64,000 nucleotides of DNA. Origin: Isoetes taiwanensis (Eukaryota; Streptophyta; Lycopodiopsida; Isoetales; Isoetaceae). Both the position numbers and the translations under genes were made by a program. The stretch covers positions 21,727,726 to 21,791,725 of the forward strand of contig JAJEKV010000002.1 of assembly GCA_021234155.1 (NCBI GenBank), in the 5' to 3' direction. A model generated the notes under the pieces. That model was not told the DNA's origin, searched no databases, and saw only the letters and a program-made list of their open reading frames with translations. Shown piece by piece: positions 1 through 64,000 of this stretch (position 1 is the first letter of the stretch; every line of letters starts with the position of its first letter).

Positions 1-2641
1 TTGTTTAGCACATTTCCAAAAATTGTTGGCTAAAGTAAATGGAAAAAATTGAGAAAAAAATAATAATTTTAGCTTAGCTTTTTCGATCTCTTTAGCCAAA
101 TGCTAAAAATTAAAAGAGTGAAATTTTGTATTATTTAGCTTAGCCATAGAAACTATTGGGATGAATTTCGGACTCGTTTAGCTAATATCATTCTTATCAG
201 AAATATATGATTAGTAATTTAATTTCTAGCATCTCTGGAATAATTTGAGGCCTAGATTTAGCTAGCTGGCATTGTTTTAGAATGTTTGCACAAAGAAAAT
301 GATTAAAGTAAATTAAGACAATTGGAAACAAAGTGCTGTGCACAAAGGGTTGCCTTCCTGTTTCTTGGGGGTGAAGTGGCCTAAATCAAACTGTGATTCA
401 TGTTTTCACAATCTATATTTAAATTAAAGTAGACTGAGAGAAATAGACTGAAGAATGCCGGAGTTGTTACCTTAACCTAATACCTTTGGTACCAGAGGAA
501 AACCTATAATCTACCTCCTCTTATGAGCTACATGAGGTACACACAGATCATTGTGTCAAGCAGAACTGGTATCATAGCTAGAAATGGATTCTCATCTCCT
601 TGCACATGAATTCTGTTTACAGAGAAACTTGGCCCTTTTTGCATCAACACTGTTATATGCCTAAGAAAATAGTTCACGTACGGGGAACTAATTATCTGAA
701 TATGCTGCAACTATGAAAGATCCCCAAATCCATCTGTTTTTGGGTTGCATCTGATCAGAGAGAGCTGACTTCAATGATACGCAGGAATATAATTCAATAA
801 ACGAAAATAGCCATGATTATGGCAATACCTACTTTTGTTCCTTATGCCTGAAATGCCTCAATGGCAAAGCCACATATACCATTCCAAATGCATTGTTTAG
901 TGTACCCAGATATTTTTCTATACCATACTTTATGTTTAAATTTTTAATCGTCTACACAACCTCTCGTTGCTTGCTTGGCACTCGCACCATGCAAAGCACA
1001 CAAGCAGTGCCATCTGCTATGGTAATAAAAACAGAAGAAGGAGAAGAAGAAGAGTCAACATACTACAACTTCAACCCTAAATTGGCTACCTCGATTCTAC
1101 ATGCTAGAAAGAAGCCTTAAGAATTCCAAGTGTATACGTCCAAAAAAAAAAAAAAAAAAAAAAAACAAGGGTGCTAACCAGTAAAATCAGCCAGAAAATC
1201 ATTGCCTAGCATATGCACTCTCTAGATCTACGCATTAGTGCACACTGCAATAGAAAAAATATATTAAAAAGCATGCATATGTTGTTCTGAAAATTGTCCG
1301 CCGTTTCCAGAATCTGGCATACCAAAATTGAAGTATAACTTCAGTGCGGCTTTATGGCTTTGCAAAGCTAAATATTGGATTGAAAACCATAAGAAAGGTT
1401 TTGCAAACAGTAGCAATTAGAATTAAGAATTTGCTTAAACTCGCACAAATGATCAAGAATAAAGCTCTTACTAAGATGAATAATTTTGACATCCTGAAGT
1501 GAACCTTATTATAAGTAAATTTGCATTTAATGCACTCATTCAACAGCCATTGTCATCAATGAATGCAATTTTTTTGAGTTCTGATTGTATTGTAATTTCC
1601 CAATTGTAATTTCCCAAGTTCTGATTGTATTCTGATGGAAGCCGAGGTAAAGCGGGATGCCGGTATTAAAAGAAAAAAGTCAGCCTTCAGAAAAGGCTAC
1701 ATTATAACAGCGTGATGTGCTAGTAGCACCCTCTTAGGGAGCTCGCCCATGCTACACAAGTCCAGGGGCCTTATGGCACAAGGGACATAAATGTATTCTA
1801 TTCTATTCTATTCTATATGCAGAGCATTATAAAAGCAATCTATATGCTTACAACTCTGAAAGATAGAGTATATGGCATAGGGTTTTGACATTGGCATATG
1901 TAATACAATCAAATCACGAATCCAGTGATTTTGTCTATGCATATAGCCCTATGGACTGGCCATAGCTTCTTACTCATAGGTGGCATAACAGAACTTTTAT
2001 ACGTATTATATTGTGTTCATACATAATGTGCTAATTAGAGGCGACATCTTCTTTTAGATAGTAAGTGCAACCTAATAATTGTTCTTTAAAATGCTCGTGT
2101 TAGGTGGATGTTTTACGCCTGTAAATTAAAGAATTAAATTGGAATTTTGGCGAAAACAATTGAAGGAAACAAGGAATTTACAACTAATTTCAAGGACAAA
2201 TAACCATAAAGATAGTGATCCAAACATCGAGGCCATGTATAATGAAAGTATTCGAAAAGGTATCATAAAATAAAGTGTCTTATATCCCACTACGTTTTAA
2301 TTTCATGGCTTAAGGTCATTCTCATCTTCTGTCGTATTTTCCGCATCCATGATAATGATATAAATTAATCAATGAACCTCATTTAGGTTTGACTTCAAAA
2401 TCAGTCCTCAAACCATCAACGTTCTGCTAGGTAGTAGGCACACTAGAAATTATTGCATTACGCCACAAAGAGGTATCATGTTAAGTAATGTATACTTGTG
2501 AGACAAGCCATCAATAACGCCGTTGACTCAAACTATTTTACAAGTACTACATTATTAAAGTAATCAAGGTGATTAATATGCCTTACAACGACAGAAAGGC
2601 ATGTTTGAAAGCAACATACATTCTTTATGTACATCACATCC
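1..2641. other. Intergenic, no gene recognised
   Basis: AT-rich sequence with no open frame resembling a known protein on either strand. It contains a 20+ base A-tract near 1142-1165 and a short TTCTA microsatellite near 1796. Short ORFs here have skewed, low-complexity composition and no splice-site context. Confidence 0.5.
1796..1816. repeat. (TTCTA)n microsatellite
   Basis: About four perfect copies of a TTCTA pentamer. A similar short tract recurs near 36748-36765. Confidence 0.8.
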
Positions 2642-2961
2642 TCAAGAAAGAATATCTTGAAGAGCAGTCGTTATACCTGGATACTTGAACGAGAAATTCA
2701 AATCCTGTAACCTTTTTGGAACCACCTTTTGGCCATCAGGAACCTAAGGAAAAATAGGTATGAACTTGAAACGAAATAATAGGAAATATTGGAAAAATGA
2801 CTAGGATGCACCTGGACATACCAAACTAGCGCCTTCTGCTAGAACTAGTCTCAATGCATCTTTTGGTACTGGAAGCCATGATGGTCGTCCCAAAATAGCA
2901 CCCATCACATTGCACAGTTAACCCATACGGACTGGATATGGAACTGTGGCATTTAGTACAC
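2642..2961 (-). pseudogene. SDR39U1 / GC1-type epimerase, last two exons, one stop
   Basis: Two exons at the 3' end of a plant epimerase-family (SDR39U1, GIANT CHLOROPLAST 1 type) gene. Exon 2961-2822 has an acceptor ending TTTTATCAG and reads VLNATVPYPVRMG, a stop, then [20 protein letters not shown] and [12 protein letters not shown], where a GT donor follows. Exon 2743-2642 reads VPDGQKVVPKRLQDLNFSFK, then YPGITTALQDILS and a stop. The patterns GxINATxPxPV, [10 protein letters not shown] and QxVxPxxLxxxxFxFxYP are the DUF1731 C-terminus of this family. The splice junction keeps frame. One in-frame TAA sits where the family usually has Glu, so this copy is probably dead, or one base is miscalled. 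Upstream NAD-binding exons were not found nearby. A copy of the first exon's 5' part recurs at about 14897 and 18560. Confidence 0.82.
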
Positions 2962-3630
2962 CTGATAAAACAACTGTTTTAGAGAAATTACTTGGTAAAC
3001 TACTGGCAAAAAATTGATTTAAAAAGATCACCGATGTCTTAAAAAGCCACGTTTAGTAATAGAACATTAGCTATTGATTGGATAGTGCAAAACTTTGATC
3101 CTTAAGTCAATGGTGGCCAAGGCTCAGGAACCAAGGTATTTGCATGCTCCATCTTCTATTTATAATGTGTGTGCTTCAATGTAGTTTTACGACAATCATC
3201 ATGCAAAAATTCTGATTTTTTAGAAGAATGTGTCTCCTGAAGCTGAGAAGAATTGTTTCTTCTGAAGCACAATCTTAATTCTTGTAGGTAGACCTTTCTA
3301 GCATGCATTAAGGAGGCATTAATAGGGGTAGTTATTCCTTTTTTATTGGTTTTTTTTTTTTTTTTTTGAGGGTAAGAAGTATGATTTTTTATTAATAAAA
3401 AGTGGCCCAAGACCTTATTACAAAGCGGCCCAGAGGCCTTATAGGAAGAAGTAGCACATGGTCACCAGATAGAAAGAATTAACACATATATAACAACACA
3501 GCCACCAAACTAGAGAACCTCAACAAAATGATGCCCCTGTACTCTGTCCAAAGCGCCCTCAACCTCTTCATTATCATAACAAGAGGATAGAGAACCTCCT
3601 CTCCGCCCATCCAGTACTATAGAGCATATT

Positions 3631-3632
<2 letters not shown>
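2892..3632. repeat. 740-bp segment present three times (copy 0)
   Basis: This stretch starts inside the SDR39U1 exon and runs through the LINE/SINE relic to a long T-tract. Near-identical copies lie at about 14897-15632 and 18560-19292. The flanks differ on the left (the exon continues only here) and on the right after the T-tract. Continuity with the SDR39U1 gene marks this as the original and the other two as copies. Confidence 0.85.
3350..3632 (-). mobile_element. 5'-truncated LINE/SINE-type 3' end, poly(A) on minus strand
   Basis: A T-tract at 3350-3367 is followed by GAGGGTAAGAAGTATG, an AT-rich TTATTAATAAAAA stretch and paired GGCCC blocks. Read on the minus strand this is a GGCCY-rich, AATAAA-like 3' end running into poly(A), typical of plant non-LTR retroelement 3' ends. 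About 260 bp of body remains. TATTCC plus T-run lies on both sides, a possible target duplication. No ORF remains. The same relic recurs at 15355-15632 and 19018-19292. Confidence 0.6.
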
Positions 3633-3668
<36 letters not shown>

Positions 3669-4304
3669 AATACACTGCTAATTCTTCTTAAAATCATGCC
3701 CCCAGTGGTCTTATTAGCAACGGATGTTTTGAGACCCCCTAGTTGACTCATGTGTTGTTGTATCTTCTTAAAATAAATGGATCCTTGTTAGCCACTGATT
3801 TTCCCTTCTCTAAATTAGATTGATATCTCCATGGCCACTCTTGAATATTCTATCTCATAGTGCTTGCTGAAAATTATACATGAGCTGAGATCTAATTATA
3901 CAGAGTGGGATCCTTTCATAACCATGTAATTATAGCAAAGATGTTGTTGGTATATTGTAAGTCATGGAGTACATGCTGAGGAAAATATAATAGATCTTAA
4001 AGTACTAGTTGGTTTGTTAATTTAGTGCTTTTATAAACTGACCTGATCTGTTTAAAATAGAAAATGTTTCTTTCGTGTAGACCCAGTGGAAAAATTCGTT
4101 TGCTGCAGATAAAATGGCCCTGATCCACTATATGTATAAGCTGACTTCTGATCACTACCTTGCAAAGCATAACCTGAAGAGTGTTTACAGATTATAATTA
4201 TGTTTACAGATTATAATTACAAAGTGTGCTCATAATTATGTTGCACATGAAAGAGTTTGCTTTGTGCCCAGCACTATATGGATAGATGAAAACAGGATTG
4301 AAGA
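3633..4304. other. Intergenic with long T-tract
   Basis: A T-tract of about 29 bases opens this stretch. A 19-bp tandem duplication (TGTTTACAGATTATAATTA twice) lies near 4182-4220. No coding signal is seen. Confidence 0.5.
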
Positions 4305-7300
4305 TGTATATGGTCATTGTATCCTCTATCTTTTTTATCTGCTGTCTAATGTGATAGCTTAGATGGTGAAGGGCGTTAAGCCGGATAGATTTATAGCTTA
4401 CCTGTGATAGCTTAGGCAATTACCCTGTTCAAGGCTAACTTGCTTATGGTTCTATTGCAGGTAACCAAGTCTATCCCTCCATTGCGTATGCTTTGTGGAC
4501 ATAATTTTGGAGATGAACTCAACTATGTGGTGCTTTCTTAACTTTATGCGAAGGCTCAAGGAATATCAGACTTTTTTGCTTTGTTTAACTTACATTTGAA
4601 CACTGTTGACTTTGTTAACTCTCAGATGGAATTTTTTTCTGTTAATTGTCTTTCATAAGAATTTTCAGATACCATGTTATCTAGAAACTTTGATATTCAG
4701 TCTTATTTCCTGCTGTTCTGTATTCACATGACTACTTTGGAATATCCTTTTGAAGACAAAAACGAATTTGTCAAATATCTAGTATGAACATTGTTATCTT
4801 AAGTATTAAATATGCTTGTTTGTCTCGTATTATATTTCAGATTTCTATTTGTTGATAAGTTCAATGTTCTTTGTATCCATGATATAAAATAATGGCAGAT
4901 TGAAAGAAATATCTGTTAGGCGTTTATTGTACTGCTTATTCTTGTATTCTAAAATTCGTCTTGTGGAAGTTAGTCTTTTAAACTGTATTTTTTCAGAAAG
5001 GTCTACTAGTCCATATCTGGGCCTAGATTTAGAGTACACCTATCTTTATCTAGGGCTGCAAGTTGAGGTTCTTATTCTTCCAAACGGATTTATAAGACCT
5101 TGGTCTGTTATTTCTTATGGTCTTGACAGACTTGGGGGTTTTTTATTGTTACTCCAGTTCCCAAGTCTAACTTAGGGACCCCGATATGGATTAAGGTGTT
5201 ATATTTGTTTTATCTCACACATTTATTTACTTGATCTGAGAATAGAGGAAATGATCCTATACAAAGAATAGAGGAAATGATCCTATACAACTTGGAGATG
5301 AAGTGGACTTCAGCAATTATTGGATCAAAGAGCTCATCGTCTTACATTACAATGAGTGCAACATTTCCAGCCCAAATCCTGCTGTACAAACACTAATTGC
5401 CTGTATCAGAAATGTGGAAGTCCATCAGTACATTGTTCACAAAGAAAAGACTCTCATGGAAAAGGATAAGTCACCTGTAAGCTATTTGGGTTTCAATGGT
5501 TGGTTTAAAGCTTTCAATTGCTTGAAAAAATCCAATTTCAAGCTAGAGACATGTAAAGGTATAATTTCTGCCATATACAATGACATGCCTAAGGTGTTGT
5601 ATGATAGAACTTGCTTAGAAGATGAAATGGGTAAAAAATTCATGATCGGCCTTACACATCTAGAAGATATCAATGATATGAAGTCGTCAGTTTTAATGGA
5701 TGAAGAACTGAACGTTGACACGACTGACTACCTACAAAATGAAGTCAAAAATTGTCTCTTCTCAGAAAATGACCTAACTGAAGATGATCTGAAATATATG
5801 GATAAGGGAAATAAGGATAACAACAGTGACAGTTCACAAGGTGGTTCAGAACAAGATGAGGTACCTACTTTGACTTTGCTAAATTCATCTAAATTTCCTA
5901 TAATTCCTGAGCAGAACGTGGAGTGCTATGGGGCTGCCTGGGGACATGCCCTGTGGAAGAGCCAAAACTTCGGGGCTTTGGCGCCAATAAATGTTGACAC
6001 TTGGAAGGCACTTACAGGTATAATTGATGACGAAATCAGAACTGGTATTGCAAAAGCAGGCAGACTTGAGAAGTACTTTCCAAAAAAGGAAGTCAATGTT
6101 CCCTTTGATATTAATTTCTTTGACCAAGAGTGCTCCATGAATACAGGTGTGCATGTGAGCCAGAAGAGTAACATGGCATATTCGGATGACAAAAGAGACG
6201 GATTTTTTCTGAAAAAACTTTGGAGGACACATTGCCCATTTCTCACTTGTGGCTGTGTTAAGATGAAAAAGAATGATAGAGAAAAGAAAAAAGAGGACTG
6301 CGATAGTGGGATTGTGTGGATTGACCATGCAGTTTGGTTTATCCTAAATAACCTTGAGCTCTTGTATCCTGGAGCCACTCCAAATGTCAAGATGGTTTGC
6401 ATCACTAAACTCTTGCATAATATCCTTAAACCAGCTGTTATTGCATACCTCTCTTATCTGGAAGTAAGAAGGATTTTCATTGATATGACACTATTCTATG
6501 CTGAAAACCCTAACAGCAATCTTAGGGCAGTGTTTGGTAACAACAAACTTGCAGAAATTGCCGAATTAACCCTGAGGCCAGTATCTTTCAGGAAGAATCA
6601 GACCCCAAAAAGTAGAATCTCTGGAAGCAGTTGTGGCAGTGGACCAAACAAAAACTGTTCAAATATTCGACCTCCTAGGGTTACAATGGATCCACGTAAT
6701 ACTGAAAATCTGGATAAGGCACAAGTTGCCAAAAATGCAAAAGCCTTGATGGATGGGGAAAATGATGACCAGTACTCTGTTACTAAAGGGGGAAACGCGA
6801 TCATTTCACTGGAGGACAGCATTCCTACCAAACTGGACTACAAAGAAGCAACCGGGTATGTGTCTAATGCCTATGCTTTATTCTAAATTTACTTCGATAC
6901 TTGCAAGTTCTTTTAAATGCTTACTTTCATAATTATTATGATAATAACATTAATTACTGTTCCACCAGCCATGGGTTTTTATGGAAAGAGTTTTTCCATG
7001 GTCGTATGCGTATCACAAAAAAAAAAAACTTTTACTATCTCTATTACCTTTATTACCTTGGGTTTACCAAAGCACAAAATATAGATTAGCCCGGCATGGG
7101 CTACTATATGAGATCAATTCTGTTTACAGATTTGAATTGGTAAACCTTTAGTCCTATCTTGCCCACATTCTAATTTACATCCTTTTTCTTTTTAGGTGGA
7201 ACAAAACAACACAAGGATTATTATAAAGGATTGTAATCACAAAAGACATATGGTGACTGTCAAGGATAATAAGAAAGTTAAGGTTGTCCATAGCACGTTT

Positions 7301-7774
7301 CTCTCAAAATCCTTGGAAAGGTTTAACACGAGAGACATTTTCAAAGAGATATTGCTACAAACTGTGCCCAATGTGGCAAACGAGTTGTTGGATTGCACTT
7401 TATTCGGCTGGAAATATGGAGATCAAATAAAAGATAAGGTTTATAAACCTTTCAACGTATTTGCTAGTGGCAAACCAAAAAAGTGTCCATGCAAGAACCC
7501 TAGTTTGACAAAATTTATTGACCCCACTATTGGCCATATCCGAACCACCGATTTGCAGATCATACATTGTCCTAAGCTTAGGATGGCATTTACCAATGGC
7601 CTGAATCATATCCCGGACAGCGGATTTTCTGTACAAGAGTTCATGGATAACTTCAAAATTACATGTGATCAATTCTTTCAGGTTCACCACTTTCAATTGC
7701 TACACATCAGTAATGATGGCATTATTGCTATTAAGGACAAAATACATGATTTGGCTAAACAAAAAATTGTCTTG
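4305..7774. repeat. Tandem duplication A, copy 1
   Basis: 3470 bp repeated directly at 7775 onward with about 99 percent identity by eye. The unit holds non-coding leader, the Penelope-like N-terminal ORF, the intervening intron-like stretch and the first ~193 codons of the reverse transcriptase. The junction falls inside the RT frame with about 1 bp of microhomology, so copy 1 lacks the catalytic part. Confidence 0.93.
5303..6886 (+). CDS. Penelope-like element N-terminal ORF, unknown function (copy 1)
   Basis: 527 codons open from the first ATG. Frame and similarity extend a little upstream through a duplicated NRGNDPIQ motif; a TACAG acceptor-like site precedes it in copy 2. I do not recognise the protein. 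Visible features: an acidic Asp/Asn/Ser-rich linker at about residues 165-190, a Cys-containing block (HCPFLTCGCVKMKK) near 310, a Lys/Glu-rich run after it, and a Ser/Gly/Pro-rich basic stretch near 435-460. No GIY-YIG endonuclease pattern is seen. It ends 310 bp before the RT frame. The gap has a GTATGT donor-like site and a TTTTTCTTTTTAG acceptor, but the best donor does not keep phase with the RT frame, so one-gene status is unproven. It is the better preserved of the two copies. Confidence 0.75.
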   Translation: MDFSNYWIKELIVLHYNECNISSPNPAVQTLIACIRNVEVHQYIVHKEKTLMEKDKSPVSYLGFNGWFKAFNCLKKSNFKLETCKGIISAIYNDMPKVLYDRTCLEDEMGKKFMIGLTHLEDINDMKSSVLMDEELNVDTTDYLQNEVKNCLFSENDLTEDDLKYMDKGNKDNNSDSSQGGSEQDEVPTLTLLNSSKFPIIPEQNVECYGAAWGHALWKSQNFGALAPINVDTWKALTGIIDDEIRTGIAKAGRLEKYFPKKEVNVPFDINFFDQECSMNTGVHVSQKSNMAYSDDKRDGFFLKKLWRTHCPFLTCGCVKMKKNDREKKKEDCDSGIVWIDHAVWFILNNLELLYPGATPNVKMVCITKLLHNILKPAVIAYLSYLEVRRIFIDMTLFYAENPNSNLRAVFGNNKLAEIAELTLRPVSFRKNQTPKSRISGSSCGSGPNKNCSNIRPPRVTMDPRNTENLDKAQVAKNAKALMDGENDDQYSVTKGGNAIISLEDSIPTKLDYKEATGYVSNAYALF

Positions 7775-7819
7775 TGTATATGGTCATTGTATCCTCTATC
7801 TTTTTTATCTGCTGTCTAA
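7196..7819 (+). pseudogene. Penelope-like reverse transcriptase, 3'-truncated copy
   Basis: The first ~193 codons match the intact RT at 10657 almost perfectly. They include the KKCPCKNP cysteine motif and the GHIRTTDLQII block. The frame then runs into the start of the next duplicated unit at 7775 and stops at 7819. All catalytic motifs are missing, so this copy cannot encode a polymerase. The truncation results from tandem duplication A, not point decay. Confidence 0.9.
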
Positions 7820-10800
7820 TGTGATAGCTTAGATGGTGAAGGGCGTTAAGCCGGATAGATTTATAGCTTACCTGTGATAGCTTAGGCAATTACCCTGTTC
7901 AAGGCTAACTTGCTTATGGTTCTATTGCAGGTAACCAAGTCTATCCCTCCATTGCGTATGCTTTGTGGACATAATTTTGGAGATGAACTCAACTATGTGG
8001 TGCTTTCTTAACTTTATGCGAAGGCTCAAGGAATATCAGACTTTTTTGCTTTGTTTAACTTACATTTGAACACTGTTGACTTTGTTAACTCTCAGATGGA
8101 ATTTTTTTCTGTTAATTGTCTTTCATAAGAATTTTCAGATACCATGTTATCTAGAAACTTTGATATTCAGTCTTATTTCCTGCTGTTCTGTATTCACATG
8201 ACTACTTTGGAATATCCTTTTGAAGACAAAAACGAATTTGTCAAATATCTAGTATGAACATTGTTATCTTAAGTATTAAATATGCTTGTTTGTCTCGTAT
8301 TATATTTCAGATTTCTATTTGTTGATAAGTTCAATGTTCTTTGTATCCATGATATAAAATAATGGCAGATTGAAAGAAATATCTGTTAGGCGTTTATTGT
8401 ACTGCTTATTCTTGTATTCTAAAATTCGTCTTGTGGAAGTTAGTCTTTTAAACTGTATTTTTTCAGAAAGGTCTACTAGTCCATATCTGGGCCTAGATTT
8501 AGAGTACACCTATCTTTATCTAGGGCTGCAAGTTGAGGTTCTTATTCTTCCAAACGGATTTATAAGACCTTGGTCTGTTATTTCTTATGGTCTTGACAAA
8601 CTTGGGGGTTTTTTATTGTTACTCCAGTTCCCAAGTCTAACTTAGGACCCTGATATGGATTAAGGTGTTATATTTGTTTTATCTCACACATTTATTTACT
8701 TGATACAGAATAGAGGAAATGATCCTATACAACAGAATAGAGGAAATGATCCTATACAACTTGGAGATGAAGTGGACTTCAGCAATTATTGGATCAAAGA
8801 GCTCATCGTCTTACATTACAATGAGTGCAACATTTCCAGCCCAAATCCTGCTGTACAAACACTAATTGCCTGTATCAGAAATGTGGAAGTCCATCAGTAC
8901 ATTGTTCACAAAGAAAAGACTCTCATGGAAAAGGATAAGTCACCTGTAAGCTATTTGGGTTTCAATGGTTGGTTTAAAGCTTTCAATTGCTTGAAAAAAT
9001 CCAATTTCAAGCTAGAGACATGTAAAGGTATAATTTCTGCCATATACAATGACATGCCTAAGGTGTTGTATGATAGAACTTGCTTAGAAGATGAAATGGG
9101 TAAAAAATTCATGATCGGCCTTACACATCTAGAAGATATCAATGATATGAAGTCGTCAGTTTTAATGGATGAAGAACTGAACGTTGACACGACTGACTAC
9201 CTACAAAATGAAGTCAAAAATTGTCTCTTCTCAGAAAATGACCTAACTGAAGATGATCTGAAATATATGGATAAGGGAAATAAGGATAACAACAGTGACA
9301 GTTCACAAGGTGGTTCAGAACAAGATGAGGTACCTACTTTGACTTTGCTAAATTCATCTAAATTTCCTATAATTCCTGAGCAGAACGTGGAGTGCTATGG
9401 GGCTGCCTGGGGACATGCCCTGTGGAAGAGCCAAAACTTCGGGGCTTTGGCGCCAATAAATGTTGACACTTGGAAGGCACTTACAGGTATAATTGATGAC
9501 GAAATCAGAACTGGTATTGCAAAAGCAGGCAGACTTGAGAAGTACTTTCCAAAAAGGAAGTCAATGTTCCCTTTGATATTAATTTCTTTGACCAAGAGTG
9601 CTCCATGAATCTGGTGTGCATGTGAGTTTAAGAGTAACATGGCATATTCGGATGACAAAAGAGACGGATTTTTTCAGAAAAAACTTTGGAGGACACATTG
9701 CCCATTTCTCACTTGTGGCTGTGTTAAGATGAAAAAGAATGATAGAGAAAAGAAAAAAGAGGACTGCGATAGTGGGATTGTGTGGATTGACCATGCAGTT
9801 TGGTTTATCCTAAATAACCTTGAGCTCTTGTATCCTGGAGCCACTCCAAATGTCAAGATGGTTTGCATCACTAAACTCTTGCATAATATCCTTAAACCAG
9901 CTGTTATTGCATACCTCTCTTATCTGGAAGTAAGAAGGATTTTCATTGATATGACACTATTCTATGCTGAAAACCCTAACAGCAATCTTAGGGCAGTGTT
10001 TGGTAACAACAAACTTGCAGAAATTGCCGAATTAACCCTGAGGCCAGTATCTTTCAGGAAGAATCAGACCCCAAAAAGTAGAATCTCTGGAAGCAGTTGT
10101 GGCAGTGGACCAAACAAAAACTGTTCAAATATTCGACCTCCTAGGGTTACAATGGATCCACGTAATACTGAAAATCTGGATAAGGCACAAGTTGCCAAAA
10201 ATGCAAAAGCCTTGATGGATGGGGAAAATGATGACCAGTACTCTGTTACTAAAGGGGGAAACGCGATCATTTCACTGGAGGACAGCATTCCTACCAAACT
10301 GGACTACAAAGAAGCAACCGGGTATGTGTCTAATGCCTATGCTTTATTCTAAATTTACTTCGATACTTGCAAGTTCTTTTAAATGCTTACTTTCATAATT
10401 ATTATGATAATAACATTAATTACTGTTCCACCAGCCATGGGTTTTTATGGAAAGAGTTTTTCCATGGCTGTGTGCGTATCACAAAAAAACTTTTACTATC
10501 TCTATTACCTTTATTACCTTGGGTTTACCAAAGCACAAAATATAGATTAGCCCGGCATGGGCTACTATATGAGATCAATTCTGTTTACAGATTTGAATTG
10601 GTAAACCTTTAGTCCTATCTTGCCCACATTCTAATTTACATCCTTTTTCTTTTTAGGTGGAACAAAACAACACAAGGATTATTATAAAGGATTGTAATCA
10701 CAAAAGACATATGGTGACTGTCAAGGATAATAAGAAAGTTAAGGTTGTCCATAGCACGTTTCTCTCAAAATCCTTGGAAAGGTTTAACACGAGAGACATT

Positions 10801-11235
10801 TTCAAAGAGATATTGCTACAAACTGTGCCCAATGTGGCAAACGAGTTGTTGGATTGCACTTTATTCGGCTGGAAATATGGAGATCAAATAAAAGATAAGG
10901 TTTATAAACCTTTCAACGTATTTGCTAGTGGCAAACCAAAAAAGTGTCCATGCAAGAACCCTAGTTTGACAAAATTTATTGACCCCACTATTGGCCATAT
11001 CCGAACCACCGATTTGCAGATCATACATTGTCCTAAGCTTAGGATGGCATTTACCAATGGCCTGAATCATATCCCGGACAGCGGATTTTCTGTACAAGAG
11101 TTCATGGATAACTTCAAAATTACATGTGATCAATTCTTTCAGGTTCACCACTTTCAATTGCTACACATCAGTAATGATGGCATTATTGCTATTAAGGACA
11201 AAATACATGATTTGGCTAAACAAAAAATTGTCTTG
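7775..11235. repeat. Tandem duplication A, copy 2
   Basis: Direct repeat of 4305-7774, continuing without a break into the rest of the RT gene. Differences from copy 1 are few and clustered, for example GACAGACTTGG versus GACAAACTTGG, and small indels near 8640, 8705, 9555 and 9611-9630. Several coincide with CAG or CTG. Confidence 0.93.
8700..10352 (+). pseudogene. Penelope-like N-terminal ORF, copy 2, frameshifted
   Basis: Same protein as the ORF at 5303, broken into a 302-codon and a 237-codon frame. The first break is a one-base loss in an A-run near 9551 (five A where copy 1 has six). More changes at 9611-9630 fall where copy 1 has ACAGG and CCAG. Upstream this copy is open from about 8700 and shows the duplicated NRGNDPIQ motif before the VDFSNYWIKELI start region. 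Homopolymer and CHG-context errors could explain the breaks, so the true gene may be intact and be the partner of the RT at 10657. Confidence 0.75.
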
Positions 11236-12714
11236 TACAAAAAAATGCTAAAACCTAAAAGATACCTCTGGGATGATGGAGATGTCAAGAAAAACTTGAA
11301 TTGGCTTGGCCAAAATTTGTATATTTCAGGTTTGGACAAGGCGACTAATAATGCCTCATTCATTTGTCAAAAACATATCTTTGAGATGGCCTTAAATAGA
11401 CTCAACAGCAATGACTTTGAAAAAATGCCATTAAGTCCATATGAGATCAAAACTGAGTGTGTTGATGGGATAAAAAGTTTATTGAAAATCCCTGAACCAT
11501 GTAGTAACAGGTTACCATATCTGCTTGGCTTATTCAAGGCCCATAAAGGAGAATACCGTTGGATTACGAATGCCCACAATACTGTTTTCTCTGGTGTGGC
11601 AGACTTTCTAACTACGATTCTCAACAATTTCATTGAAGCATGGCCTGATATCTGTAACTGGAATACTGCTGAGATCAGAATGTGGTTAAAAGATAAAGTT
11701 AACCCCTGCTGGATGATCAATTCTACATACGATCTAGTCTTGAACTTTCCCAAGAAAATTAACAATGTATTCTCAGCCGACATAACAAGATGTTATGAAA
11801 ATATACCACTGACTGGTAATGAGGGAATCACTGAGATCATAAATGATGTTGCAGACCTAATGTGGGACTTCATGAGGCACAAAAAACCGCTTACACAGCT
11901 TACAGTCAAGAACAAGATGGGTACTCTTAGCACGAAATGGGAAAAGGTAAATACTGGAATGACTAAAATGAAAACAGTTGTGACAAAGGATGATTTCAAG
12001 ATAATTAATGGATGGTTATTGAGTCATTGCTATTTGCAAATGGGCAATGATATATGGAGACAAAGCAAGGGCATACCTATGGGGTTCTCCTGCAGCCCAG
12101 CATGGTGCAATATGTATTTAGCATGGTATGAACTAAGGTTTATACTTAAACTAGCCCATCTTAATAGGCTGAAAGAGATACCTAGGTTTCAACATGCATC
12201 GAGGTATATTGATGACCTCAACATCATCAATGGGGGAGACCTGAGAGAGTTCTTTGCCAATGGGTCGGCATGCTCCATTTATAATATGGAACACCTCGGA
12301 ATAAAAGATGAGACCACGTACATACAAAATACAACGTTGGGACAAAGAGTTAATTTCCTAAATGTCACTATACAGGTTGACGATCAAAATAATGGCATGT
12401 TCTCATATACCAGATATGATAAAAGAAAAAAGCTTCCTTTCAATATCAACAAATTCATAAAGGCATGTGGCTGCAGACCTTATGGGCAGGCTTGTAAAGT
12501 GATCATTTCACAAGTGTTTCCCTACGTGTATGCCCATTCCAGTCCAGTTACTGCTGCTGAGGATGTTTTAGGCTTGATTTTAGCCTTTTGTAATAATGGA
12601 TTCCAAAAGAAGGACGTCATCAGAATTGTGTTAAAAACTTTGAAGGAAAACAACTTTCCTGGTTTACCTTATGACATTGAGGACTTAACAAGGATTTTGA
12701 AGAAAATAATGTAA
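10657..12714 (+). CDS. Reverse transcriptase, Penelope-like, endonuclease-less
   Basis: 685 codons, intact. The frame opens directly after a polypyrimidine TTTTTAG acceptor with GTG, so the real start may lie in an upstream exon. Motifs in order: KKCPCKNP (Cys97, Cys99); GHIRTTDLQII near 113-123; DKATNNASFICQKH near 227-240; the family's finger motif as PYLLGLFKAHKGEYRWITNA at 287-306; motif A FSADITRCYENIP (Asp375); motif B QSKGIPMGFSCSPAWCNMY near 469-487; motif C SRYIDDLNII (Asp519, Asp520); motif E VNFLNV near 565-570; and a C-terminal thumb-like ACGCRPYGQACKVIISQ. The A motif ending in IP, the FLxV motif and the xYxDDL box fit Penelope-like RTs. The protein ends about 115 residues after motif E with no GIY-YIG domain, so it is endonuclease-deficient. 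Such elements (Athena, Coprina) are known from rotifers, fungi and some plants. All catalytic aspartates are present. Confidence 0.85.
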   Translation: MEQNNTRIIIKDCNHKRHMVTVKDNKKVKVVHSTFLSKSLERFNTRDIFKEILLQTVPNVANELLDCTLFGWKYGDQIKDKVYKPFNVFASGKPKKCPCKNPSLTKFIDPTIGHIRTTDLQIIHCPKLRMAFTNGLNHIPDSGFSVQEFMDNFKITCDQFFQVHHFQLLHISNDGIIAIKDKIHDLAKQKIVLYKKMLKPKRYLWDDGDVKKNLNWLGQNLYISGLDKATNNASFICQKHIFEMALNRLNSNDFEKMPLSPYEIKTECVDGIKSLLKIPEPCSNRLPYLLGLFKAHKGEYRWITNAHNTVFSGVADFLTTILNNFIEAWPDICNWNTAEIRMWLKDKVNPCWMINSTYDLVLNFPKKINNVFSADITRCYENIPLTGNEGITEIINDVADLMWDFMRHKKPLTQLTVKNKMGTLSTKWEKVNTGMTKMKTVVTKDDFKIINGWLLSHCYLQMGNDIWRQSKGIPMGFSCSPAWCNMYLAWYELRFILKLAHLNRLKEIPRFQHASRYIDDLNIINGGDLREFFANGSACSIYNMEHLGIKDETTYIQNTTLGQRVNFLNVTIQVDDQNNGMFSYTRYDKRKKLPFNINKFIKACGCRPYGQACKVIISQVFPYVYAHSSPVTAAEDVLGLILAFCNNGFQKKDVIRIVLKTLKENNFPGLPYDIEDLTRILKKIM

Positions 12715-12745
12715 GTTTCTCATGACCTATTCCTCGTATTATTTG

Positions 12746-15628
12746 GTGCTAATAATCCTGCATGCAATACCATTCAATATGCTGGAATGCTAGCAAGTCC
12801 ACAAAAGCTGCTGATGCACAGGTGATAGCAGATAGCAATATTCACTCATGCAATCTAGCTTCAAGCAATTTATCAGATCTGAAGACAATGGAGACCTCTG
12901 GTCCAGACCAACATACTCAGGTTTGAGGTCTTGGAAATATGTATTACAACATATCTTTTTACTTTCAATAGACATAGGAAAATGCTTGTATCTTAAACTC
13001 TTGTTCTTATGCATGGAATAAACACCTAGAACAGAACTAGGTCTGCTTATTTCATTGCTTTAAATTTCTCTGATAGGTGGAAGTAACCACATGAATTATG
13101 ATGAATCTGGCTAACTAGGTCCTTTGTTCTTAATGAAAGACTTAAATTCTAGATAGATCTGGATCAAGAAAACGACATTGCCATAGTTTACTATTTGTCA
13201 TATATGGTTAAGGATCCGGTCTAAGCATATCAAATCTGAGGGGATATAGCTTTCCAAAAATACACATAGGTTTGAGTTTTATATTCAGTTCCTATTGCTC
13301 AAACATGAGATTATTCTCTCGTATTTTCTTATTAATAATATAGCAGTTGATTCTAGCCAAATTTAGTGCTAGAAATGCATAGAATCTTGCACAAATGGAT
13401 CTTAGCTACTCTTTAAAACTGCTATGATGTAAAAACGTATGGATATTATCAGACTAATCCTCATCTTCTATTTTTTACGCTTTATCTTTCGTTTTATCAA
13501 GCAGAGTGAAGGGATAACCTAAAAGATCCCATGACACCGCTAGTTGCCATGATTACCCATTAGGCTAATTTTTTGTTGGTTTACTTGCAGTAATGGGATC
13601 TTTTACTCTTTGCATTGATATGTTTATCTATCAATTCATTGGAGCGTCTCTCTTGGAGTTTTACTTGAATATTGGAGGGCTTCCACTTTTCTTTGTTATA
13701 AACTGTGATATTTGGATCTTAAAAATGATTTATTTACTTTCTTTCTACTTGATTTTGGATCTGAAACATTATTGTATCTTTGAAATGCTAAGACATTTGG
13801 AATATATGGTCTTCATCACGTTCAATGGTCTTATTGAAAATGTTTTAAACTTGTCATTTATCGATGCATTTGACTTATGTCTTGTTTGTCTACTTCTTCT
13901 ATCTAATCATGATAACCAAGTCAATATTTAGATGTATATGGCACCTATACTATCTAAGGTCTGCTAATTGGAGACTAATTTCTCAAATGGGATTTTAGTT
14001 CTAAATGTCTTGTTTCAGGACTTAAGGTATTTTTTTTTTTATGTATATATTCTTTTCTAAAGGTATATCCTTAGACTGTGTGACTATAGAATTAGCTATA
14101 TCGCTTCGTAAATATATCTACTCAACTTATCTCCGTTCTGACCAGCTCAAATAACTTGGCATGCAAGGCGTTGGATGTCTAATATTTCCCTATAGTCGTA
14201 GTCAAAGGGGTTAAGCACTTGAGCACATTCTTGTCCTATGTCAAGGTATCAAAATTAATCTGAGTCGTTTATGGTTACTGTCCACTATGACCTCCACTAT
14301 GACCTGATATACTATCTTTCTCATTCTCTTTGGATTTTCTTTCACATATTTCCACTAGTATTTGACCAACTTCATATTTATCCCTAACGCATCTAGGGTG
14401 TCCTTTTTCAAGAAATGATGGATAATTCAATAAGCGACCCATGTTGTTAATTTCCTATATATTTCAGCTAGATGGCATCTAAATTTTTCCGTACAACTTC
14501 AATTTTGTTATGGTTCTAGTGCCTTATAGAGACTTTGTCATTCGAACTCTTGCCTAATCTTTGGCCTATAGCAAAATCCCCACTGTTAATATAAGGTAGA
14601 CTGAGTGAAAATGTTTCAATTAATTTGGGGCCTTGTCATTTTATCCCAAAATGATTTTTCTTTTATTAGCAAGTAAATTTATAAGTTATCACAATCTTAG
14701 AGTTAGGGTTCATTCACGAACTTTTTGTTGATCAAAATGGAAGCCGGCATCTCTATCTCTATCCTACTATTTTCATTTCCTTATCTGGCAGATACATGGC
14801 TCCTTATGGATGCCCGGATTGAAGCTTCTCGGTCTGTGCAGTCCCGAGACTCTATTAGATACAGAGCTTTACTCCACAGTAAAATAGATCACGAGTAAAA
14901 TAGCACCCATCACATTGCACAGTTAACCCATACGGACTGGATATGGAACTGTGGCATTTAGTACACCTGATAAAACAACTGTTTTAGAGAAATTACTTGG
15001 TAAACTACTGGCAAAAAATTGATTTAAAAAGATCACCGATGTCTTAAAAAGCCACGTTTAGTAATAGAACATTAGCTATTGATTGGATAGTGCAAAACTT
15101 TGATCCTTAAGTCAATGGTGGCCAAGGCTCAGGAACCAAGGTATTTGCATGCTCCATCTTCTATTTATAATGTGTGTGCTTCAATGTAGTTTCTGCACAA
15201 TCATCATGCAAAAATTCTGATTTTTTAGAAGAATGTGTCTCCTGAAGCTGAGAAGAATTGTTTCTTCTGAAGCACAATCTTAATTCTTGTAGGTAGACCT
15301 TTCTAGCATGCATTAAGGAGGCATTAATAGGGGTAGTTATTCCTTTTTTATTGGTTTTTTTTTTTTTTGAGGGTAAGAAGTATGATTTTCTATTAATAAA
15401 AAGTGGCCCAAGACCTTATTACAAAGCGGCCCAGAGGCCTTATAGGAAGAAGTAGCACATGGTCACCAGATAGAAAGAATTAACACATATATAACAATAC
15501 AGCCACCAAACTAGAGAACCTCAACAAAATGATGCCCCTGTACTCTGTCCAAAGCGCCCTCAACCTCTTCATTATCATAACAAGAGGATAGAGAACCTCC
15601 TCTCCGCCCATCCAGTACTATAGAGCAT
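12746..15628. repeat. Segment B, copy 1
   Basis: Matches 16410-19292 with spacing 3664 bp. It begins 31 bp after the RT stop. The first 140 bp can be read as an exon-like frame (KSTKAADAQVIADSN, then TMETSGPDQHTQ) ending at a GTTTGA donor-like site; I do not recognise it. The remainder is non-coding and AT-rich. From about 14897 it is the SDR39U1/LINE piece also found at 2892-3632. Confidence 0.9.
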
Positions 15629-15632
15629 ATTC
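15355..15632 (-). mobile_element. LINE/SINE-type 3' relic, second copy
   Basis: Copy of the relic at 3350-3632 carried within segment B, with a T-tract at 15355-15368 and the paired GGCCC blocks. It is followed by a ~33-base T-tract and then unrelated sequence. Confidence 0.6.
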
Positions 15633-15633
15633 C

Positions 15634-15663
<30 letters not shown>

Positions 15664-15667
<4 letters not shown>

Positions 15668-16409
15668 ATTCCATTTTCAATGATGTTCTATAGAAGAAAT
15701 TGTCTATATCTACTCATCAAATATGCTAAGCCATTTTCTGGAATGTAAGGTTGAGAAATATATGCCTGTGGTGGTAGGTTATACGGGCCACAAGGTGCTT
15801 TCAATCTGAGGATAAGTTGAGGTACTCAATGCTCATATGTTGGAAATGTTCACAAGTCTGAAAGCTAAGGTTATCAATCTGCACATTTGGTAATGTTCCC
15901 AAGTCTGAAAGCTAAGGGTATCAATCTGCACATCTTAAAGTGCACATCTTAAAGCGGTTGAAACTGATTATTGGGGTCAAAAGTTGCATGCAAACCCCAC
16001 ATGGAACATGTCCTAACAATTAAAAATAAGTTATTATGCTCTATATTTCTAACTTAGGTTTTTCTAAAATCGTGGAGATTGCATTTTAGGGTTTCAAAAC
16101 CTAACGTGGAGCATATATGGAAGAATGCTTGCCGACTGGATGCTAATCCGGTAAGGAACTCCTTTATCCGATCTATTTTTTGCACGATGGGTATGCACAC
16201 CTCTCTTCTGGTCCATCTCATTTGCTTCCACCGGGTTGGAAGGAAGAAGGCACCGATCTATGCAATCTAGATTTATGGACAGAAGAAAGGGGGATTCAAT
16301 GCCTCCACTAAGAAAAAGCTTCAGGAGGAGAAGAGCGTTAATGCTAAGGGCAAGGAGATGTTCTATTTTCATACCGTTGTTCTTCCTGTCAAGAAAGGAA
16401 ATGAAGTAA
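15664..16409 (+). other. Spacer between B copies with an exon-like end
   Basis: Unique 745 bp separating the two B copies. A direct repeat lies at 15845-15960 (fTCTGAAAGCTAAGG-type phrase twice). From about 16271 to 16401 one frame is open and coding-like (GGFNASTKKKLQEEKSVNAK, then GKEMFYFHTVVLPVKKGNE). It meets a GTAAGT donor-like site at 16406, which is also the start of B copy 2. The peptide is Lys/Glu-rich and unrecognised. Confidence 0.4.
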
Positions 16410-19292
16410 GTGCTAATAATCCTGCATGCAATACCATTCAATATGCTGGAATGCTAGCAAGTCCACAAAAGCTGCTGATGCACAGGTGATAGCAGATAGC
16501 AATATTCACTCATGCAATCTAGCTTCAAGCAATTTATCAGATCTGAAGACAATGGAGACCTCTGGTCCAGACCAACATACTCAGGTTTGAGGTCTTGGAA
16601 ATATGTATTACAACATATCTTTTTACTTTCAATAGACATAGGAAAATGCTTGTATCTTAAACTCTTGTTCTTATGCATGGAATAAACACCTAGAACAGAA
16701 CTAGGTCTGCTTATTTCATTGCTTTAAATTTCTCTGATAGGTGGAAGTAACCACATGAATTATGATGAATCTGGCTAACTAGGTCCTTTTGTTCTTAATG
16801 AAAGACTTAAATTCTAGATAGATCTGGATCAAGAAAACGACATTGCCATAGTTTACTATTTGTCATATATGGTTAAGGATCTGGTCTGCATATCAAATCT
16901 GAGGGGATATAGCTTTCCAAAAATACACATAGGCTGTGAGTTTTATATTCAGTTCCTATTGCTCAAACATGAGATTATTCTCTGTATTTTCTTATTAATA
17001 ATATAGCAGTGATTCTAGCCAAATTTAGTGCTAGAAATGCATAGAATCTTGCACAACAGATCTTAGCTACTCTTTAAAACTGCTATGATGTAAAAACGTA
17101 TGGATATTATCAGACTAATCCTCATCTTCTATTTTTCTGCTTTATCTTTCTGTTTATCAAGCAGAGTGAAGGGGATAACCTAAAAGATCCCATGACACCT
17201 GCTAGTGCTGCCATGATTACCCATTAGGCTAATTTTTTGTTGGTTTACTGCAGGTAACAGGATCTTTTACTCTTTGCATTGATATGTTTATCTATCAATT
17301 CATTGGAGCGTCTCTCTTGGAGTTTTACTTCGAATATTGGAGGGGCTTCCACTTTTACTGTTATAAACTGTGATATTTGGATCTTAAAAATGATTTATTT
17401 ACTTTCTTTCTACTTGATTTTGGATCTGAAACATTATTGTATCTTTGAAATGCTAAGACATGCTGGAATATATGGTCTTCATCACGTTCAATGGTCTTAT
17501 ACTGAAAATGTTTTAAACTTGTCATTTATCTGATGCATTTGACTTATGTCTTGCTGTCTACTTCTTCTATCTAATCATGATAACCAAGTCAATATTTAGA
17601 TGTATATGGCACCTATACTATCTAAGGCTGCTAATTGGAGACTAATTTCTCAAATGGGATTTTAGTTCTAAATGTCTTGTTTCAGGACTTAAGGTATTTT
17701 TTTTTATGTATATATTCTTTTCTAAAGGTATATCCTTAGACTGTGTGACTATAGAATTAGCTATCTGCTCAGAAATATATCTACTCAACTTATCTCCGTT
17801 CTGACCAGCTCAAATAACTTGGCATGCAAAGCGTTGGATGTCTAATATTTCCCTATAGTCGTAGTCAAAGGGGTTAAGCACTTGAGCACATTCTTGTCCT
17901 ATGTCAAGGTATCAAAATTAATCTGAGTCGTTTATGGTTACTGTCCACTATGACCTCCAGTATGACCTGATATACCATCTTTCTCATTCTCTTTGGATTT
18001 TCTTTCACATATTTCCACTAGTATTTGACCAACTTCATATTTATCCCGAACGCATCTAGGGTGTCCTTTTTCAAGAAATGATGAATAACTCAATAAGCGA
18101 CCCATGTTATTAATTTCCTATATATTTCAGCTAGATGGCATCTAAATTTTTCCGTACAACTTCAATTTTGTTATGGTTCTAGTGCCTTATAGAGACTTTG
18201 TCATTCGAACTCTTGCCTAATCTTTGGCCTATAGCAAAATCCCCACTGTTAATATAAGGTAGACTGAGTGAAAATATTTCAATTAATTTGGGGCCTTGTC
18301 ATTTTATCCCAAAACGATTTTTCTTTTATTAGCAAGTAAATTTATAAGTTATCACAATCTTAGGGTTAGGGTTCATTCACGAACTTTTTGCTGATCAAAA
18401 TGGAAGCCGGCATCTCTATCTCTATCCTGCTATTTTCATTTCCTTATCTGGCAGATACACGGCTCCTTATGGATGACCGGATTGAAGCTTCTCGGTCTGT
18501 GCAGTCCCGAGACTCTATTAGATACAGAGCTTTACTCCACAGTAAAATAGATCACGAGTAAAATAGCACCCATCACATTGCACAGTTAACCCATACGGAC
18601 TGGATATGGAACTGTGGCATTTAGTACACCTGATAAAACAACTGTTTTAGAGAAATTACTTGGTAAACTACTGGCAAAAAATTGATTTAAAAAGATCACC
18701 GATGTCTTAAAAAGCCACGTTTAGTAATAGAACATTAGCTATTGATTGGATAGTGCAAAACTTTGATCCTTAAGTCAATGGTGGCCAAGGCTCAGGAACC
18801 AAGGTATTTGCATGCTCCATCTTCTATTTATAATGTGTGTGCTTCAATGTAGTTTCTGCACAATCATCATGCAAAAATTCTGATTTTTTAGAAGAATGTG
18901 TCTCCTGAAGCTGAGAAGAATTGTTTCTTCTGAAGCACAATCTTAATTCTTGTAGGTAGACCTTTCTAGCATGCATTAAGGAGGCATTAATAGGGGTAGT
19001 TATTCCTTTTTTATTGGTTTTTTTTTTTTTTTGAGGGTAAGAAGTATGATTTTCTATTAATAAAAAGTGGCCCAAGACCTTATTACAAAGCGGCCCAGAG
19101 GCCTTATAGGAAGAAGTAGCACATGGTCACCAGATAGAAAGAATTAACACATATATAACAATACAGCCACCAAACTAGAGAACCTCAACAAAATGATGCC
19201 CCTGTACTCTGTCCAAAGCGCCCTCAACCTCTTCATTATCATAACAAGAGGATAGAGAACCTCCTCTCCGCCCATCCAGTACTATAGAGCAT
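16410..19292. repeat. Segment B, copy 2
   Basis: Second copy of 12746-15628. Differences are strongly clustered at CTG/CAG, for example TTTCTGCTTT here against TTTACGCTTT, and CACCTGCTAGTGCTGCC against CACCGCTAGTTGCC. It ends at a T-tract (19293-19318) that directly abuts unit C. Confidence 0.9.
19018..19292 (-). mobile_element. LINE/SINE-type 3' relic, third copy
   Basis: Same relic as 3350-3632 and 15355-15632, with a T-tract at 19018-19032. Confidence 0.6.
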
Positions 19293-21066
19293 TTTTTTTT
19301 TTTTTTTTTTTTTTTTTTGTATGCATGTTGCTTGAGGACCTCCCTTAAAAAGAGTTAACTGGAGGCTTTCCCGTGAGTTACATTAATTGTGCTTTAATTT
19401 CTTAAACTTTTATGATGCATGCCGAATTTTTTTTACTCAATTGGGGGTAGAATGACCTTAAAACTACTTGTATTATTTCCCTAGATGTTTCTAAATGTAT
19501 CCCTAAAGTGTGGACTCATGTATTGATGATGAGTTCAAATATTCCTAGATTGAGGTTAATTTTGACTTGTTTAAGTCCATGGTCCTTATGAGGACATAAC
19601 CAATAGGCTGAGTGCATTACAGAACATTGGAGTTCTCTAATTGCACCATACCTACTCTATTTTGATCTATAAAATGGCCTTGAAAAACCATCAAACATTC
19701 CTTTAGGTTTGTATTTACCTTTGAGTTATGTTTTCAAGCGATAACTTAACTCTGAATTATACCACATTGAGTTGTATTTATAGCAGGGGGCTGCTTTAGT
19801 CTGGCATGCACCTGAATATTCTCTGCTCTGCCCGAGCTAATACCAAATCAATAAAGTCATAAGGGAATGCTTTCCTTGCTATTAAATTAAATTATTTCTG
19901 AACTTGTATTTATCATTTATCATTCAAGATGAGGAATGAATGAAATCGGCATCCGGAAGGTCAGTAGCATCGTGCAAGGCTATGCCCAATGCACCCTTGC
20001 AAATCATTATATTCCTTAAGAGTTTGCCTTAGAATTTTCTGAGCTCTGAGCTCTGCTAGCACGGATTATGGAGTAGATGTTCTTGAGGACGAATTCTCTC
20101 TTTCTGAAGTGTATAAGCTGAAGTGTATAAGCTGAACTGGTATGAGGCACATGCGGCACAGCTGGATAGAGTAATCACATTATGTATGCAAGGAATTGTT
20201 TTGAAAGATTGCATATGGAAACCTAGGGCAAATAATGCAAGTGGTGGCCCGGTGATCGACATTAATATCATATTCTTCCATTAAGCAAAGCTATGGAAAA
20301 CGTCCCGATTAGGTTCGTGGTCCGAGATGGAAGACATCTTTTGATCTGGCACTGGCACTGTGGTTAACCAGGTATGGCATTATATTTTTCCAAAATAGCT
20401 AAGAAAATTCGTTATTAGCAGTGCAAGAATACAGATGTTAGTCATGGCATGCAATCATGACTTAATCTGAACTTAAAGATCTGAGAAGGGAATGTTTTCT
20501 AGTTCGTTAAATGCCTAAAACAGGTTTGTTTTTAGGTGGTTATCCATTAATTGATTTAAGGGTCTGGCTCTTATGACTTCTACTTAGATTTGGATTGATC
20601 GTATGAAGTAGTTGGTTATGGCCGTTGTTGTTGAAACCAGTTTAAGCATGCATTCGCACTTCCCCATTTGTAATGGAAAGATACTATTTATGTCTTCTGA
20701 GGTACTTGCCTTAGTGTCCCAAGTATTAAGACAAAGATTGTAATCTCAGGCTTTAAGTGCCGTTTAAAATATAGGTGGCCTTTAAAATATTAGAACAGTG
20801 ATACTTAAAATGAGTATTTGCATTCTGCTCACTGATATTTCTGTAATTAGAGGTTCTTCTCTCTCAATGTTTTAAACTAGCTTGTTAATTTTTTCCTGTT
20901 CTCATTTAATCTTTTGGGCAAAAGGTTTACATTAGGTGATCGGTTGACAACCGAGAAGCCTAAGGTACCTTTTGGCCCTTGCATCTTTACCCTTATCAGA
21001 CTAATGATGTATTGATTGGCTGCAGGTACGGGCTTCTCTTCTTAATGTATTCCTTTTGTCCAATAG

Positions 21067-21150
21067 GTTTTAGATGAGCTGCAGACTTGGCATCAGAAGA
21101 TGACTATCTCTGGAAGGACTGAAGGCGTTAAAGTGTCTACAAATACATGA
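21067..21150 (+). other. Exon-like island in unit C, unidentified
   Basis: After a CCAATAG acceptor-like site, 27 codons read VLDELQTWHQKMTISGRTEG then VKVSTNT and a stop. It is unchanged in all copies that cover it. The family is not recognised. It could be the last exon of a captured gene. Confidence 0.3.
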
Positions 21151-22652
21151 ATTTGACTACCCATGTTGGAAATTGTTGCTTTATGTTTGCACCTTTAAAA
21201 CGATGCTAAGGTACTCGGTAATCTTTTCGTTTTACAAAGGATTAAAACTTGATCTTGGTCATTTACTTTCTAGTTAATTTGGTAATGGGATCTCACATAA
21301 ACCATTACTGTTTTGAATGCCTATTAGGCTTTGTACCTAAGGTCTTTATCTTGCTGGCCAGGGTTGACTACAGGGTTGACTACATGCTGGATGATTGTAT
21401 TTCTTACATGATTATATTGAATATTATAGCTGGTTTCTTGAACAAAAGCTCTCATTATTGTATATGCTACATTCTGACATAAATATACTGCTATAAAGTT
21501 TTTGAAAAAGTCACACATGGCCATTATTGATGGATGTTGAAAAGTTTTACTATGCTTATGTAACTTGGTGAAGCAGTTTTCTAGGGCTGATTCTTCTAGG
21601 GCTAATGGTCTTACCATTTCTATAGGACATCAAGGACCATAATCCTATTGGCACTATTTGAGGTTGTATTTTGGTATGATGGAATTATGATTACTGGTTG
21701 AAAACTGTTTTCCCTGGATTTATGGTACCATCTTGGACCGAAAGGTTCATGTATGGCCAGATAAGACAGCGGAGGGATTGACCGATGCTGATGTTTGCGC
21801 TAGGTTTAACTAGTTCAAGCCGGTTTTTTTCATGACACTTCTGTGCATTGGTCTTATCAGTGCTGCCATATTTCCTTGGTTAAGGTTAATTTTACAAGTT
21901 AATGCTTATGTAGTTTGATTGTAAACTATGGCTTAGATATCTTCGGATTCATCTTCATTAAGCTTTGCTTTTTTAATTTCTCATACTTCCGAGATATGTT
22001 TTCAGGCATTTTTATAAATCAAGAGGAGACCGAGTTCAAAATAGTAATTCTAACTTGGAACTCAGAACTTGAGTGCTCGGATTTTGATCAAGAGGAGATG
22101 GGTAATGAGCAGCTAAGCTGAAAGGGACTGTTTTCACAGTTTGCTATTTTGCACCAAATTTTAGTATTGGTGGTTTTGAGAAAATTCAAATACTCAAAAT
22201 ATGTTATTTGGCACCCTACTTGGAATCCAGAACTAGTGAGCTGATGTTTTTGATATCAATACATTTCAGTTATTCAAGTTGAAGTGACATGTTTGACATG
22301 TTATACGATATTATCATTCCATGATTTGGTATATTAATGCAGGAAGATTTTGTGAATCTAGATGAGCCAGAGTTCAATAATTATTCCTATTTGGAATGCA
22401 ACTTGTGAGCTGTGAGATGGGAATTCTTCATTTATGCTTTGAAAAGATAGTGTACTAATCCAAAAAATTCTAAGGTATAATAATCGGTATTATACTTACA
22501 ATATACTGCTGTTGTAAGTTGTGCATGTGCATTTTATGCCACTTGGCCTAGCATATATGGACTGTGGTCCAATACTGCCACTCGGCTTGACATGCCACTC
22601 GGCTGTATTATTATTTTCTATGATTACCAAAGATATTACCAACTTGTTCCAG

Positions 22653-22769
22653 GAATTTATGGGCAGATGGTTTTGACGGATGGAAATTAAAAAAGAGACA
22701 ACTTAAATATGCTGGGGAGATTGACTTCCCATGCATCAAGTGCTCTCAACATCTACTTCTGAATTTGAG
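22653..22769 (+). other. Exon-like island in unit C, unidentified CxxC peptide
   Basis: A TTGTTCCAG acceptor opens a 117-bp block whose only open frame reads NLWADGFDGWKLKKRQLK then YAGEIDFPCIKCSQHLLLNL, and a GAG|GTAACA donor closes it. The CIKC pair and basic WKLKK run look protein-like. The copies at 26.33 and 33.2 kb differ by one synonymous-looking or conservative change. The function is unknown. Confidence 0.35.
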
Positions 22770-22992
22770 GTAACATTACTTTCAATCTTAGTCTCTATTA
22801 CAAGAAATAAACGAGAATTTCTTATGCTATTTGATCATATCTTTTGCATTCTATTATTTTTCAAGTATTGGCAAACAGTTCTCATAAGGTGAGGCATGAT
22901 TCCTGCATTTGTAGGGGTCTGCCGTCCCTATGAAAACTGTGTTGCAGGAAGAATATTGGCCTCTCCTTACGGTAGGAGGTAGGGTTTTTTTT

Positions 22993-25900
22993 GTATGCAT
23001 GTTGCTTGAGGACCTCCCTTAAAAAGAGTTAACTGGAGGCTTTCCCGTGAGTTACATTAATTGTGCTTTAATTTCTTAAACTTTTATAATGCATGCCGAA
23101 TTTTTTTACTCAATTGGGGGTAGAATGACCTTAAAACTACTTGTATTATTTCCCTAGATGTTTCTAAATGTATCCCTAAAGTGTGGACTCATGTATTGAT
23201 GATGAGTTCAAATATTCCTAGATTGAGGTTAATTTTGACTTGTTTAAGTCCATGGTCCTTATGAGGACATAACCAATAATTTGAGTGCATTCTGAGAACC
23301 TTTCGGAGTTCTCTAATTGCACCATACCTACTCTATTTTGATCTATAAAATGGCCTTGAAAAACCATCAAACATTCCTTTAGGTTTGTATTTACCTTTGA
23401 GTTATGTTTTCAAGCGATAACTTAACTCTGAATTATACCACATTGAGTTGTATTTATAGCAGGGGGCTGCTTTAGTCTGGCATGCACCTGAATATTCTCT
23501 GCTCTGCCCGAGCTAATACCAAATCAATAAAGTCATAAGGGAATGCTTTCCTTGCTATTAAATTAAATTATTTCTGAACTTGTATTTATCATTTATCATT
23601 CAAGATGAGGAATGAATGAAATCGGCATCCGGAAGGCCGTAGCATCGTGCAAGGCTATGCCCAATGCACCCTTGCAAATCGTATATTCCTTAAGAGTTTG
23701 CCTTAGAATTTTCTGAGCTCTGAGCTCTGCTAGCACGGATTATGGAGTAGATGTTCTTGAGGACGAATTCTCTCTTTCTGAAGTGTATAAGCTGAAGTGT
23801 ATAAGCTGAACTGGTATGAGGCACATGCGGCACAGCTGGATAGAGTAATCACATTATGTATGCAAGGAATTGTTTTGAAAGATTGCATATGGAAACCTAG
23901 GGCAAATAATGCAAGCAGGGCTGGCTTCAGTGATCAACATTAATATCATATTCTTCCATTAAGCAAAGCTATGGAAAACGTCTGATTAGGTTCCAGGGTC
24001 CGAGATGGAAGACATCTTTTGATCTGGCACTGGCACTGTGGTTAACCAGGTATGGCATTATATTTTTCCAAAATAGCTAAGAAAATTCGTTATTAGCAGT
24101 GCAAGAATACAGATGTTAGTCATGGCATGCAATCATGACTTAATCTGAACTTAAAGATCTGAGAAGGGAATGTTTTCTAGTTCGTTAAATGCCTAAAACA
24201 GGTTTGTTTTTAGGTGGTTATCCATTAATTGATTTAAGGGTCTGGCTCTTATGACTTCTACTTAGATTTGGATTGATCGTATGAAGTAGTTGGTTATGGC
24301 CGTTGTTGTTGAAACCAGTTTAAGCATGCATTCGCACTTCCCCATTTGTAATGGAAAGATACTATTTATGTCTTCTGAGGTACTTGCCTTAGTGTCCCAA
24401 GTATTAAGACAAAGATTGTAATCTCAGGCTTTAAGTGCCGTTTAAAATATAGGTGGCCTTTAAAATATTAGAACAGTGATACTTAAAATGAGTATTTGCA
24501 TTACGCTCCAGCGATATTTTTCGTAATTATGTAGAGGTTCTTCTCTCTCAATGTTTTAAACTAGCTTGTTAATTTTTTCCTGTTCTCATTTAATCTTTTG
24601 GGCAAAAGGTTTACATTAGGTGATCGGTTGACAACCGAGAAGCCTAAGGTACCTTTTTGCCCTTGCATCTTTACCCTTATCGGGCTAATGATGTATTGAT
24701 TGTTGCAGTGCGGGCTTCTCTTCTTAATGTATTCCTTTTGTCCAATAGGTTTTAGATGAGCTGCAGACTTGGCATCAGAAGATGACTATCTCTGGAAGGA
24801 CTGAAGGCGTTAAAGTGTCTACAAATACATGAATTTGACTACCCATGTTGGAAATTGTTGCTTTATGTTTGCACCTTTAAAACGATGCTAAGGTACTCTG
24901 GTAATCTTTCTCGTTTTACAAAGGATTAAAACTTGATCTTGGCTGTTACTTTCTAGTTAGCTGGTAATGGGATCTCACATAAACCATTACTGTTTTGAAT
25001 GCCTATTAGGCTTTGTACCTAAGGTCTTTATCTTGCTGGCCAGGGTTGACTACAGGGTTGACTACATGCTGGATGATTGTATTTCTTACATGATTATATT
25101 GAATATTATAGCTGGTTTCTTGAACAAAAGCTCTCATTATTGTATATGCTACATTCTGACATAAATATACTGCTATAAAGTTTTTGAACAAGTCACACAT
25201 GGCCATTATTGATGGATGTTGAAAAGTTTTACTATGCTTATGTAACTTGGTGAAGCAGTTTTCTAGGGCTGATTCTTCTAGGGCTAATGGTCTTACCATT
25301 TCTATAGGACATCAAAGACCATAATCCTATTGGCACTATTTGAGGTTGTATTTTGGTATGATGGAATTATGATTACTGGTTGAAAACTGTTTTCCCTGGA
25401 TTTATGGTACCATCTTGGACCGAAAGGTTCATGTATGGCCAGATAAGACAGCGGAGGGATTGACCGATGCTGATGGTTTGCGCTAGGTTTAACTAGTTCA
25501 AGCCGTTTTTTCATGACATACGTGCATTGGTCTTATCGGTCTTTGCCATATTTCCTTGGTTAAGGTTAATTTTACAAGTTAATGCTTATGTAGTTTGATT
25601 GTAAACTATGGCTTAGATATCTTCGGATTCATCTTCATTAAGCTTTGCTTTTTTAATTTCTCATACTTCCGAGATATGTTTTCAGGCATTTTTATAAATC
25701 AAGAGGAGACCGAGTTCAAAATAGTAATTCTAACTTGGAACTCAGAACTTGAGTGCTCGGATTTTGATCAAGAGGAGATGGGTAATGAGCAGCTAAGCTA
25801 AAAGGGACTGTTTTCACAGTTTGCTATTTTGCACCAAATTTTAGTATTGGTGGTTTTGAGAAAATTCAAATACTCAAAATATGTTATTTGGCACCCTACT

Positions 25901-26672
25901 TGGAATCCAGAACTAGTGAGCTGATGTTTTTGATATCAATACATTTCAGTTATTCAAGTTGAAGTGACATGTTTGACATGTTATACGATATTATCATTCC
26001 ATGATTTGGTATATTAATGCAGGAAGATTTTGTGAATCTAGATGAGCCAGAGTTCAATAATTATTCCTATTTGGAATGCAACTTGTGATTTGTGAGATGG
26101 GAATTCTTCATTTATGCTTTGTGCAGCATAGTGTACTAATCCAAAAATTCTAAGGTATAATAATCGGTATTATACTTACAATATACTGCTGTTGTAAGTT
26201 GTGCATGTGCATTTTATGCCACTTGGCCTAGCATATATGGACTGTGGTCCAATACTGCCACTCGGCTTGACATGCCACTCGTCTGTATTATTATTTTCTA
26301 TGATTACCAAAGATATTACCAACTTGTTCCAGGAATTTATGGGCAGATGGTTTTGACGGATGGAAATTAAAAAAGAGACAACTTAAATATGTTGGGGAGA
26401 TTGACTTCCCATGCATCAAGTGCTCTCAACATCTACTTCTGAATTTGAGGTAACATTACTTTCAATCTTAGTCTCTATTACAAGAAATAAACGAGAATTT
26501 CTTATGCTATTTGATCATATCTTTTGCATTCTATTATTTTTCAAGTATTGGCAAACAGTTCTCATAAGGTGAGGCATGATTCCTGCATTTGTAGGGGTCT
26601 GCCGTCCCTATGAAAACTGTGTTGCAGGAAGAATATTGGCCTCTCCTTACGGTAGGAGGTAGGGTTTTTTTT
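22993..26672. repeat. Unit C, copy 2
   Basis: Full copy, 3680 bp, joined to copies 1 and 3 through GGGTTTTTTTTGTATGCATG. Differences from copy 1 concentrate at CAG/CTG-containing sites, such as 23915-23995 and 24500-24530. Confidence 0.92.
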
Positions 26673-28590
26673 GTATGCATGTTGCTTGAGGACCTCCCTT
26701 AAAAAGAGTTAACTGGAGGCTTTCCCGTGAGTTACATTAATTGTGCTTTAATTTCTTAAACTTTTATGATGCATGCCGAATTTTTTTTACTCAATTGGGG
26801 GTAGAATGACCTTAAAACTACTTGTATTATTTCCCTAGATGTTTCTAAATGTATCCCTAAAGTGTGGACTCATGTATTGATGATGAGTTCAAATATTCCT
26901 AGATTGAGGTTAATTTTGACTTGTTTAAGTCCATGGTCCTTATGAGGACATAACCAATAGGCTGAGTGCATTATAGAACATTGGAGTTCTCTAATTGCAC
27001 CATACCTACTCTATTTTGATCTATAAAATGGCCTTGAAAAACCATCAAACATTCCTTTAGGTTTGTATTTACCTTTGAGTTATGTTTTAAGCGATAACTT
27101 AACTCAATTATACCACATTGAGTTGTATTTATAATAGGGGCTGCTTTAGTCCGGCATGCACTGAATATTTCTCTTTCCGCCGAGCTAATACCAAATCAAT
27201 AAAGTCATAAGGGAATGCTTTCCTTGCTATTAAATTAAATTATTTCTGAACTTGTATTTATCATTTATCATTCAAGATGAGGAATGAATGAAATCGGCAT
27301 CCGGAAGGCCGTAGCATCGTGCAAGGCTATGCCCAATGCACCCTTGCAAATCGTATATTCCTTAAGAGTTTGCCTTAGAATTTTCTGAGCTCTGAGCTCT
27401 GCTAGCACGGATTATGGAGTAGATGTTCTTGAGGACGAATTCTCTCTTTCTGAAGTGTATAAGCTGAAGTGTATAAGCTGAACTGGTATGAGGCACATGC
27501 GGCACAGCTGGATAGAGTAATCACATTATGTATGCAAGGAATTGTTTTGAAAGATTGCATATGGAAACCTAGGGCAAATAATGCAAGCAGGGCTGGCTTC
27601 GGTGATCAGCATTAATATCATATTCTTCCATTAAGCAAAGCTATGGAAAATGTCTGATTAGGTTCCAGGGTCCGAGATGGAAGACATCTTTTAATCCGCA
27701 ATGCTTTGTGGTTAACCAGGTATGGCATTATATTTTTCCAAAATAGCTAAGAAAATTCGTTATTAGCAGTGCAAGAATACAGATGTTAGTCATGGCATGC
27801 AATCATGACTTAATCTGAACTTAAAGATCTGAGAAGGGAATGTTTTCTAGTTCGTTAAATGCCTAAAACAGGTTTGTTTTTAGGTGGTTATCCATTAATT
27901 GATTTAAGGGTCTGGCTCTTATGACTTCTACTTAGATTTGGATTGATCGTATGAAGTAGTTGGTTATGGCCGTTGTTGTTGAAACTAGTTTAAGCATGCA
28001 TTCGCACTTCCCCATTTGTAATGGAAAGATACTATTTATGTCTTCTGAGGTACTTGCCTTAGTGTCCCAAGTATTAAGACAAAGATTGTAATCTCAGGCT
28101 TTAAGTGCCGTTTAAAATATAGGTGGCCTTTAAAATATTAGAACAGTGATACTTAAAATGAGTATTTGCATTCTGCTCACTGATATTTCTCTCTCAATGT
28201 TTTAAACTAGCTTGTTAATTTTTTCCTGTTCTCATTTAATCTTTTGGGCAAAAGGTTTACATTAGGTGATCGGTTGACAACCGAGAAGCCTAAGGTACCT
28301 TTTGGCCCTTGCATCTTTACCCTTATCAGGCTAATGATGTATTGATTGGCTGCAGGTACGGGCTTCTCTTCTTAATGTATTCCTTTTGTCCAATATGTTT
28401 TAGATGAGCTGCAGACTTGGCATCAGAAGATGACTATCTCTGGAAGGACTGAAGGCGTTAAAGTGTCTACAAATACATGAATTTGACTACCCATGTTGGA
28501 AATTGTTGCTTTATGTTTGCACCTTTAAAACGATGCTAAGGTACTCTGGTAATCTTTCTCGTTTTACAAAGGATTAAAACTTGATCTTGG
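26673..28590. repeat. Unit C, copy 3, left part
   Basis: Left 1.9 kb of a unit interrupted at 28590; the right part resumes at 31820. It lacks about 20 bp near 28187 that the other copies have. Confidence 0.9.
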
Positions 28591-29040
28591 CAATCAACAC
28601 ATAACTATCATTAACATTAATTAATACAAACCATTGCATCCAACACATTTAAAATAAAATCCCCCTGAAACCCCCTTTGGTTTGGGTGCATATTCACACG
28701 GGGGGTGACTCCGGGCATCGAGAGCTGTTGGATAGGCATATTCACCCCTTATTCCTTAATCTACACCGTACACAAAGTTCCTCATTTGTGGGGTATGGAT
28801 GTATAGGATTTGGTATACTGTATAACAAAATTTGTAAAATACTATAAGATTTGAGGTAATGTACTATATGGTATTGATTTTGTACGTGCAAAACATGATT
28901 TTAGGGGCTCTCGCCCCCCACGTCACCCCCCGTGTGAATATGCACCCAAACCAAAAGGGGTTTTGTGGGGATTTTATTTTAAATGTGTTGGATGCAATGG
29001 TTTGTATTAATTAATGTTAATGATAGTTATGTGTTGATTG
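28591..29040. mobile_element. Fold-back MITE with ~125-bp terminal inverted repeats
   Basis: The left end CAATCAACACATAACTATCA and the right end TGATAGTTATGTGTTGATTG are reverse complements. Pairing continues for about 125 bp on each side with a few mismatches, leaving an AT-rich middle of about 200 bp. There is no ORF. No matching target duplication is visible at the two edges, so superfamily assignment is open. It forms the left edge of the 3.2-kb insertion in unit C copy 3. Confidence 0.9.
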
Positions 29041-30059
29041 CTATATTAAAAAAAAATTTGGGCCCTTCGGGCCCTTAAGAAGGAATTTCACATGTAGAAA
29101 CAATGATACAAACTATACTATACTTAATGTTAGAAACAATGAGAGAGACTTTATTAAATGAGGCAGAGAAATGGAACAAAATAGCAAGAATCCTCCTCTA
29201 GGTTGAGTGAATGGCAAGAATCCTCCTCTAGGTTGAGTTGAATGCCATGGAGAAACGTAATTCACCTAGTGTCTTTGGTAAATTTAAAGAAAAAAAAGAA
29301 AAAAACTACGGTGATGTATAATAATAAAAGAGCAAGAAGAATGAGTAAAGTAAAGAACCAAGTTGAGAAACAAAGAATGGTATAAAAATAGAATTTGATT
29401 CTTCACCACAACATTGTATCCTGTATATGAATGGCATAAAAGCATAATTTGTCTCTTCATCACAATGCTACGAAGAGCAACTGCAATTTTTTAAATAGTT
29501 TTGCACCTAATTCATGTGCATGAAATTCCTGGATGGAGCGATGGCTTAGAGCCATAGTAAACTTGGTCTGGAATTTGAACCCAGAGTTTAACCATCCATC
29601 ATGATATGAGTTGAACATAGTGCTACATAAGATAACAGGCTTGACAATTGCACCAAAATAGAGTATTTTGAAATAGAGTGTTTGAAGATTCATTCCTGCA
29701 TAAGAAATGTCTCAGGAGAACAAACAAGGATACAATTAATATCGTCTATTCCACTGCAATGCAATAATGAAAGCCACACTTACTGGATATATAGCATTTG
29801 GAGCCATCAGCTTCTCGTTCCATTAAATTGGCGGCTAGCAAGAACAATCTGACCTGCAAGGCAAAACACATCATGTTATCACCTGATCCAATACCTGGTG
29901 GAAAACACGATGGGCTTGCATATATATCAAATCAAAATGACCCTCGATGCCAAACAAGGATTCTTTTGGAGAATCTGAAATTCTTTGCTTCAAATGAGTT
30001 CATACATCTACAAGCATATGTGAAATTACTCCCTGTCACAAGCCTGTAAGAGAGATGTA
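29041..30059. other. No gene recognised; GGGCCC palindrome
   Basis: Begins with a GGGCCCTTCGGGCCC palindrome next to the MITE. A direct repeat of GCAAGAATCCTCCTCTAGGT lies near 29182-29240. Otherwise AT-rich with nothing recognisable. Confidence 0.4.
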
Positions 30060-30720
30060 ACCCATGGCACTGCATAATCTGAGAGCAAGAAAGAGTCCAT
30101 ACAGCAAAAACTGGCCAATTCCTAGAAGTCTTGTCGGGCGCATCCTATTTCTTTGGAAGGACCACGGCCCACACAAGTCTTTGCAACTAGAAAGCCAAAG
30201 TATAGAACATGCTGTTGTCTTCGGGGATTGAAAATGCTGCGAGGATAGGTTTGCCAGCTTGCAAAGATCAAAGAAACGCCAAGACCAACTAGAGTGTTAA
30301 ACATAGCTCCTGCATATCAGCCAGACATTGCAATCTGCACTCCATCTCCTTGATCATGGCAAGCAATTGCAATATTTTCCATTAAATCCCCCATGGAGTT
30401 ATCCCAGGCTAGGACTGTAAGTCCAAGTATAGCAGGGTCTATATCTAAAATAATACCCAGGCTCACTAGTGCGACCACCAATTCTTCAAAGAATTCTTGC
30501 AAATTAAAATTCTACAAATTATTAAGTTGAGAATATGGTGCACACATTACTATCAAAGTTCGAGACATACATAAATCTTGTTGGCAGCCCACAAAGATAA
30601 AAACAAGCCACACAGTAGAGCCAACCAAAGATTTTGAAGAGAATTAAAAGCTTTTGTAATATAGACAACCATATAAGACCAAAAAATCAAAGGGCTTGGT
30701 AGAATAAGCATATACACAAT
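30060..30720 (-). pseudogene. Cation/calcium exchanger (CCX) 3' end, broken
   Basis: Minus-strand frame from about 30502 reads [20 protein letters not shown] then [20 protein letters not shown] and [12 protein letters not shown] stands where the family has Cys, and the frame continues YAGAMFNTLVGLGVSLIFAS. A frameshift near 30165 is followed by RMRPTRLLGIGQFLLYGLFL and ALRLCSAM. GLTVLAWGNSxGDL and CYAGxxFNTLxGLG are the second alpha-repeat of plant vacuolar cation/Ca2+ exchangers (Na+/Ca2+ exchanger family). Upstream, 30720-30550 gives a hydrophobic frame (PSPLIFWSYMVVYITKAFNS) that could be a preceding membrane segment. At least one stop and one frameshift make it a pseudogene unless they are sequence errors. 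It sits inside the insertion that splits unit C copy 3. Confidence 0.85.
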
Positions 30721-30989
30721 TCAGCCGACTCGGCGGTCTTGATCACATGTTCAAAGCAGTAAGGAAAGGGCCATCAGCAAATTAGGTTTATTTCTCCCTG
30801 TTTTATTTGTGGATGCATGAATGCCGATATCAAAAGCTTTCTTTGTCTTTGCGCAGTTCTTCCCATGAAGGAAGACTACGATAATTTGAAAAAACATTCT
30901 TCCATAAGGGAATGGCACCATCCTCCTTATCCTACCGTTCAAGGAAAAACACTCCGTCTCGACACGCATAATATTTGCATTGCTAGCAA

Positions 30990-31560
30990 ATAACTATTTC
31001 ATCTGTGAAAATCTTAAAACCCGGTTTCTTGACATGGGCATAGCTCGACAAAAAAAAAAAAAACACTGATTTCCATTTCTTGGTGCAATGGCGAGGGGAC
31101 AAGTTCATACGGTTGGTTGAAGATAGATCTTTGGAAGCCCACTAGACAAGGCCGTAATTCAAAATCCCCATTGTAACAAAATAGCTCGGGATGAAACCCG
31201 ACCTCCGGGAAAAGCAGCTTAGACAAGGCCGTAATTAAGCACTCCAAGGAAAAGAGGGAGTCCATATTAGCCTTTGGTCTATGAGAAAGAAAGAGAAGGG
31301 ACATTGCAAAAGAGCTAACATTCACCTAGTCGATCAAATAATATGCAACAAAATCCCCCACTGTAACAAAATAGCTTAGGATGAAACCCGACCTCCGGGC
31401 TTACCGAGACAAGCCGCTCTCTCGGCCATTGTTGCCTTGAAACCCACCAGACCATGCCATGGAAACTTGGAATATGTAGCACAAACTGTTGAAGCAAGCA
31501 TCCGGCCGCATCATCCTCTGCCACTCCAAATCTGTTTCCACTCTGATCACAATAACATTA
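30990..31560. repeat. Imperfect internal direct repeat
   Basis: The phrase TGTAACAAAATAGCT..GGATGAAACCCGACCTCCGGG occurs at about 31168 and again at about 31357, roughly 190 bp apart. The short minus-strand frames over it (PEVGFHPELFCYNGDF, PEVGFHPKLFCYSGGF) are similar because of the repeat. No known gene is recognised. Confidence 0.5.
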
Positions 31561-31819
31561 ATTTTTAGCAAGAATGCCCTGAAATGCTATCCACGAGGCT
31601 TGCATGTTCAGCCCCTAAAATAAAAAGAGGGCTTTTGTTGTGAGCCCTTGGATGTTGAACCATTGGAAAAAAAAAAAGCTAAATCAACGACTAAGAAATA
31701 GTGCACTCTAGATGTACGCATTAGTACATCCATTCGAATACGCCATAAAATCTTAGGAAAACCTTTGTAAAAAGCGTACAAAAACACAAAAAAAACCCCC
31801 TGTTATTATGCTACATATT

Positions 31820-33539
31820 AGTTAGCTGGTAATGGGATCTCACATAAACCATTACTGTTTTGAATGCCTATTAGGCTTTGTACCTAAGGTCTTTATCTTG
31901 CTGGCCAGGGTTGACTACAGGGTTGACTACATGCTGGATGATTGTATTTCTTACATGATTATATTGAATATTATAGCTGGTTTCTTGAATAAAAGCTCTC
32001 ATTATTGTATATGCTACATTCTGACATAAATATACTGCTATAAAGTTTTTGAAAAAGTCACACATGGCCATTATTGATGGATGTTGAAAAGTTTTACTAT
32101 GCTTATGTAACTTGGTGAAGCAGTTTTCTAGGGCTGATTCTTCTAGGGCTAATGGTCTTACCATTTCTATAGGACATCAAGGACCATAATCCTATTGGCA
32201 CTATTTGAGGTTGTATTTTGGTATGATGGAATTATGATTACTTGGTTGGCTGTTTTCCCCCGGATTTATGGTACCATCTTGGACCGAAAGGTTCATGTAT
32301 GGCCAGATAAGACAGCGGAGGGATTGACCGATGCTGATGGTTTGCGCTAGGTTTAACTAGTTCAAGCCGGTTTTTTTCATGACACTTCTGTGCATTGGTC
32401 TTATCAGTGCTGCCATATTTCCTTGGTTAAGGTTAATTTTACAAGTTAATGCTTATGTAGTTTGATTGTAAACTATGGCTTAGATATCTTCGGATTCATC
32501 TTCATTAAGCTTTGCTTTTTTAATTTCTCATACTTCCGAGATATGTTTTCAGGCATTTTTATAAATCAAGAGGAGACCGAGTTCAAAATAGTAATTCTAA
32601 CTTGGAACTCAGAACTTGAGTGCTCGGATTTTGATCAAGAGGAGATGGGTAATGAGCAGCTAAGCTAAAAGGGACTGTTTTCACAGTTTGCTATTTTGCA
32701 CCAAATTTTAGTATTGGTGGTTTTGAGAAAATTCAAATACTCAAAATATGTTATTTGGCACCCTACTTGGAATCCAGAACTAGTGAGCTGATGTTTTTGA
32801 TATCAATACATTTCAGTTATTCAAGTTGAAGTGACATGTTTGACATGTTATACGATATTATCATTCCATGATTTGGTATATTAATGCAGGAAGATTTTGT
32901 GAATCTAGATGAGCCAGAGTTCAATAATTATTCCTATTTGGAATGCAACTTGTGAGCTGTGAGATGGGAATTCTTCATTTATGCTTTGTGCAGCATAGTG
33001 TACTAATCCAAAAATTCTAAGGTATAATAATCGGTATTATACTTACAATATACTGCTGTTGTAAGTTGTGCATGTGCATTTTATGCCACTTGGCCTAGCA
33101 TATATGGACTGTGGTCCAATACTGCCACTCGGCTTGACATGCCACTCGGCTGTATTATTATTTTCTATGATTACCAAAGATATTACCAACTTGTTCCAGG
33201 AATTTATGGGCAGATGGTTTTGACGGATGGAAATTAAAAAAGAGACAACTTAAATATGTTGGGGAGATTGACTTCCCATGCATCAAGTGCTCTCAACATC
33301 TACTTCTGAATTTGAGGTAACATTACTTTCAATCTTAGTCTCTATTACAAGAAATAAACGAGAATTTCTTATGCTATTTGATCATATCTTTTGCATTCTA
33401 TTATTTTTCAAGTATTGGCAAACAGTTCTCATAAGGTGAGGCATGATTCCTGCATTTGTAGGGGTCTGCCGTCCCTATGAAAACTGTGTTGCAGGAAGAA
33501 TATTGGCCTCTCCTTACGGTAGGAGGTAGGGTTTTTTTT
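31820..33539. repeat. Unit C, copy 3, right part
   Basis: Resumes unit C at AGTTAGCTGGTAATGGG after the 3229-bp insertion. About 12 bp of the unit (CTGTTACTTTCT in copy 2) are missing at the break. It runs into copy 4 through the same T-run junction as other copies. Confidence 0.9.
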
Positions 33540-36050
33540 GTATGCATGTTGCTTGAGGACCTCCCTTAAAAAGAGTTAACTGGAGGCTTTCCCGTGAGTT
33601 ACATTAATTGTGCTTTAATTTCTTAAACTCTTATGATGCATGCCGAATTTTTTTACTCAATTGGGGGTAGAATGACCTTAAAACTACTTGTATTATTTCC
33701 CTAGATGTTTCTAAATGTATCCCTAAAGTGTGGACTCATGTATTGATGATGAGTTCAAATATTCCTAGATTGAGGTTAATTTTGACTTGTTTAAGTCCAT
33801 GGTCCTTATGAGGACATAACCAATAGGCTGAGTGCATTCTGAGAACATTGGAGTTCTCTAATTGCACCATACCTACTCTATTTTGATCTATAAAATGGCC
33901 TTGAAAAACCATCAAACATTCCTTTAGGTTTGTATTTACCTTTGAGTTATGTTTTCAAGCGATAACTTAACTCTGAATTATACCACATTGAGTTGTATTT
34001 ATAGCAGGGGGCTGCTTTAGTCTGGCATGCACCTGAATATTCTCTGCTCTGCCCGAGCTAATACCAAATCAATAAAGTCATAAGGGAATGCTTTCCTTGC
34101 TATTAAATTAAATTATTTCTGAACTTGTATTTATCATTTATCATTCAAGATGAGGAATGAATGAAATCGGCATCCGGAAGGCCGTAGCATCGTGCAAGGC
34201 TATGCCCAATGCACCCTTGCAAATCGTATATTCCTTAAGAGTTTGCCTTAGAATTTTCTGAGCTCTGAGCTCTGCTAGAACGGATTATGGAGTAGATGTT
34301 CTTGAGGACGAATTCTCTCTTTCTGAAGTGTATAAGCTGAAGTGTATGTTTGAACCGGTATGAGGCACATGCGTAATGAGATGGATAGAGTAATCACATT
34401 ATGTATGCAAGGAATTGTTTTGAAAGATTGCATATGGAAACCTAGGGCAAATAATGCAAGCAGGGGTGGCCCGATTGATCGGCATTAATATCATATTCTT
34501 CCATTAAGCAAAGCTATGGAAAACGTCGATTAGGTTCGTGGTCCGAGATGGAAGACATCTTTTGATCCGCACCGCGCAATCGTGGTTAACCAGGTATGGC
34601 ATTATATTTTTCCAAAATAGCTAAGAAAATTCGTTATTAGCAGTGCAAGAATACAGATGTTAGTCATGGCATGCAATCATGACTTAATCTGAACTTAAAG
34701 ATCTGAGAAGGGAATGTTTTCTAGTTCGTTAAATGCCTAAAACAGGTTTGTTTTTAGGTGGTTATCCATTAATTGATTTAAGGGTCTGGCTCTTATGACT
34801 TCTACTTAGATTTGGATTGATCGTATGAAGTAGTTGGTTATGGCCGTTGTTGTTGAAACCAGTTTAAGCATGCATTCGCACTTCCCCATTTGTAATGGAA
34901 AGATACTATTTATGTCTTCTGAGGTACTTGCCTTAGTGTCCCAAGTATTAAGACAAAGATTGTAATCTCAGGCTTTAAGTGCCGTTTAAAATATAGGTGG
35001 CCTTTAAAATATTAGAACAGTGATACTTAAAATGAGTATTTGCATTCTGCTCACTGATATTTCTGTAATTATGTAGAGGTTCTTCTCTCTCAATGTTTTA
35101 AACTAGCTTGTTAATTTTTTCCTGTTCTCATTTAATCTTTTGGGCAAAAGGTTTACATTAGGTGATCGGTTGACAACCGAGAAGCCTAAGGTACCTTTTG
35201 GCCCTTGCATCTTTACCCTTATCAGGCTAATGATGTATTGATTGGCTGCAGGTACGGGCTTCTCTTCTTAATGTATTCCTTTTGTCCAATAGGTTTTAGA
35301 TGAGCTGCAGACTTGGCATCAGAAGATGACTATCTCTGGAAGGACTGAAGGCGTTAAAGTGTCTACAAATACATGAATTTGACTACCCATGTTGGAAATT
35401 GTTGCTTTATGTTTGCACCTTTAAAACGATGCTAAGGTACTCTGGTAATCTTTCTCGTTTTACAAAGGATTAAAACTTGATCTTGGATGTTACTTTCTAG
35501 TTAGCTGGTAATGGGATCTCACATAAACCATTACTGTTTTGAATGCCTATTAGGCTTTGTACCTAAGGTCTTTATCTTGCTGGCCAGAGTTGACTACAGG
35601 GTTGACTACATGCTGGATGATTGTATTTCTTACATGATTATATTGAATATTATAGCTGGTTTCTTGAACAAAAGCTCTCATTATTGTATATGCTACATTC
35701 TGACATAAATATACTGCTATAAAGTTTTTGAAAAAGTCACACATGGCCATTATTGATGGATGTTGAAAAGTTTTACTATGCTTATGTAACTTGGTGAAGC
35801 AGTTTTCTAGGGCTGATTCTTCTAGGGCTAATGGTCTTACCATTTCTATAGGACATCAAGGACCATAATCCTATTGGCACTATTTGAGGTTGTATTTTGG
35901 TATGATGGAATTATGATTACTGGTTGAAAACTGTTTTCCCTGGATTTATGGTACCATCTTGGACCGAAAGGTTCATGTATGGCCAGATAAGACAGCGGAG
36001 GGATTGACCGATGCTGATGTTTGCGCTAGGTTTAACTAGTTCAAGCCGGT
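33540..36050. repeat. Unit C, copy 4, truncated at a T-run
   Basis: About two-thirds of the unit. It ends at TTCAAGCCGG followed by a 14-base T-run, where the other copies continue TTTTTTTCATGACA. After the T-run comes unrelated sequence with a starch-synthase exon. Confidence 0.9.
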
Positions 36051-36137
36051 TTTTTTTTTTTTATTGGTTTGAATACATTGCTCTTTCATTTATGTGTTTA
36101 TTGATAGTTGAATCCCCTTCTTCTTTTGGTTTTCAAG

Positions 36138-36293
36138 ACGTTGTGGACAGCCATTGGCGCATACTATAACTATGATGACTTATGGAGGGGATTAATAAAT
36201 TGCGTCATGTCTTGCAACTATTCTTGGGAATTATCAGCTATGAAATATGGAGAGATATTTCAGCAGATTAAGGCAGAAAAACCTTATATATAA
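36138..36293 (+). pseudogene. Starch synthase, terminal exon fragment
   Basis: After a TTTTCAAG acceptor, 51 codons and a stop read TLWTAIGAYYNYDDLWRGLI then NCVMSCNYSWELSAMKYGEI and FQQIKAEKPYI. The spacing of Leu-xx-Ala-I, W-x-x-L, M-x-x-(D/N)-(F/Y)-S-W, A-x-x-Y-x-x-I-(F/Y) is the C-terminal end of GT5 starch/glycogen synthases (chloroplast, ADP-glucose dependent). Only this exon is present; the catalytic domains would have to lie upstream, where unit C is found instead. It is therefore an orphan exon left by rearrangement or capture, and cannot act alone. Confidence 0.7.
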
Positions 36294-37110
36294 AGATGCA
36301 AAGGGTTGTAAATTCAAAAAGAGCTAAACTTATCAATTAATATGGGATGATTAGTTTAACAGACGTATTATTGGCGAAGAGAAACAAACAAGCATTTGAC
36401 CCTAACTCTCAATATTGACTACTCGAGAGTAGTCGAGCTAAAACCTCGTAAAGTGATCTTTGCATGTAATAAATACCAGGACGTGAAAAGCAAATAAGTC
36501 TCATAACCTTCTCCAAGACATTGCCACTGCTTCTGGTGTATCACCTCCCAGTATGATCAATTCATGTGTGCAAAGAAGTGGAACTGGTTGGCTTTTTTCT
36601 CGAAGAAGGGAAATAGAAGAGGTGCATACTTAGACTGGACTAAGAGCAGTAATAAATGCTGCATCTTTGCATGTTCATTAGACCAATAATATGCATGGAC
36701 ATTGTTCTTAAAGATGATCCTAGTTCCCAATGTTTGTATTGTTGTTTCTATTCTATTCTATTCTTATGTTCTTCTGCATGGTCCCAAACCTCAATCATGT
36801 TGGGGGTACTTCTTATTGTTAAGCAATTATCTTCATGATCCTTTTCGCATGTCTGCTTCTTGCTGAAGATTTTGTTGTGATGGTATCACTGCTCTATTAG
36901 TGACGAACTAGACTTTGAAAAGTGTGGGGTAATTTTTTTTTTCCTGATTCACTCCAAATATCACAGATTTGATCATAGTGCCAAATCGCAGGAGCCCAGG
37001 AGGCCTGTATCTGACAATTGTTACAATGCTTTAAAGAATCTAAGATGAGCCATGCAATCATTCTTTTAGAGTGCATAATAAACAAATGTATTCCAATCTA
37101 AAACACTTAC
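36294..37110. other. No gene recognised
   Basis: AT-rich, with a TTCTATTCTATTC microsatellite near 36748. Nothing coding is recognisable. Confidence 0.5.
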
Positions 37111-37753
37111 AAGAGTTATAGCAATTATGCCAGTGGGTTTCACCTCTGTTATTATAGCTTTAGCTTCCTGCAAATGAGATCACCATTATGTGTCAGACAA
37201 CATTAGGCAAAAAACCATATTTTCCATCTAATGTTCAGAAAATGCTTCATCATATAACTACCATGTGTTTACCGAATTATCAATTATACGAAGAAACAAA
37301 TTTACCTCCTGCAATATTTGTAGGGGTGCTTCAGTGCCATCAGGCTTGCTGCGAAGGCCAAATGCACTCCAACTTTGAAATCCTCCATCAATGCGGTAAG
37401 TTGACTATGCGGAGGGGAAAAAAAAACATTGTGATGATATACTTGAACAGAATTATTAGTATACCAAATATTAACAGATTTTAGCATGCATATAAATCGA
37501 AAATTGTAGAGCGTGTTAATATCACTAAGTCCTTACAGAATGGTCGCCATATTTACCTTTATTCCTATTTTTCTGAGGGCTCTAGCTATCCTCTTAGATT
37601 GTGTACCATCTGAATCCATGATAATCACCTTCGTATTTCGCTGTACAGAATGACACCAACATCAATAGTTTTTAGGTTACGGATTACTGATGCAGCAAGT
37701 TGGACTTCAACTTCAGCTGTGTTCCTCAACAGGTTACGAACTAATTTCTCTAC
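37111..37753 (-). pseudogene. Plastid rhodanese-like domain protein, partial
   Basis: Four minus-strand blocks in order: 37753-37640 VEKLVRNLLRNTAEVEVQLA then ASVIRNLKTI; 37640-37557 RNTKVIIMDSDGTQSKRIAR then ALRKIGIK with a GTAAAT donor; about 37400-37310 YRIDGGFQSWSAFGLRSKPD then GTEAPLQILQE; 37173-37111 EAKAIITEVKPTGIIAITL with a GTAAGT donor. VIxMDxDGTxSKxIARxLRKxG followed by a GGFxSW motif matches the rhodanese-like domain of plant chloroplast proteins (At3g59780 / STR type). These carry Asp where the catalytic Cys of true rhodaneses would be. About 20 extra bases between the first two blocks shift frame, and a leading part of the domain is not found. It is either a decaying gene or one with sequence errors. 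Confidence 0.65.
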
Positions 37754-38077
37754 CTAAACTAGAAGGAAGAGTAAGTTAAAGAACAGTTGTTGGTGATCAC
37801 TAACCTGGTGACATTTTCCACATTATATCAAGCAGGCGGAAACTTTCTATGAGAAATTCTATATTTTGCACCTTCAGAACATCAGTTGCTGCGAATTTGA
37901 AACAAGCACTTCTCAAAGATTAGGGATTCCTTGCTGGTCTCTTAGGTCCTAAGAGAGGCAAAATGAAAGCAATGGGTAAGTTGTATTCAACATAACCAGA
38001 CAAGCAACATACAACATTTTCCTGAAAGGACATTGTTATATTCTTGATAATTGAACCCATCACCATAACCCATCTGC

Positions 38078-38112
38078 CTTATCTTATCTTATCTTATCTT
38101 ATCTTATCTTAT
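38078..38112. repeat. (CTTAT)n microsatellite
   Basis: About seven perfect copies of a CTTAT pentamer. Confidence 0.9.
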
Positions 38113-38878
38113 AATGGACAATTGGATTGTGTAAGAAAATATCCAAAACAAGCAGTCACTAAAAGAATTTTGTTACAGGAATTGGATTAGAATTGAATAA
38201 ATATCCAGATAATTTTAGAAATAAAGCTCATGCATCTAGAAGGTGTTGTCATCATCATATTTGGAAGGCATATCGAGTTGTTATCCTTCTGAACTGGCCA
38301 TTTACACATCTGGAATGCTTGGTCATGTAGAAGCAAACATCTTTGCAAAGAAACAATAAAGAATCTACAATCATAAACATTCAAGCTCTTTGATGCCAGT
38401 TCAAGAAGTGATATTGAAACATATATAAGCATAATACAGACAGAACCTAGAATTGAGTATAAACCATTATCCTCATTCTGCTCCTATACCCTTGTCTAAC
38501 TTTTGCCACGGAGATACACATATCCTTTTGTATGTACAAAAGATCTGTTTCTTATTTCCTTTCAAAGCATTGTAAATGAGACAGTGAGACAACAAACTTG
38601 CCTGCGACGGTATATCAATAAGCTGTTGGTGCTTTATCTCTAAGACATGTATGCTTTGAAATGCACCAGTATGCCAGATTTGAGTATCATTACATTTTGC
38701 ATAAACAATCAAGAGACTCGTCTCCTCGGGCAATCATGTGGCTATTCCTGAAATTGGCGCATTTGCATGTGCTATACTATAAATACATAATGTTTAGATT
38801 CCGATCAAAGTTTCCGTATAGTATAGTGCATGACAATGATATAGAATAAGCAATAGTTGTTATTAAAGGGTCAAAACC

Positions 38879-39015
38879 TGCCATTTTTCTTCTGTAAACG
38901 TAAAGCATCAAATTCATTTAAAGTGATGCCAAAGATTGGAACTGCAACCGCTGGAAAGGAAATGGTAAAAATCATTGCTAGAAGTAGTAGACTGAAGAAT
39001 AGAAATCCACCAAGT
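38879..39015 (-). other. Exon-like membrane segment, unidentified
   Basis: Minus-strand frame reads LGGFLFFSLLLLAMIFTISF then PAVAVPIFGITLNEFDALRL and QKKNG, ending at a GGCAG|GTTTTG donor-like site. It is one clear hydrophobic helix followed by a polar tail. It lies upstream of the rhodanese-like blocks on the same strand and could be a 5' exon of that gene, but no homology is recognised. Confidence 0.3.
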
Positions 39016-39099
39016 TTTACAGACAATGCATCTTGCCATGGAAGCCAAGAACATCTTGTTTGAGATCTTCCAAAAACCCTTAATATGAAATGGCAAATA

Positions 39100-42000
39100 T
39101 GCAGCTCATCTGTAGGACCTAATATATTAATAGAAATCCTCTAGCTATCCATCTGAAAAAGCAAGATATTTGTACATGCAAGAATGTTTAAGCAAAAGAT
39201 AGGATGCTTACCTAGGATGCTGATCTGCCTGAAAGTATGTCTAGTTCAATCTTCTAAACTATTATTTTAACTATTCGTTTTCAGAAGCAGATATATGAAA
39301 CAATAGAAGAATTTCTGCTGATAGAGTATCATATAAATTCAAAATCTTCTTTCTTATTTTGGGAAGGTGTTGGTATTTGTGCGGAACGCCGCATGCGATG
39401 TTCCATTGCCGTTCGTGGCTCCCCTTCCGGGACGCAAGTTCTCCGCATTGATTTTCACTTTTTTGAAATGGCCGTAACTTTGAAAGCTGCCGTTTGAATG
39501 CTCTTTTCACTCCCTTCACTTCCTACTGCGCCCTACAAATTTTGTGGCTCTAGATTTTTTCCTTGCTCTGTATGAGTTTGGCGCCTTAGACTTTTTTGGC
39601 GCCTTAGAATTTCTGGAGCTAGTCTGTATTACCGGATTGTGCATTTTGGTTGAAGTGAGTATTCAAATCCGAGCAAAAATGCGATTGCTGCTTCTCATCT
39701 TGCTGTTGTTGTTTGACAGGATTAAAGCCTTTGGACATTTTCACTGAGATGGGAAACTCTTCTCTATCTCACGGTCTTTTGAGCCATCGTGCCTACCAGG
39801 TAAAAGCAAGTATCTTTACAGGCAAATATCGAAGGTAAATGCGAAATTCGTTACAGGTTTCTTGGGGTATTCTTACAGGTAGATGCAATGGGTTCTTCTT
39901 CGGATAAACACAACGGTTCTTCTTCAGATAAACACTGCAGGTGAACATACATCATCTCATGAATTATCATACTTTGTCATTATCCAAGTTCATGTCTGCA
40001 GTTTACCTAATCATTTTGGAAGCTCAAATGTCTTTCTATTTCATCTGCTCCTGTGCCTTACGCCACAATTAAAGTATTTTGTCTGATTTCTCCATTTATG
40101 CTACGATTTTAGCTTGCCTAGCAGCACGCATTCGAGTCTAGATACTGATATGATTATGGTGACTGAAATATGGAAATAGCTGAAGATGGAATTCTAAATA
40201 CAGGGAATTGATTTACCTTGCATGGCTTTCTTGATCAGGAATAGTAGAAGCCAAGGTGCTAGAATTGAGGTATACTTTTTTTAAGCAACAAAATTCAAAA
40301 GAACACTTATGGAAAATATGGTCTATCTCTTGCATGGAAGCTTTATTATATGGATTTCTGGCGCTTCTTTATGGTGTATTTTCTGGCTTGAATGGTGTAT
40401 TGCAGCCTAAAATGGCACCTCAATTCTCTGCAATAGATCTAGGCACTCTCATTTAGGCCAGACATGCAGGTAGATGGTGGTTTGCATGGAAGTTTTGCTC
40501 AATAAATCTAGCATGCTAAAAAAATCTGAAACGCTGGATTGGAGTTGCACTAATGACTTCTGTATTCTTGCATTTTCAGGTCCAATCCATTTTTAAAGCA
40601 TTCAGGTCATTCAATCCATTTCATGCCAGTAAGTTGTCTAGATACTAGAATGTGAACAGCCCCAATATATCTTTAACGAACTCTATGATCTATCAGACGT
40701 ACAAAAGCAGTTCAAAATTTCTTTCATGTCAGCTTTACCATGTATTTTTACATCTCATTCCATGCATCTTTCTTATTGAAAAGAGAGGGTGTTGGGTTAT
40801 GTTGTCTGCATTTACTTCGGTAGCATATTTGAAATTTGAAATCGAGCCATGCCTCTCAGCTCTATTGTTGCTTCTCTTTTGCTTCAAGGTTTGGGCGCCA
40901 TCCTCTTTCTAGCATCTCCTTTTGGAAAGATTTCAAATTTCATTCTGAGTGGCGATTTGTGCATTTTTTTTGCAGTAAGGAAGCGGGATGAGGGATAAAC
41001 AACAGTTCATAATTCTTATACATTTGGTCGATTGGTTGTTTCTTTTTCAAGAACCTGTTTCTTTTCCAGGTATCCCAGTAGCTCTCATTTTTATTGTCAT
41101 GTTATGCTAATGTATCTATTTGGATCCATTTTATTTCAACTCTAACAAAGATTAGTCGTTAACTATAGCATATGGCTTTGGCTTTCAAAGCAGTGTTGCA
41201 AATATGGACTGGATTGATTATTTTTGGCCATTTGTGTTTGCATATGCATGTGTAAATGCACAAAGGCACAAGTGCTATCATTTTTACGTATGCTTCTTTC
41301 AACAAGATTTCACTTTGCTTGCTTCACATGAAATTATACTTGCTTCTTGTGAGATTATACCAAGAATTTGGTATGAACTATCAGCCTCCAAAGTTAAATC
41401 ATTAGGGTTAAAAGAGACTGAGATGATGCAATTGGATTTGCTTATTTAGAAATTTAGCTGGCTCTACATATGAGTATCCTATCCGAGTAGAATAGCACCT
41501 TTGTTGTCAATGTACATTGTTGGTTCCCCTTAGTTCTTGCTTTAAGATAAAGCTCATATTTTTTCTTTTGAAAATTTGTTTGATGTTTCTGGGTTTTCAT
41601 TTCCCTCTTGCCATTTTTTTCTTCAACAGATTGAAGCTACAAGCAAAGCTACGTTGAATGAAGAGTAATATCCTAACTATTAGGCCGTCATCATGGGCAC
41701 AAAAGAATCATGCATCGTAGTACTGAATCATGCAGGCAGTTGAATCGGAAGCCTCCTTCATGATATAGCATATCTTTTATGGATTCTATGATGCATGAAA
41801 TTGCACAGACAGGAGCAGACATGTCAGATTTGGAAGAGATTGGTCTATCTTATATGCACAGATGGCTGACTTGGTGAAGGAAATTAGTAGTGATGACATG
41901 GATATACGAGGTATAATACTGATTTTCTGCAGAGTTAAATCTTGCATCAAGCTTCTAGCAAAACAGGAAAAGAAACGTAAGGACAAGGGGGCCGGAAGAA

Positions 42001-44370
42001 CTTTATAGCGAAACTCCATTTGTAAGTCTTGGGGTTTCTTCCCTTTTGGTGAAGCCTCTAAAGTCTAGGATGTAAAAGACCAAATGCCCCAAGTATGCCA
42101 TATAAAGGCCATTGTCAAGCAAAGTGTGGATTATCAAAGAACAACACTGATTCACTAATTTACCCTATGACAACCATTGTTGTGGAACAAATTGGCTGCT
42201 CAAACTCTTTCACTGTGGTAAATTATATGCCGTTCCTTAATCTGTTTACTGTCAAGGGTAGTGAGAAGGGCTACTAAATGATACTGATCTAACTGTGCTA
42301 CCTTTCATGTGTAGGTCTCAGCCAGATACAAATCCTATTATTATGTTGTTTATCAGGCTTGCCCAAATGTAACAAAAGACAGGGCCCTGTTTGATCTTTT
42401 AGCATCAATTCAGTTCATAATGTGATGCCATAAAATTGTCAGGCTACCACTAAGTTGGAAGAACAAATTTATGTGTACTGCCCAGGGCCTCCCCCATCCC
42501 CACCAAGGCCAAATCCGGTTGAAGGGACTCTAAAAGTACTTAAAATAGGGCAAATAATCCATTAGACACAGAGGAAAAACGTATAAAGGAGGAAATCCCA
42601 GTTCCAAAGAATATACCCCCTATCACCAATCTAATCTTCTAAAAAACCACATGTATGAGGGAGTGTGTGAAGCCCCATCGAGTACATCATCGAAGCTCCA
42701 TGGAGCATGTCTAAGGGCAGAAAGATAATCCAATATTGTGAGCATGTCTAAGGGCAGAAAGATAATGCAATATTGTGCATGGCTACACATCTCGAACATA
42801 AACCAAGTATTTGGGGCAAACCAGCATTATGGAGCTACTTGCATGAGCAGCACAACAATTCATTTAATATTTTCTATTCATGTCAACAAATCATACTAAC
42901 AATATAGGTGCAAGCTCTGGTAAGAGAATATAAGAAATAGAGAGGATATACCACTTTGGGTTGCCCTCTAAACATATACAACACTAACCATCACTAACTT
43001 GAAGAATTGTTATCTTTTTATTGTTTTCGGCTAAGATTGTATCAAGCTTGGCCATTTAAAATGTGACTTTAACCATGTACAATAATTAGATTTATTAGAG
43101 TTTGACTATTGTAAATAATTCTCAACTCTATAAGAGCATTTTATTTGATGAGATTCACCACAATTTGGTGGGAACCATACACCCAACACAATTCAACTTA
43201 CTATCAGCCAATATTTGGAAACATGTGCATTAACCCTTGCAAGACCAATGCATGTTGGTCATTGAGTTTCAACGAACATTTGATATATATTCTTTTGCAT
43301 TCAAAATGGGTGTCTTTTTCTTGCATTTATTTTATGGTTGGGAAAGAATTTCTACTAAATTCTTCGAAAATAACTAACCTTGCTCGACTATAGCCATAAA
43401 CTGGATATGTTATCTTTCACAAAACTCTAAACCATCTTAAGACCAATTAATACCCCTAACTCTAAGCAAACCATGCTATGTGAATCCATCTACATATTTC
43501 ATTATTTCTATCTATTTCATGCACACACACATGGCTAATGCCCGACCTTTGGCATTATATTACATGTATGGATATAATTACATTTATAACTCTTTATTCT
43601 ATAATTACTACCCATTTCACACGTCCAGGATTAATGCCCGGCATCGCCGAGCACACGTTTCTAGTGACCATTGTTTTGTTATTACCATAAAGATTACCTG
43701 GAATTATGATAAATTTCATACTGGACCGGCTGCACCATAGTCACTCAAACCCCAGCAAGTTTTGAGAATGGCGGAAACTATACACATTGGCATTATGGAC
43801 AGCCATTTCAAGGTCAGCATATAATGCTCAAAATGAGAAATGGCATGCCCAAGTATTAATTGTTAACTGGAACAACTGCAGAAGACCATTTGAACTCTTA
43901 GCTCAAAAACATTGTTCTCGGTCTCAGAAAAGCTTTAAAGCACTGTTTTGCCTTAGCTGGAGCTCCTCCCATTGAATTGCACTAAAACAGCTCCTCCCAC
44001 AAAACTGCATTTCCACACTTCTTAAATAGAAATGCTGTTGTCTGCTGATCTCAACCTCAAATAACAAGCATAAATAAATTTGTTTTATGTCCATTTGATG
44101 GCCATGCTGCCATACAGATCAAATTTTATTCTTCAAGTACTTGTAAGAGTGAGATATGTTTGCTCCTCAGTTAACCTAATGAGCGAAGTTTTTCAAAAAT
44201 ACTATAGAAAATTATACCTGGAAATGGAAGAAATAAATATTATAGAATAACTGTGAAAAAATGAGTTTTGTGTATCTTAGTACAAAAATACAAAACCAAC
44301 CCCCTGTTATTATGCTACATATTGTACATCACAATACACTTTCACCCCTATTGGGAACAGTATAGCATAC
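39100..44370. other. Mostly non-coding; small repeats
   Basis: No known gene is recognised. Seen: a short direct repeat of GGTTCTTCTTCRGATAAACAC near 39891-39930; a 38-bp tandem duplication (GAGCATGTCTAAGGGCAGAA...) at about 42703-42778; and a 25-bp phrase ACCCCCTGTTATTATGCTAC near 44300 shared with 31795. Many short plus-strand frames occur without splice context. Confidence 0.45.
41862..42008 (+). other. Small coding-like frame, unidentified
   Basis: 48 codons read MADLVKEISSDDMDIRGIIL then IFCRVKSCIKLLAKQEKKRK and DKGAGRTL, with a stop. An upstream open stretch (RDWSILYAQ) suggests a longer original exon. The Lys-rich tail looks like a real C-terminus. No family is recognised. Confidence 0.25.
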
Positions 44371-44855
44371 CTGAGCTTCTTGTTCTGCCTTTAGGAGTGC
44401 ATTATCTTTATCAGCATCGGGATTTCCCATACAATCATTTATTTTGTCCATGGGCAATCCTATGAAAATAGATCTTGCCATAATTAGTTAATTGTATTCA
44501 GAGAAAAAAGTTAAAAAAGCAAAAGCAAATCTCATCTTACGAGGTGATTTGATAACTTCTTCTGCACAATCTTTGTTATACTTCTTTTCGTTCATATGGC
44601 ATCTTATTTGAAAATCTGTCACATAATCCCACCAAATCCAAGGCGTCTTTATATCAGTGGCCACCTTATATACACAAAGCTGCCTCAAATTTTCTACAAC
44701 AACATCCTTCCCATCATAACCCTGAGAGAAGTCTTGCTCAGGGTCTGGAGCACAATATCTTCCATGGTTGATACACTGAGATTTGCACGGTTTGCTCAAA
44801 ATAAAAGCTTGTGGGCAGTACCAAGTGATATAGTGGGGGGTAAAGAGAGTGTAGC
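44371..44855 (-). pseudogene. Vacuolar sorting receptor (BP-80/VSR), two internal exons
   Basis: Exon 44855-44541 begins after AAGCAG and reads [20 protein letters not shown] then [40 protein letters not shown] and [14 protein letters not shown], closing at a C|GTAAGA donor. Exon 44459-44371 reads LPMDKINDCMGNPDADKDNA then LLKAEQEAQ and a GTATGC donor. These are the highly conserved central lumenal region of plant vacuolar sorting receptors, type I Golgi/PVC membrane proteins that sort vacuolar cargo. Exon phases join correctly and there are no stops. The protease-associated and EGF-like exons, the transmembrane segment and the tail were not found on either side. A dead UGT lies immediately upstream, so this looks like an orphan gene piece, though a gene with very long introns is not excluded. 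Confidence 0.85.
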
Positions 44856-44861
44856 CTGCTT

Positions 44862-45775
44862 AATAGAATTTGTTTTGAAATTCTCTTTTACTGCCATAGC
44901 AAAAGACTCTAGATTTGATCTGGATGACCCCCCCTTTGACTGCCAATCTCATCTTGTCTCTCAATTTCAACATTTTATTCCTAAGTTCTTGCCCCTCTTC
45001 TTGCTGCATTAATCTCCTCACTTTCTCTTCCACTTCATTCTGATCTATAATACCATCTTCTCTTTCCTTGAATCCCAATGTAACCTTCCATTTTTTCACA
45101 AGTAGCATGCAGTTTAGATTCTGCTCTGCCATGCAGGGCCATCCAAGCACTGACACTCCATTACGATGCTTTCCAATGTAGAATTCCATCACAATGGCTC
45201 AAAAATCCCCCTACAGCAGAGTGCCCTAGAATCTTCATCTGAGGTGCCCAAGGTGTTATATAGCCATAGTCCTTTGTTACATCCAAAAAATATGCATATA
45301 AATCTCCACACAGTCCAAACACTAAAGAATCCCTCATCACTAACAAAAAGGGTTGCTTTGCTGCCTTTAACCCCAGCAAAAGCTGCTCAATTTGTAGCTT
45401 TGACAGGCAGGCTATGGAGCCAAATGAAACATACAGAACGGAGTTTGCTTCCTGCTTATCTAGCCATTCTAGACACTTGGTTTGTTCCGAGGGCAATGGC
45501 CTGGGTTTGGAGTCAGTATAAACTATAGGCAGAACTTCACCAATTGGCATATAGTTTCCTGCAATGTTTTTCATTGCGTCAACACCATCTTCTTCAAGCT
45601 CAGAGATGGAGTTAAACCATAATAAAATCTGCTTCATGTAGCCAAGCATATGCTTTGCAGAGATGTAAATTTATGAGGTGCTTCATTCTACAGGCAAAAG
45701 GAAGCTCCAGAGGATGCAAAGGGGACATTCCAGGCACAAAAGATATGCGGTGATCTTGAACCGATTAGAGTCATT
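44862..45775 (-). pseudogene. UDP-glycosyltransferase (GT1), frameshifted
   Basis: Decayed minus-strand UGT. Blocks in order: HRISFVPGMSPLHPLELPF; NLHLCKAYAWLHEADFIMV, after which a frameshift is needed; NSISELEEDGVDAMKN; KCLEWLDKQEANSVLYVSFG then SIACLSKLQIEQLLLGLKAA; the PSPG box start ITPWAPQMKILGHSAVGGFL then SHC, where the frame breaks before the usual GWNS; VSVLGWPCMAEQNLNCMLLV; and the C-terminal EEKVRRLMQQEEGQELRNKM. It would have used UDP-sugar to glycosylate small molecules in the cytosol. The PSPG motif is damaged and at least two frameshifts occur. The N-terminal acceptor domain is not recognisable beyond 45775. It ends seven bases before the VSR exon. Confidence 0.88.
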
Positions 45776-46261
45776 GAACCGATTAGAGTCAAGAATGCCC
45801 TGAATCATGCACTCAAGAATGAAAGCCATAAGCTTTGGAGAGGCCACAATGCTATTTTATGTTGTAGATGCCTGTGGATCTTTCCATACTTTGAAGCTGA
45901 TGCACAGGTGCGGCCTAAAGAACCCTGATGTTGGCTGGAATGTCCATGTCTGCCCTGCCAGAAGAGCTATACCACCGTGTCAAGGATTGCCTCTCAGCAA
46001 AGCTTTTGCTTCAAGCACTTTTGTGCTATATCAAATTACAACATATCGGATCACAGCTAACAAAAGTAGCAAATTGACAAGTTACCTGCTTCACCGTAGG
46101 CTGCAGAGGCAGGGGAAATCTTGCTTTGGGTGATGAAACTGCCAGCCAAAAGAGCCAAAGCCAAGCGGCGGGGCACAGAAATGGAGTCTTCACTCTGCAC
46201 AAAAGTCCCCTGCTTCGGGCTTCTATTTTACTCCCCTGTTTCGACTGCAAGATCACCGAAT

Positions 46262-46345
46262 GCGATTATGGGCGACTATGGCAATGCACTGAATGCGACT
46301 ATGGCAATGCACTGACTGCAAGATCCGATACGGCAATGCACTGAA
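46262..46345. repeat. Minisatellite, ~23-bp imperfect unit
   Basis: Three to four imperfect copies of TGCGACTATGGCAATGCACTGA in tandem. Confidence 0.75.
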
Positions 46346-48509
46346 TTCGACTATGGCCAAGATTCACAAGATGCATTTCCATACCTGGTCTCTTTAAGAA
46401 GTAAATAAGCAGACAGGAAGCCGAAATCTCCATGTCTACAGGCTTGGTTCGAACAAGGTGCCTCTCCGGTTAGCCGGTTTGGAGAGTGACTGTGCAGCAA
46501 CATAAGCCACCACCAGTTTACACCCAATAACGGGTTTGGAGCAGTCATAGGCATATTCTGGGTATGTACTGGCATATACTTAGAATGTGCCAAAAACACA
46601 CATGAACGAGGGTTTGCCCCCTTAGGGGCAACCCAAAAAGCTATAGGAATTTTAGCTTAATGTTTTCCATTGACCACTCCACAGAAATCCTTGGGATAAA
46701 TTTTGGTTAGTTTAGCGAAACATTAGAAAGTACAAGATGGAAAATGTATAAAGTTTAGGTAAACTACAAAAAGTTTTGGGATTAACCTCGGCAGGTTTAG
46801 CTAAAGCCATTATAGCTAATAAGAAATATGCGACTAGTAATTTATTCCTTGGTTGTGATTAAGGATTTGGAAAAATGCATCTTCTAGTGGTCCACATCCA
46901 ACATATCAATGGAAAGAAGTAATGTTATAGCCAAGTCAATTTTAGCAACATAGGTATATATATGACCTCATGCTGGCACTACAAAAAAAAATGTAGCTCA
47001 TTATCAAAGTTGTGACAAATTTCATTTGGGTGGCACAAAGAGGAAGGCACTAATGTCAAAGTCTGTTATGCAGAGTGCATATCTCGAAAGTATATTTGGA
47101 GGTTTTGGGGTGATTAATTTGCTTCTATAGAGCAAAGTGATGATCTCCAACTAGAATTTTTAAATATGATTGACGAGTCTCTAGGCTCACGTCTTGTTTA
47201 TTAGTCCTTCCTTACATATGTGTGTCTCTTCTAGCTCTCCATTTATTCAGTCTTCTCCATTTTACCCATTGTTATTATACTCGAATGCTTTTCTTCTGTT
47301 AGGGAAATGCTTATTGCATGAGAGATTGTACGATCTCTATTCATCTCCCTTTGGTATCCCAATTGCATCAATATCATAGAGATCGGGTGTGCATATGGTT
47401 TATGATTGGTAGAATGAGATATGGTTGCTGACATAGCAGGGATTTAGAGCGAACTTCCACCTCTTAAGGAAGAATGTGGCTTCAGTTCTCCGTAGAGGCC
47501 CGCAGTTTGGGATGTCAAAGAGAAAATTTAGTCAATTCTATTTATAAGATCCTACTTGCTCCTGAGTGATGCTTCCTTCTGAAAAGTGGCCTTTGATTGT
47601 CTATATGGAAAACATAAAACAAACAGTAGCAGTCCTAGCTTCGCAATGGATCCGACAAACAAATTAGCAACCAGGCCATCTCCTGCAACCTAGAAGCAAA
47701 ACATTCATTGCCACTATCCACACCCAAAAGCGTCTGTACAGAGGTAAAATAAACCGGAAATATGTATACCTGCCATTGCAATAAATAAGAATACTTGCCA
47801 AACTGCCTTATATATGTGGTAGACTGACATCTTGGTAGTGCACCAGGATTAAAGTGGCCCATATATAACTATTTCTTTAGTTCTTTACTTTGAAGACACC
47901 TTGCACATAGGGAATGAGGTAAAAAACGAAACATACATCATGTTCATAGTCGATTTTAACAATGAAAGTACGCCTTACATGCGACATTTCAACATGCGAT
48001 ATTTGTCATATGCAGGGACTAAACCAATAAGGTCAATAAAAAAAGCAATACATCCTGTTATTATTTTTTTTTAACAAAGGTATTTATACAATGCCAGGCC
48101 AGGCCACGATATTGGTCATAACAAGTCAATTTTGTTGTCATGTTGAAATGAACACTTCAAGTAAAGGTAAAACAGTTATCTTGTTCATAACTTTATTTCC
48201 AAAAGTCCCTATGCCCGGGTTATATCGAAAGAAAAAGCCAGCTTTCTGGCAAAACTTCCAGACTTGTGACCATTTATATGCTGTCTGAATAAGCAAAGCT
48301 TCCAAGCTTTTCAACTTTTTATGCTGTCTTTTGGACTGTTTAGTCTATATGTTGTCCTGCTGCATAATGGCCAAAATAAGAGATGGCAGCTCTCGTCTGT
48401 CATCTACATGGAACTGCAACAAACCCGACCAAAATATTGTCTGTTCCTGATAACTTACATTGTTTTCATTGTATTTGTATCTTCTATCACAAGCGGGTAC
48501 ATATGCACA
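46346..48509. other. Intergenic, nothing recognised
   Basis: AT-rich. No coding frames with homology are recognised, and no tandem or inverted repeat of note. Confidence 0.5.
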
Positions 48510-49851
48510 TTAGTGCTCTGTTTTCACTTTTATATCACCATTTGACAATAGACCAGATGCCTGTAAAGCTCGTCGAGATTCCTGCAATGTAATTCATGAC
48601 AAGGTAATCAAACAGAAGATACATAAAGGTAAGTGCATCACAACCAACAGGTAATAACCAAGACGTTCCAGCTTAAGCTGTTAACAATATTGTTTCCAAG
48701 TTAAGACGTTGCTGTATTCCACAAAGCCAATGAATGCAACAACCTAGAAAACACTTTAATGTATTCAACATTTCCAACTAGAATGTAATTTTTGGGCAGG
48801 AGAAGATAACAAGGTCTTGCAATTTATAATAGGATTAGATAAACGTCCAAACAATACCAGTGCTGATGCTGTACGAAGTTGTCTATATGCTTCTGTTTCT
48901 TCTGGAAATGCATCTTCAACCTCTTCTAGTAAGTGTTTTCGTATCTCCTACAAGATGCAATGATCTTTCGCATAAGATACCAATAGAAAGTTAGATTAAA
49001 ATATAGAACATTGGCAAAGAAAATATGGAAAAATATCGAGACTAACATCAGGTCCTATAGCAATACCAAATATGAGCAGAGTTAAATTAGCTTTAAATTT
49101 GTAAAATCATCTTGCATGGATGGGATCCTATCAAATAGAGAAGTACTAAGATAACAGTTCCATTGAATCTGATAAATTTTTGGTCACTCTGGAATTTGTT
49201 GTTAAATGGATAATATGAAGGAATAGCACGAGGCCCTTTATAATACATTTTGTAGGATGTGTCATCTGCAGTTGTAAAATTGAATATGTATATTCTGACC
49301 TTCAGCTATCCTCATAATCAAGTGCTCATAAACTCACCTTAAACGCATCAACTTTGCCCTTTGTAGCTTGATTCCGTTGGACACAGTTATTCAACAAGGC
49401 CTTTGTAAATTCGTCAAAATTTTTCCCTTCATCCACCAAACTGAAGACAAACAACATTGTTCAAACTCTTCCGATCAAAACACGCAAAGAAACATACAGG
49501 TGACTCACTTAATTACTTCAATTGGAACTTGCACAGTACAATCTTCAGCTGCAGAAGACATGGCCTGCAGATCCTTCACTAGATTATTCCTATATGCCAA
49601 AAAAAAAAGAGACCGATCAGAACAAAAAACGGAACCTAAGCCAAAAGGCACAAAACCTAGAGCTGAAAATATTACAGTCGTTCGAGCACAAGAAGTTGGG
49701 AGGGCATGGAAAAGGTCGAAATGGAGCAGTGGAGCTGGTGAAGAACTGCGAGAGCGTGTTGGGTAGCTTCCTCGGCTGCAGCTTGAGGATTTTTGGGCGA
49801 TGGAGAAGGGGCGGGTCCTCCAGCGCCAGGTAGAGGGGCTCCGGCCTCCAT
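48510..49851 (-). CDS. MED10: Mediator complex subunit 10 (MED10), five exons, intact
   Basis: Exons 49851-49676, 49589-49509, 49440-49338, 48947-48858 and 48581-48510 join in frame to 522 bp (173 residues plus stop). Every intron is GT-AG. The protein has a Pro/Ala-rich start (MEAGAPLPGAGGPAPSPSPK), then ALAVLHQLHCSISTFSMPSQ, NNLVKDLQAMSSAAEDCTVQ, VPIEVINLVDEGKNFDEFTK, NQATKGKVDAFKEIRKHLLE and EEVEDAFPEETEAYRQLRTA. These match MED10 of plants and animals: the LHQL helix, VPxEVxxxxDEGxNPDxF and a KG(K)xDAFKxxRxxLxxELxxxFPE tail. MED10 is a core middle-module subunit that links activators to RNA polymerase II in the nucleus. An upstream in-frame ATG at 49950 would overlap the CTF8 start; the ATG at 49851 fits the family length better. 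The final exon (ESRRALQASGLLSNGDIKVK) extends past the conserved part and is the least certain. Confidence 0.92.
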
Positions 49852-49944
49852 AGCTCTTGGAATTGATTGCTTCCCCGGCTGATAACGGAGCCTGTTATTC
49901 CTAGATAATAATATCCCGTGATAGACCGCGGCTGACGCGGGAAA
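49852..49944. promoter_or_regulatory. Shared divergent promoter, MED10/CTF8
   Basis: Only 93 bp separate the two start codons, so the 5' UTRs and core promoters must overlap or lie within each other's transcribed regions. The interval is less AT-rich than its surroundings (CCGCGGCTGACGCGGG near 49926). No TATA box is seen at a fitting position on either side, in keeping with a housekeeping bidirectional promoter. The hAT element inserted 33 bp downstream of the CTF8 start. Confidence 0.6.
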
Positions 49945-50190
49945 ATGCAATCGCAGTTGAAGTGCTTATGTGGGCAGCAGTGTTAAAATTTGACGGGTGT
50001 TTGACGGTTTTCTAATGAGAGGCAAAATAATTTTATGCCTTTCGCATGACAGAAAGTTCTCAAAATCCAACCTTTCAAATGCCAGACAAAAATTTAAAAT
50101 GACAGAATCCAAGTTTTTAGTCAAAAAATATAGAAAAAATACCCATTTGTAATACTTGCATTATAACTCAAAGAAGAGTACATAAATGGA

Positions 50191-50427
50191 TCAATTAACG
50201 AGTGGCATTGCTCGCCTGTCTTTCGCTGTATACCAATCCTTAAAACACGCTTGCCAATCTATAGATTCAAATGGTTCATCACACAATGAGACCAACATTG
50301 TTGCATCAAGTGTCTCTAGGTTCATACGACTTCTTGTAGCACTCTTGATAGCATTTTGGCGAGAAAAACCTCGCTCACAACTTGCTGTGCTTCCAGGAAT
50401 GACCATGCAACATTGCCATAAATTCAT
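50191..50427 (-). pseudogene. hAT transposase C-terminal dimerisation remnant
   Basis: The minus-strand frame reads CCMVIPGSTASCERGFSRQN then AIKSATRSRMNLETLDATML and VSLCDEPFESIDW. The P-x-S-x-A-S-C-E-R-x-F-S-x-x-x-x-I-K-x-x-x-R-S-x-M pattern is the hAT C-terminal dimerisation domain. The zinc finger and RNase-H-like catalytic core are absent. Confidence 0.88.
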
Positions 50428-50689
50428 TAGGGCCGGAAAACTGTTCCACCAGAAAGAAGTTACAGAAGGTAATCAAGAAGGAGTGAGCTAAGAATCAGAA
50501 TTTTCGCTATCAGGAGTTTACATATCAGGATTTTCGCTAAGACTCTTTGTGTGCAGAGAACTGGATGAATCACTGGACTGGATGTTTCCTGCAGAATCGT
50601 TCTCTTGGCAATCTTTAAATGCAACAAAATAATGGCTAACTTTTAATGAAACAAGAATTTTGGCTGTATGTTTACGCACCTTTGGACTG

Positions 50690-50900
50690 TAAAACGTGCA
50701 ATCCGGCTCAAATATGGCTGTGAAGCTTGAAGCTGACTGCAATCAGGCATGTGAAATGGCTGAATCCGACTGCAATCCGGCTCAAATATGGTTTTAAAAG
50801 TTGAATCCGACTGCAATCTGGCCTGTAAAATGACTGAATCCGGCTGCAATCCGGCTGCAAAACTGCTGTAAAACTTCAATCCGACTGCAATCGATGGGTT
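50690..50900. repeat. Imperfect CTGCAATCCGGC repeats inside the hAT element
   Basis: Repeated GAATCCGRCTGCAATCYGGC-type phrases with two near-copies of GGCTCAAATATGG. They lie within the transposon's internal region and are rich in CHG sites. Confidence 0.65.
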
Positions 50901-52393
50901 CTTGATGATAGAAATCGATGGGTTCTTGATGGGTTCAGCAATACGAATCGATTCGGCACTGCGCAGTTCGGTCGGTGGTTCCCATTTTTGCCCGCCCAAA
51001 AAAACCGTGATTACAGAGAATACAAAGAATTGTTAAATTTCGTTGCATATAATCAATGCCAATCCATAATTTCGTTGCATATAATCAATACCAAGGTTGG
51101 CCATGATGCCAAAGGTAAATTGTATTGGTTGGCTGGCTTGGCTTGGCATTTGGTTGGTATTTCTAAACTATACTATGTATTTTTATTTATGTTCATTGGT
51201 TTAGCTAAACCATATTACATTAAATTAAATATATATTATAGGGATATGAACTATAAGAAAAAAAAATGACAGGCAAATCTATATTTTCAGCCTTTCAAAT
51301 GACGTGTAATTTTTTTTTTTGTCTTTCCAATGACGGGCATTTAACTATTTGGTGCCCGTCATATGCAGGGCAAAAAAAATTTTTGCCCGTTTTGACGGGC
51401 AAATTAGCCAAAAACGGGCATGAAAGCCGTCAAATTTTAACACTGGTGGGCAGTGCCAGGAATGGGCGATTATCGAGCTTCAGGGCTCTATCGAGCTCAA
51501 AGATCAAAACCATCTCCGAGATCTAGACATAGGACCTCTTTGTCGCTCTTCTGCGGTGCCCTTCTAATCCCTTTCTTTAAAAAAAAAAAAAAAATTGCTC
51601 TGTTCCTTTTTTTTCTTTCAGTACCTAAGCTTGCGTTTTCCTCTTCTTCCAGGATAAGTTTTTCTTCACAGTTGGTTACCATGAATTGGAAGGACGTAAA
51701 GTTGCATTGAAGAAACCTCTGCTAGTAATCAAGAAGGTTAAATCTTTCGATTCAATGGATGTAGATGTCGCTTCACTACAGCCAAATCCTAATGTTCAGT
51801 TGGAGGTGGTAGGAGTTATCCGGCATAAGTTGCTCTTCAAAACAAGACCAAAAGCACTTATTTCTAGTATGTTCCTTTTTCTCTGTATTCTCTTGCATAT
51901 CAATTTCCATTATGCTAAGTAGTACATAATGAAGAAACATATTCAGAACTGCTATGTGGCGTTTGATCACATCATAGTAGAAAATTATAGAAGATCAGTA
52001 AATACAACATAGCCGATGTCTCACAAAAAAAAAAAAAGTGTATTCGTGACCGTGAGGTTCTGTGGTCTCAGCAAATTATTTAGGGTGCATGTATCCTTGC
52101 AAATAATGTGCAATGAGAACCATGAATAGAATGTGCTTTTTGACAGCTTAACAGCAGGACATTGTTAAGATAATAGTGCTAGCCTTATGCATGCTTATCT
52201 TGGTATAAAATCTGCCTAGATTATTCATGACCAAAAAAGTCTTTATGGCCATGTTTTCTTCATACACATATAAACTACTCTCATTTCTCAGGAAGTATGA
52301 TTGCACTGGCTTGGCATGCAATTCTGAAAATAATGATCTTCTCTGTGTGTCGATACAATTCACAAACTTTACGTGGAGATTCGATTCTTGTTG

Positions 52394-53005
52394 ATAAGGA
52401 CCACATTAGGGACTACTATCTTCCACTGCTATATAAGGCTCTGATATCTCTGTGTCTCTCATGGCACAACTTCAAATATGGCTCAAAATATTCGCTGTCT
52501 TTGATGAGGTAGAAACTTCTGATGCAATGACTTGATTCCTGCTTGATTGTTACTGATCACTCTGCTCATTTTTTCTTACATTCTAATAATTCTGCACTTG
52601 CTGTTCTGAAGTTGCTACTCTAACAGCTGGCTGACCTGTGGTATGATTCTTCTGATGCTAGAACCAGAATTGAGAGTCAAGAAACCTCGTACCACTTCAG
52701 AGTCCATACCTGTCTAATTTCAAGTAATAATGGAGGCCTTTAACGTTACATCATGTGCTTACATCATGTGCTGACCAGGGCAAGATTCTGTTGCAACAAA
52801 AACAAATTTGTATTTAATGGTATGTATGGGTTTATGGTCTTCATAACAGAGCAAAATGTACAGCTATATTTTTTAATGCTATACAAATGTTAGTTCATTG
52901 CTTGGATACGGGTAACATAATTGCTCGTAACCAACATAATGAACAAATTACTTGCAGTGTAAGCTAGTTTCCTCTCCAACAGCAAGGAAGGATGGCTAGA
53001 CTACC
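52394..53005. other. Intergenic
   Basis: Nothing recognisable; likely CTF8 3' UTR and spacer. Confidence 0.4.
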
Positions 53006-54416
53006 ATGACAGGGCTGGTAAAAGATGTCGAGAGGGCTTTTAAGCCTCGAATGATGGATCTAGAGCCTGAAAAGAGTGAGCAAGAGAGGTATACATGGAT
53101 AGTGGATAATATTAGCCGCACTACCGGGAATATGATCACAGAAGTTGCAAATTTGAGTAGTCATCGCTTGAGGTTAGAGCTAAAAGAAAAAGCTAGCACA
53201 TGGAATGTAGCGTGGTCCAACAGAAAATTGAAGAAAGAAGCCCATCAACCCCCTCATCTTGTTAAGAAAGTGTTGGCGCAAACCATAAAAGCCAAACGTC
53301 TTGGTGAGATAAATAGGGAGTGGGAAGCTCGTAGAAGAGCAGAATCCAAGACAACTTGGTTTGCCAAAGTAGATTATAAACAGACAACGAATTAGTTCTG
53401 GTTCATATGGCGCAGTGTATAAGTGCAATATTTTAGCGTCTAGTTTTATTAAAGATGAACCTTATTGTTTAAAACTTCAACATAATAATTTTCAGCCAAG
53501 TACAGATCCCAATAAGTTAGTGGAAGCTATGTTGCATGAGGGAGTCTAGAATGCAAGTTAGGCACCGGTGTATAATACGCTGCATTGGTAGCACAACCGG
53601 CCTAGAAAGACAAGGCTTAATTTTCCCTTTTTGGAATGGAGGTTCATTGGCAACCTTCTTTACAAGTCATGGGTGCAATGCTTTTGCAGAGCTTGCATTT
53701 AAGAAGTTAGGAGCTGTCCCAGAGTTGAGGCGGACTTGAGGCTGCTTGAGGAGCGCATAAAGAAAGAATTATTTGTTGCCTCTAGGGTTGGGGACTTGGC
53801 AATGTCATTCTGCAGCAGGCTACGAAAACTCCATCAAGAAAGATATTTGCATATATGGACTTGCATCCAGGCAATATATTGCTCCATTTTGATTATGGAA
53901 AGGAGAAGGGATGTATTGATCCTTAGGCTGTATACATTGGCATTTGTGATTGGTGAATCCAGGTTGATCGGCGAGACAGTGGAGGTAAAACGATGGCATT
54001 ACAAGGGTTTGGATGGCGAGGGTAAGAAAAGAATTGAGATGGAAAGGGCCAGGCATCCATATATGCACGATGATCTTTATTTTGGTAGTGGCTCAAAGAC
54101 AGTGCCTGCAAGGGTTGACTTTGATTTGCACGGGGCAGCGTACATTTTCTACTACTTGGCTGACTTTGCTAGTAAGCACTCCTACATGGAGTCAATAGGA
54201 AGCCTGGAGCAGCAAGGCAAGCATCAGAGAATGTGCGACTATTTGAAACATTGCGTTGAGTCACCAATGAGAGACAAAACACGAAAATTTAATATGGCCC
54301 AGCTACTTGACACCATGCGGAGCAGTTTTCATTGCTCTCCAATTCCGTGCACGAGGCCACAATCGGAATCAGATTGGATACGGTGGGGACGACGCAGTAG
54401 ACCAAGCTGGTCCTAG
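53006..54416 (+). pseudogene. Protein kinase-domain gene, multiple frameshifts
   Basis: An open 129-codon start (MTGLVKDVERAFKPRMMDLE, YTWIVDNISRTTGNMITEVA) with a basic coiled stretch leads by a +1 shift at about 53391 into a kinase domain. The Gly-rich loop is RISSGSYGAVYKCN, and YCLKLQ carries the likely ATP Lys. A helix/strand segment HRCIIRCIGSTTGLERQGLI then FPFWNGGSLATFF follows, with the catalytic-loop-like MDLHPGNILLHFDYG near 53860 (Asn present; HRD replaced by MDL), a stop near 53922, and VYIGICDW where DFG would be. After that one frame stays open (ERARHPYMHDDLYFGSGSKT, CDYLKHCVESPMRDKTRKFN). Missing HRD and DFG residues suggest an unusual or pseudokinase ancestor. At least three frame changes make this copy dead. 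I do not recognise the N- and C-terminal parts; the family may be repetitive in this genome. Confidence 0.68.
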
Positions 54417-54697
54417 TCACGTTTAGCGTGCATATTCTGTTATTCAGACGACCATGAATTTATATTCAAACATTCTTGTACTATATAATATTCAAAAGAA
54501 ATTTATTAAACGCTTGTTTGATGCTCTTTGAGAAATGATTGTTCTTGTGTATAGCTTAGCTCTCTTCTTTTCGTGTGTTTTTTTGTGTTATTTATCGTGT
54601 GCTTTTTTGTATGTCGCAGCTAACGAAAATTATATAGACAAGAAGTCAAAGCACACCTATACAAGTCAGCGCACCTATACAAGTCAGCATTATAATT

Positions 54698-55351
54698 ATG
54701 TCTCGTGAACAGGACGACGAATCTCCACACAACGTGGATACATCGGAGCAGCAGGGTCAGCATGATTTTTCGGTACCCTCGAATTTGAGGACCCCCTTTC
54801 CTTGGCGGAAAACCATGGAGAACGAGCTTGAAATGTCAGCTAGTCGGCAAATGGAGAGAGCAGCAGCACATGCAAGAGGGAATGAGTACCGCACGGCTGA
54901 GTTAAGAAGGATGCGTGCGATGGATGAAGTTTCAAAGAGGGATAATTGCACCATCACAGAGGTGCATAATGTAGCTGGCGAGGCAGGGTCAGGCTATTGT
55001 CCGCAAGGAGCAGACTACGAAGACGTAATCACAAATTTGGACAAGAATGAGTTTGAAAGAGATTGGCCTAGTAGGAGGGGTAAGTATAAGGCTCACGAGT
55101 GCAAGATTGCTGTGGTTTGAGCAAAAGCAGTCGATCGGCATGTCCAAGTGAAGGGACATTTACCCCACAACGGTGAGTTTAGTAAGAGTTTTGCGCAGCA
55201 AGTTCACTACGAGCTTGTGAAGGAAGTGCCCGTAAATTATGGGAGTAGAAAATGGAGGCAAGGAAGCGGTAGTGGCAGCACCAAGAGGGTCAAGCTATCG
55301 GAAGATATTGAGAGTGGGGCACATGGTGAGCCTATCACCATTACACACTGA
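54698..55351 (+). CDS. Hypothetical protein, probably one interrupted frame
   Basis: A 140-codon frame (MSREQDDESPHNVDTSEQQG..., ending HECKIAVV) stops at 55118. The same frame then continues open past the TGA (AVDRHVQVKGHLPHNGEFSK, a GSGSGSTKRVKL basic stretch, GAHGEPITITH) to 55351. The protein is polar and charged, with Arg/Glu-rich helices and an NLS-like TKRVKL. It could be a partner ORF of the kinase-like gene upstream. The MULE-type MITE begins 30 bp after its end. Confidence 0.4.
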
Positions 55352-55380
55352 CCCCGATTTTTGGTCCACAGTTGTTTTTT

Positions 55381-56225
55381 GGGTAAATTGTAAAAATGCC
55401 CCTACATTTTTCTATAATTGTCAAAATACCCCTGTATTTCATATATTTATCAAAATGCCCTTAATTCTTGTACTTTCCCGCACCTTGCAGCTGTAATATC
55501 AGAATGCATCGGGAAGCATCAACAGGAGATCGTCCAACACCTCTGAGAGACAAGCTTGGATTCTTACAGCTCTATGGCCAAATTCTTACAGCCACGAATC
55601 GGATTTCTACACCCCAGGTAATTTGAAAGCGAAGTTCAGATTGAAACATCAAGACCCGAAATTATCACATAGAAGTTGGCCTAGAAGCATAAGAACAAAT
55701 TTTTACAGAGATAAGTTGGGATTGGCAAATTTTGAGCCGAATTCCTTGGCAGGCTAACGGATTGGGATTGGTTCAATCGATATCCCTGACCTACTACAGA
55801 ATACCGACCGGTTCTTGGATTCAACCACGTTCTTAGACCGGTTCTTGGCTTCTTGGATTGATTCCACTTCCAATTGACTGGTTTACCTCCTTTGCTTCAA
55901 TATTTCATCCAAGCTTTGTTGATGTCCTTAGCATAGAAATGGTCTGTAAGTAATGTGGCCTGTGCAGAAAGCGGCAAGTGCAGACAGCTAAAGCAAAGCG
56001 GCAGTGCGTTGATTTGAGAAAGGATCTTTGGCTTCGACTTGCTGCAGACATTAACTCGACTTGCAGGTGATTGATAGGAGATAAAGGCAATCTAGAAGAT
56101 AAAGGGGAGAAGAGAAGATAAGAACTGTTGTGAAAATCACAAAAGGGGTATTTTAACAATTACGCTAAATATGGGGACATTTTTACAATTAGAGGAAAAT
56201 ACAGGGGCAATTTTACAATTTTCCC
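55381..56225. mobile_element. MULE-type MITE, 845 bp, 9-bp TSD
   Basis: Inverted ends GGGTAAATTGTAAAAATGCC and (complement of the right end) GGGAAAATTGTAAAATTGCC pair for about 85 bp with mismatches. The 9-bp duplication TTGTTTTTT flanks it at 55372-55380 and 56226-56234. A TSD of 9 bp and GGGTAAATTG termini fit Mutator-like elements. There is no transposase. An internal ACCGGTTCTTGG phrase repeats near 55807-55850. Confidence 0.9.
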
Positions 56226-56234
56226 TTGTTTTTT

Positions 56235-57521
56235 AGTTGTACGGAAGTGTTGTTTTATGCCAAAAACAACACCAAAATGGTCCTAAAAGACCACGTGGCC
56301 CGTTTATCCGGATTTGCACAAAGGGACAGTGGTTTTTTGGAAGAAAAGGTCTACACGTGGGAAATTGGCGCAAATATTTTTTTTTTCTAACATGTCTTTT
56401 TTCTTGACTATTGTTTTTTGCTAATTTTTATCCACGTGTTGTTTTTATGTAATGTGGTTTTATGAGGTTCTAGGTGTTGTTTGTCTTCAAAATAACAGAT
56501 GTAGATTTAAATATTTATACATGTGGACCACTTAATTTCAACACTATAAATAAAAGACTAAAGAAATAGCCACATGTAGGAGAAGGGAAAAAACACCACT
56601 TTTTTGCATAAACCATGTATTGTTATCTCCAAAGTACACTAGTCGTTCTATATTTTTCGAGCCAATTTACAATAGCCAAAAAAAAAAAATTATAGGGTTG
56701 TATATTGTTGTTTTAGGCATTTGAGACGTGTACTTTTTAGCAACTCAATATGTAGAGGAACAATTTTGTATGCATTGCTATATCCAAATTAAACATGTTG
56801 TTCTATACTTTTTGGACCAATTTACAACACCCCAAAGAAAACTATAGAGTTGAATATTGTTCTTTTAGGCATTTGAGACATGTACTTTTTGTGAACTCAA
56901 TGTGTAGAGAAACAATTTTATTTGAGAAGAAACACGTTGCTATATGGCTTTCCAACAGTCCAAAAGAATACTATTTGGTTGTTTTGTGCATTTGGACATG
57001 TAACATTTAGAAAAGCAATAGGTGGAGAAACAGTGATGTCCCTTAAAGAACATGTTGTTCTATATGTGGAAAACCTGTTTACAATACCTAAAATAAAGCT
57101 ACAGATATAATATTCTTGTTTTAGACATGTGAATAAGGCAATACTACACAATGTCCCATCTAAAAAGCATTGTGGTTTCTAGGGTTTCTATTTAAAGTAT
57201 GTGATGTTTCTCACAGTTTCTGTGTGAAAGGTCTAATGTTTTTTTTTTCTTCTACATGTGTTTCTTAGTATTGTATTCTTCTCACTTTTAGATATTGTTG
57301 CATATTTCTTGGTGCAGCATTTTAATTTGTTGTCTCTGCCTCCGAAACATATATTCTATCATACATTCTTAATTACAGCAAGAGACAATATGAACAAATC
57401 TTTTATATTATGGAACAAAAAGTGAACACAAGATGCACAGAGCACAACTGCCCATAATTTACATTATGATTGTCTTGCGCTAATAGAGCATTACCAAAAA
57501 GAGACTTCTGTGAGCATCTTC
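56235..57521. other. Intergenic; repeated phrase
   Basis: AT-rich. GTTTTAGGCATTTGAGACRTGTACTTTTTG-like text recurs near 56708, 56863 and 56983, so this is an old diverged tandem repeat of about 150 bp. No gene is seen. Confidence 0.5.
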
Positions 57522-58067
57522 TCATGCAGCTTGATCTGGACCTAGCTGCGGTGTTCCACTCGAAGTGCCTACTTCCAGTGAAGATGCAGATTCTGGTAGG
57601 CCGTCATATCCAGAAATATTGGTTGCCTTAGTGGCAGGTAAGTGCGCATACACATTTCGCAAACTAGAACAGAATTCACGAACTTACTTTTTCTTCCCAC
57701 CGCTTAATACAAAACTAAATGATCAAGTGCAGCGACAACACTTTTGGATCGGTAGTTGTGGCCTACGCATGCCTGTTAGAATGGCAACCTATTAACTCTT
57801 GGCTCTCTGCAAAATCAGCCCAGAAGTAATCTCATGCGTACCTGTGCATACTGAAATGCTCTAGCATCAATGTCCGAACCGATGTCATCCATTAAAACAA
57901 CGTAGTATGTTGGTCTGGTTGTTCCCTGCAGGTTCATGTGTGCACATTAATCATATCTGTTGTCGCTCGTATTTCGATAATTAAAAGCATATCACTTACA
58001 ATAACCCCAGCATGGCTGAAATCATAGTTTTGGGGATGACATACTACCACCGTATCCATGATTTTTC
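57522..58067 (-). pseudogene. Argonaute (AGO4 clade) PIWI-domain 3' exons
   Basis: Exon 58067-58000 (acceptor CATCCAG) reads KIMDTVVVCHPQNYDFSHAG then VI and a GTAAGT donor. Exon 57925-57842 (acceptor CTGCAG) reads GTTRPTYYVVLMDDIGSDID then ARAFQYAQ and GTACGC. The last piece near 57660-57522 has VYAHLPATKATNISGYDGLP then ESASSLEVGTSSGTPQLG and a stop. HPxNYDF...HAGxIGTTRPTxYxVL and YAHL are diagnostic of the PIWI RNase-H fold of plant AGO4/6/9, the effectors of RNA-directed DNA methylation. Three usual residues between DF and HAG (YLC type) are missing, the helix after the second block is divergent and the LSYVYQRST segment is not found, so this is a partial, decaying copy. The intron position Ile|Gly agrees with the gene family. 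Confidence 0.82.
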
Positions 58068-58238
58068 CTGGATGAAATTGCACCACATTTGTAAGCAATT
58101 TGAGAGTGCATATATAGAACAGAAACTAAAAATTTTACCTGGCTATGATGAACCTGGCTATGAGAAAAAAAAAATTTCACTTGCCGTGCATTGAACATGT
58201 ATGATGATGACATTTCTCTGTAACAATTAATGTTATCT

Positions 58239-58395
58239 TTGGATTATAGTTGCAGGGATGGCGTCAGCGAATCCCAATTCGCAAGTTTTCTCAATGTAGA
58301 CTTGGCCGTTCAACTTGCATCTTGCTGCCAACTCTACAAATGAGAACACTTGCGAACTGGGCATCGCAGACGCCATCCCTGCAGCTATAATCCAA
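58239..58395. ncRNA. Near-perfect 57-bp hairpin, candidate small-RNA precursor
   Basis: Left arm 58241-58299 (GGATTATAGTTGCAGGGATG...) pairs with right arm 58337-58393 (...CATCCCTGCAGCTATAATCC) over about 57 bp with about seven mismatches and no large bulge. The loop is about 37 nt. Length, spaced mismatches and loop size fit a plant MIRNA fold-back or a tiny fold-back element. No known conserved miRNA sequence is recognised in either arm. The orientation is undecided. Confidence 0.55.
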
Positions 58396-59290
58396 TAAAC
58401 TTCATTAAACTTGATAACTTGAGACATGGTAGAGAACTATAAACAACCATAAAGCGATAAATACATGAATAGAAGAAGCTGTGGAGGAAAATGTTTTGGT
58501 CTGGTACCTAGTCAGCAAACTCCTTCACAATCGAGCAGGCCCTAGTAAATAGCAATGGTCAATAACAAAAGCAAGCAGATTTTTTGTAGATTTCTTAAGC
58601 AAGGATGAAGTCCTCATTACCTGATCTTGCGTCGCTCCAAATGTTTGCTGCCGACGAAGCCTATACCAGCAAGTAAGCCGAATATGGATGGCTACTTACA
58701 GACCATACAAAAACAGAGTAATACTCAATGGATTTTTTAAGTTAAACGAGATTTTTCTATTTGGTTATAGAAGTTTGAAGTTCAAAATGACCTTGACAGA
58801 TACTTGGGATAGAGCGATATATAATTCAAAGCATCTATTATCCGAACTGTTATATAATTCAAAGCATATATTATCCGAACTGCTATAGATCTTAGAAGAT
58901 CAGAAAAACAGAAGTCACAAAGGTTTAGAAGTTCAAAAAACAAAAAAAAGTAGCACGTCACATAAGATTATGTGCTTAATCACTAGTTCAGAGAGTATTG
59001 TGATCAGAAGATGAAAGCTAAATCAGGAGAACGGAAAACATAAAAGCTACATAAGGAGAAGTTGGCTGTCCTCAATTTTGCTGCCATCCCATGCATCTGT
59101 CCTAACGAGCAGCACACGCAACTCCAAGCATTGCTCCACGAACTCGTGCGTGAGCTCGTCTATCTTGATGTTTTTCAGGTGGAACTTGCCATCATGCTTC
59201 TCCTTACAGAAGACATGATCCGGTTGGCCGAAAGCGCCTATCTTGAAGGACAAACTGGGCAAGATTTCTTAAATCTGTGGGACTCCGCTT
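58396..59290. other. No gene recognised; small repeats
   Basis: A 30-bp direct repeat (ATATAATTCAAAGCATCTAT / ...CATATAT followed by TATCCGAACTG) lies at about 58818-58885. Some coding-like text at 59050-59280 continues the neighbouring minus-strand gene region beyond its stop. Confidence 0.4.
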
Positions 59291-61110
59291 TCACAGCTTA
59301 TTCTTCCATGTTTTTGGAAGATGATAGACCGGGATATCGTACTCTTTCTCATCTTCGTCCCATTTGCGCACCTGTGAAGAAAGTATTAAAGTTGATTAGC
59401 TTGCAACAGTCGTAACAAAAAGCAAGAATTAAAGTCATGACCGCTAGAAACAAGCGTCTTAACCTAGAGCTCCCATTAAAATTCATGTTTAAACACTTGT
59501 GTAGAACAGCATGCTCCATTGCCTTTATCTAAGTAGGATCAAATGTCCTCGGATGACCTCTTCTGATTAAACACTTAGTTTATAAACAGCCTTCTCTAAC
59601 CCATGTATAATAATCTATAACTAATGCAGAAAATACAAAAGACAAAAGCACAAGAGCAGAATACGGAACTGCGCGTACCCGACCTGCATCAAGCATTGCG
59701 AACTAGTTTAACTAGAAAGGACGTACCAATTTGGGAGACCAGGTAATATGCTTTGAAGGATAGGCAACCATCGCTTTGATGATATCAGGTCCCGCTTTAT
59801 CCGTGACCCCTTGGATTAGTATCTCTAACTCCCCATCGTGTGACTTGACTCTGCCTCGGGCGACCTTTTCTCCATCTCCATTCACAAGAATGACGTTGTC
59901 CCCTTTGTGGAACTTGTCATCGTCATCCTGTCATCAATGAGGCATTAGGAAATAATGTTGCAACAAAACGCATTATAGCGAAGCACTAATTCTACTACTT
60001 ACGTCCTCTGCAGCTTTGTCCTCCTCCTCGCTACCAGCATCTTGTTCATGTGGAGTTGACCTAGTTGCCTTCTTGCCAATCCTCATTGCCCGCCATCCAG
60101 AACTTCAACCTGCAGGTCAGGGTTTGTAATGTCCACTTGAAGTAGTGGCGTTGACGGAATTTCCGCTGCTACAACCTTCACGCCAGCTGCTAGAGCCTGC
60201 ACGTCCTTTGATTTGGAAAACAGAAACAAAACAAGTTCTAAACGTGCCAAAGTACCTACCACAGGGGATTGCACGGCCTGTTCCTACTGCTGTTGACGCC
60301 CGCCGCACAAACCAGCACTTAGCCTCCTTGCCCTCTGGCAGAAAAAAACTGCGAGAACATGTTAAAATGAGCAGACCACACAAAGTTGCAGAATTGAACT
60401 AAACACTCATGAAAGGAATCGAGTGCCTCTACCTTCCGTCTCCTCCCTGTTCGTGCAAGGACTTTCCCATTCAAATCTGTCATACACTCCGGCCAGATGA
60501 CCTTCTCCTATTGGATAAATGTCGTAAGGAATGTAAATGACAAGAAAATGCAAACGTCTATTGAAACAACGATTCAGAAAGTAAATTTAAGACAACGTCG
60601 ATTGTAAATACTAATTTCATAGACCAATCACAGAAAATGAAGCACGTGCGCAAGCAATTTACCTCTACTTCCAGATCAGAAAGCGGTACGTTTATCCCCG
60701 AGACAAACATTGTTTGCGATGTGTCTTCTGGAGTGACAATCGTCTTGACGATTACTTCGAGCTTGCGCATACCATCCCCCACAGTAATACCATGTACAAT
60801 GGCAGTCCCAACGTGATCGGTGAGGTCCTCATAGTATTTCTCTTTCTTTTGCAACGCAGCATACACGCGATCACAGAATTTCAGCTCCCTTCCCGGGGGG
60901 TTCACACATACATGTGCGTGGACGGAGAAGGGGTTTTTTCGAAAAAAAATAGTACGTATACCTGCGGTCGCTCATACGTTTTGGCGCCCAGATGTATGCA
61001 TTTTCCACGGTCTGGGGGGATGGATTTCTTGGAGCTGCTAACGCGTAAGAGTACATTTTAGGGCTTTGAATCCGAAGCTTGCTGCCAGAAAAACGTTTTA
61101 GGATTTGGTG
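59291..61110 (-). CDS. Multi-exon gene with tandem TNP1/CACTA-accessory-like domains
   Basis: Minus-strand blocks with splice signals: about 61110-60960 (NPSPQTVENAYIWAPKRMSD); about 60890-60660 (LKFCDRVYAALQKKEKYYED, VGTAIVHGITVGDGMRKLEV, then DLEVE and GTAAAT); 60513-60432 (EKVIWPECMTDLNGKVLART); about 60350-60260; 60221-60110; 60086-60003 (MRIGKKATRSTPHEQDAGSE); 59927-59727 (DDDDKFHKGDNVILVNGDGE, KVARGRVKSHDGELEILIQG, HITWSPKL); 59371-59291 (VRKWDEDEKEYDIPVYHLPK). The last three join in phase, giving 121 codons from ATG 60086. A VAxGxV...VxV...(I/V)xWPxxL pattern appears twice and resembles a small domain found in plant En/Spm-CACTA accessory proteins. That match is from memory and weak. 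Phase between the upstream and downstream halves is not consistent at 60090-60115, so this may be two genes. Confidence 0.45.
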
Positions 61111-61477
61111 TTTCGGAGGTAATATTTTGAAGTTTTTTTGTCCCTGCCACATAAAAATCTACCACAAAGTTTAGTCATGAACGGATTAGGAAGTAGTTAG
61201 ACGAGCAGCATAAACCATTCAACATTTGATTTTAAAGTCCATCTGTTTCCTACAACAGCTACAGTTGCTCTTTTTTTTGCAGGCCAAGCTTCCCCTTTCT
61301 CCATTTCGGCCTCCATTCTCTGAGATCCGTGGTGGAAATCTGGTTTTTAGAGGGTTTTTGCATCTAAGTAAGGTCTGTTAAGATCAATTTTGTGCATGTA
61401 TGTCGGTAACGCTATACATTCACAAGCATCTCTCTAATATTATTTGCTGTTTCTTTGCTTGTGTCAGGCTGAAGAAA

Positions 61478-63213
61478 ATGGAAAAGACACTAGTTGTTAA
61501 GGTGAATGAAGGTTGTGGAATCGTGGCTGACCTTGGCCTCGTGATGGTGTCCCAAGAATGCACTTACGTGGATGTCCGCAATGAAATAAGATGGGACGGG
61601 CTACTGGAGGATGAGAAAGAATTTGTATTTCTTGGAGATAGGGAAGTGGCCTTCACGTCAAGGCAGGAGGTAAGGTTTAAGGTTTGTGGTGACGAGGTTA
61701 CTATCAAGGTCGTTGGAGAGCCTGCACAAAAAAGGCAGAGGACTGTTGTTGAGAGCATTTCATCTCAAAATCTCCAATTTGAGATGGTAGACCAGACTGT
61801 CATAGCCGAGGAGCAGACCAATGAAGAGGTAAATAATGATGATGAACTTGTTCTCGTTGAAGATACCGCCTTTTTAGATGATGTATCAGATTTGAATTTT
61901 TCAAAGAATAGGTTGCTATCCAAGTTAGCAACAAAGTTTGATGTTGCCAAATGGCAAGTTGCTTTGAGGAAGTTGAGTTCAAAGCTGCAGCGAAAGAATC
62001 GAAAGGACAGGTTTGAATTGTGTTCTTATGATGCCCATGGTAAACCAGTATTTGTTATTTGGTGTCTTGAATGTGAGAAACGATATGGTAAAGGTGGAGA
62101 TGATACCTTGTGTAACTTTGAACGCAGCCACTTGAAGTCCAAGGGCATGCCGATAATTACGAGCGTAACCTCAAGTGTCACGAGAAGGGAGAGCAGGTTA
62201 TGGAGAAGGAGGATCAGCCCTGCAATGTTGAGGAGGAGCTGGACATTTGCAAGGAGAATCAAACTCTAGTAGAAAGTACATTAGCTGCTGCCATTGCAAA
62301 GTTTCAAGAAGAAACTAGAATTTTTGATGTTGTGTTCAAGCTTTATGAGAGCAGCGTTGGTGGATATGCTAAACTTGATAACATTCGTGTTATTTGTGCC
62401 ATGTGTGAAAGGCTTCTTGAACTGTTTCCAAGATCTGGAAGTCTTAATGGCCACACGAAAGATCATATTCTATCTAAGAGACACGTGCATGCTGTCATGA
62501 ATACATGTAAGGAGTCAAATGACCAAGCAGCAAGAGGTGGCAGGCCGAAGAAATGGGCTGAAGCAGACCCGCAACAAGGAAATTTGCATTCTTTTTTTGC
62601 AAGAGGTAACCTCTATTTTATTTGTTAGGAGTAGTGTTCACATTTTAGCTGCTATAATGTTGAATAATCTTAGCTAATTTGGACTGATTTTGACATGAGC
62701 AGCAAACACTCCGTGCCCTCCAAGCTCGAGCAGCCAAGCTTCATCAAGTAACAGTTCACGTGAGTACTCTTAGTGGCTTTATAAGTGGTTTGTATTTTAA
62801 GTTCGTAGGGTATTTATGGGCTGCATGACCAAGATTTCGTGCACAACGGTAAGAAGCTTGTTAATCCCATGGATAGTGCCTCTAGAAGGTTGTACTTAGG
62901 GAACGAGTTAGTGACTCTAAATGACATACACCATGTCTTTGAGTTATGCCAAGGGAAGCATGGGCTGCAACTTGGAGACGTGAAGCGCCAGGATAGGCAA
63001 AACTGGAGGGTTGCGCAACGCCTTGCCTCTAGAAAGGTTCAGCAATGCTTGGACGAACTAAGCAATGGTTCTGCAGGCCCACCGATGCGGAATTTGGGCA
63101 CCAAAGTTTATTTGGAAGTCATGGCATCATATATTGACATCTTCCTCTCACCTACTTTGGACTTGAGGGCTCAGATTAAAGCTGTTGCAATGCTGTCTTT
63201 CTTCTTTAGATGA
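61478..63213 (+). pseudogene. Zinc-finger, mobile-element-like gene with one frameshift
   Basis: Starts at ATG 61478 just after a GTGTCAG acceptor: MEKTLVVKVNEGCGIVADLG, an acidic middle (NDDELVLVEDTAFLDDVSDL), then LSKLATKFDVAKWQVALRKL and a Cys/His zinc-finger-like segment (WCLECEKRYGKGGDDTLCNF, HLKSK). A 2-base excess or 1-base loss at about 62143 shifts to HADNYERNLKCHEKG and a helical region ending RGGRPKKWAEADPQQGNLHS. Exon ends at 62605 (GTAACC); a Ser-rich exon 62703-62759 follows; then from about 62812 a block DQDFVHNGKKLVNPMDSASR, LGNELVTLNDIHHVF, DRQNWRVAQRLASRKVQQCL and GTKVYLEVMASYIDIFLSPT. The last block resembles uncharacterised proteins repeated in many animal and plant genomes (W/DxxHxGKKLxNP...DKQN...YLxxxxxxxDxFL). 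It is probably a domesticated or dead transposon gene; the exact family is unnamed to me. Confidence 0.5.
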
Positions 63214-63762
63214 GCTGGAATCCTGTTTGCTACCTAAGATGTGAACGCTGGAGGCAGAACACTTTTGCATGGCAATAAAATATAACTCAAATTGTAGACT
63301 AATGGCGGACAGAGAGGAGACCATGATTGCAGTAAGCTTGACTTGGCAGAGGAGACCATGATTGCAGCAAGCTTCAAAATTGGTTTGTCGGATTGCTACC
63401 TGAATCGCAACGAGAACCAGCATGGCAGCCTGGCCATTCTAATTTGCAGCACAGTTATGGATTCTTAAGACAACTCAACTTAGTGATTGAATAAGAAATA
63501 AAATGGAATACCAACGATCCCTTATCCTTTCTCAACAAATACACAGCGATGCACAAGTTACGCATGAATGCCACAAAATGAAAAAGAAAGAGAGAAAACT
63601 GATCGCTTTGTAGACTCGTTTACTTTGGAAATCCATAGTTATCTGCAGCAAAGGATTTGATGTCGACCATAGCCAGAGCTTACATCCACAGTCATGGAGA
63701 TGAATCGACAGCAACAAAAGGCGGTTCATGGAGATGAATCGGCAGCAATAGGAGGGACATCC
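63214..63762. other. Short direct repeats, probable 3' part of the preceding gene
   Basis: GGAGACCATGATTGCAGYAAGCTT occurs twice at about 63317-63375, and GGAGATGAATCGRCAGCAA twice at about 63696-63748. Fragments of the upstream coding frame may continue here in decayed form. Confidence 0.4.
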
Positions 63763-64000
63763 TTAGTTAGGGGCTCTCCACATCCGGCAACTTCTGATGG
63801 GTCTGGTGTAGCTAAATCTATCATTTGAATACCAGCCACAACCGATTATTTGAGCCCCAAGCTCCACGGTCACAATGCAATTGGAGCTGCCATAGACGGC
63901 AAACCCCCATGGTTCTATTGCGATAATCTTTAAAACTTTAGGTGCATAAGAGGCTTTGGAGGCTCTGGTTGAAGAACCACAGCACACGCATTCGTTGAGT
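63763..64000 (-). CDS. Possible C-terminal exon running off the window
   Basis: A minus-strand frame is open from the window edge to a stop at 63763, with LNECVCCGSSTRASKASYAP, KVLKIIAIEPWGFAVYGSSN, CIVTVELGAQIIGCGWYSND and RFSYTRPIRSCRMWRAPN. Balanced composition and Cys/Trp/Gly content look protein-like. No family is recognised. Confidence 0.3.
   Translation of the reverse strand, partial: LNECVCCGSSTRASKASYAPKVLKIIAIEPWGFAVYGSSNCIVTVELGAQIIGCGWYSNDRFSYTRPIRSCRMWRAPN

Follow-up and report, generated by a model that had tools for sequence, protein, structure and literature searches.

The window analysed here is a stretch of 64,000 nucleotides of the Isoetes taiwanensis genome, and at positions 10657..12714 (+) it carries an open frame of 685 aa with a CxC/GHIxTxDL N-terminus, reverse transcriptase (RT) motifs, a YIDD and no nuclease match. 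The initial annotation had described it as an intact RT of a Penelope-like element (PLE), and both the catalytic residues and the N-terminal block that it had pointed to are invariant in an alignment of 11 RT sequences (motif-A Asp D375 and YIDD D519 and D520; C97 and C99 of the CPC, with H114, R116 and T117, in 11/11). The alignment also holds FKAHK, DKAxNN and YIDD, which we take to be PLE-like motifs, and the CxC ahead of the RT presumably links the family to the Naiad/Chlamys clade of PLEs. The window RT matches RVT_1 at E=1.4e-4, weaker than Pfam's cut-off; all 11 aligned relatives match this model, the best at E 2.5e-6. The sole NCBIfam match is to a group II intron RT model and is sub-threshold (E 2.5e-7, 30 bits vs a cut-off of 300). 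Profile comparison with the host TERT gave a weak similarity over 41 columns (probability 16%; 0.1% for the other part of the RT), a PDB sequence search returned no credible relative, and none was found in viral contigs. Profile scans with nuclease models matched neither the window RT nor its 11 aligned relatives. The motifs support a PLE-type RT, here without GIY-YIG, a class set by motifs and not by a tree. Nonsynonymous divergence is well below synonymous divergence (pN 0.13-0.31 vs pS 0.76-0.89, 19 pairs), which indicates that the RT is under constraint and that the family is still constrained.

The initial observation is borne out, the frame being open over 685 aa, but it does not begin with a start codon and is apparently the last exon of a larger element, which reaches well past 10657-12714. 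It opens right after a predicted 3' splice acceptor (10640..10656, +; pyrimidine tract and TAG, phase 0) and is therefore read as a 3' exon; the same acceptor (TAG/G), in phase 0, is seen in all 12 copies read. The anatomy derived from relatives is a leader exon (MGRKKGG...), an ORF1 exon of ~520 aa and the RT exon, with ORF1 upstream of the RT in 12/12 loci around RT copies. In the RT-bearing unit of the window, ORF1 (8772..10349, +) has a broken frame (ORFs 8700-9608 and 9639-10352), and a predicted intron (10322..10656, +), inferred from sequence, leads from a GTATGT donor in phase 2 to the RT exon. An open ORF1 of 527 aa (5303..6886, +) lies in an upstream duplicated copy, part of a local tandem duplication (4305..7775, +) that is 99.3% identical to 7775-11236 and contains a pseudo-LTR (pLTR) end, ORF1 and the first ~200 RT codons. 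Judged from its sequence, the window copy is structurally incomplete, with an open RT exon. ORF1 is conserved at a mean column identity of 63%, has no Pfam or NCBIfam match, no credible PDB or PHROGs relative and no match to nuclease models in a profile scan; single-sequence structure prediction reached a pLDDT of 32, too low to be of use.

Splice-like sites occur in the Isoetes copies at consistent phases, as predicted from their sequences, and the retention of introns in genomic copies is reported for PLEs in the available part of PMC3846280. The ORF1 acceptor is in phase 0 in 10/11 copies, and the leader donor in 9/11, these donors having been chosen post hoc and being mostly GTT-type and non-classical; in C1078a and C1051a the leader frame is cut short by an earlier stop. 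Eight open-frame copies have an ORF1 exon that ends in phase 2, against phase 0 at the start of the RT exon, and a direct ORF1-RT splice fusion was rejected because these phases clash. The ORF1 stop precedes the donor in C1045a and C468, and the aligned donor was not seen in C143 and C1025. The phases thus suggest two predicted spliced products, a leader-ORF1 and a leader-RT protein.

The pLTRs are about 2-3.3 kb long, and direct repeats are 95-99% identical in C1045a, C1018d, C143, C1078a, C1051a and C1049a. Family copies are single or head-to-tail, and C936 has at least four head-to-tail units of 6.5 kb; pLTRs and tandem or partial-tandem units are both PLE features. A first RT query gave at least 65 RT places in the genome (65 scored among 4843 first-look candidates), namely the window copy and 64 others at 54-72% identity, and by hand count 52 of these 65 places are free of internal stops. 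With a second query the union rises to at least 119 distinct RT places, so that the family is large, multicopy and far beyond chance, and the expectation that endonuclease (EN)-deficient PLEs are rare fails for this genome. The picture of a lone ORF likewise gives way to a multicopy element that carries ORF1 and is flanked by pLTRs, with the adjoining arrays apparently belonging to the same system.

The earlier finding of no GIY-YIG on either side extends to the fuller element. Profile scans found no GIY-YIG in the RT and ORF1 coding ORFs and no nuclease domain in the RT, ORF1 or six small pLTR ORFs. Among the GIY-YIG matches listed (at least 121, with 150 of 263 candidates scored), none lies within 58 kb of the at least 119 RT places, and around the 65 RT places that the second query gave none is closer than 121 kb. 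A separate GIY-YIG partner locus was considered and rejected, as this RT does not occur in the ~7 kb around each of five GIY-YIG places (L022-L026).

In the copies examined the outer ends mostly abut long T-runs, T13-T40 at 15 of 16 left ends and T8-T39 at 15 of 18 right ends, a count that leaves out the right-hand internal borders of C1086, C1100_9.073 and C1048 and does not include the right end of C936; such T-runs occupy 0.2% of background positions. Internal unit borders carry T5-T8. T-runs are absent at the right ends of C1078a, C1063 and C1067, at the truncated left end of C1049a, and at the window borders 2892, 4305/7775 and 12746, which we read as rearrangements. The bases directly before the T-run vary among copies, even between both pLTRs of C1045a, and the T-runs could arise during insertion instead of pre-existing. 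A G-box followed by a T-run lies within 190 nt past the RT in 10/12 places, and of the 22 G-boxes in 275.8 kb, 19 have a T-run after them; the G-box is missing after the RT of C996 and lost in the window copy. The 5'-truncated C1049a has T8 + 17 bp on both sides, a target duplication of 17-25 bp. This combination of 5' truncation and target duplication is a further PLE feature, found in this one case; five further fragments gave no duplication (three of the five ending in T-runs), and no duplication of fixed length was seen in full copies.

The T-run ends and the one duplication support the earlier suggestion that such an element, if mobile, must prime in some other way than at telomeres. The duplication argues for a staggered cutter, and ORF1, the leader or a host enzyme may supply the nick. 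Insertion might instead be opportunistic, the RT extending free 3' A-rich ends wherever fragile T/A tracts are broken or nicked, with no dedicated cutter. Such a process would fit the long T-runs at most ends, the lack of nuclease matches in the RT, ORF1 and six small pLTR ORFs, and the distance of the listed GIY-YIG matches from RT places; the exact T8 + 17 bp duplication is the mark of a staggered cut, however, and the conserved ORF1 could be the cutter. We regard opportunistic insertion as possible, if rather doubtful.

Two conserved RNAs lie upstream of ORF1. R1, a folded RNA in the pLTR (4346..4512, +; second copy 7816..7982, +), has 24 pairs, 13 of them with changes on both sides, and 96.6% of cells paired; R2, a multibranch RNA across the pLTR/5'UTR junction (5008..5192, +; second copy 8478..8661, +), has 54 pairs, 32 with changes on both sides, and 93.9% of cells paired. 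Neither count was reached in 500 shuffles (0/500), on structures derived from the same sequences as were counted and with shuffles that leave relatedness in, and the R2 count omits an RNAalifold helix in which GGG and the leading U of the U-tract are paired. The strong covariation points to R1 and R2 being structured RNAs. The models also find places outside their training sets, R2 in C468 (3.6e-33) and C1025 (7e-17) and R1 in C996 (2e-28), and R1 has no match in the five GIY-YIG loci. Window positions 1-40000 gave no Rfam match at gathering score. Within R2, a U6 tract (5139..5144, +) in a largely unpaired junction coincides with the point at which inserted relatives have their 3' end. Placing the start codon within R1 (M-V-L-L-Q at CAG/GTAAC) suits some copies but fails in C1045a, C143, C1025 and C1049a, and we prefer the leader exon.

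The nearly identical flanking repeats of about 2-3.3 kb, the sharply defined left end and the G-rich box immediately 5' of the 3' repeat in 10/12 places would also suit an LTR-type cycle, in which the repeats are true LTRs, the G-box acts like a polypurine tract in priming second-strand synthesis, and an integrase, supplied by the host or by ORF1, inserts double-stranded DNA. Yet the RNase H and integrase that an LTR retrotransposon would require found no match in the RT, ORF1 or the six small pLTR ORFs, and the head-to-tail arrays, the 5' truncation with target duplication, the U6 end within a folded RNA and the lack of a fixed-length duplication in full copies speak against such a cycle, which we hold to be improbable.

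Downstream of the RT exon lie two arrays of units without ORF1 or RT. The first (12746..19291, +; units of ~3.66 kb) has R1 at 13486 and 17146 and weak R2 matches at 13913 and 17586; a leader-exon-like stretch in one unit (16275..16405, +) ends in GAA/GTAAGT and matches the leader exon of a relative over 50 nt (74%, E 0.002), with its initiator codon out of frame. A T27 (19292..19318, +) adjoins its right end and serves the second array (19319..36049, +; units of 3.67 kb) as left end; on the right that array ends in a T13 (36050..36062, +). The second array has R1 at 20912, 24596, 28242 and 35138 and very weak R2 matches at 21714 and 32260, and is broken by a 3.2-kb insertion near 28600-31807. 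Its internal unit borders show the G-box GGNNGGNGGNNGG followed by a T-run (22971..22983, +; also 26651 and 33518), and an internal site near 21823 that matches the right end of the array is a T7 inside a weak R2 match. The six R1 matches in the arrays range from E 3e-24 to 3.6e-6, and upon these we dropped the notion that the 3.67-kb array is an unrelated satellite. The array matches to R2 are weak (E 3e-5 to 8e-3), and with the same model the unrelated locus L022 scores E 0.006, so that R2 in the second array rests on position. With R1 and T-run ends and without ORF1 or RT, the array at 19319-36062 is therefore read as a non-autonomous partner of the RT family.

The recurrence of R1 in the array units, and at a spacing of 3.5-3.8 kb elsewhere in the genome (40 of 488 candidates scored), could mean that R1 is a novel ribozyme, cleaving itself and thereby cutting up tandem transcripts like the hammerheads of other PLEs and retrozymes. 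In keeping with novelty, neither R1 nor R2 matches a hammerhead at E<=10 or any other Rfam family. Inserted ends lie at U-tracts and not at R1, however, and R1 pairs CTTACCTG with CAGGTAAC, presumably a U1-like complement; since this pairing resembles a sequestered splice donor, a role in splicing is as likely as cleavage, and we consider a ribozyme unlikely.

The initial annotation saw no telomeric array near the RT, and this extends to the family. The host has a TERT gene and its own TTTAGGG arrays (217 matches); among the matches listed (100 of 217), the nearest array is 98 kb from any of the at least 119 RT places, only 35 of which share a contig with a listed array. Junctions of family copies are T-runs, not TTTAGGG, and no telomere-capped copy was seen in the stretches fetched. 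A telomere association is not supported, and as far as seen the family is interstitial. That it is a telomere-type EN-deficient PLE, moving in the manner of Athena or Coprina and interstitial now only through rearrangement, could be argued from the telomere-associated EN-deficient PLEs of rotifers (in the text available of PMC3846280) and from the EN(-) PLEs listed for Selaginella, Pinus and Picea (PMC9033089, as listed there), but the host's own arrays and TERT, the distances and the T-run junctions make this very improbable.

We think it fairly probable that the window gene is a copy of an EN-deficient PLE family that uses target-primed reverse transcription to insert into T-tracts. Spliced leader+ORF1 and leader+RT mRNAs would yield the proteins, and the unspliced RNA would be the template; only the latter keeps R1, R2 and U6, because all three lie between the leader and ORF1 exons, and the splice sites would in this way part message from template. 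R2 would be the loading site of the RT, and an oligo(dA) 3' end in the target would pair with U6 inside R2 and be extended, giving an internal start from which a pLTR, the RT, ORF1 and the next pLTR are copied. Synthesis may stop or switch at the U-run just downstream of the conserved G-box, and the oligo(dA) copied from this run could anneal to the T-tract of the target to close the left end. If the stop is read through, head-to-tail arrays would result, and new copies could insert at the T-run that ends older ones. More tentatively, U6 in R2 may be an internal template like that of a telomerase RNA, on which a TERT-related RT extends oligo-dA ends, acting in trans on the ORF-less units; PLEs and telomerase RT share a common ancestor, and T-tracts would then be to this RT what telomeric ends are to telomerase. 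The family bears on how endonuclease-less PLEs move away from telomeres. It combines many open RT frames, a putative fixed initiation tract in a covarying RNA, a matching target and ORF-less partners, and opens both internal initiation and a telomerase-RNA-like role to direct testing in a plant.

Coprina is an EN-deficient PLE tied to telomeres, and some EN-deficient PLEs of the Athena/Coprina type carry extra ORFs. Naiad/Chlamys PLEs reportedly have the CxC motif ahead of the RT, pLTRs, a bias towards insertion in microsatellites and no canonical hammerhead, which agrees with the pLTRs, CxC, simple-repeat bias and hammerhead result of the Isoetes family; they are also said to have an N-terminal GIY-YIG, which we did not find in the Isoetes RT or ORF1. 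The canonical EN+ PLE has a GIY-YIG in its ORF and a hammerhead in its pLTR; the Isoetes family has shown neither. EN-deficient PLEs are already known from Selaginella and conifers, and what appears new is the non-telomeric T-tract mode with its RNAs; at the level of titles and abstract starts in open-licence PMC literature, we found neither T-tract insertion nor such RNAs in an EN-deficient PLE. The elements of Selaginella, Pinus and Picea likewise have a PLE RT without GIY-YIG in land plants, a comparison made by listing alone (PMC9033089). Athena of bdelloid rotifers and the EN-deficient PLEs of fungi and protists share a PLE RT without EN, and Athena is telomere-associated in the available text (PMC3846280), whereas the Isoetes copies seen so far are interstitial, with mostly T-run ends. 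PAc, a Poseidon element of Anolis, shares pLTRs and tandem units; according to the accessible part of PMC11167929, measurements on PAc showed an unprocessed template RNA, a start of synthesis within it close to where pLTR and ORF meet, and AT-rich targets, three features that we infer for the Isoetes family. PAc differs in carrying both a GIY-YIG EN and a hammerhead, neither found in the Isoetes family, and in starting at an AC-rich stem-loop non-homologous to the target, in contrast to the putative Isoetes start at U6, which matches it (PMC11167929). Plant and animal retrozymes, as far as the sources at hand describe them, resemble the ORF-less arrays in being non-autonomous units with a conserved RNA; R1 and R2 differ in matching no hammerhead model, the Isoetes units are ~3.7 kb long, and one of the ORF-less arrays shares its ends with an RT-bearing element.

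The RT exon of the window copy is a stop-free frame of 685 aa (10657-12714, +). The initial annotation had described an open RT frame with the catalytic Asp and a CxC motif and without a GIY-YIG domain, and this was right: the motif-A Asp, YIDD, the CPC pair and H.RT are kept in every row of an alignment of 11 RT sequences, and no GIY-YIG model matched the window RT or the aligned relatives. Profile searches found RVT_1 in all 11 aligned sequences (best E 2.5e-6) and in the window RT, there with E=1.4e-4, below the curated cut-off in Pfam. The match of the window RT to a group II intron RT in NCBIfam is sub-threshold, and is a match to the RT domain that carries no clade information. We take the RT motifs in the window RT to have their PLE meaning, and the CxC before the RT to be a link of this family to Naiad/Chlamys PLEs.

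The genome was searched over 1,658,258,908 bases in 1110 contigs. With the window RT as query, 65 places were scored of 4843 candidates, namely the window copy and 64 others at 54-72% identity, and 52 of the 65 are stop-free. A second query, from a more distant member, gave 65 scored places of 4777 candidates, 46 of them stop-free, and the union of both queries comprises at least 119 places. In 19 pairs, formed by comparing two copies with the remainder of 11, pN of the RT is 0.13-0.31 versus a pS of 0.76-0.89; on these values the synonymous sites are saturated and the protein is kept.

We compared 12 loci around RT copies; they come from 11 genomic places, 7 of which were read over extended stretches. 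An exon of about 520 aa (ORF1), broken in some copies, matches upstream of the RT in all 12 loci; no relative of it was found in Pfam, NCBIfam or PDB. In six copies (C1045a, C1018d, C143, C1078a, C1051a and C1049a, named by contig) the coding part is flanked by direct repeats of about 2-3.3 kb that are 95-99% identical, which are pseudo-LTRs (pLTRs) in PLE terms. Over the part fetched, the repeat pair is 98% identical in C468 and 85% in C1025, and within the stretches fetched none was found in C996 or C1018b. C936 consists of at least four head-to-tail units of 6.5 kb, and the array continues past the stretch fetched. As predicted from sequence, a TAG acceptor directly precedes the RT frame in 12 of 12 copies, and an AG in phase 0 precedes the ORF1 exon in 10 of 11, the site in the window copy being ambiguous; this AG is pyrimidine-rich in 8 copies and, as read by hand, less so in C1049a and C143, and C468 has an additional AG in phase 1. 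The ORF1 exon ends in a predicted GT donor in 8 copies with an open frame, and because this donor is in phase 2, a junction of the ORF1 and RT exons would not keep the frame. A further conserved exon is predicted: the leader (MGRKKGG-N-KAT...EKRRKIFDYHKPAK), the third exon, which lies early in the pLTR at all 11 places outside the window. Its frame runs to (C/A)AG|GT in phase 0 in 9 of the 11, with an earlier stop in C1078a and C1051a; this donor, picked after inspection, is weak and mostly GTT. A single leader might therefore be joined by splicing to ORF1 or, alternatively, to RT.

Two conserved folded RNAs, R1 and R2, and the U6 tract within R2 lie between the leader and the ORF1 exon (in C1045a, leader 1572-1922, R1 3311-3475, R2 4295-4468 and ORF1 exon from 4504), and therefore only unspliced RNA would retain them. 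R1 (11 sequences) has 24 pairs with 96.6% of cells paired, and in 13 of these pairs both sides change; none of 500 shuffles scored as high, slid controls gave 31-45%, and the window R1 folds with a z of -3.5. R2 (9 sequences), which crosses the pLTR/5'UTR junction, has 54 pairs, 93.9% paired, 32 of them with changes on both sides, again with 0 of 500 shuffles as high and slid controls at 27-52%; these counts lean towards the R2 structure because it was derived with RNAalifold on the same alignment and one four-pair helix (GGG with the first U of the U-tract) was left out. The models recover sequences not used in building them (C468 and C1025 for R2, C996 for R1), and no Rfam family fits either RNA. 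In the predicted structure the U-tract, where inserted copies end, is largely unpaired.

Most outer ends of the insertions lie on T-runs. T13-T40 is present at 15 of the 16 left ends examined, although two of these 15 (C1050 and C1083) share almost the same flanks and cannot be counted as independent; the sixteenth, C1049a, is 5'-truncated. T8-T39 is present at 15 of 18 right ends, the exceptions being C1078a, C1063 and C1067. As background, 0.2% of window positions beyond 36100 are in or adjoin a T-run of nine or more. The corresponding borders within elements carry T5-T8, and T9-T11 stands at the weak R2 site in the first array of the window; no T-run is present at window borders 2892, 4305/7775 and 12746. 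C1049a has TTTTTTTTAATTAAAATATAAACGT on both flanks, the sole target duplication (n = 1), sure over 17 bp and at most 25 bp, given that T6 is also the element's own terminal sequence. This duplication and the T-run ends fit target-primed reverse transcription, in which the oligo(dA) 3' end of the target would pair with the oligo(U) of the element RNA and prime its reverse transcription. By eye, the left flanks of C936, C1018_28.3, C1048 and C1078a resemble the 3' ends that other subfamilies have. The second array of the window, for its part, begins on the T27 that closes its neighbour. End-to-end stacking therefore recurs. Insertion sizes seem stepped: pLTR alone (C1018_28.3 and C1088, as judged from the match list), one unit, about three units (the window, allowing for a 3.2-kb insertion), and four or more (C936). 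As judged by eye, insertions at C1100, C1088, C1050 and C1083 (loci L034, L035, L036, L040 and L042) adjoin an AT-rich repeat that is similar among them and contains CGAAGGTTTCGC-like palindromes.

In the window copy, the first 3.47 kb of the unit are tandemly duplicated (4305-7775 and 7775-11236, 99.3%), and an array of 3.66-kb units replaces the right pLTR at 12746; the RT exon is thus open in an incomplete element. T27 (19292-19318) separates this array from a second one, of 3.67-kb units, which ends in T13 at 36050-36062. R1 has six matches in the two arrays (E 3e-24 to 3.6e-6). R2 is weak in the first (E 3e-5 and 5e-5) and in the second (0.002 and 0.008), where its values are comparable to that of an unrelated locus, L022 (E 0.006), and where it rests on position, in that the array ends exactly at T7 inside the weak match. 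Neither ORF1 nor RT is present in either array, and R1 recurs at a similar spacing of 3.5-3.8 kb elsewhere in the genome (40 scored of 488 candidates). We read the window arrays as putative non-autonomous partners. The second array is broken up at 28600-31807 by a 3.2-kb insertion. The first 432 bases of this insertion have a 75% match within it in reverse orientation, and parts of it match locus L011 at 82-96%. Further along, an ORF at 45161-45649 (-) has a sub-threshold UDP-glucosyltransferase match (E=0.0011).

A G-box, GGNNGGNGGNNGG, occurs 22 times in 275.8 kb, and in 19 of these cases a run of at least five T begins no more than 3 nt further on. At 10 of 12 places it lies 106-185 nt downstream of the RT; the C996 RT lacks it, with T25 and other DNA there instead, and so does the window RT, where the pLTR is replaced. 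In the second array of the window it also marks the borders between units. The G-box may cause cDNA synthesis to stall, through its four G-pairs, or may work like a polypurine tract.

Coprina elements have a telomeric habit. The host genome has TTTAGGG arrays (217 matches versus 0 in the control) and a TERT gene. Two tandem sets of its TERT exons fall inside a 10-kb stretch (L051, 720-2878 and 8451-9845), the second set partly degenerate. Among the matches listed, some TTTAGGG arrays are placed deep within large scaffolds (contigs C996, C1018 and C1025; for example C1018:22828819 and 35025381) and are either interstitial telomeric repeats or scaffold joins. Short GIY-YIG ORFs were seen downstream of helicase-like ORFs, and not adjoining a PLE RT, in 2 of 5 GIY-YIG places fetched (L022, 2224-2481 and 3467-3820 as fetched; L026, 939-1748 and 3165-3596 in reverse-complement coordinates); judged by eye, the helicase-like ORFs are presumably Pif1/Helitron-like.

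In the open-licence literature searched, at the level of titles and abstract openings, we found no account of T-tract insertion, of R1 or R2, or of such arrays. PLEs without the GIY-YIG endonuclease are recorded for Selaginella and conifers in PMC9033089, so this kind of element is already known. According to PMC11167929, the purified protein of PAc, a Poseidon element of Anolis, initiates reverse transcription at an internal point of the RNA close to where pLTR and ORF join, requires the start of the ORF, favours AT-rich DNA and uses unprocessed RNA as template. By analogy, the Isoetes family looks as if it were built on this plan too, but having a U-tract of matching sequence to the target.
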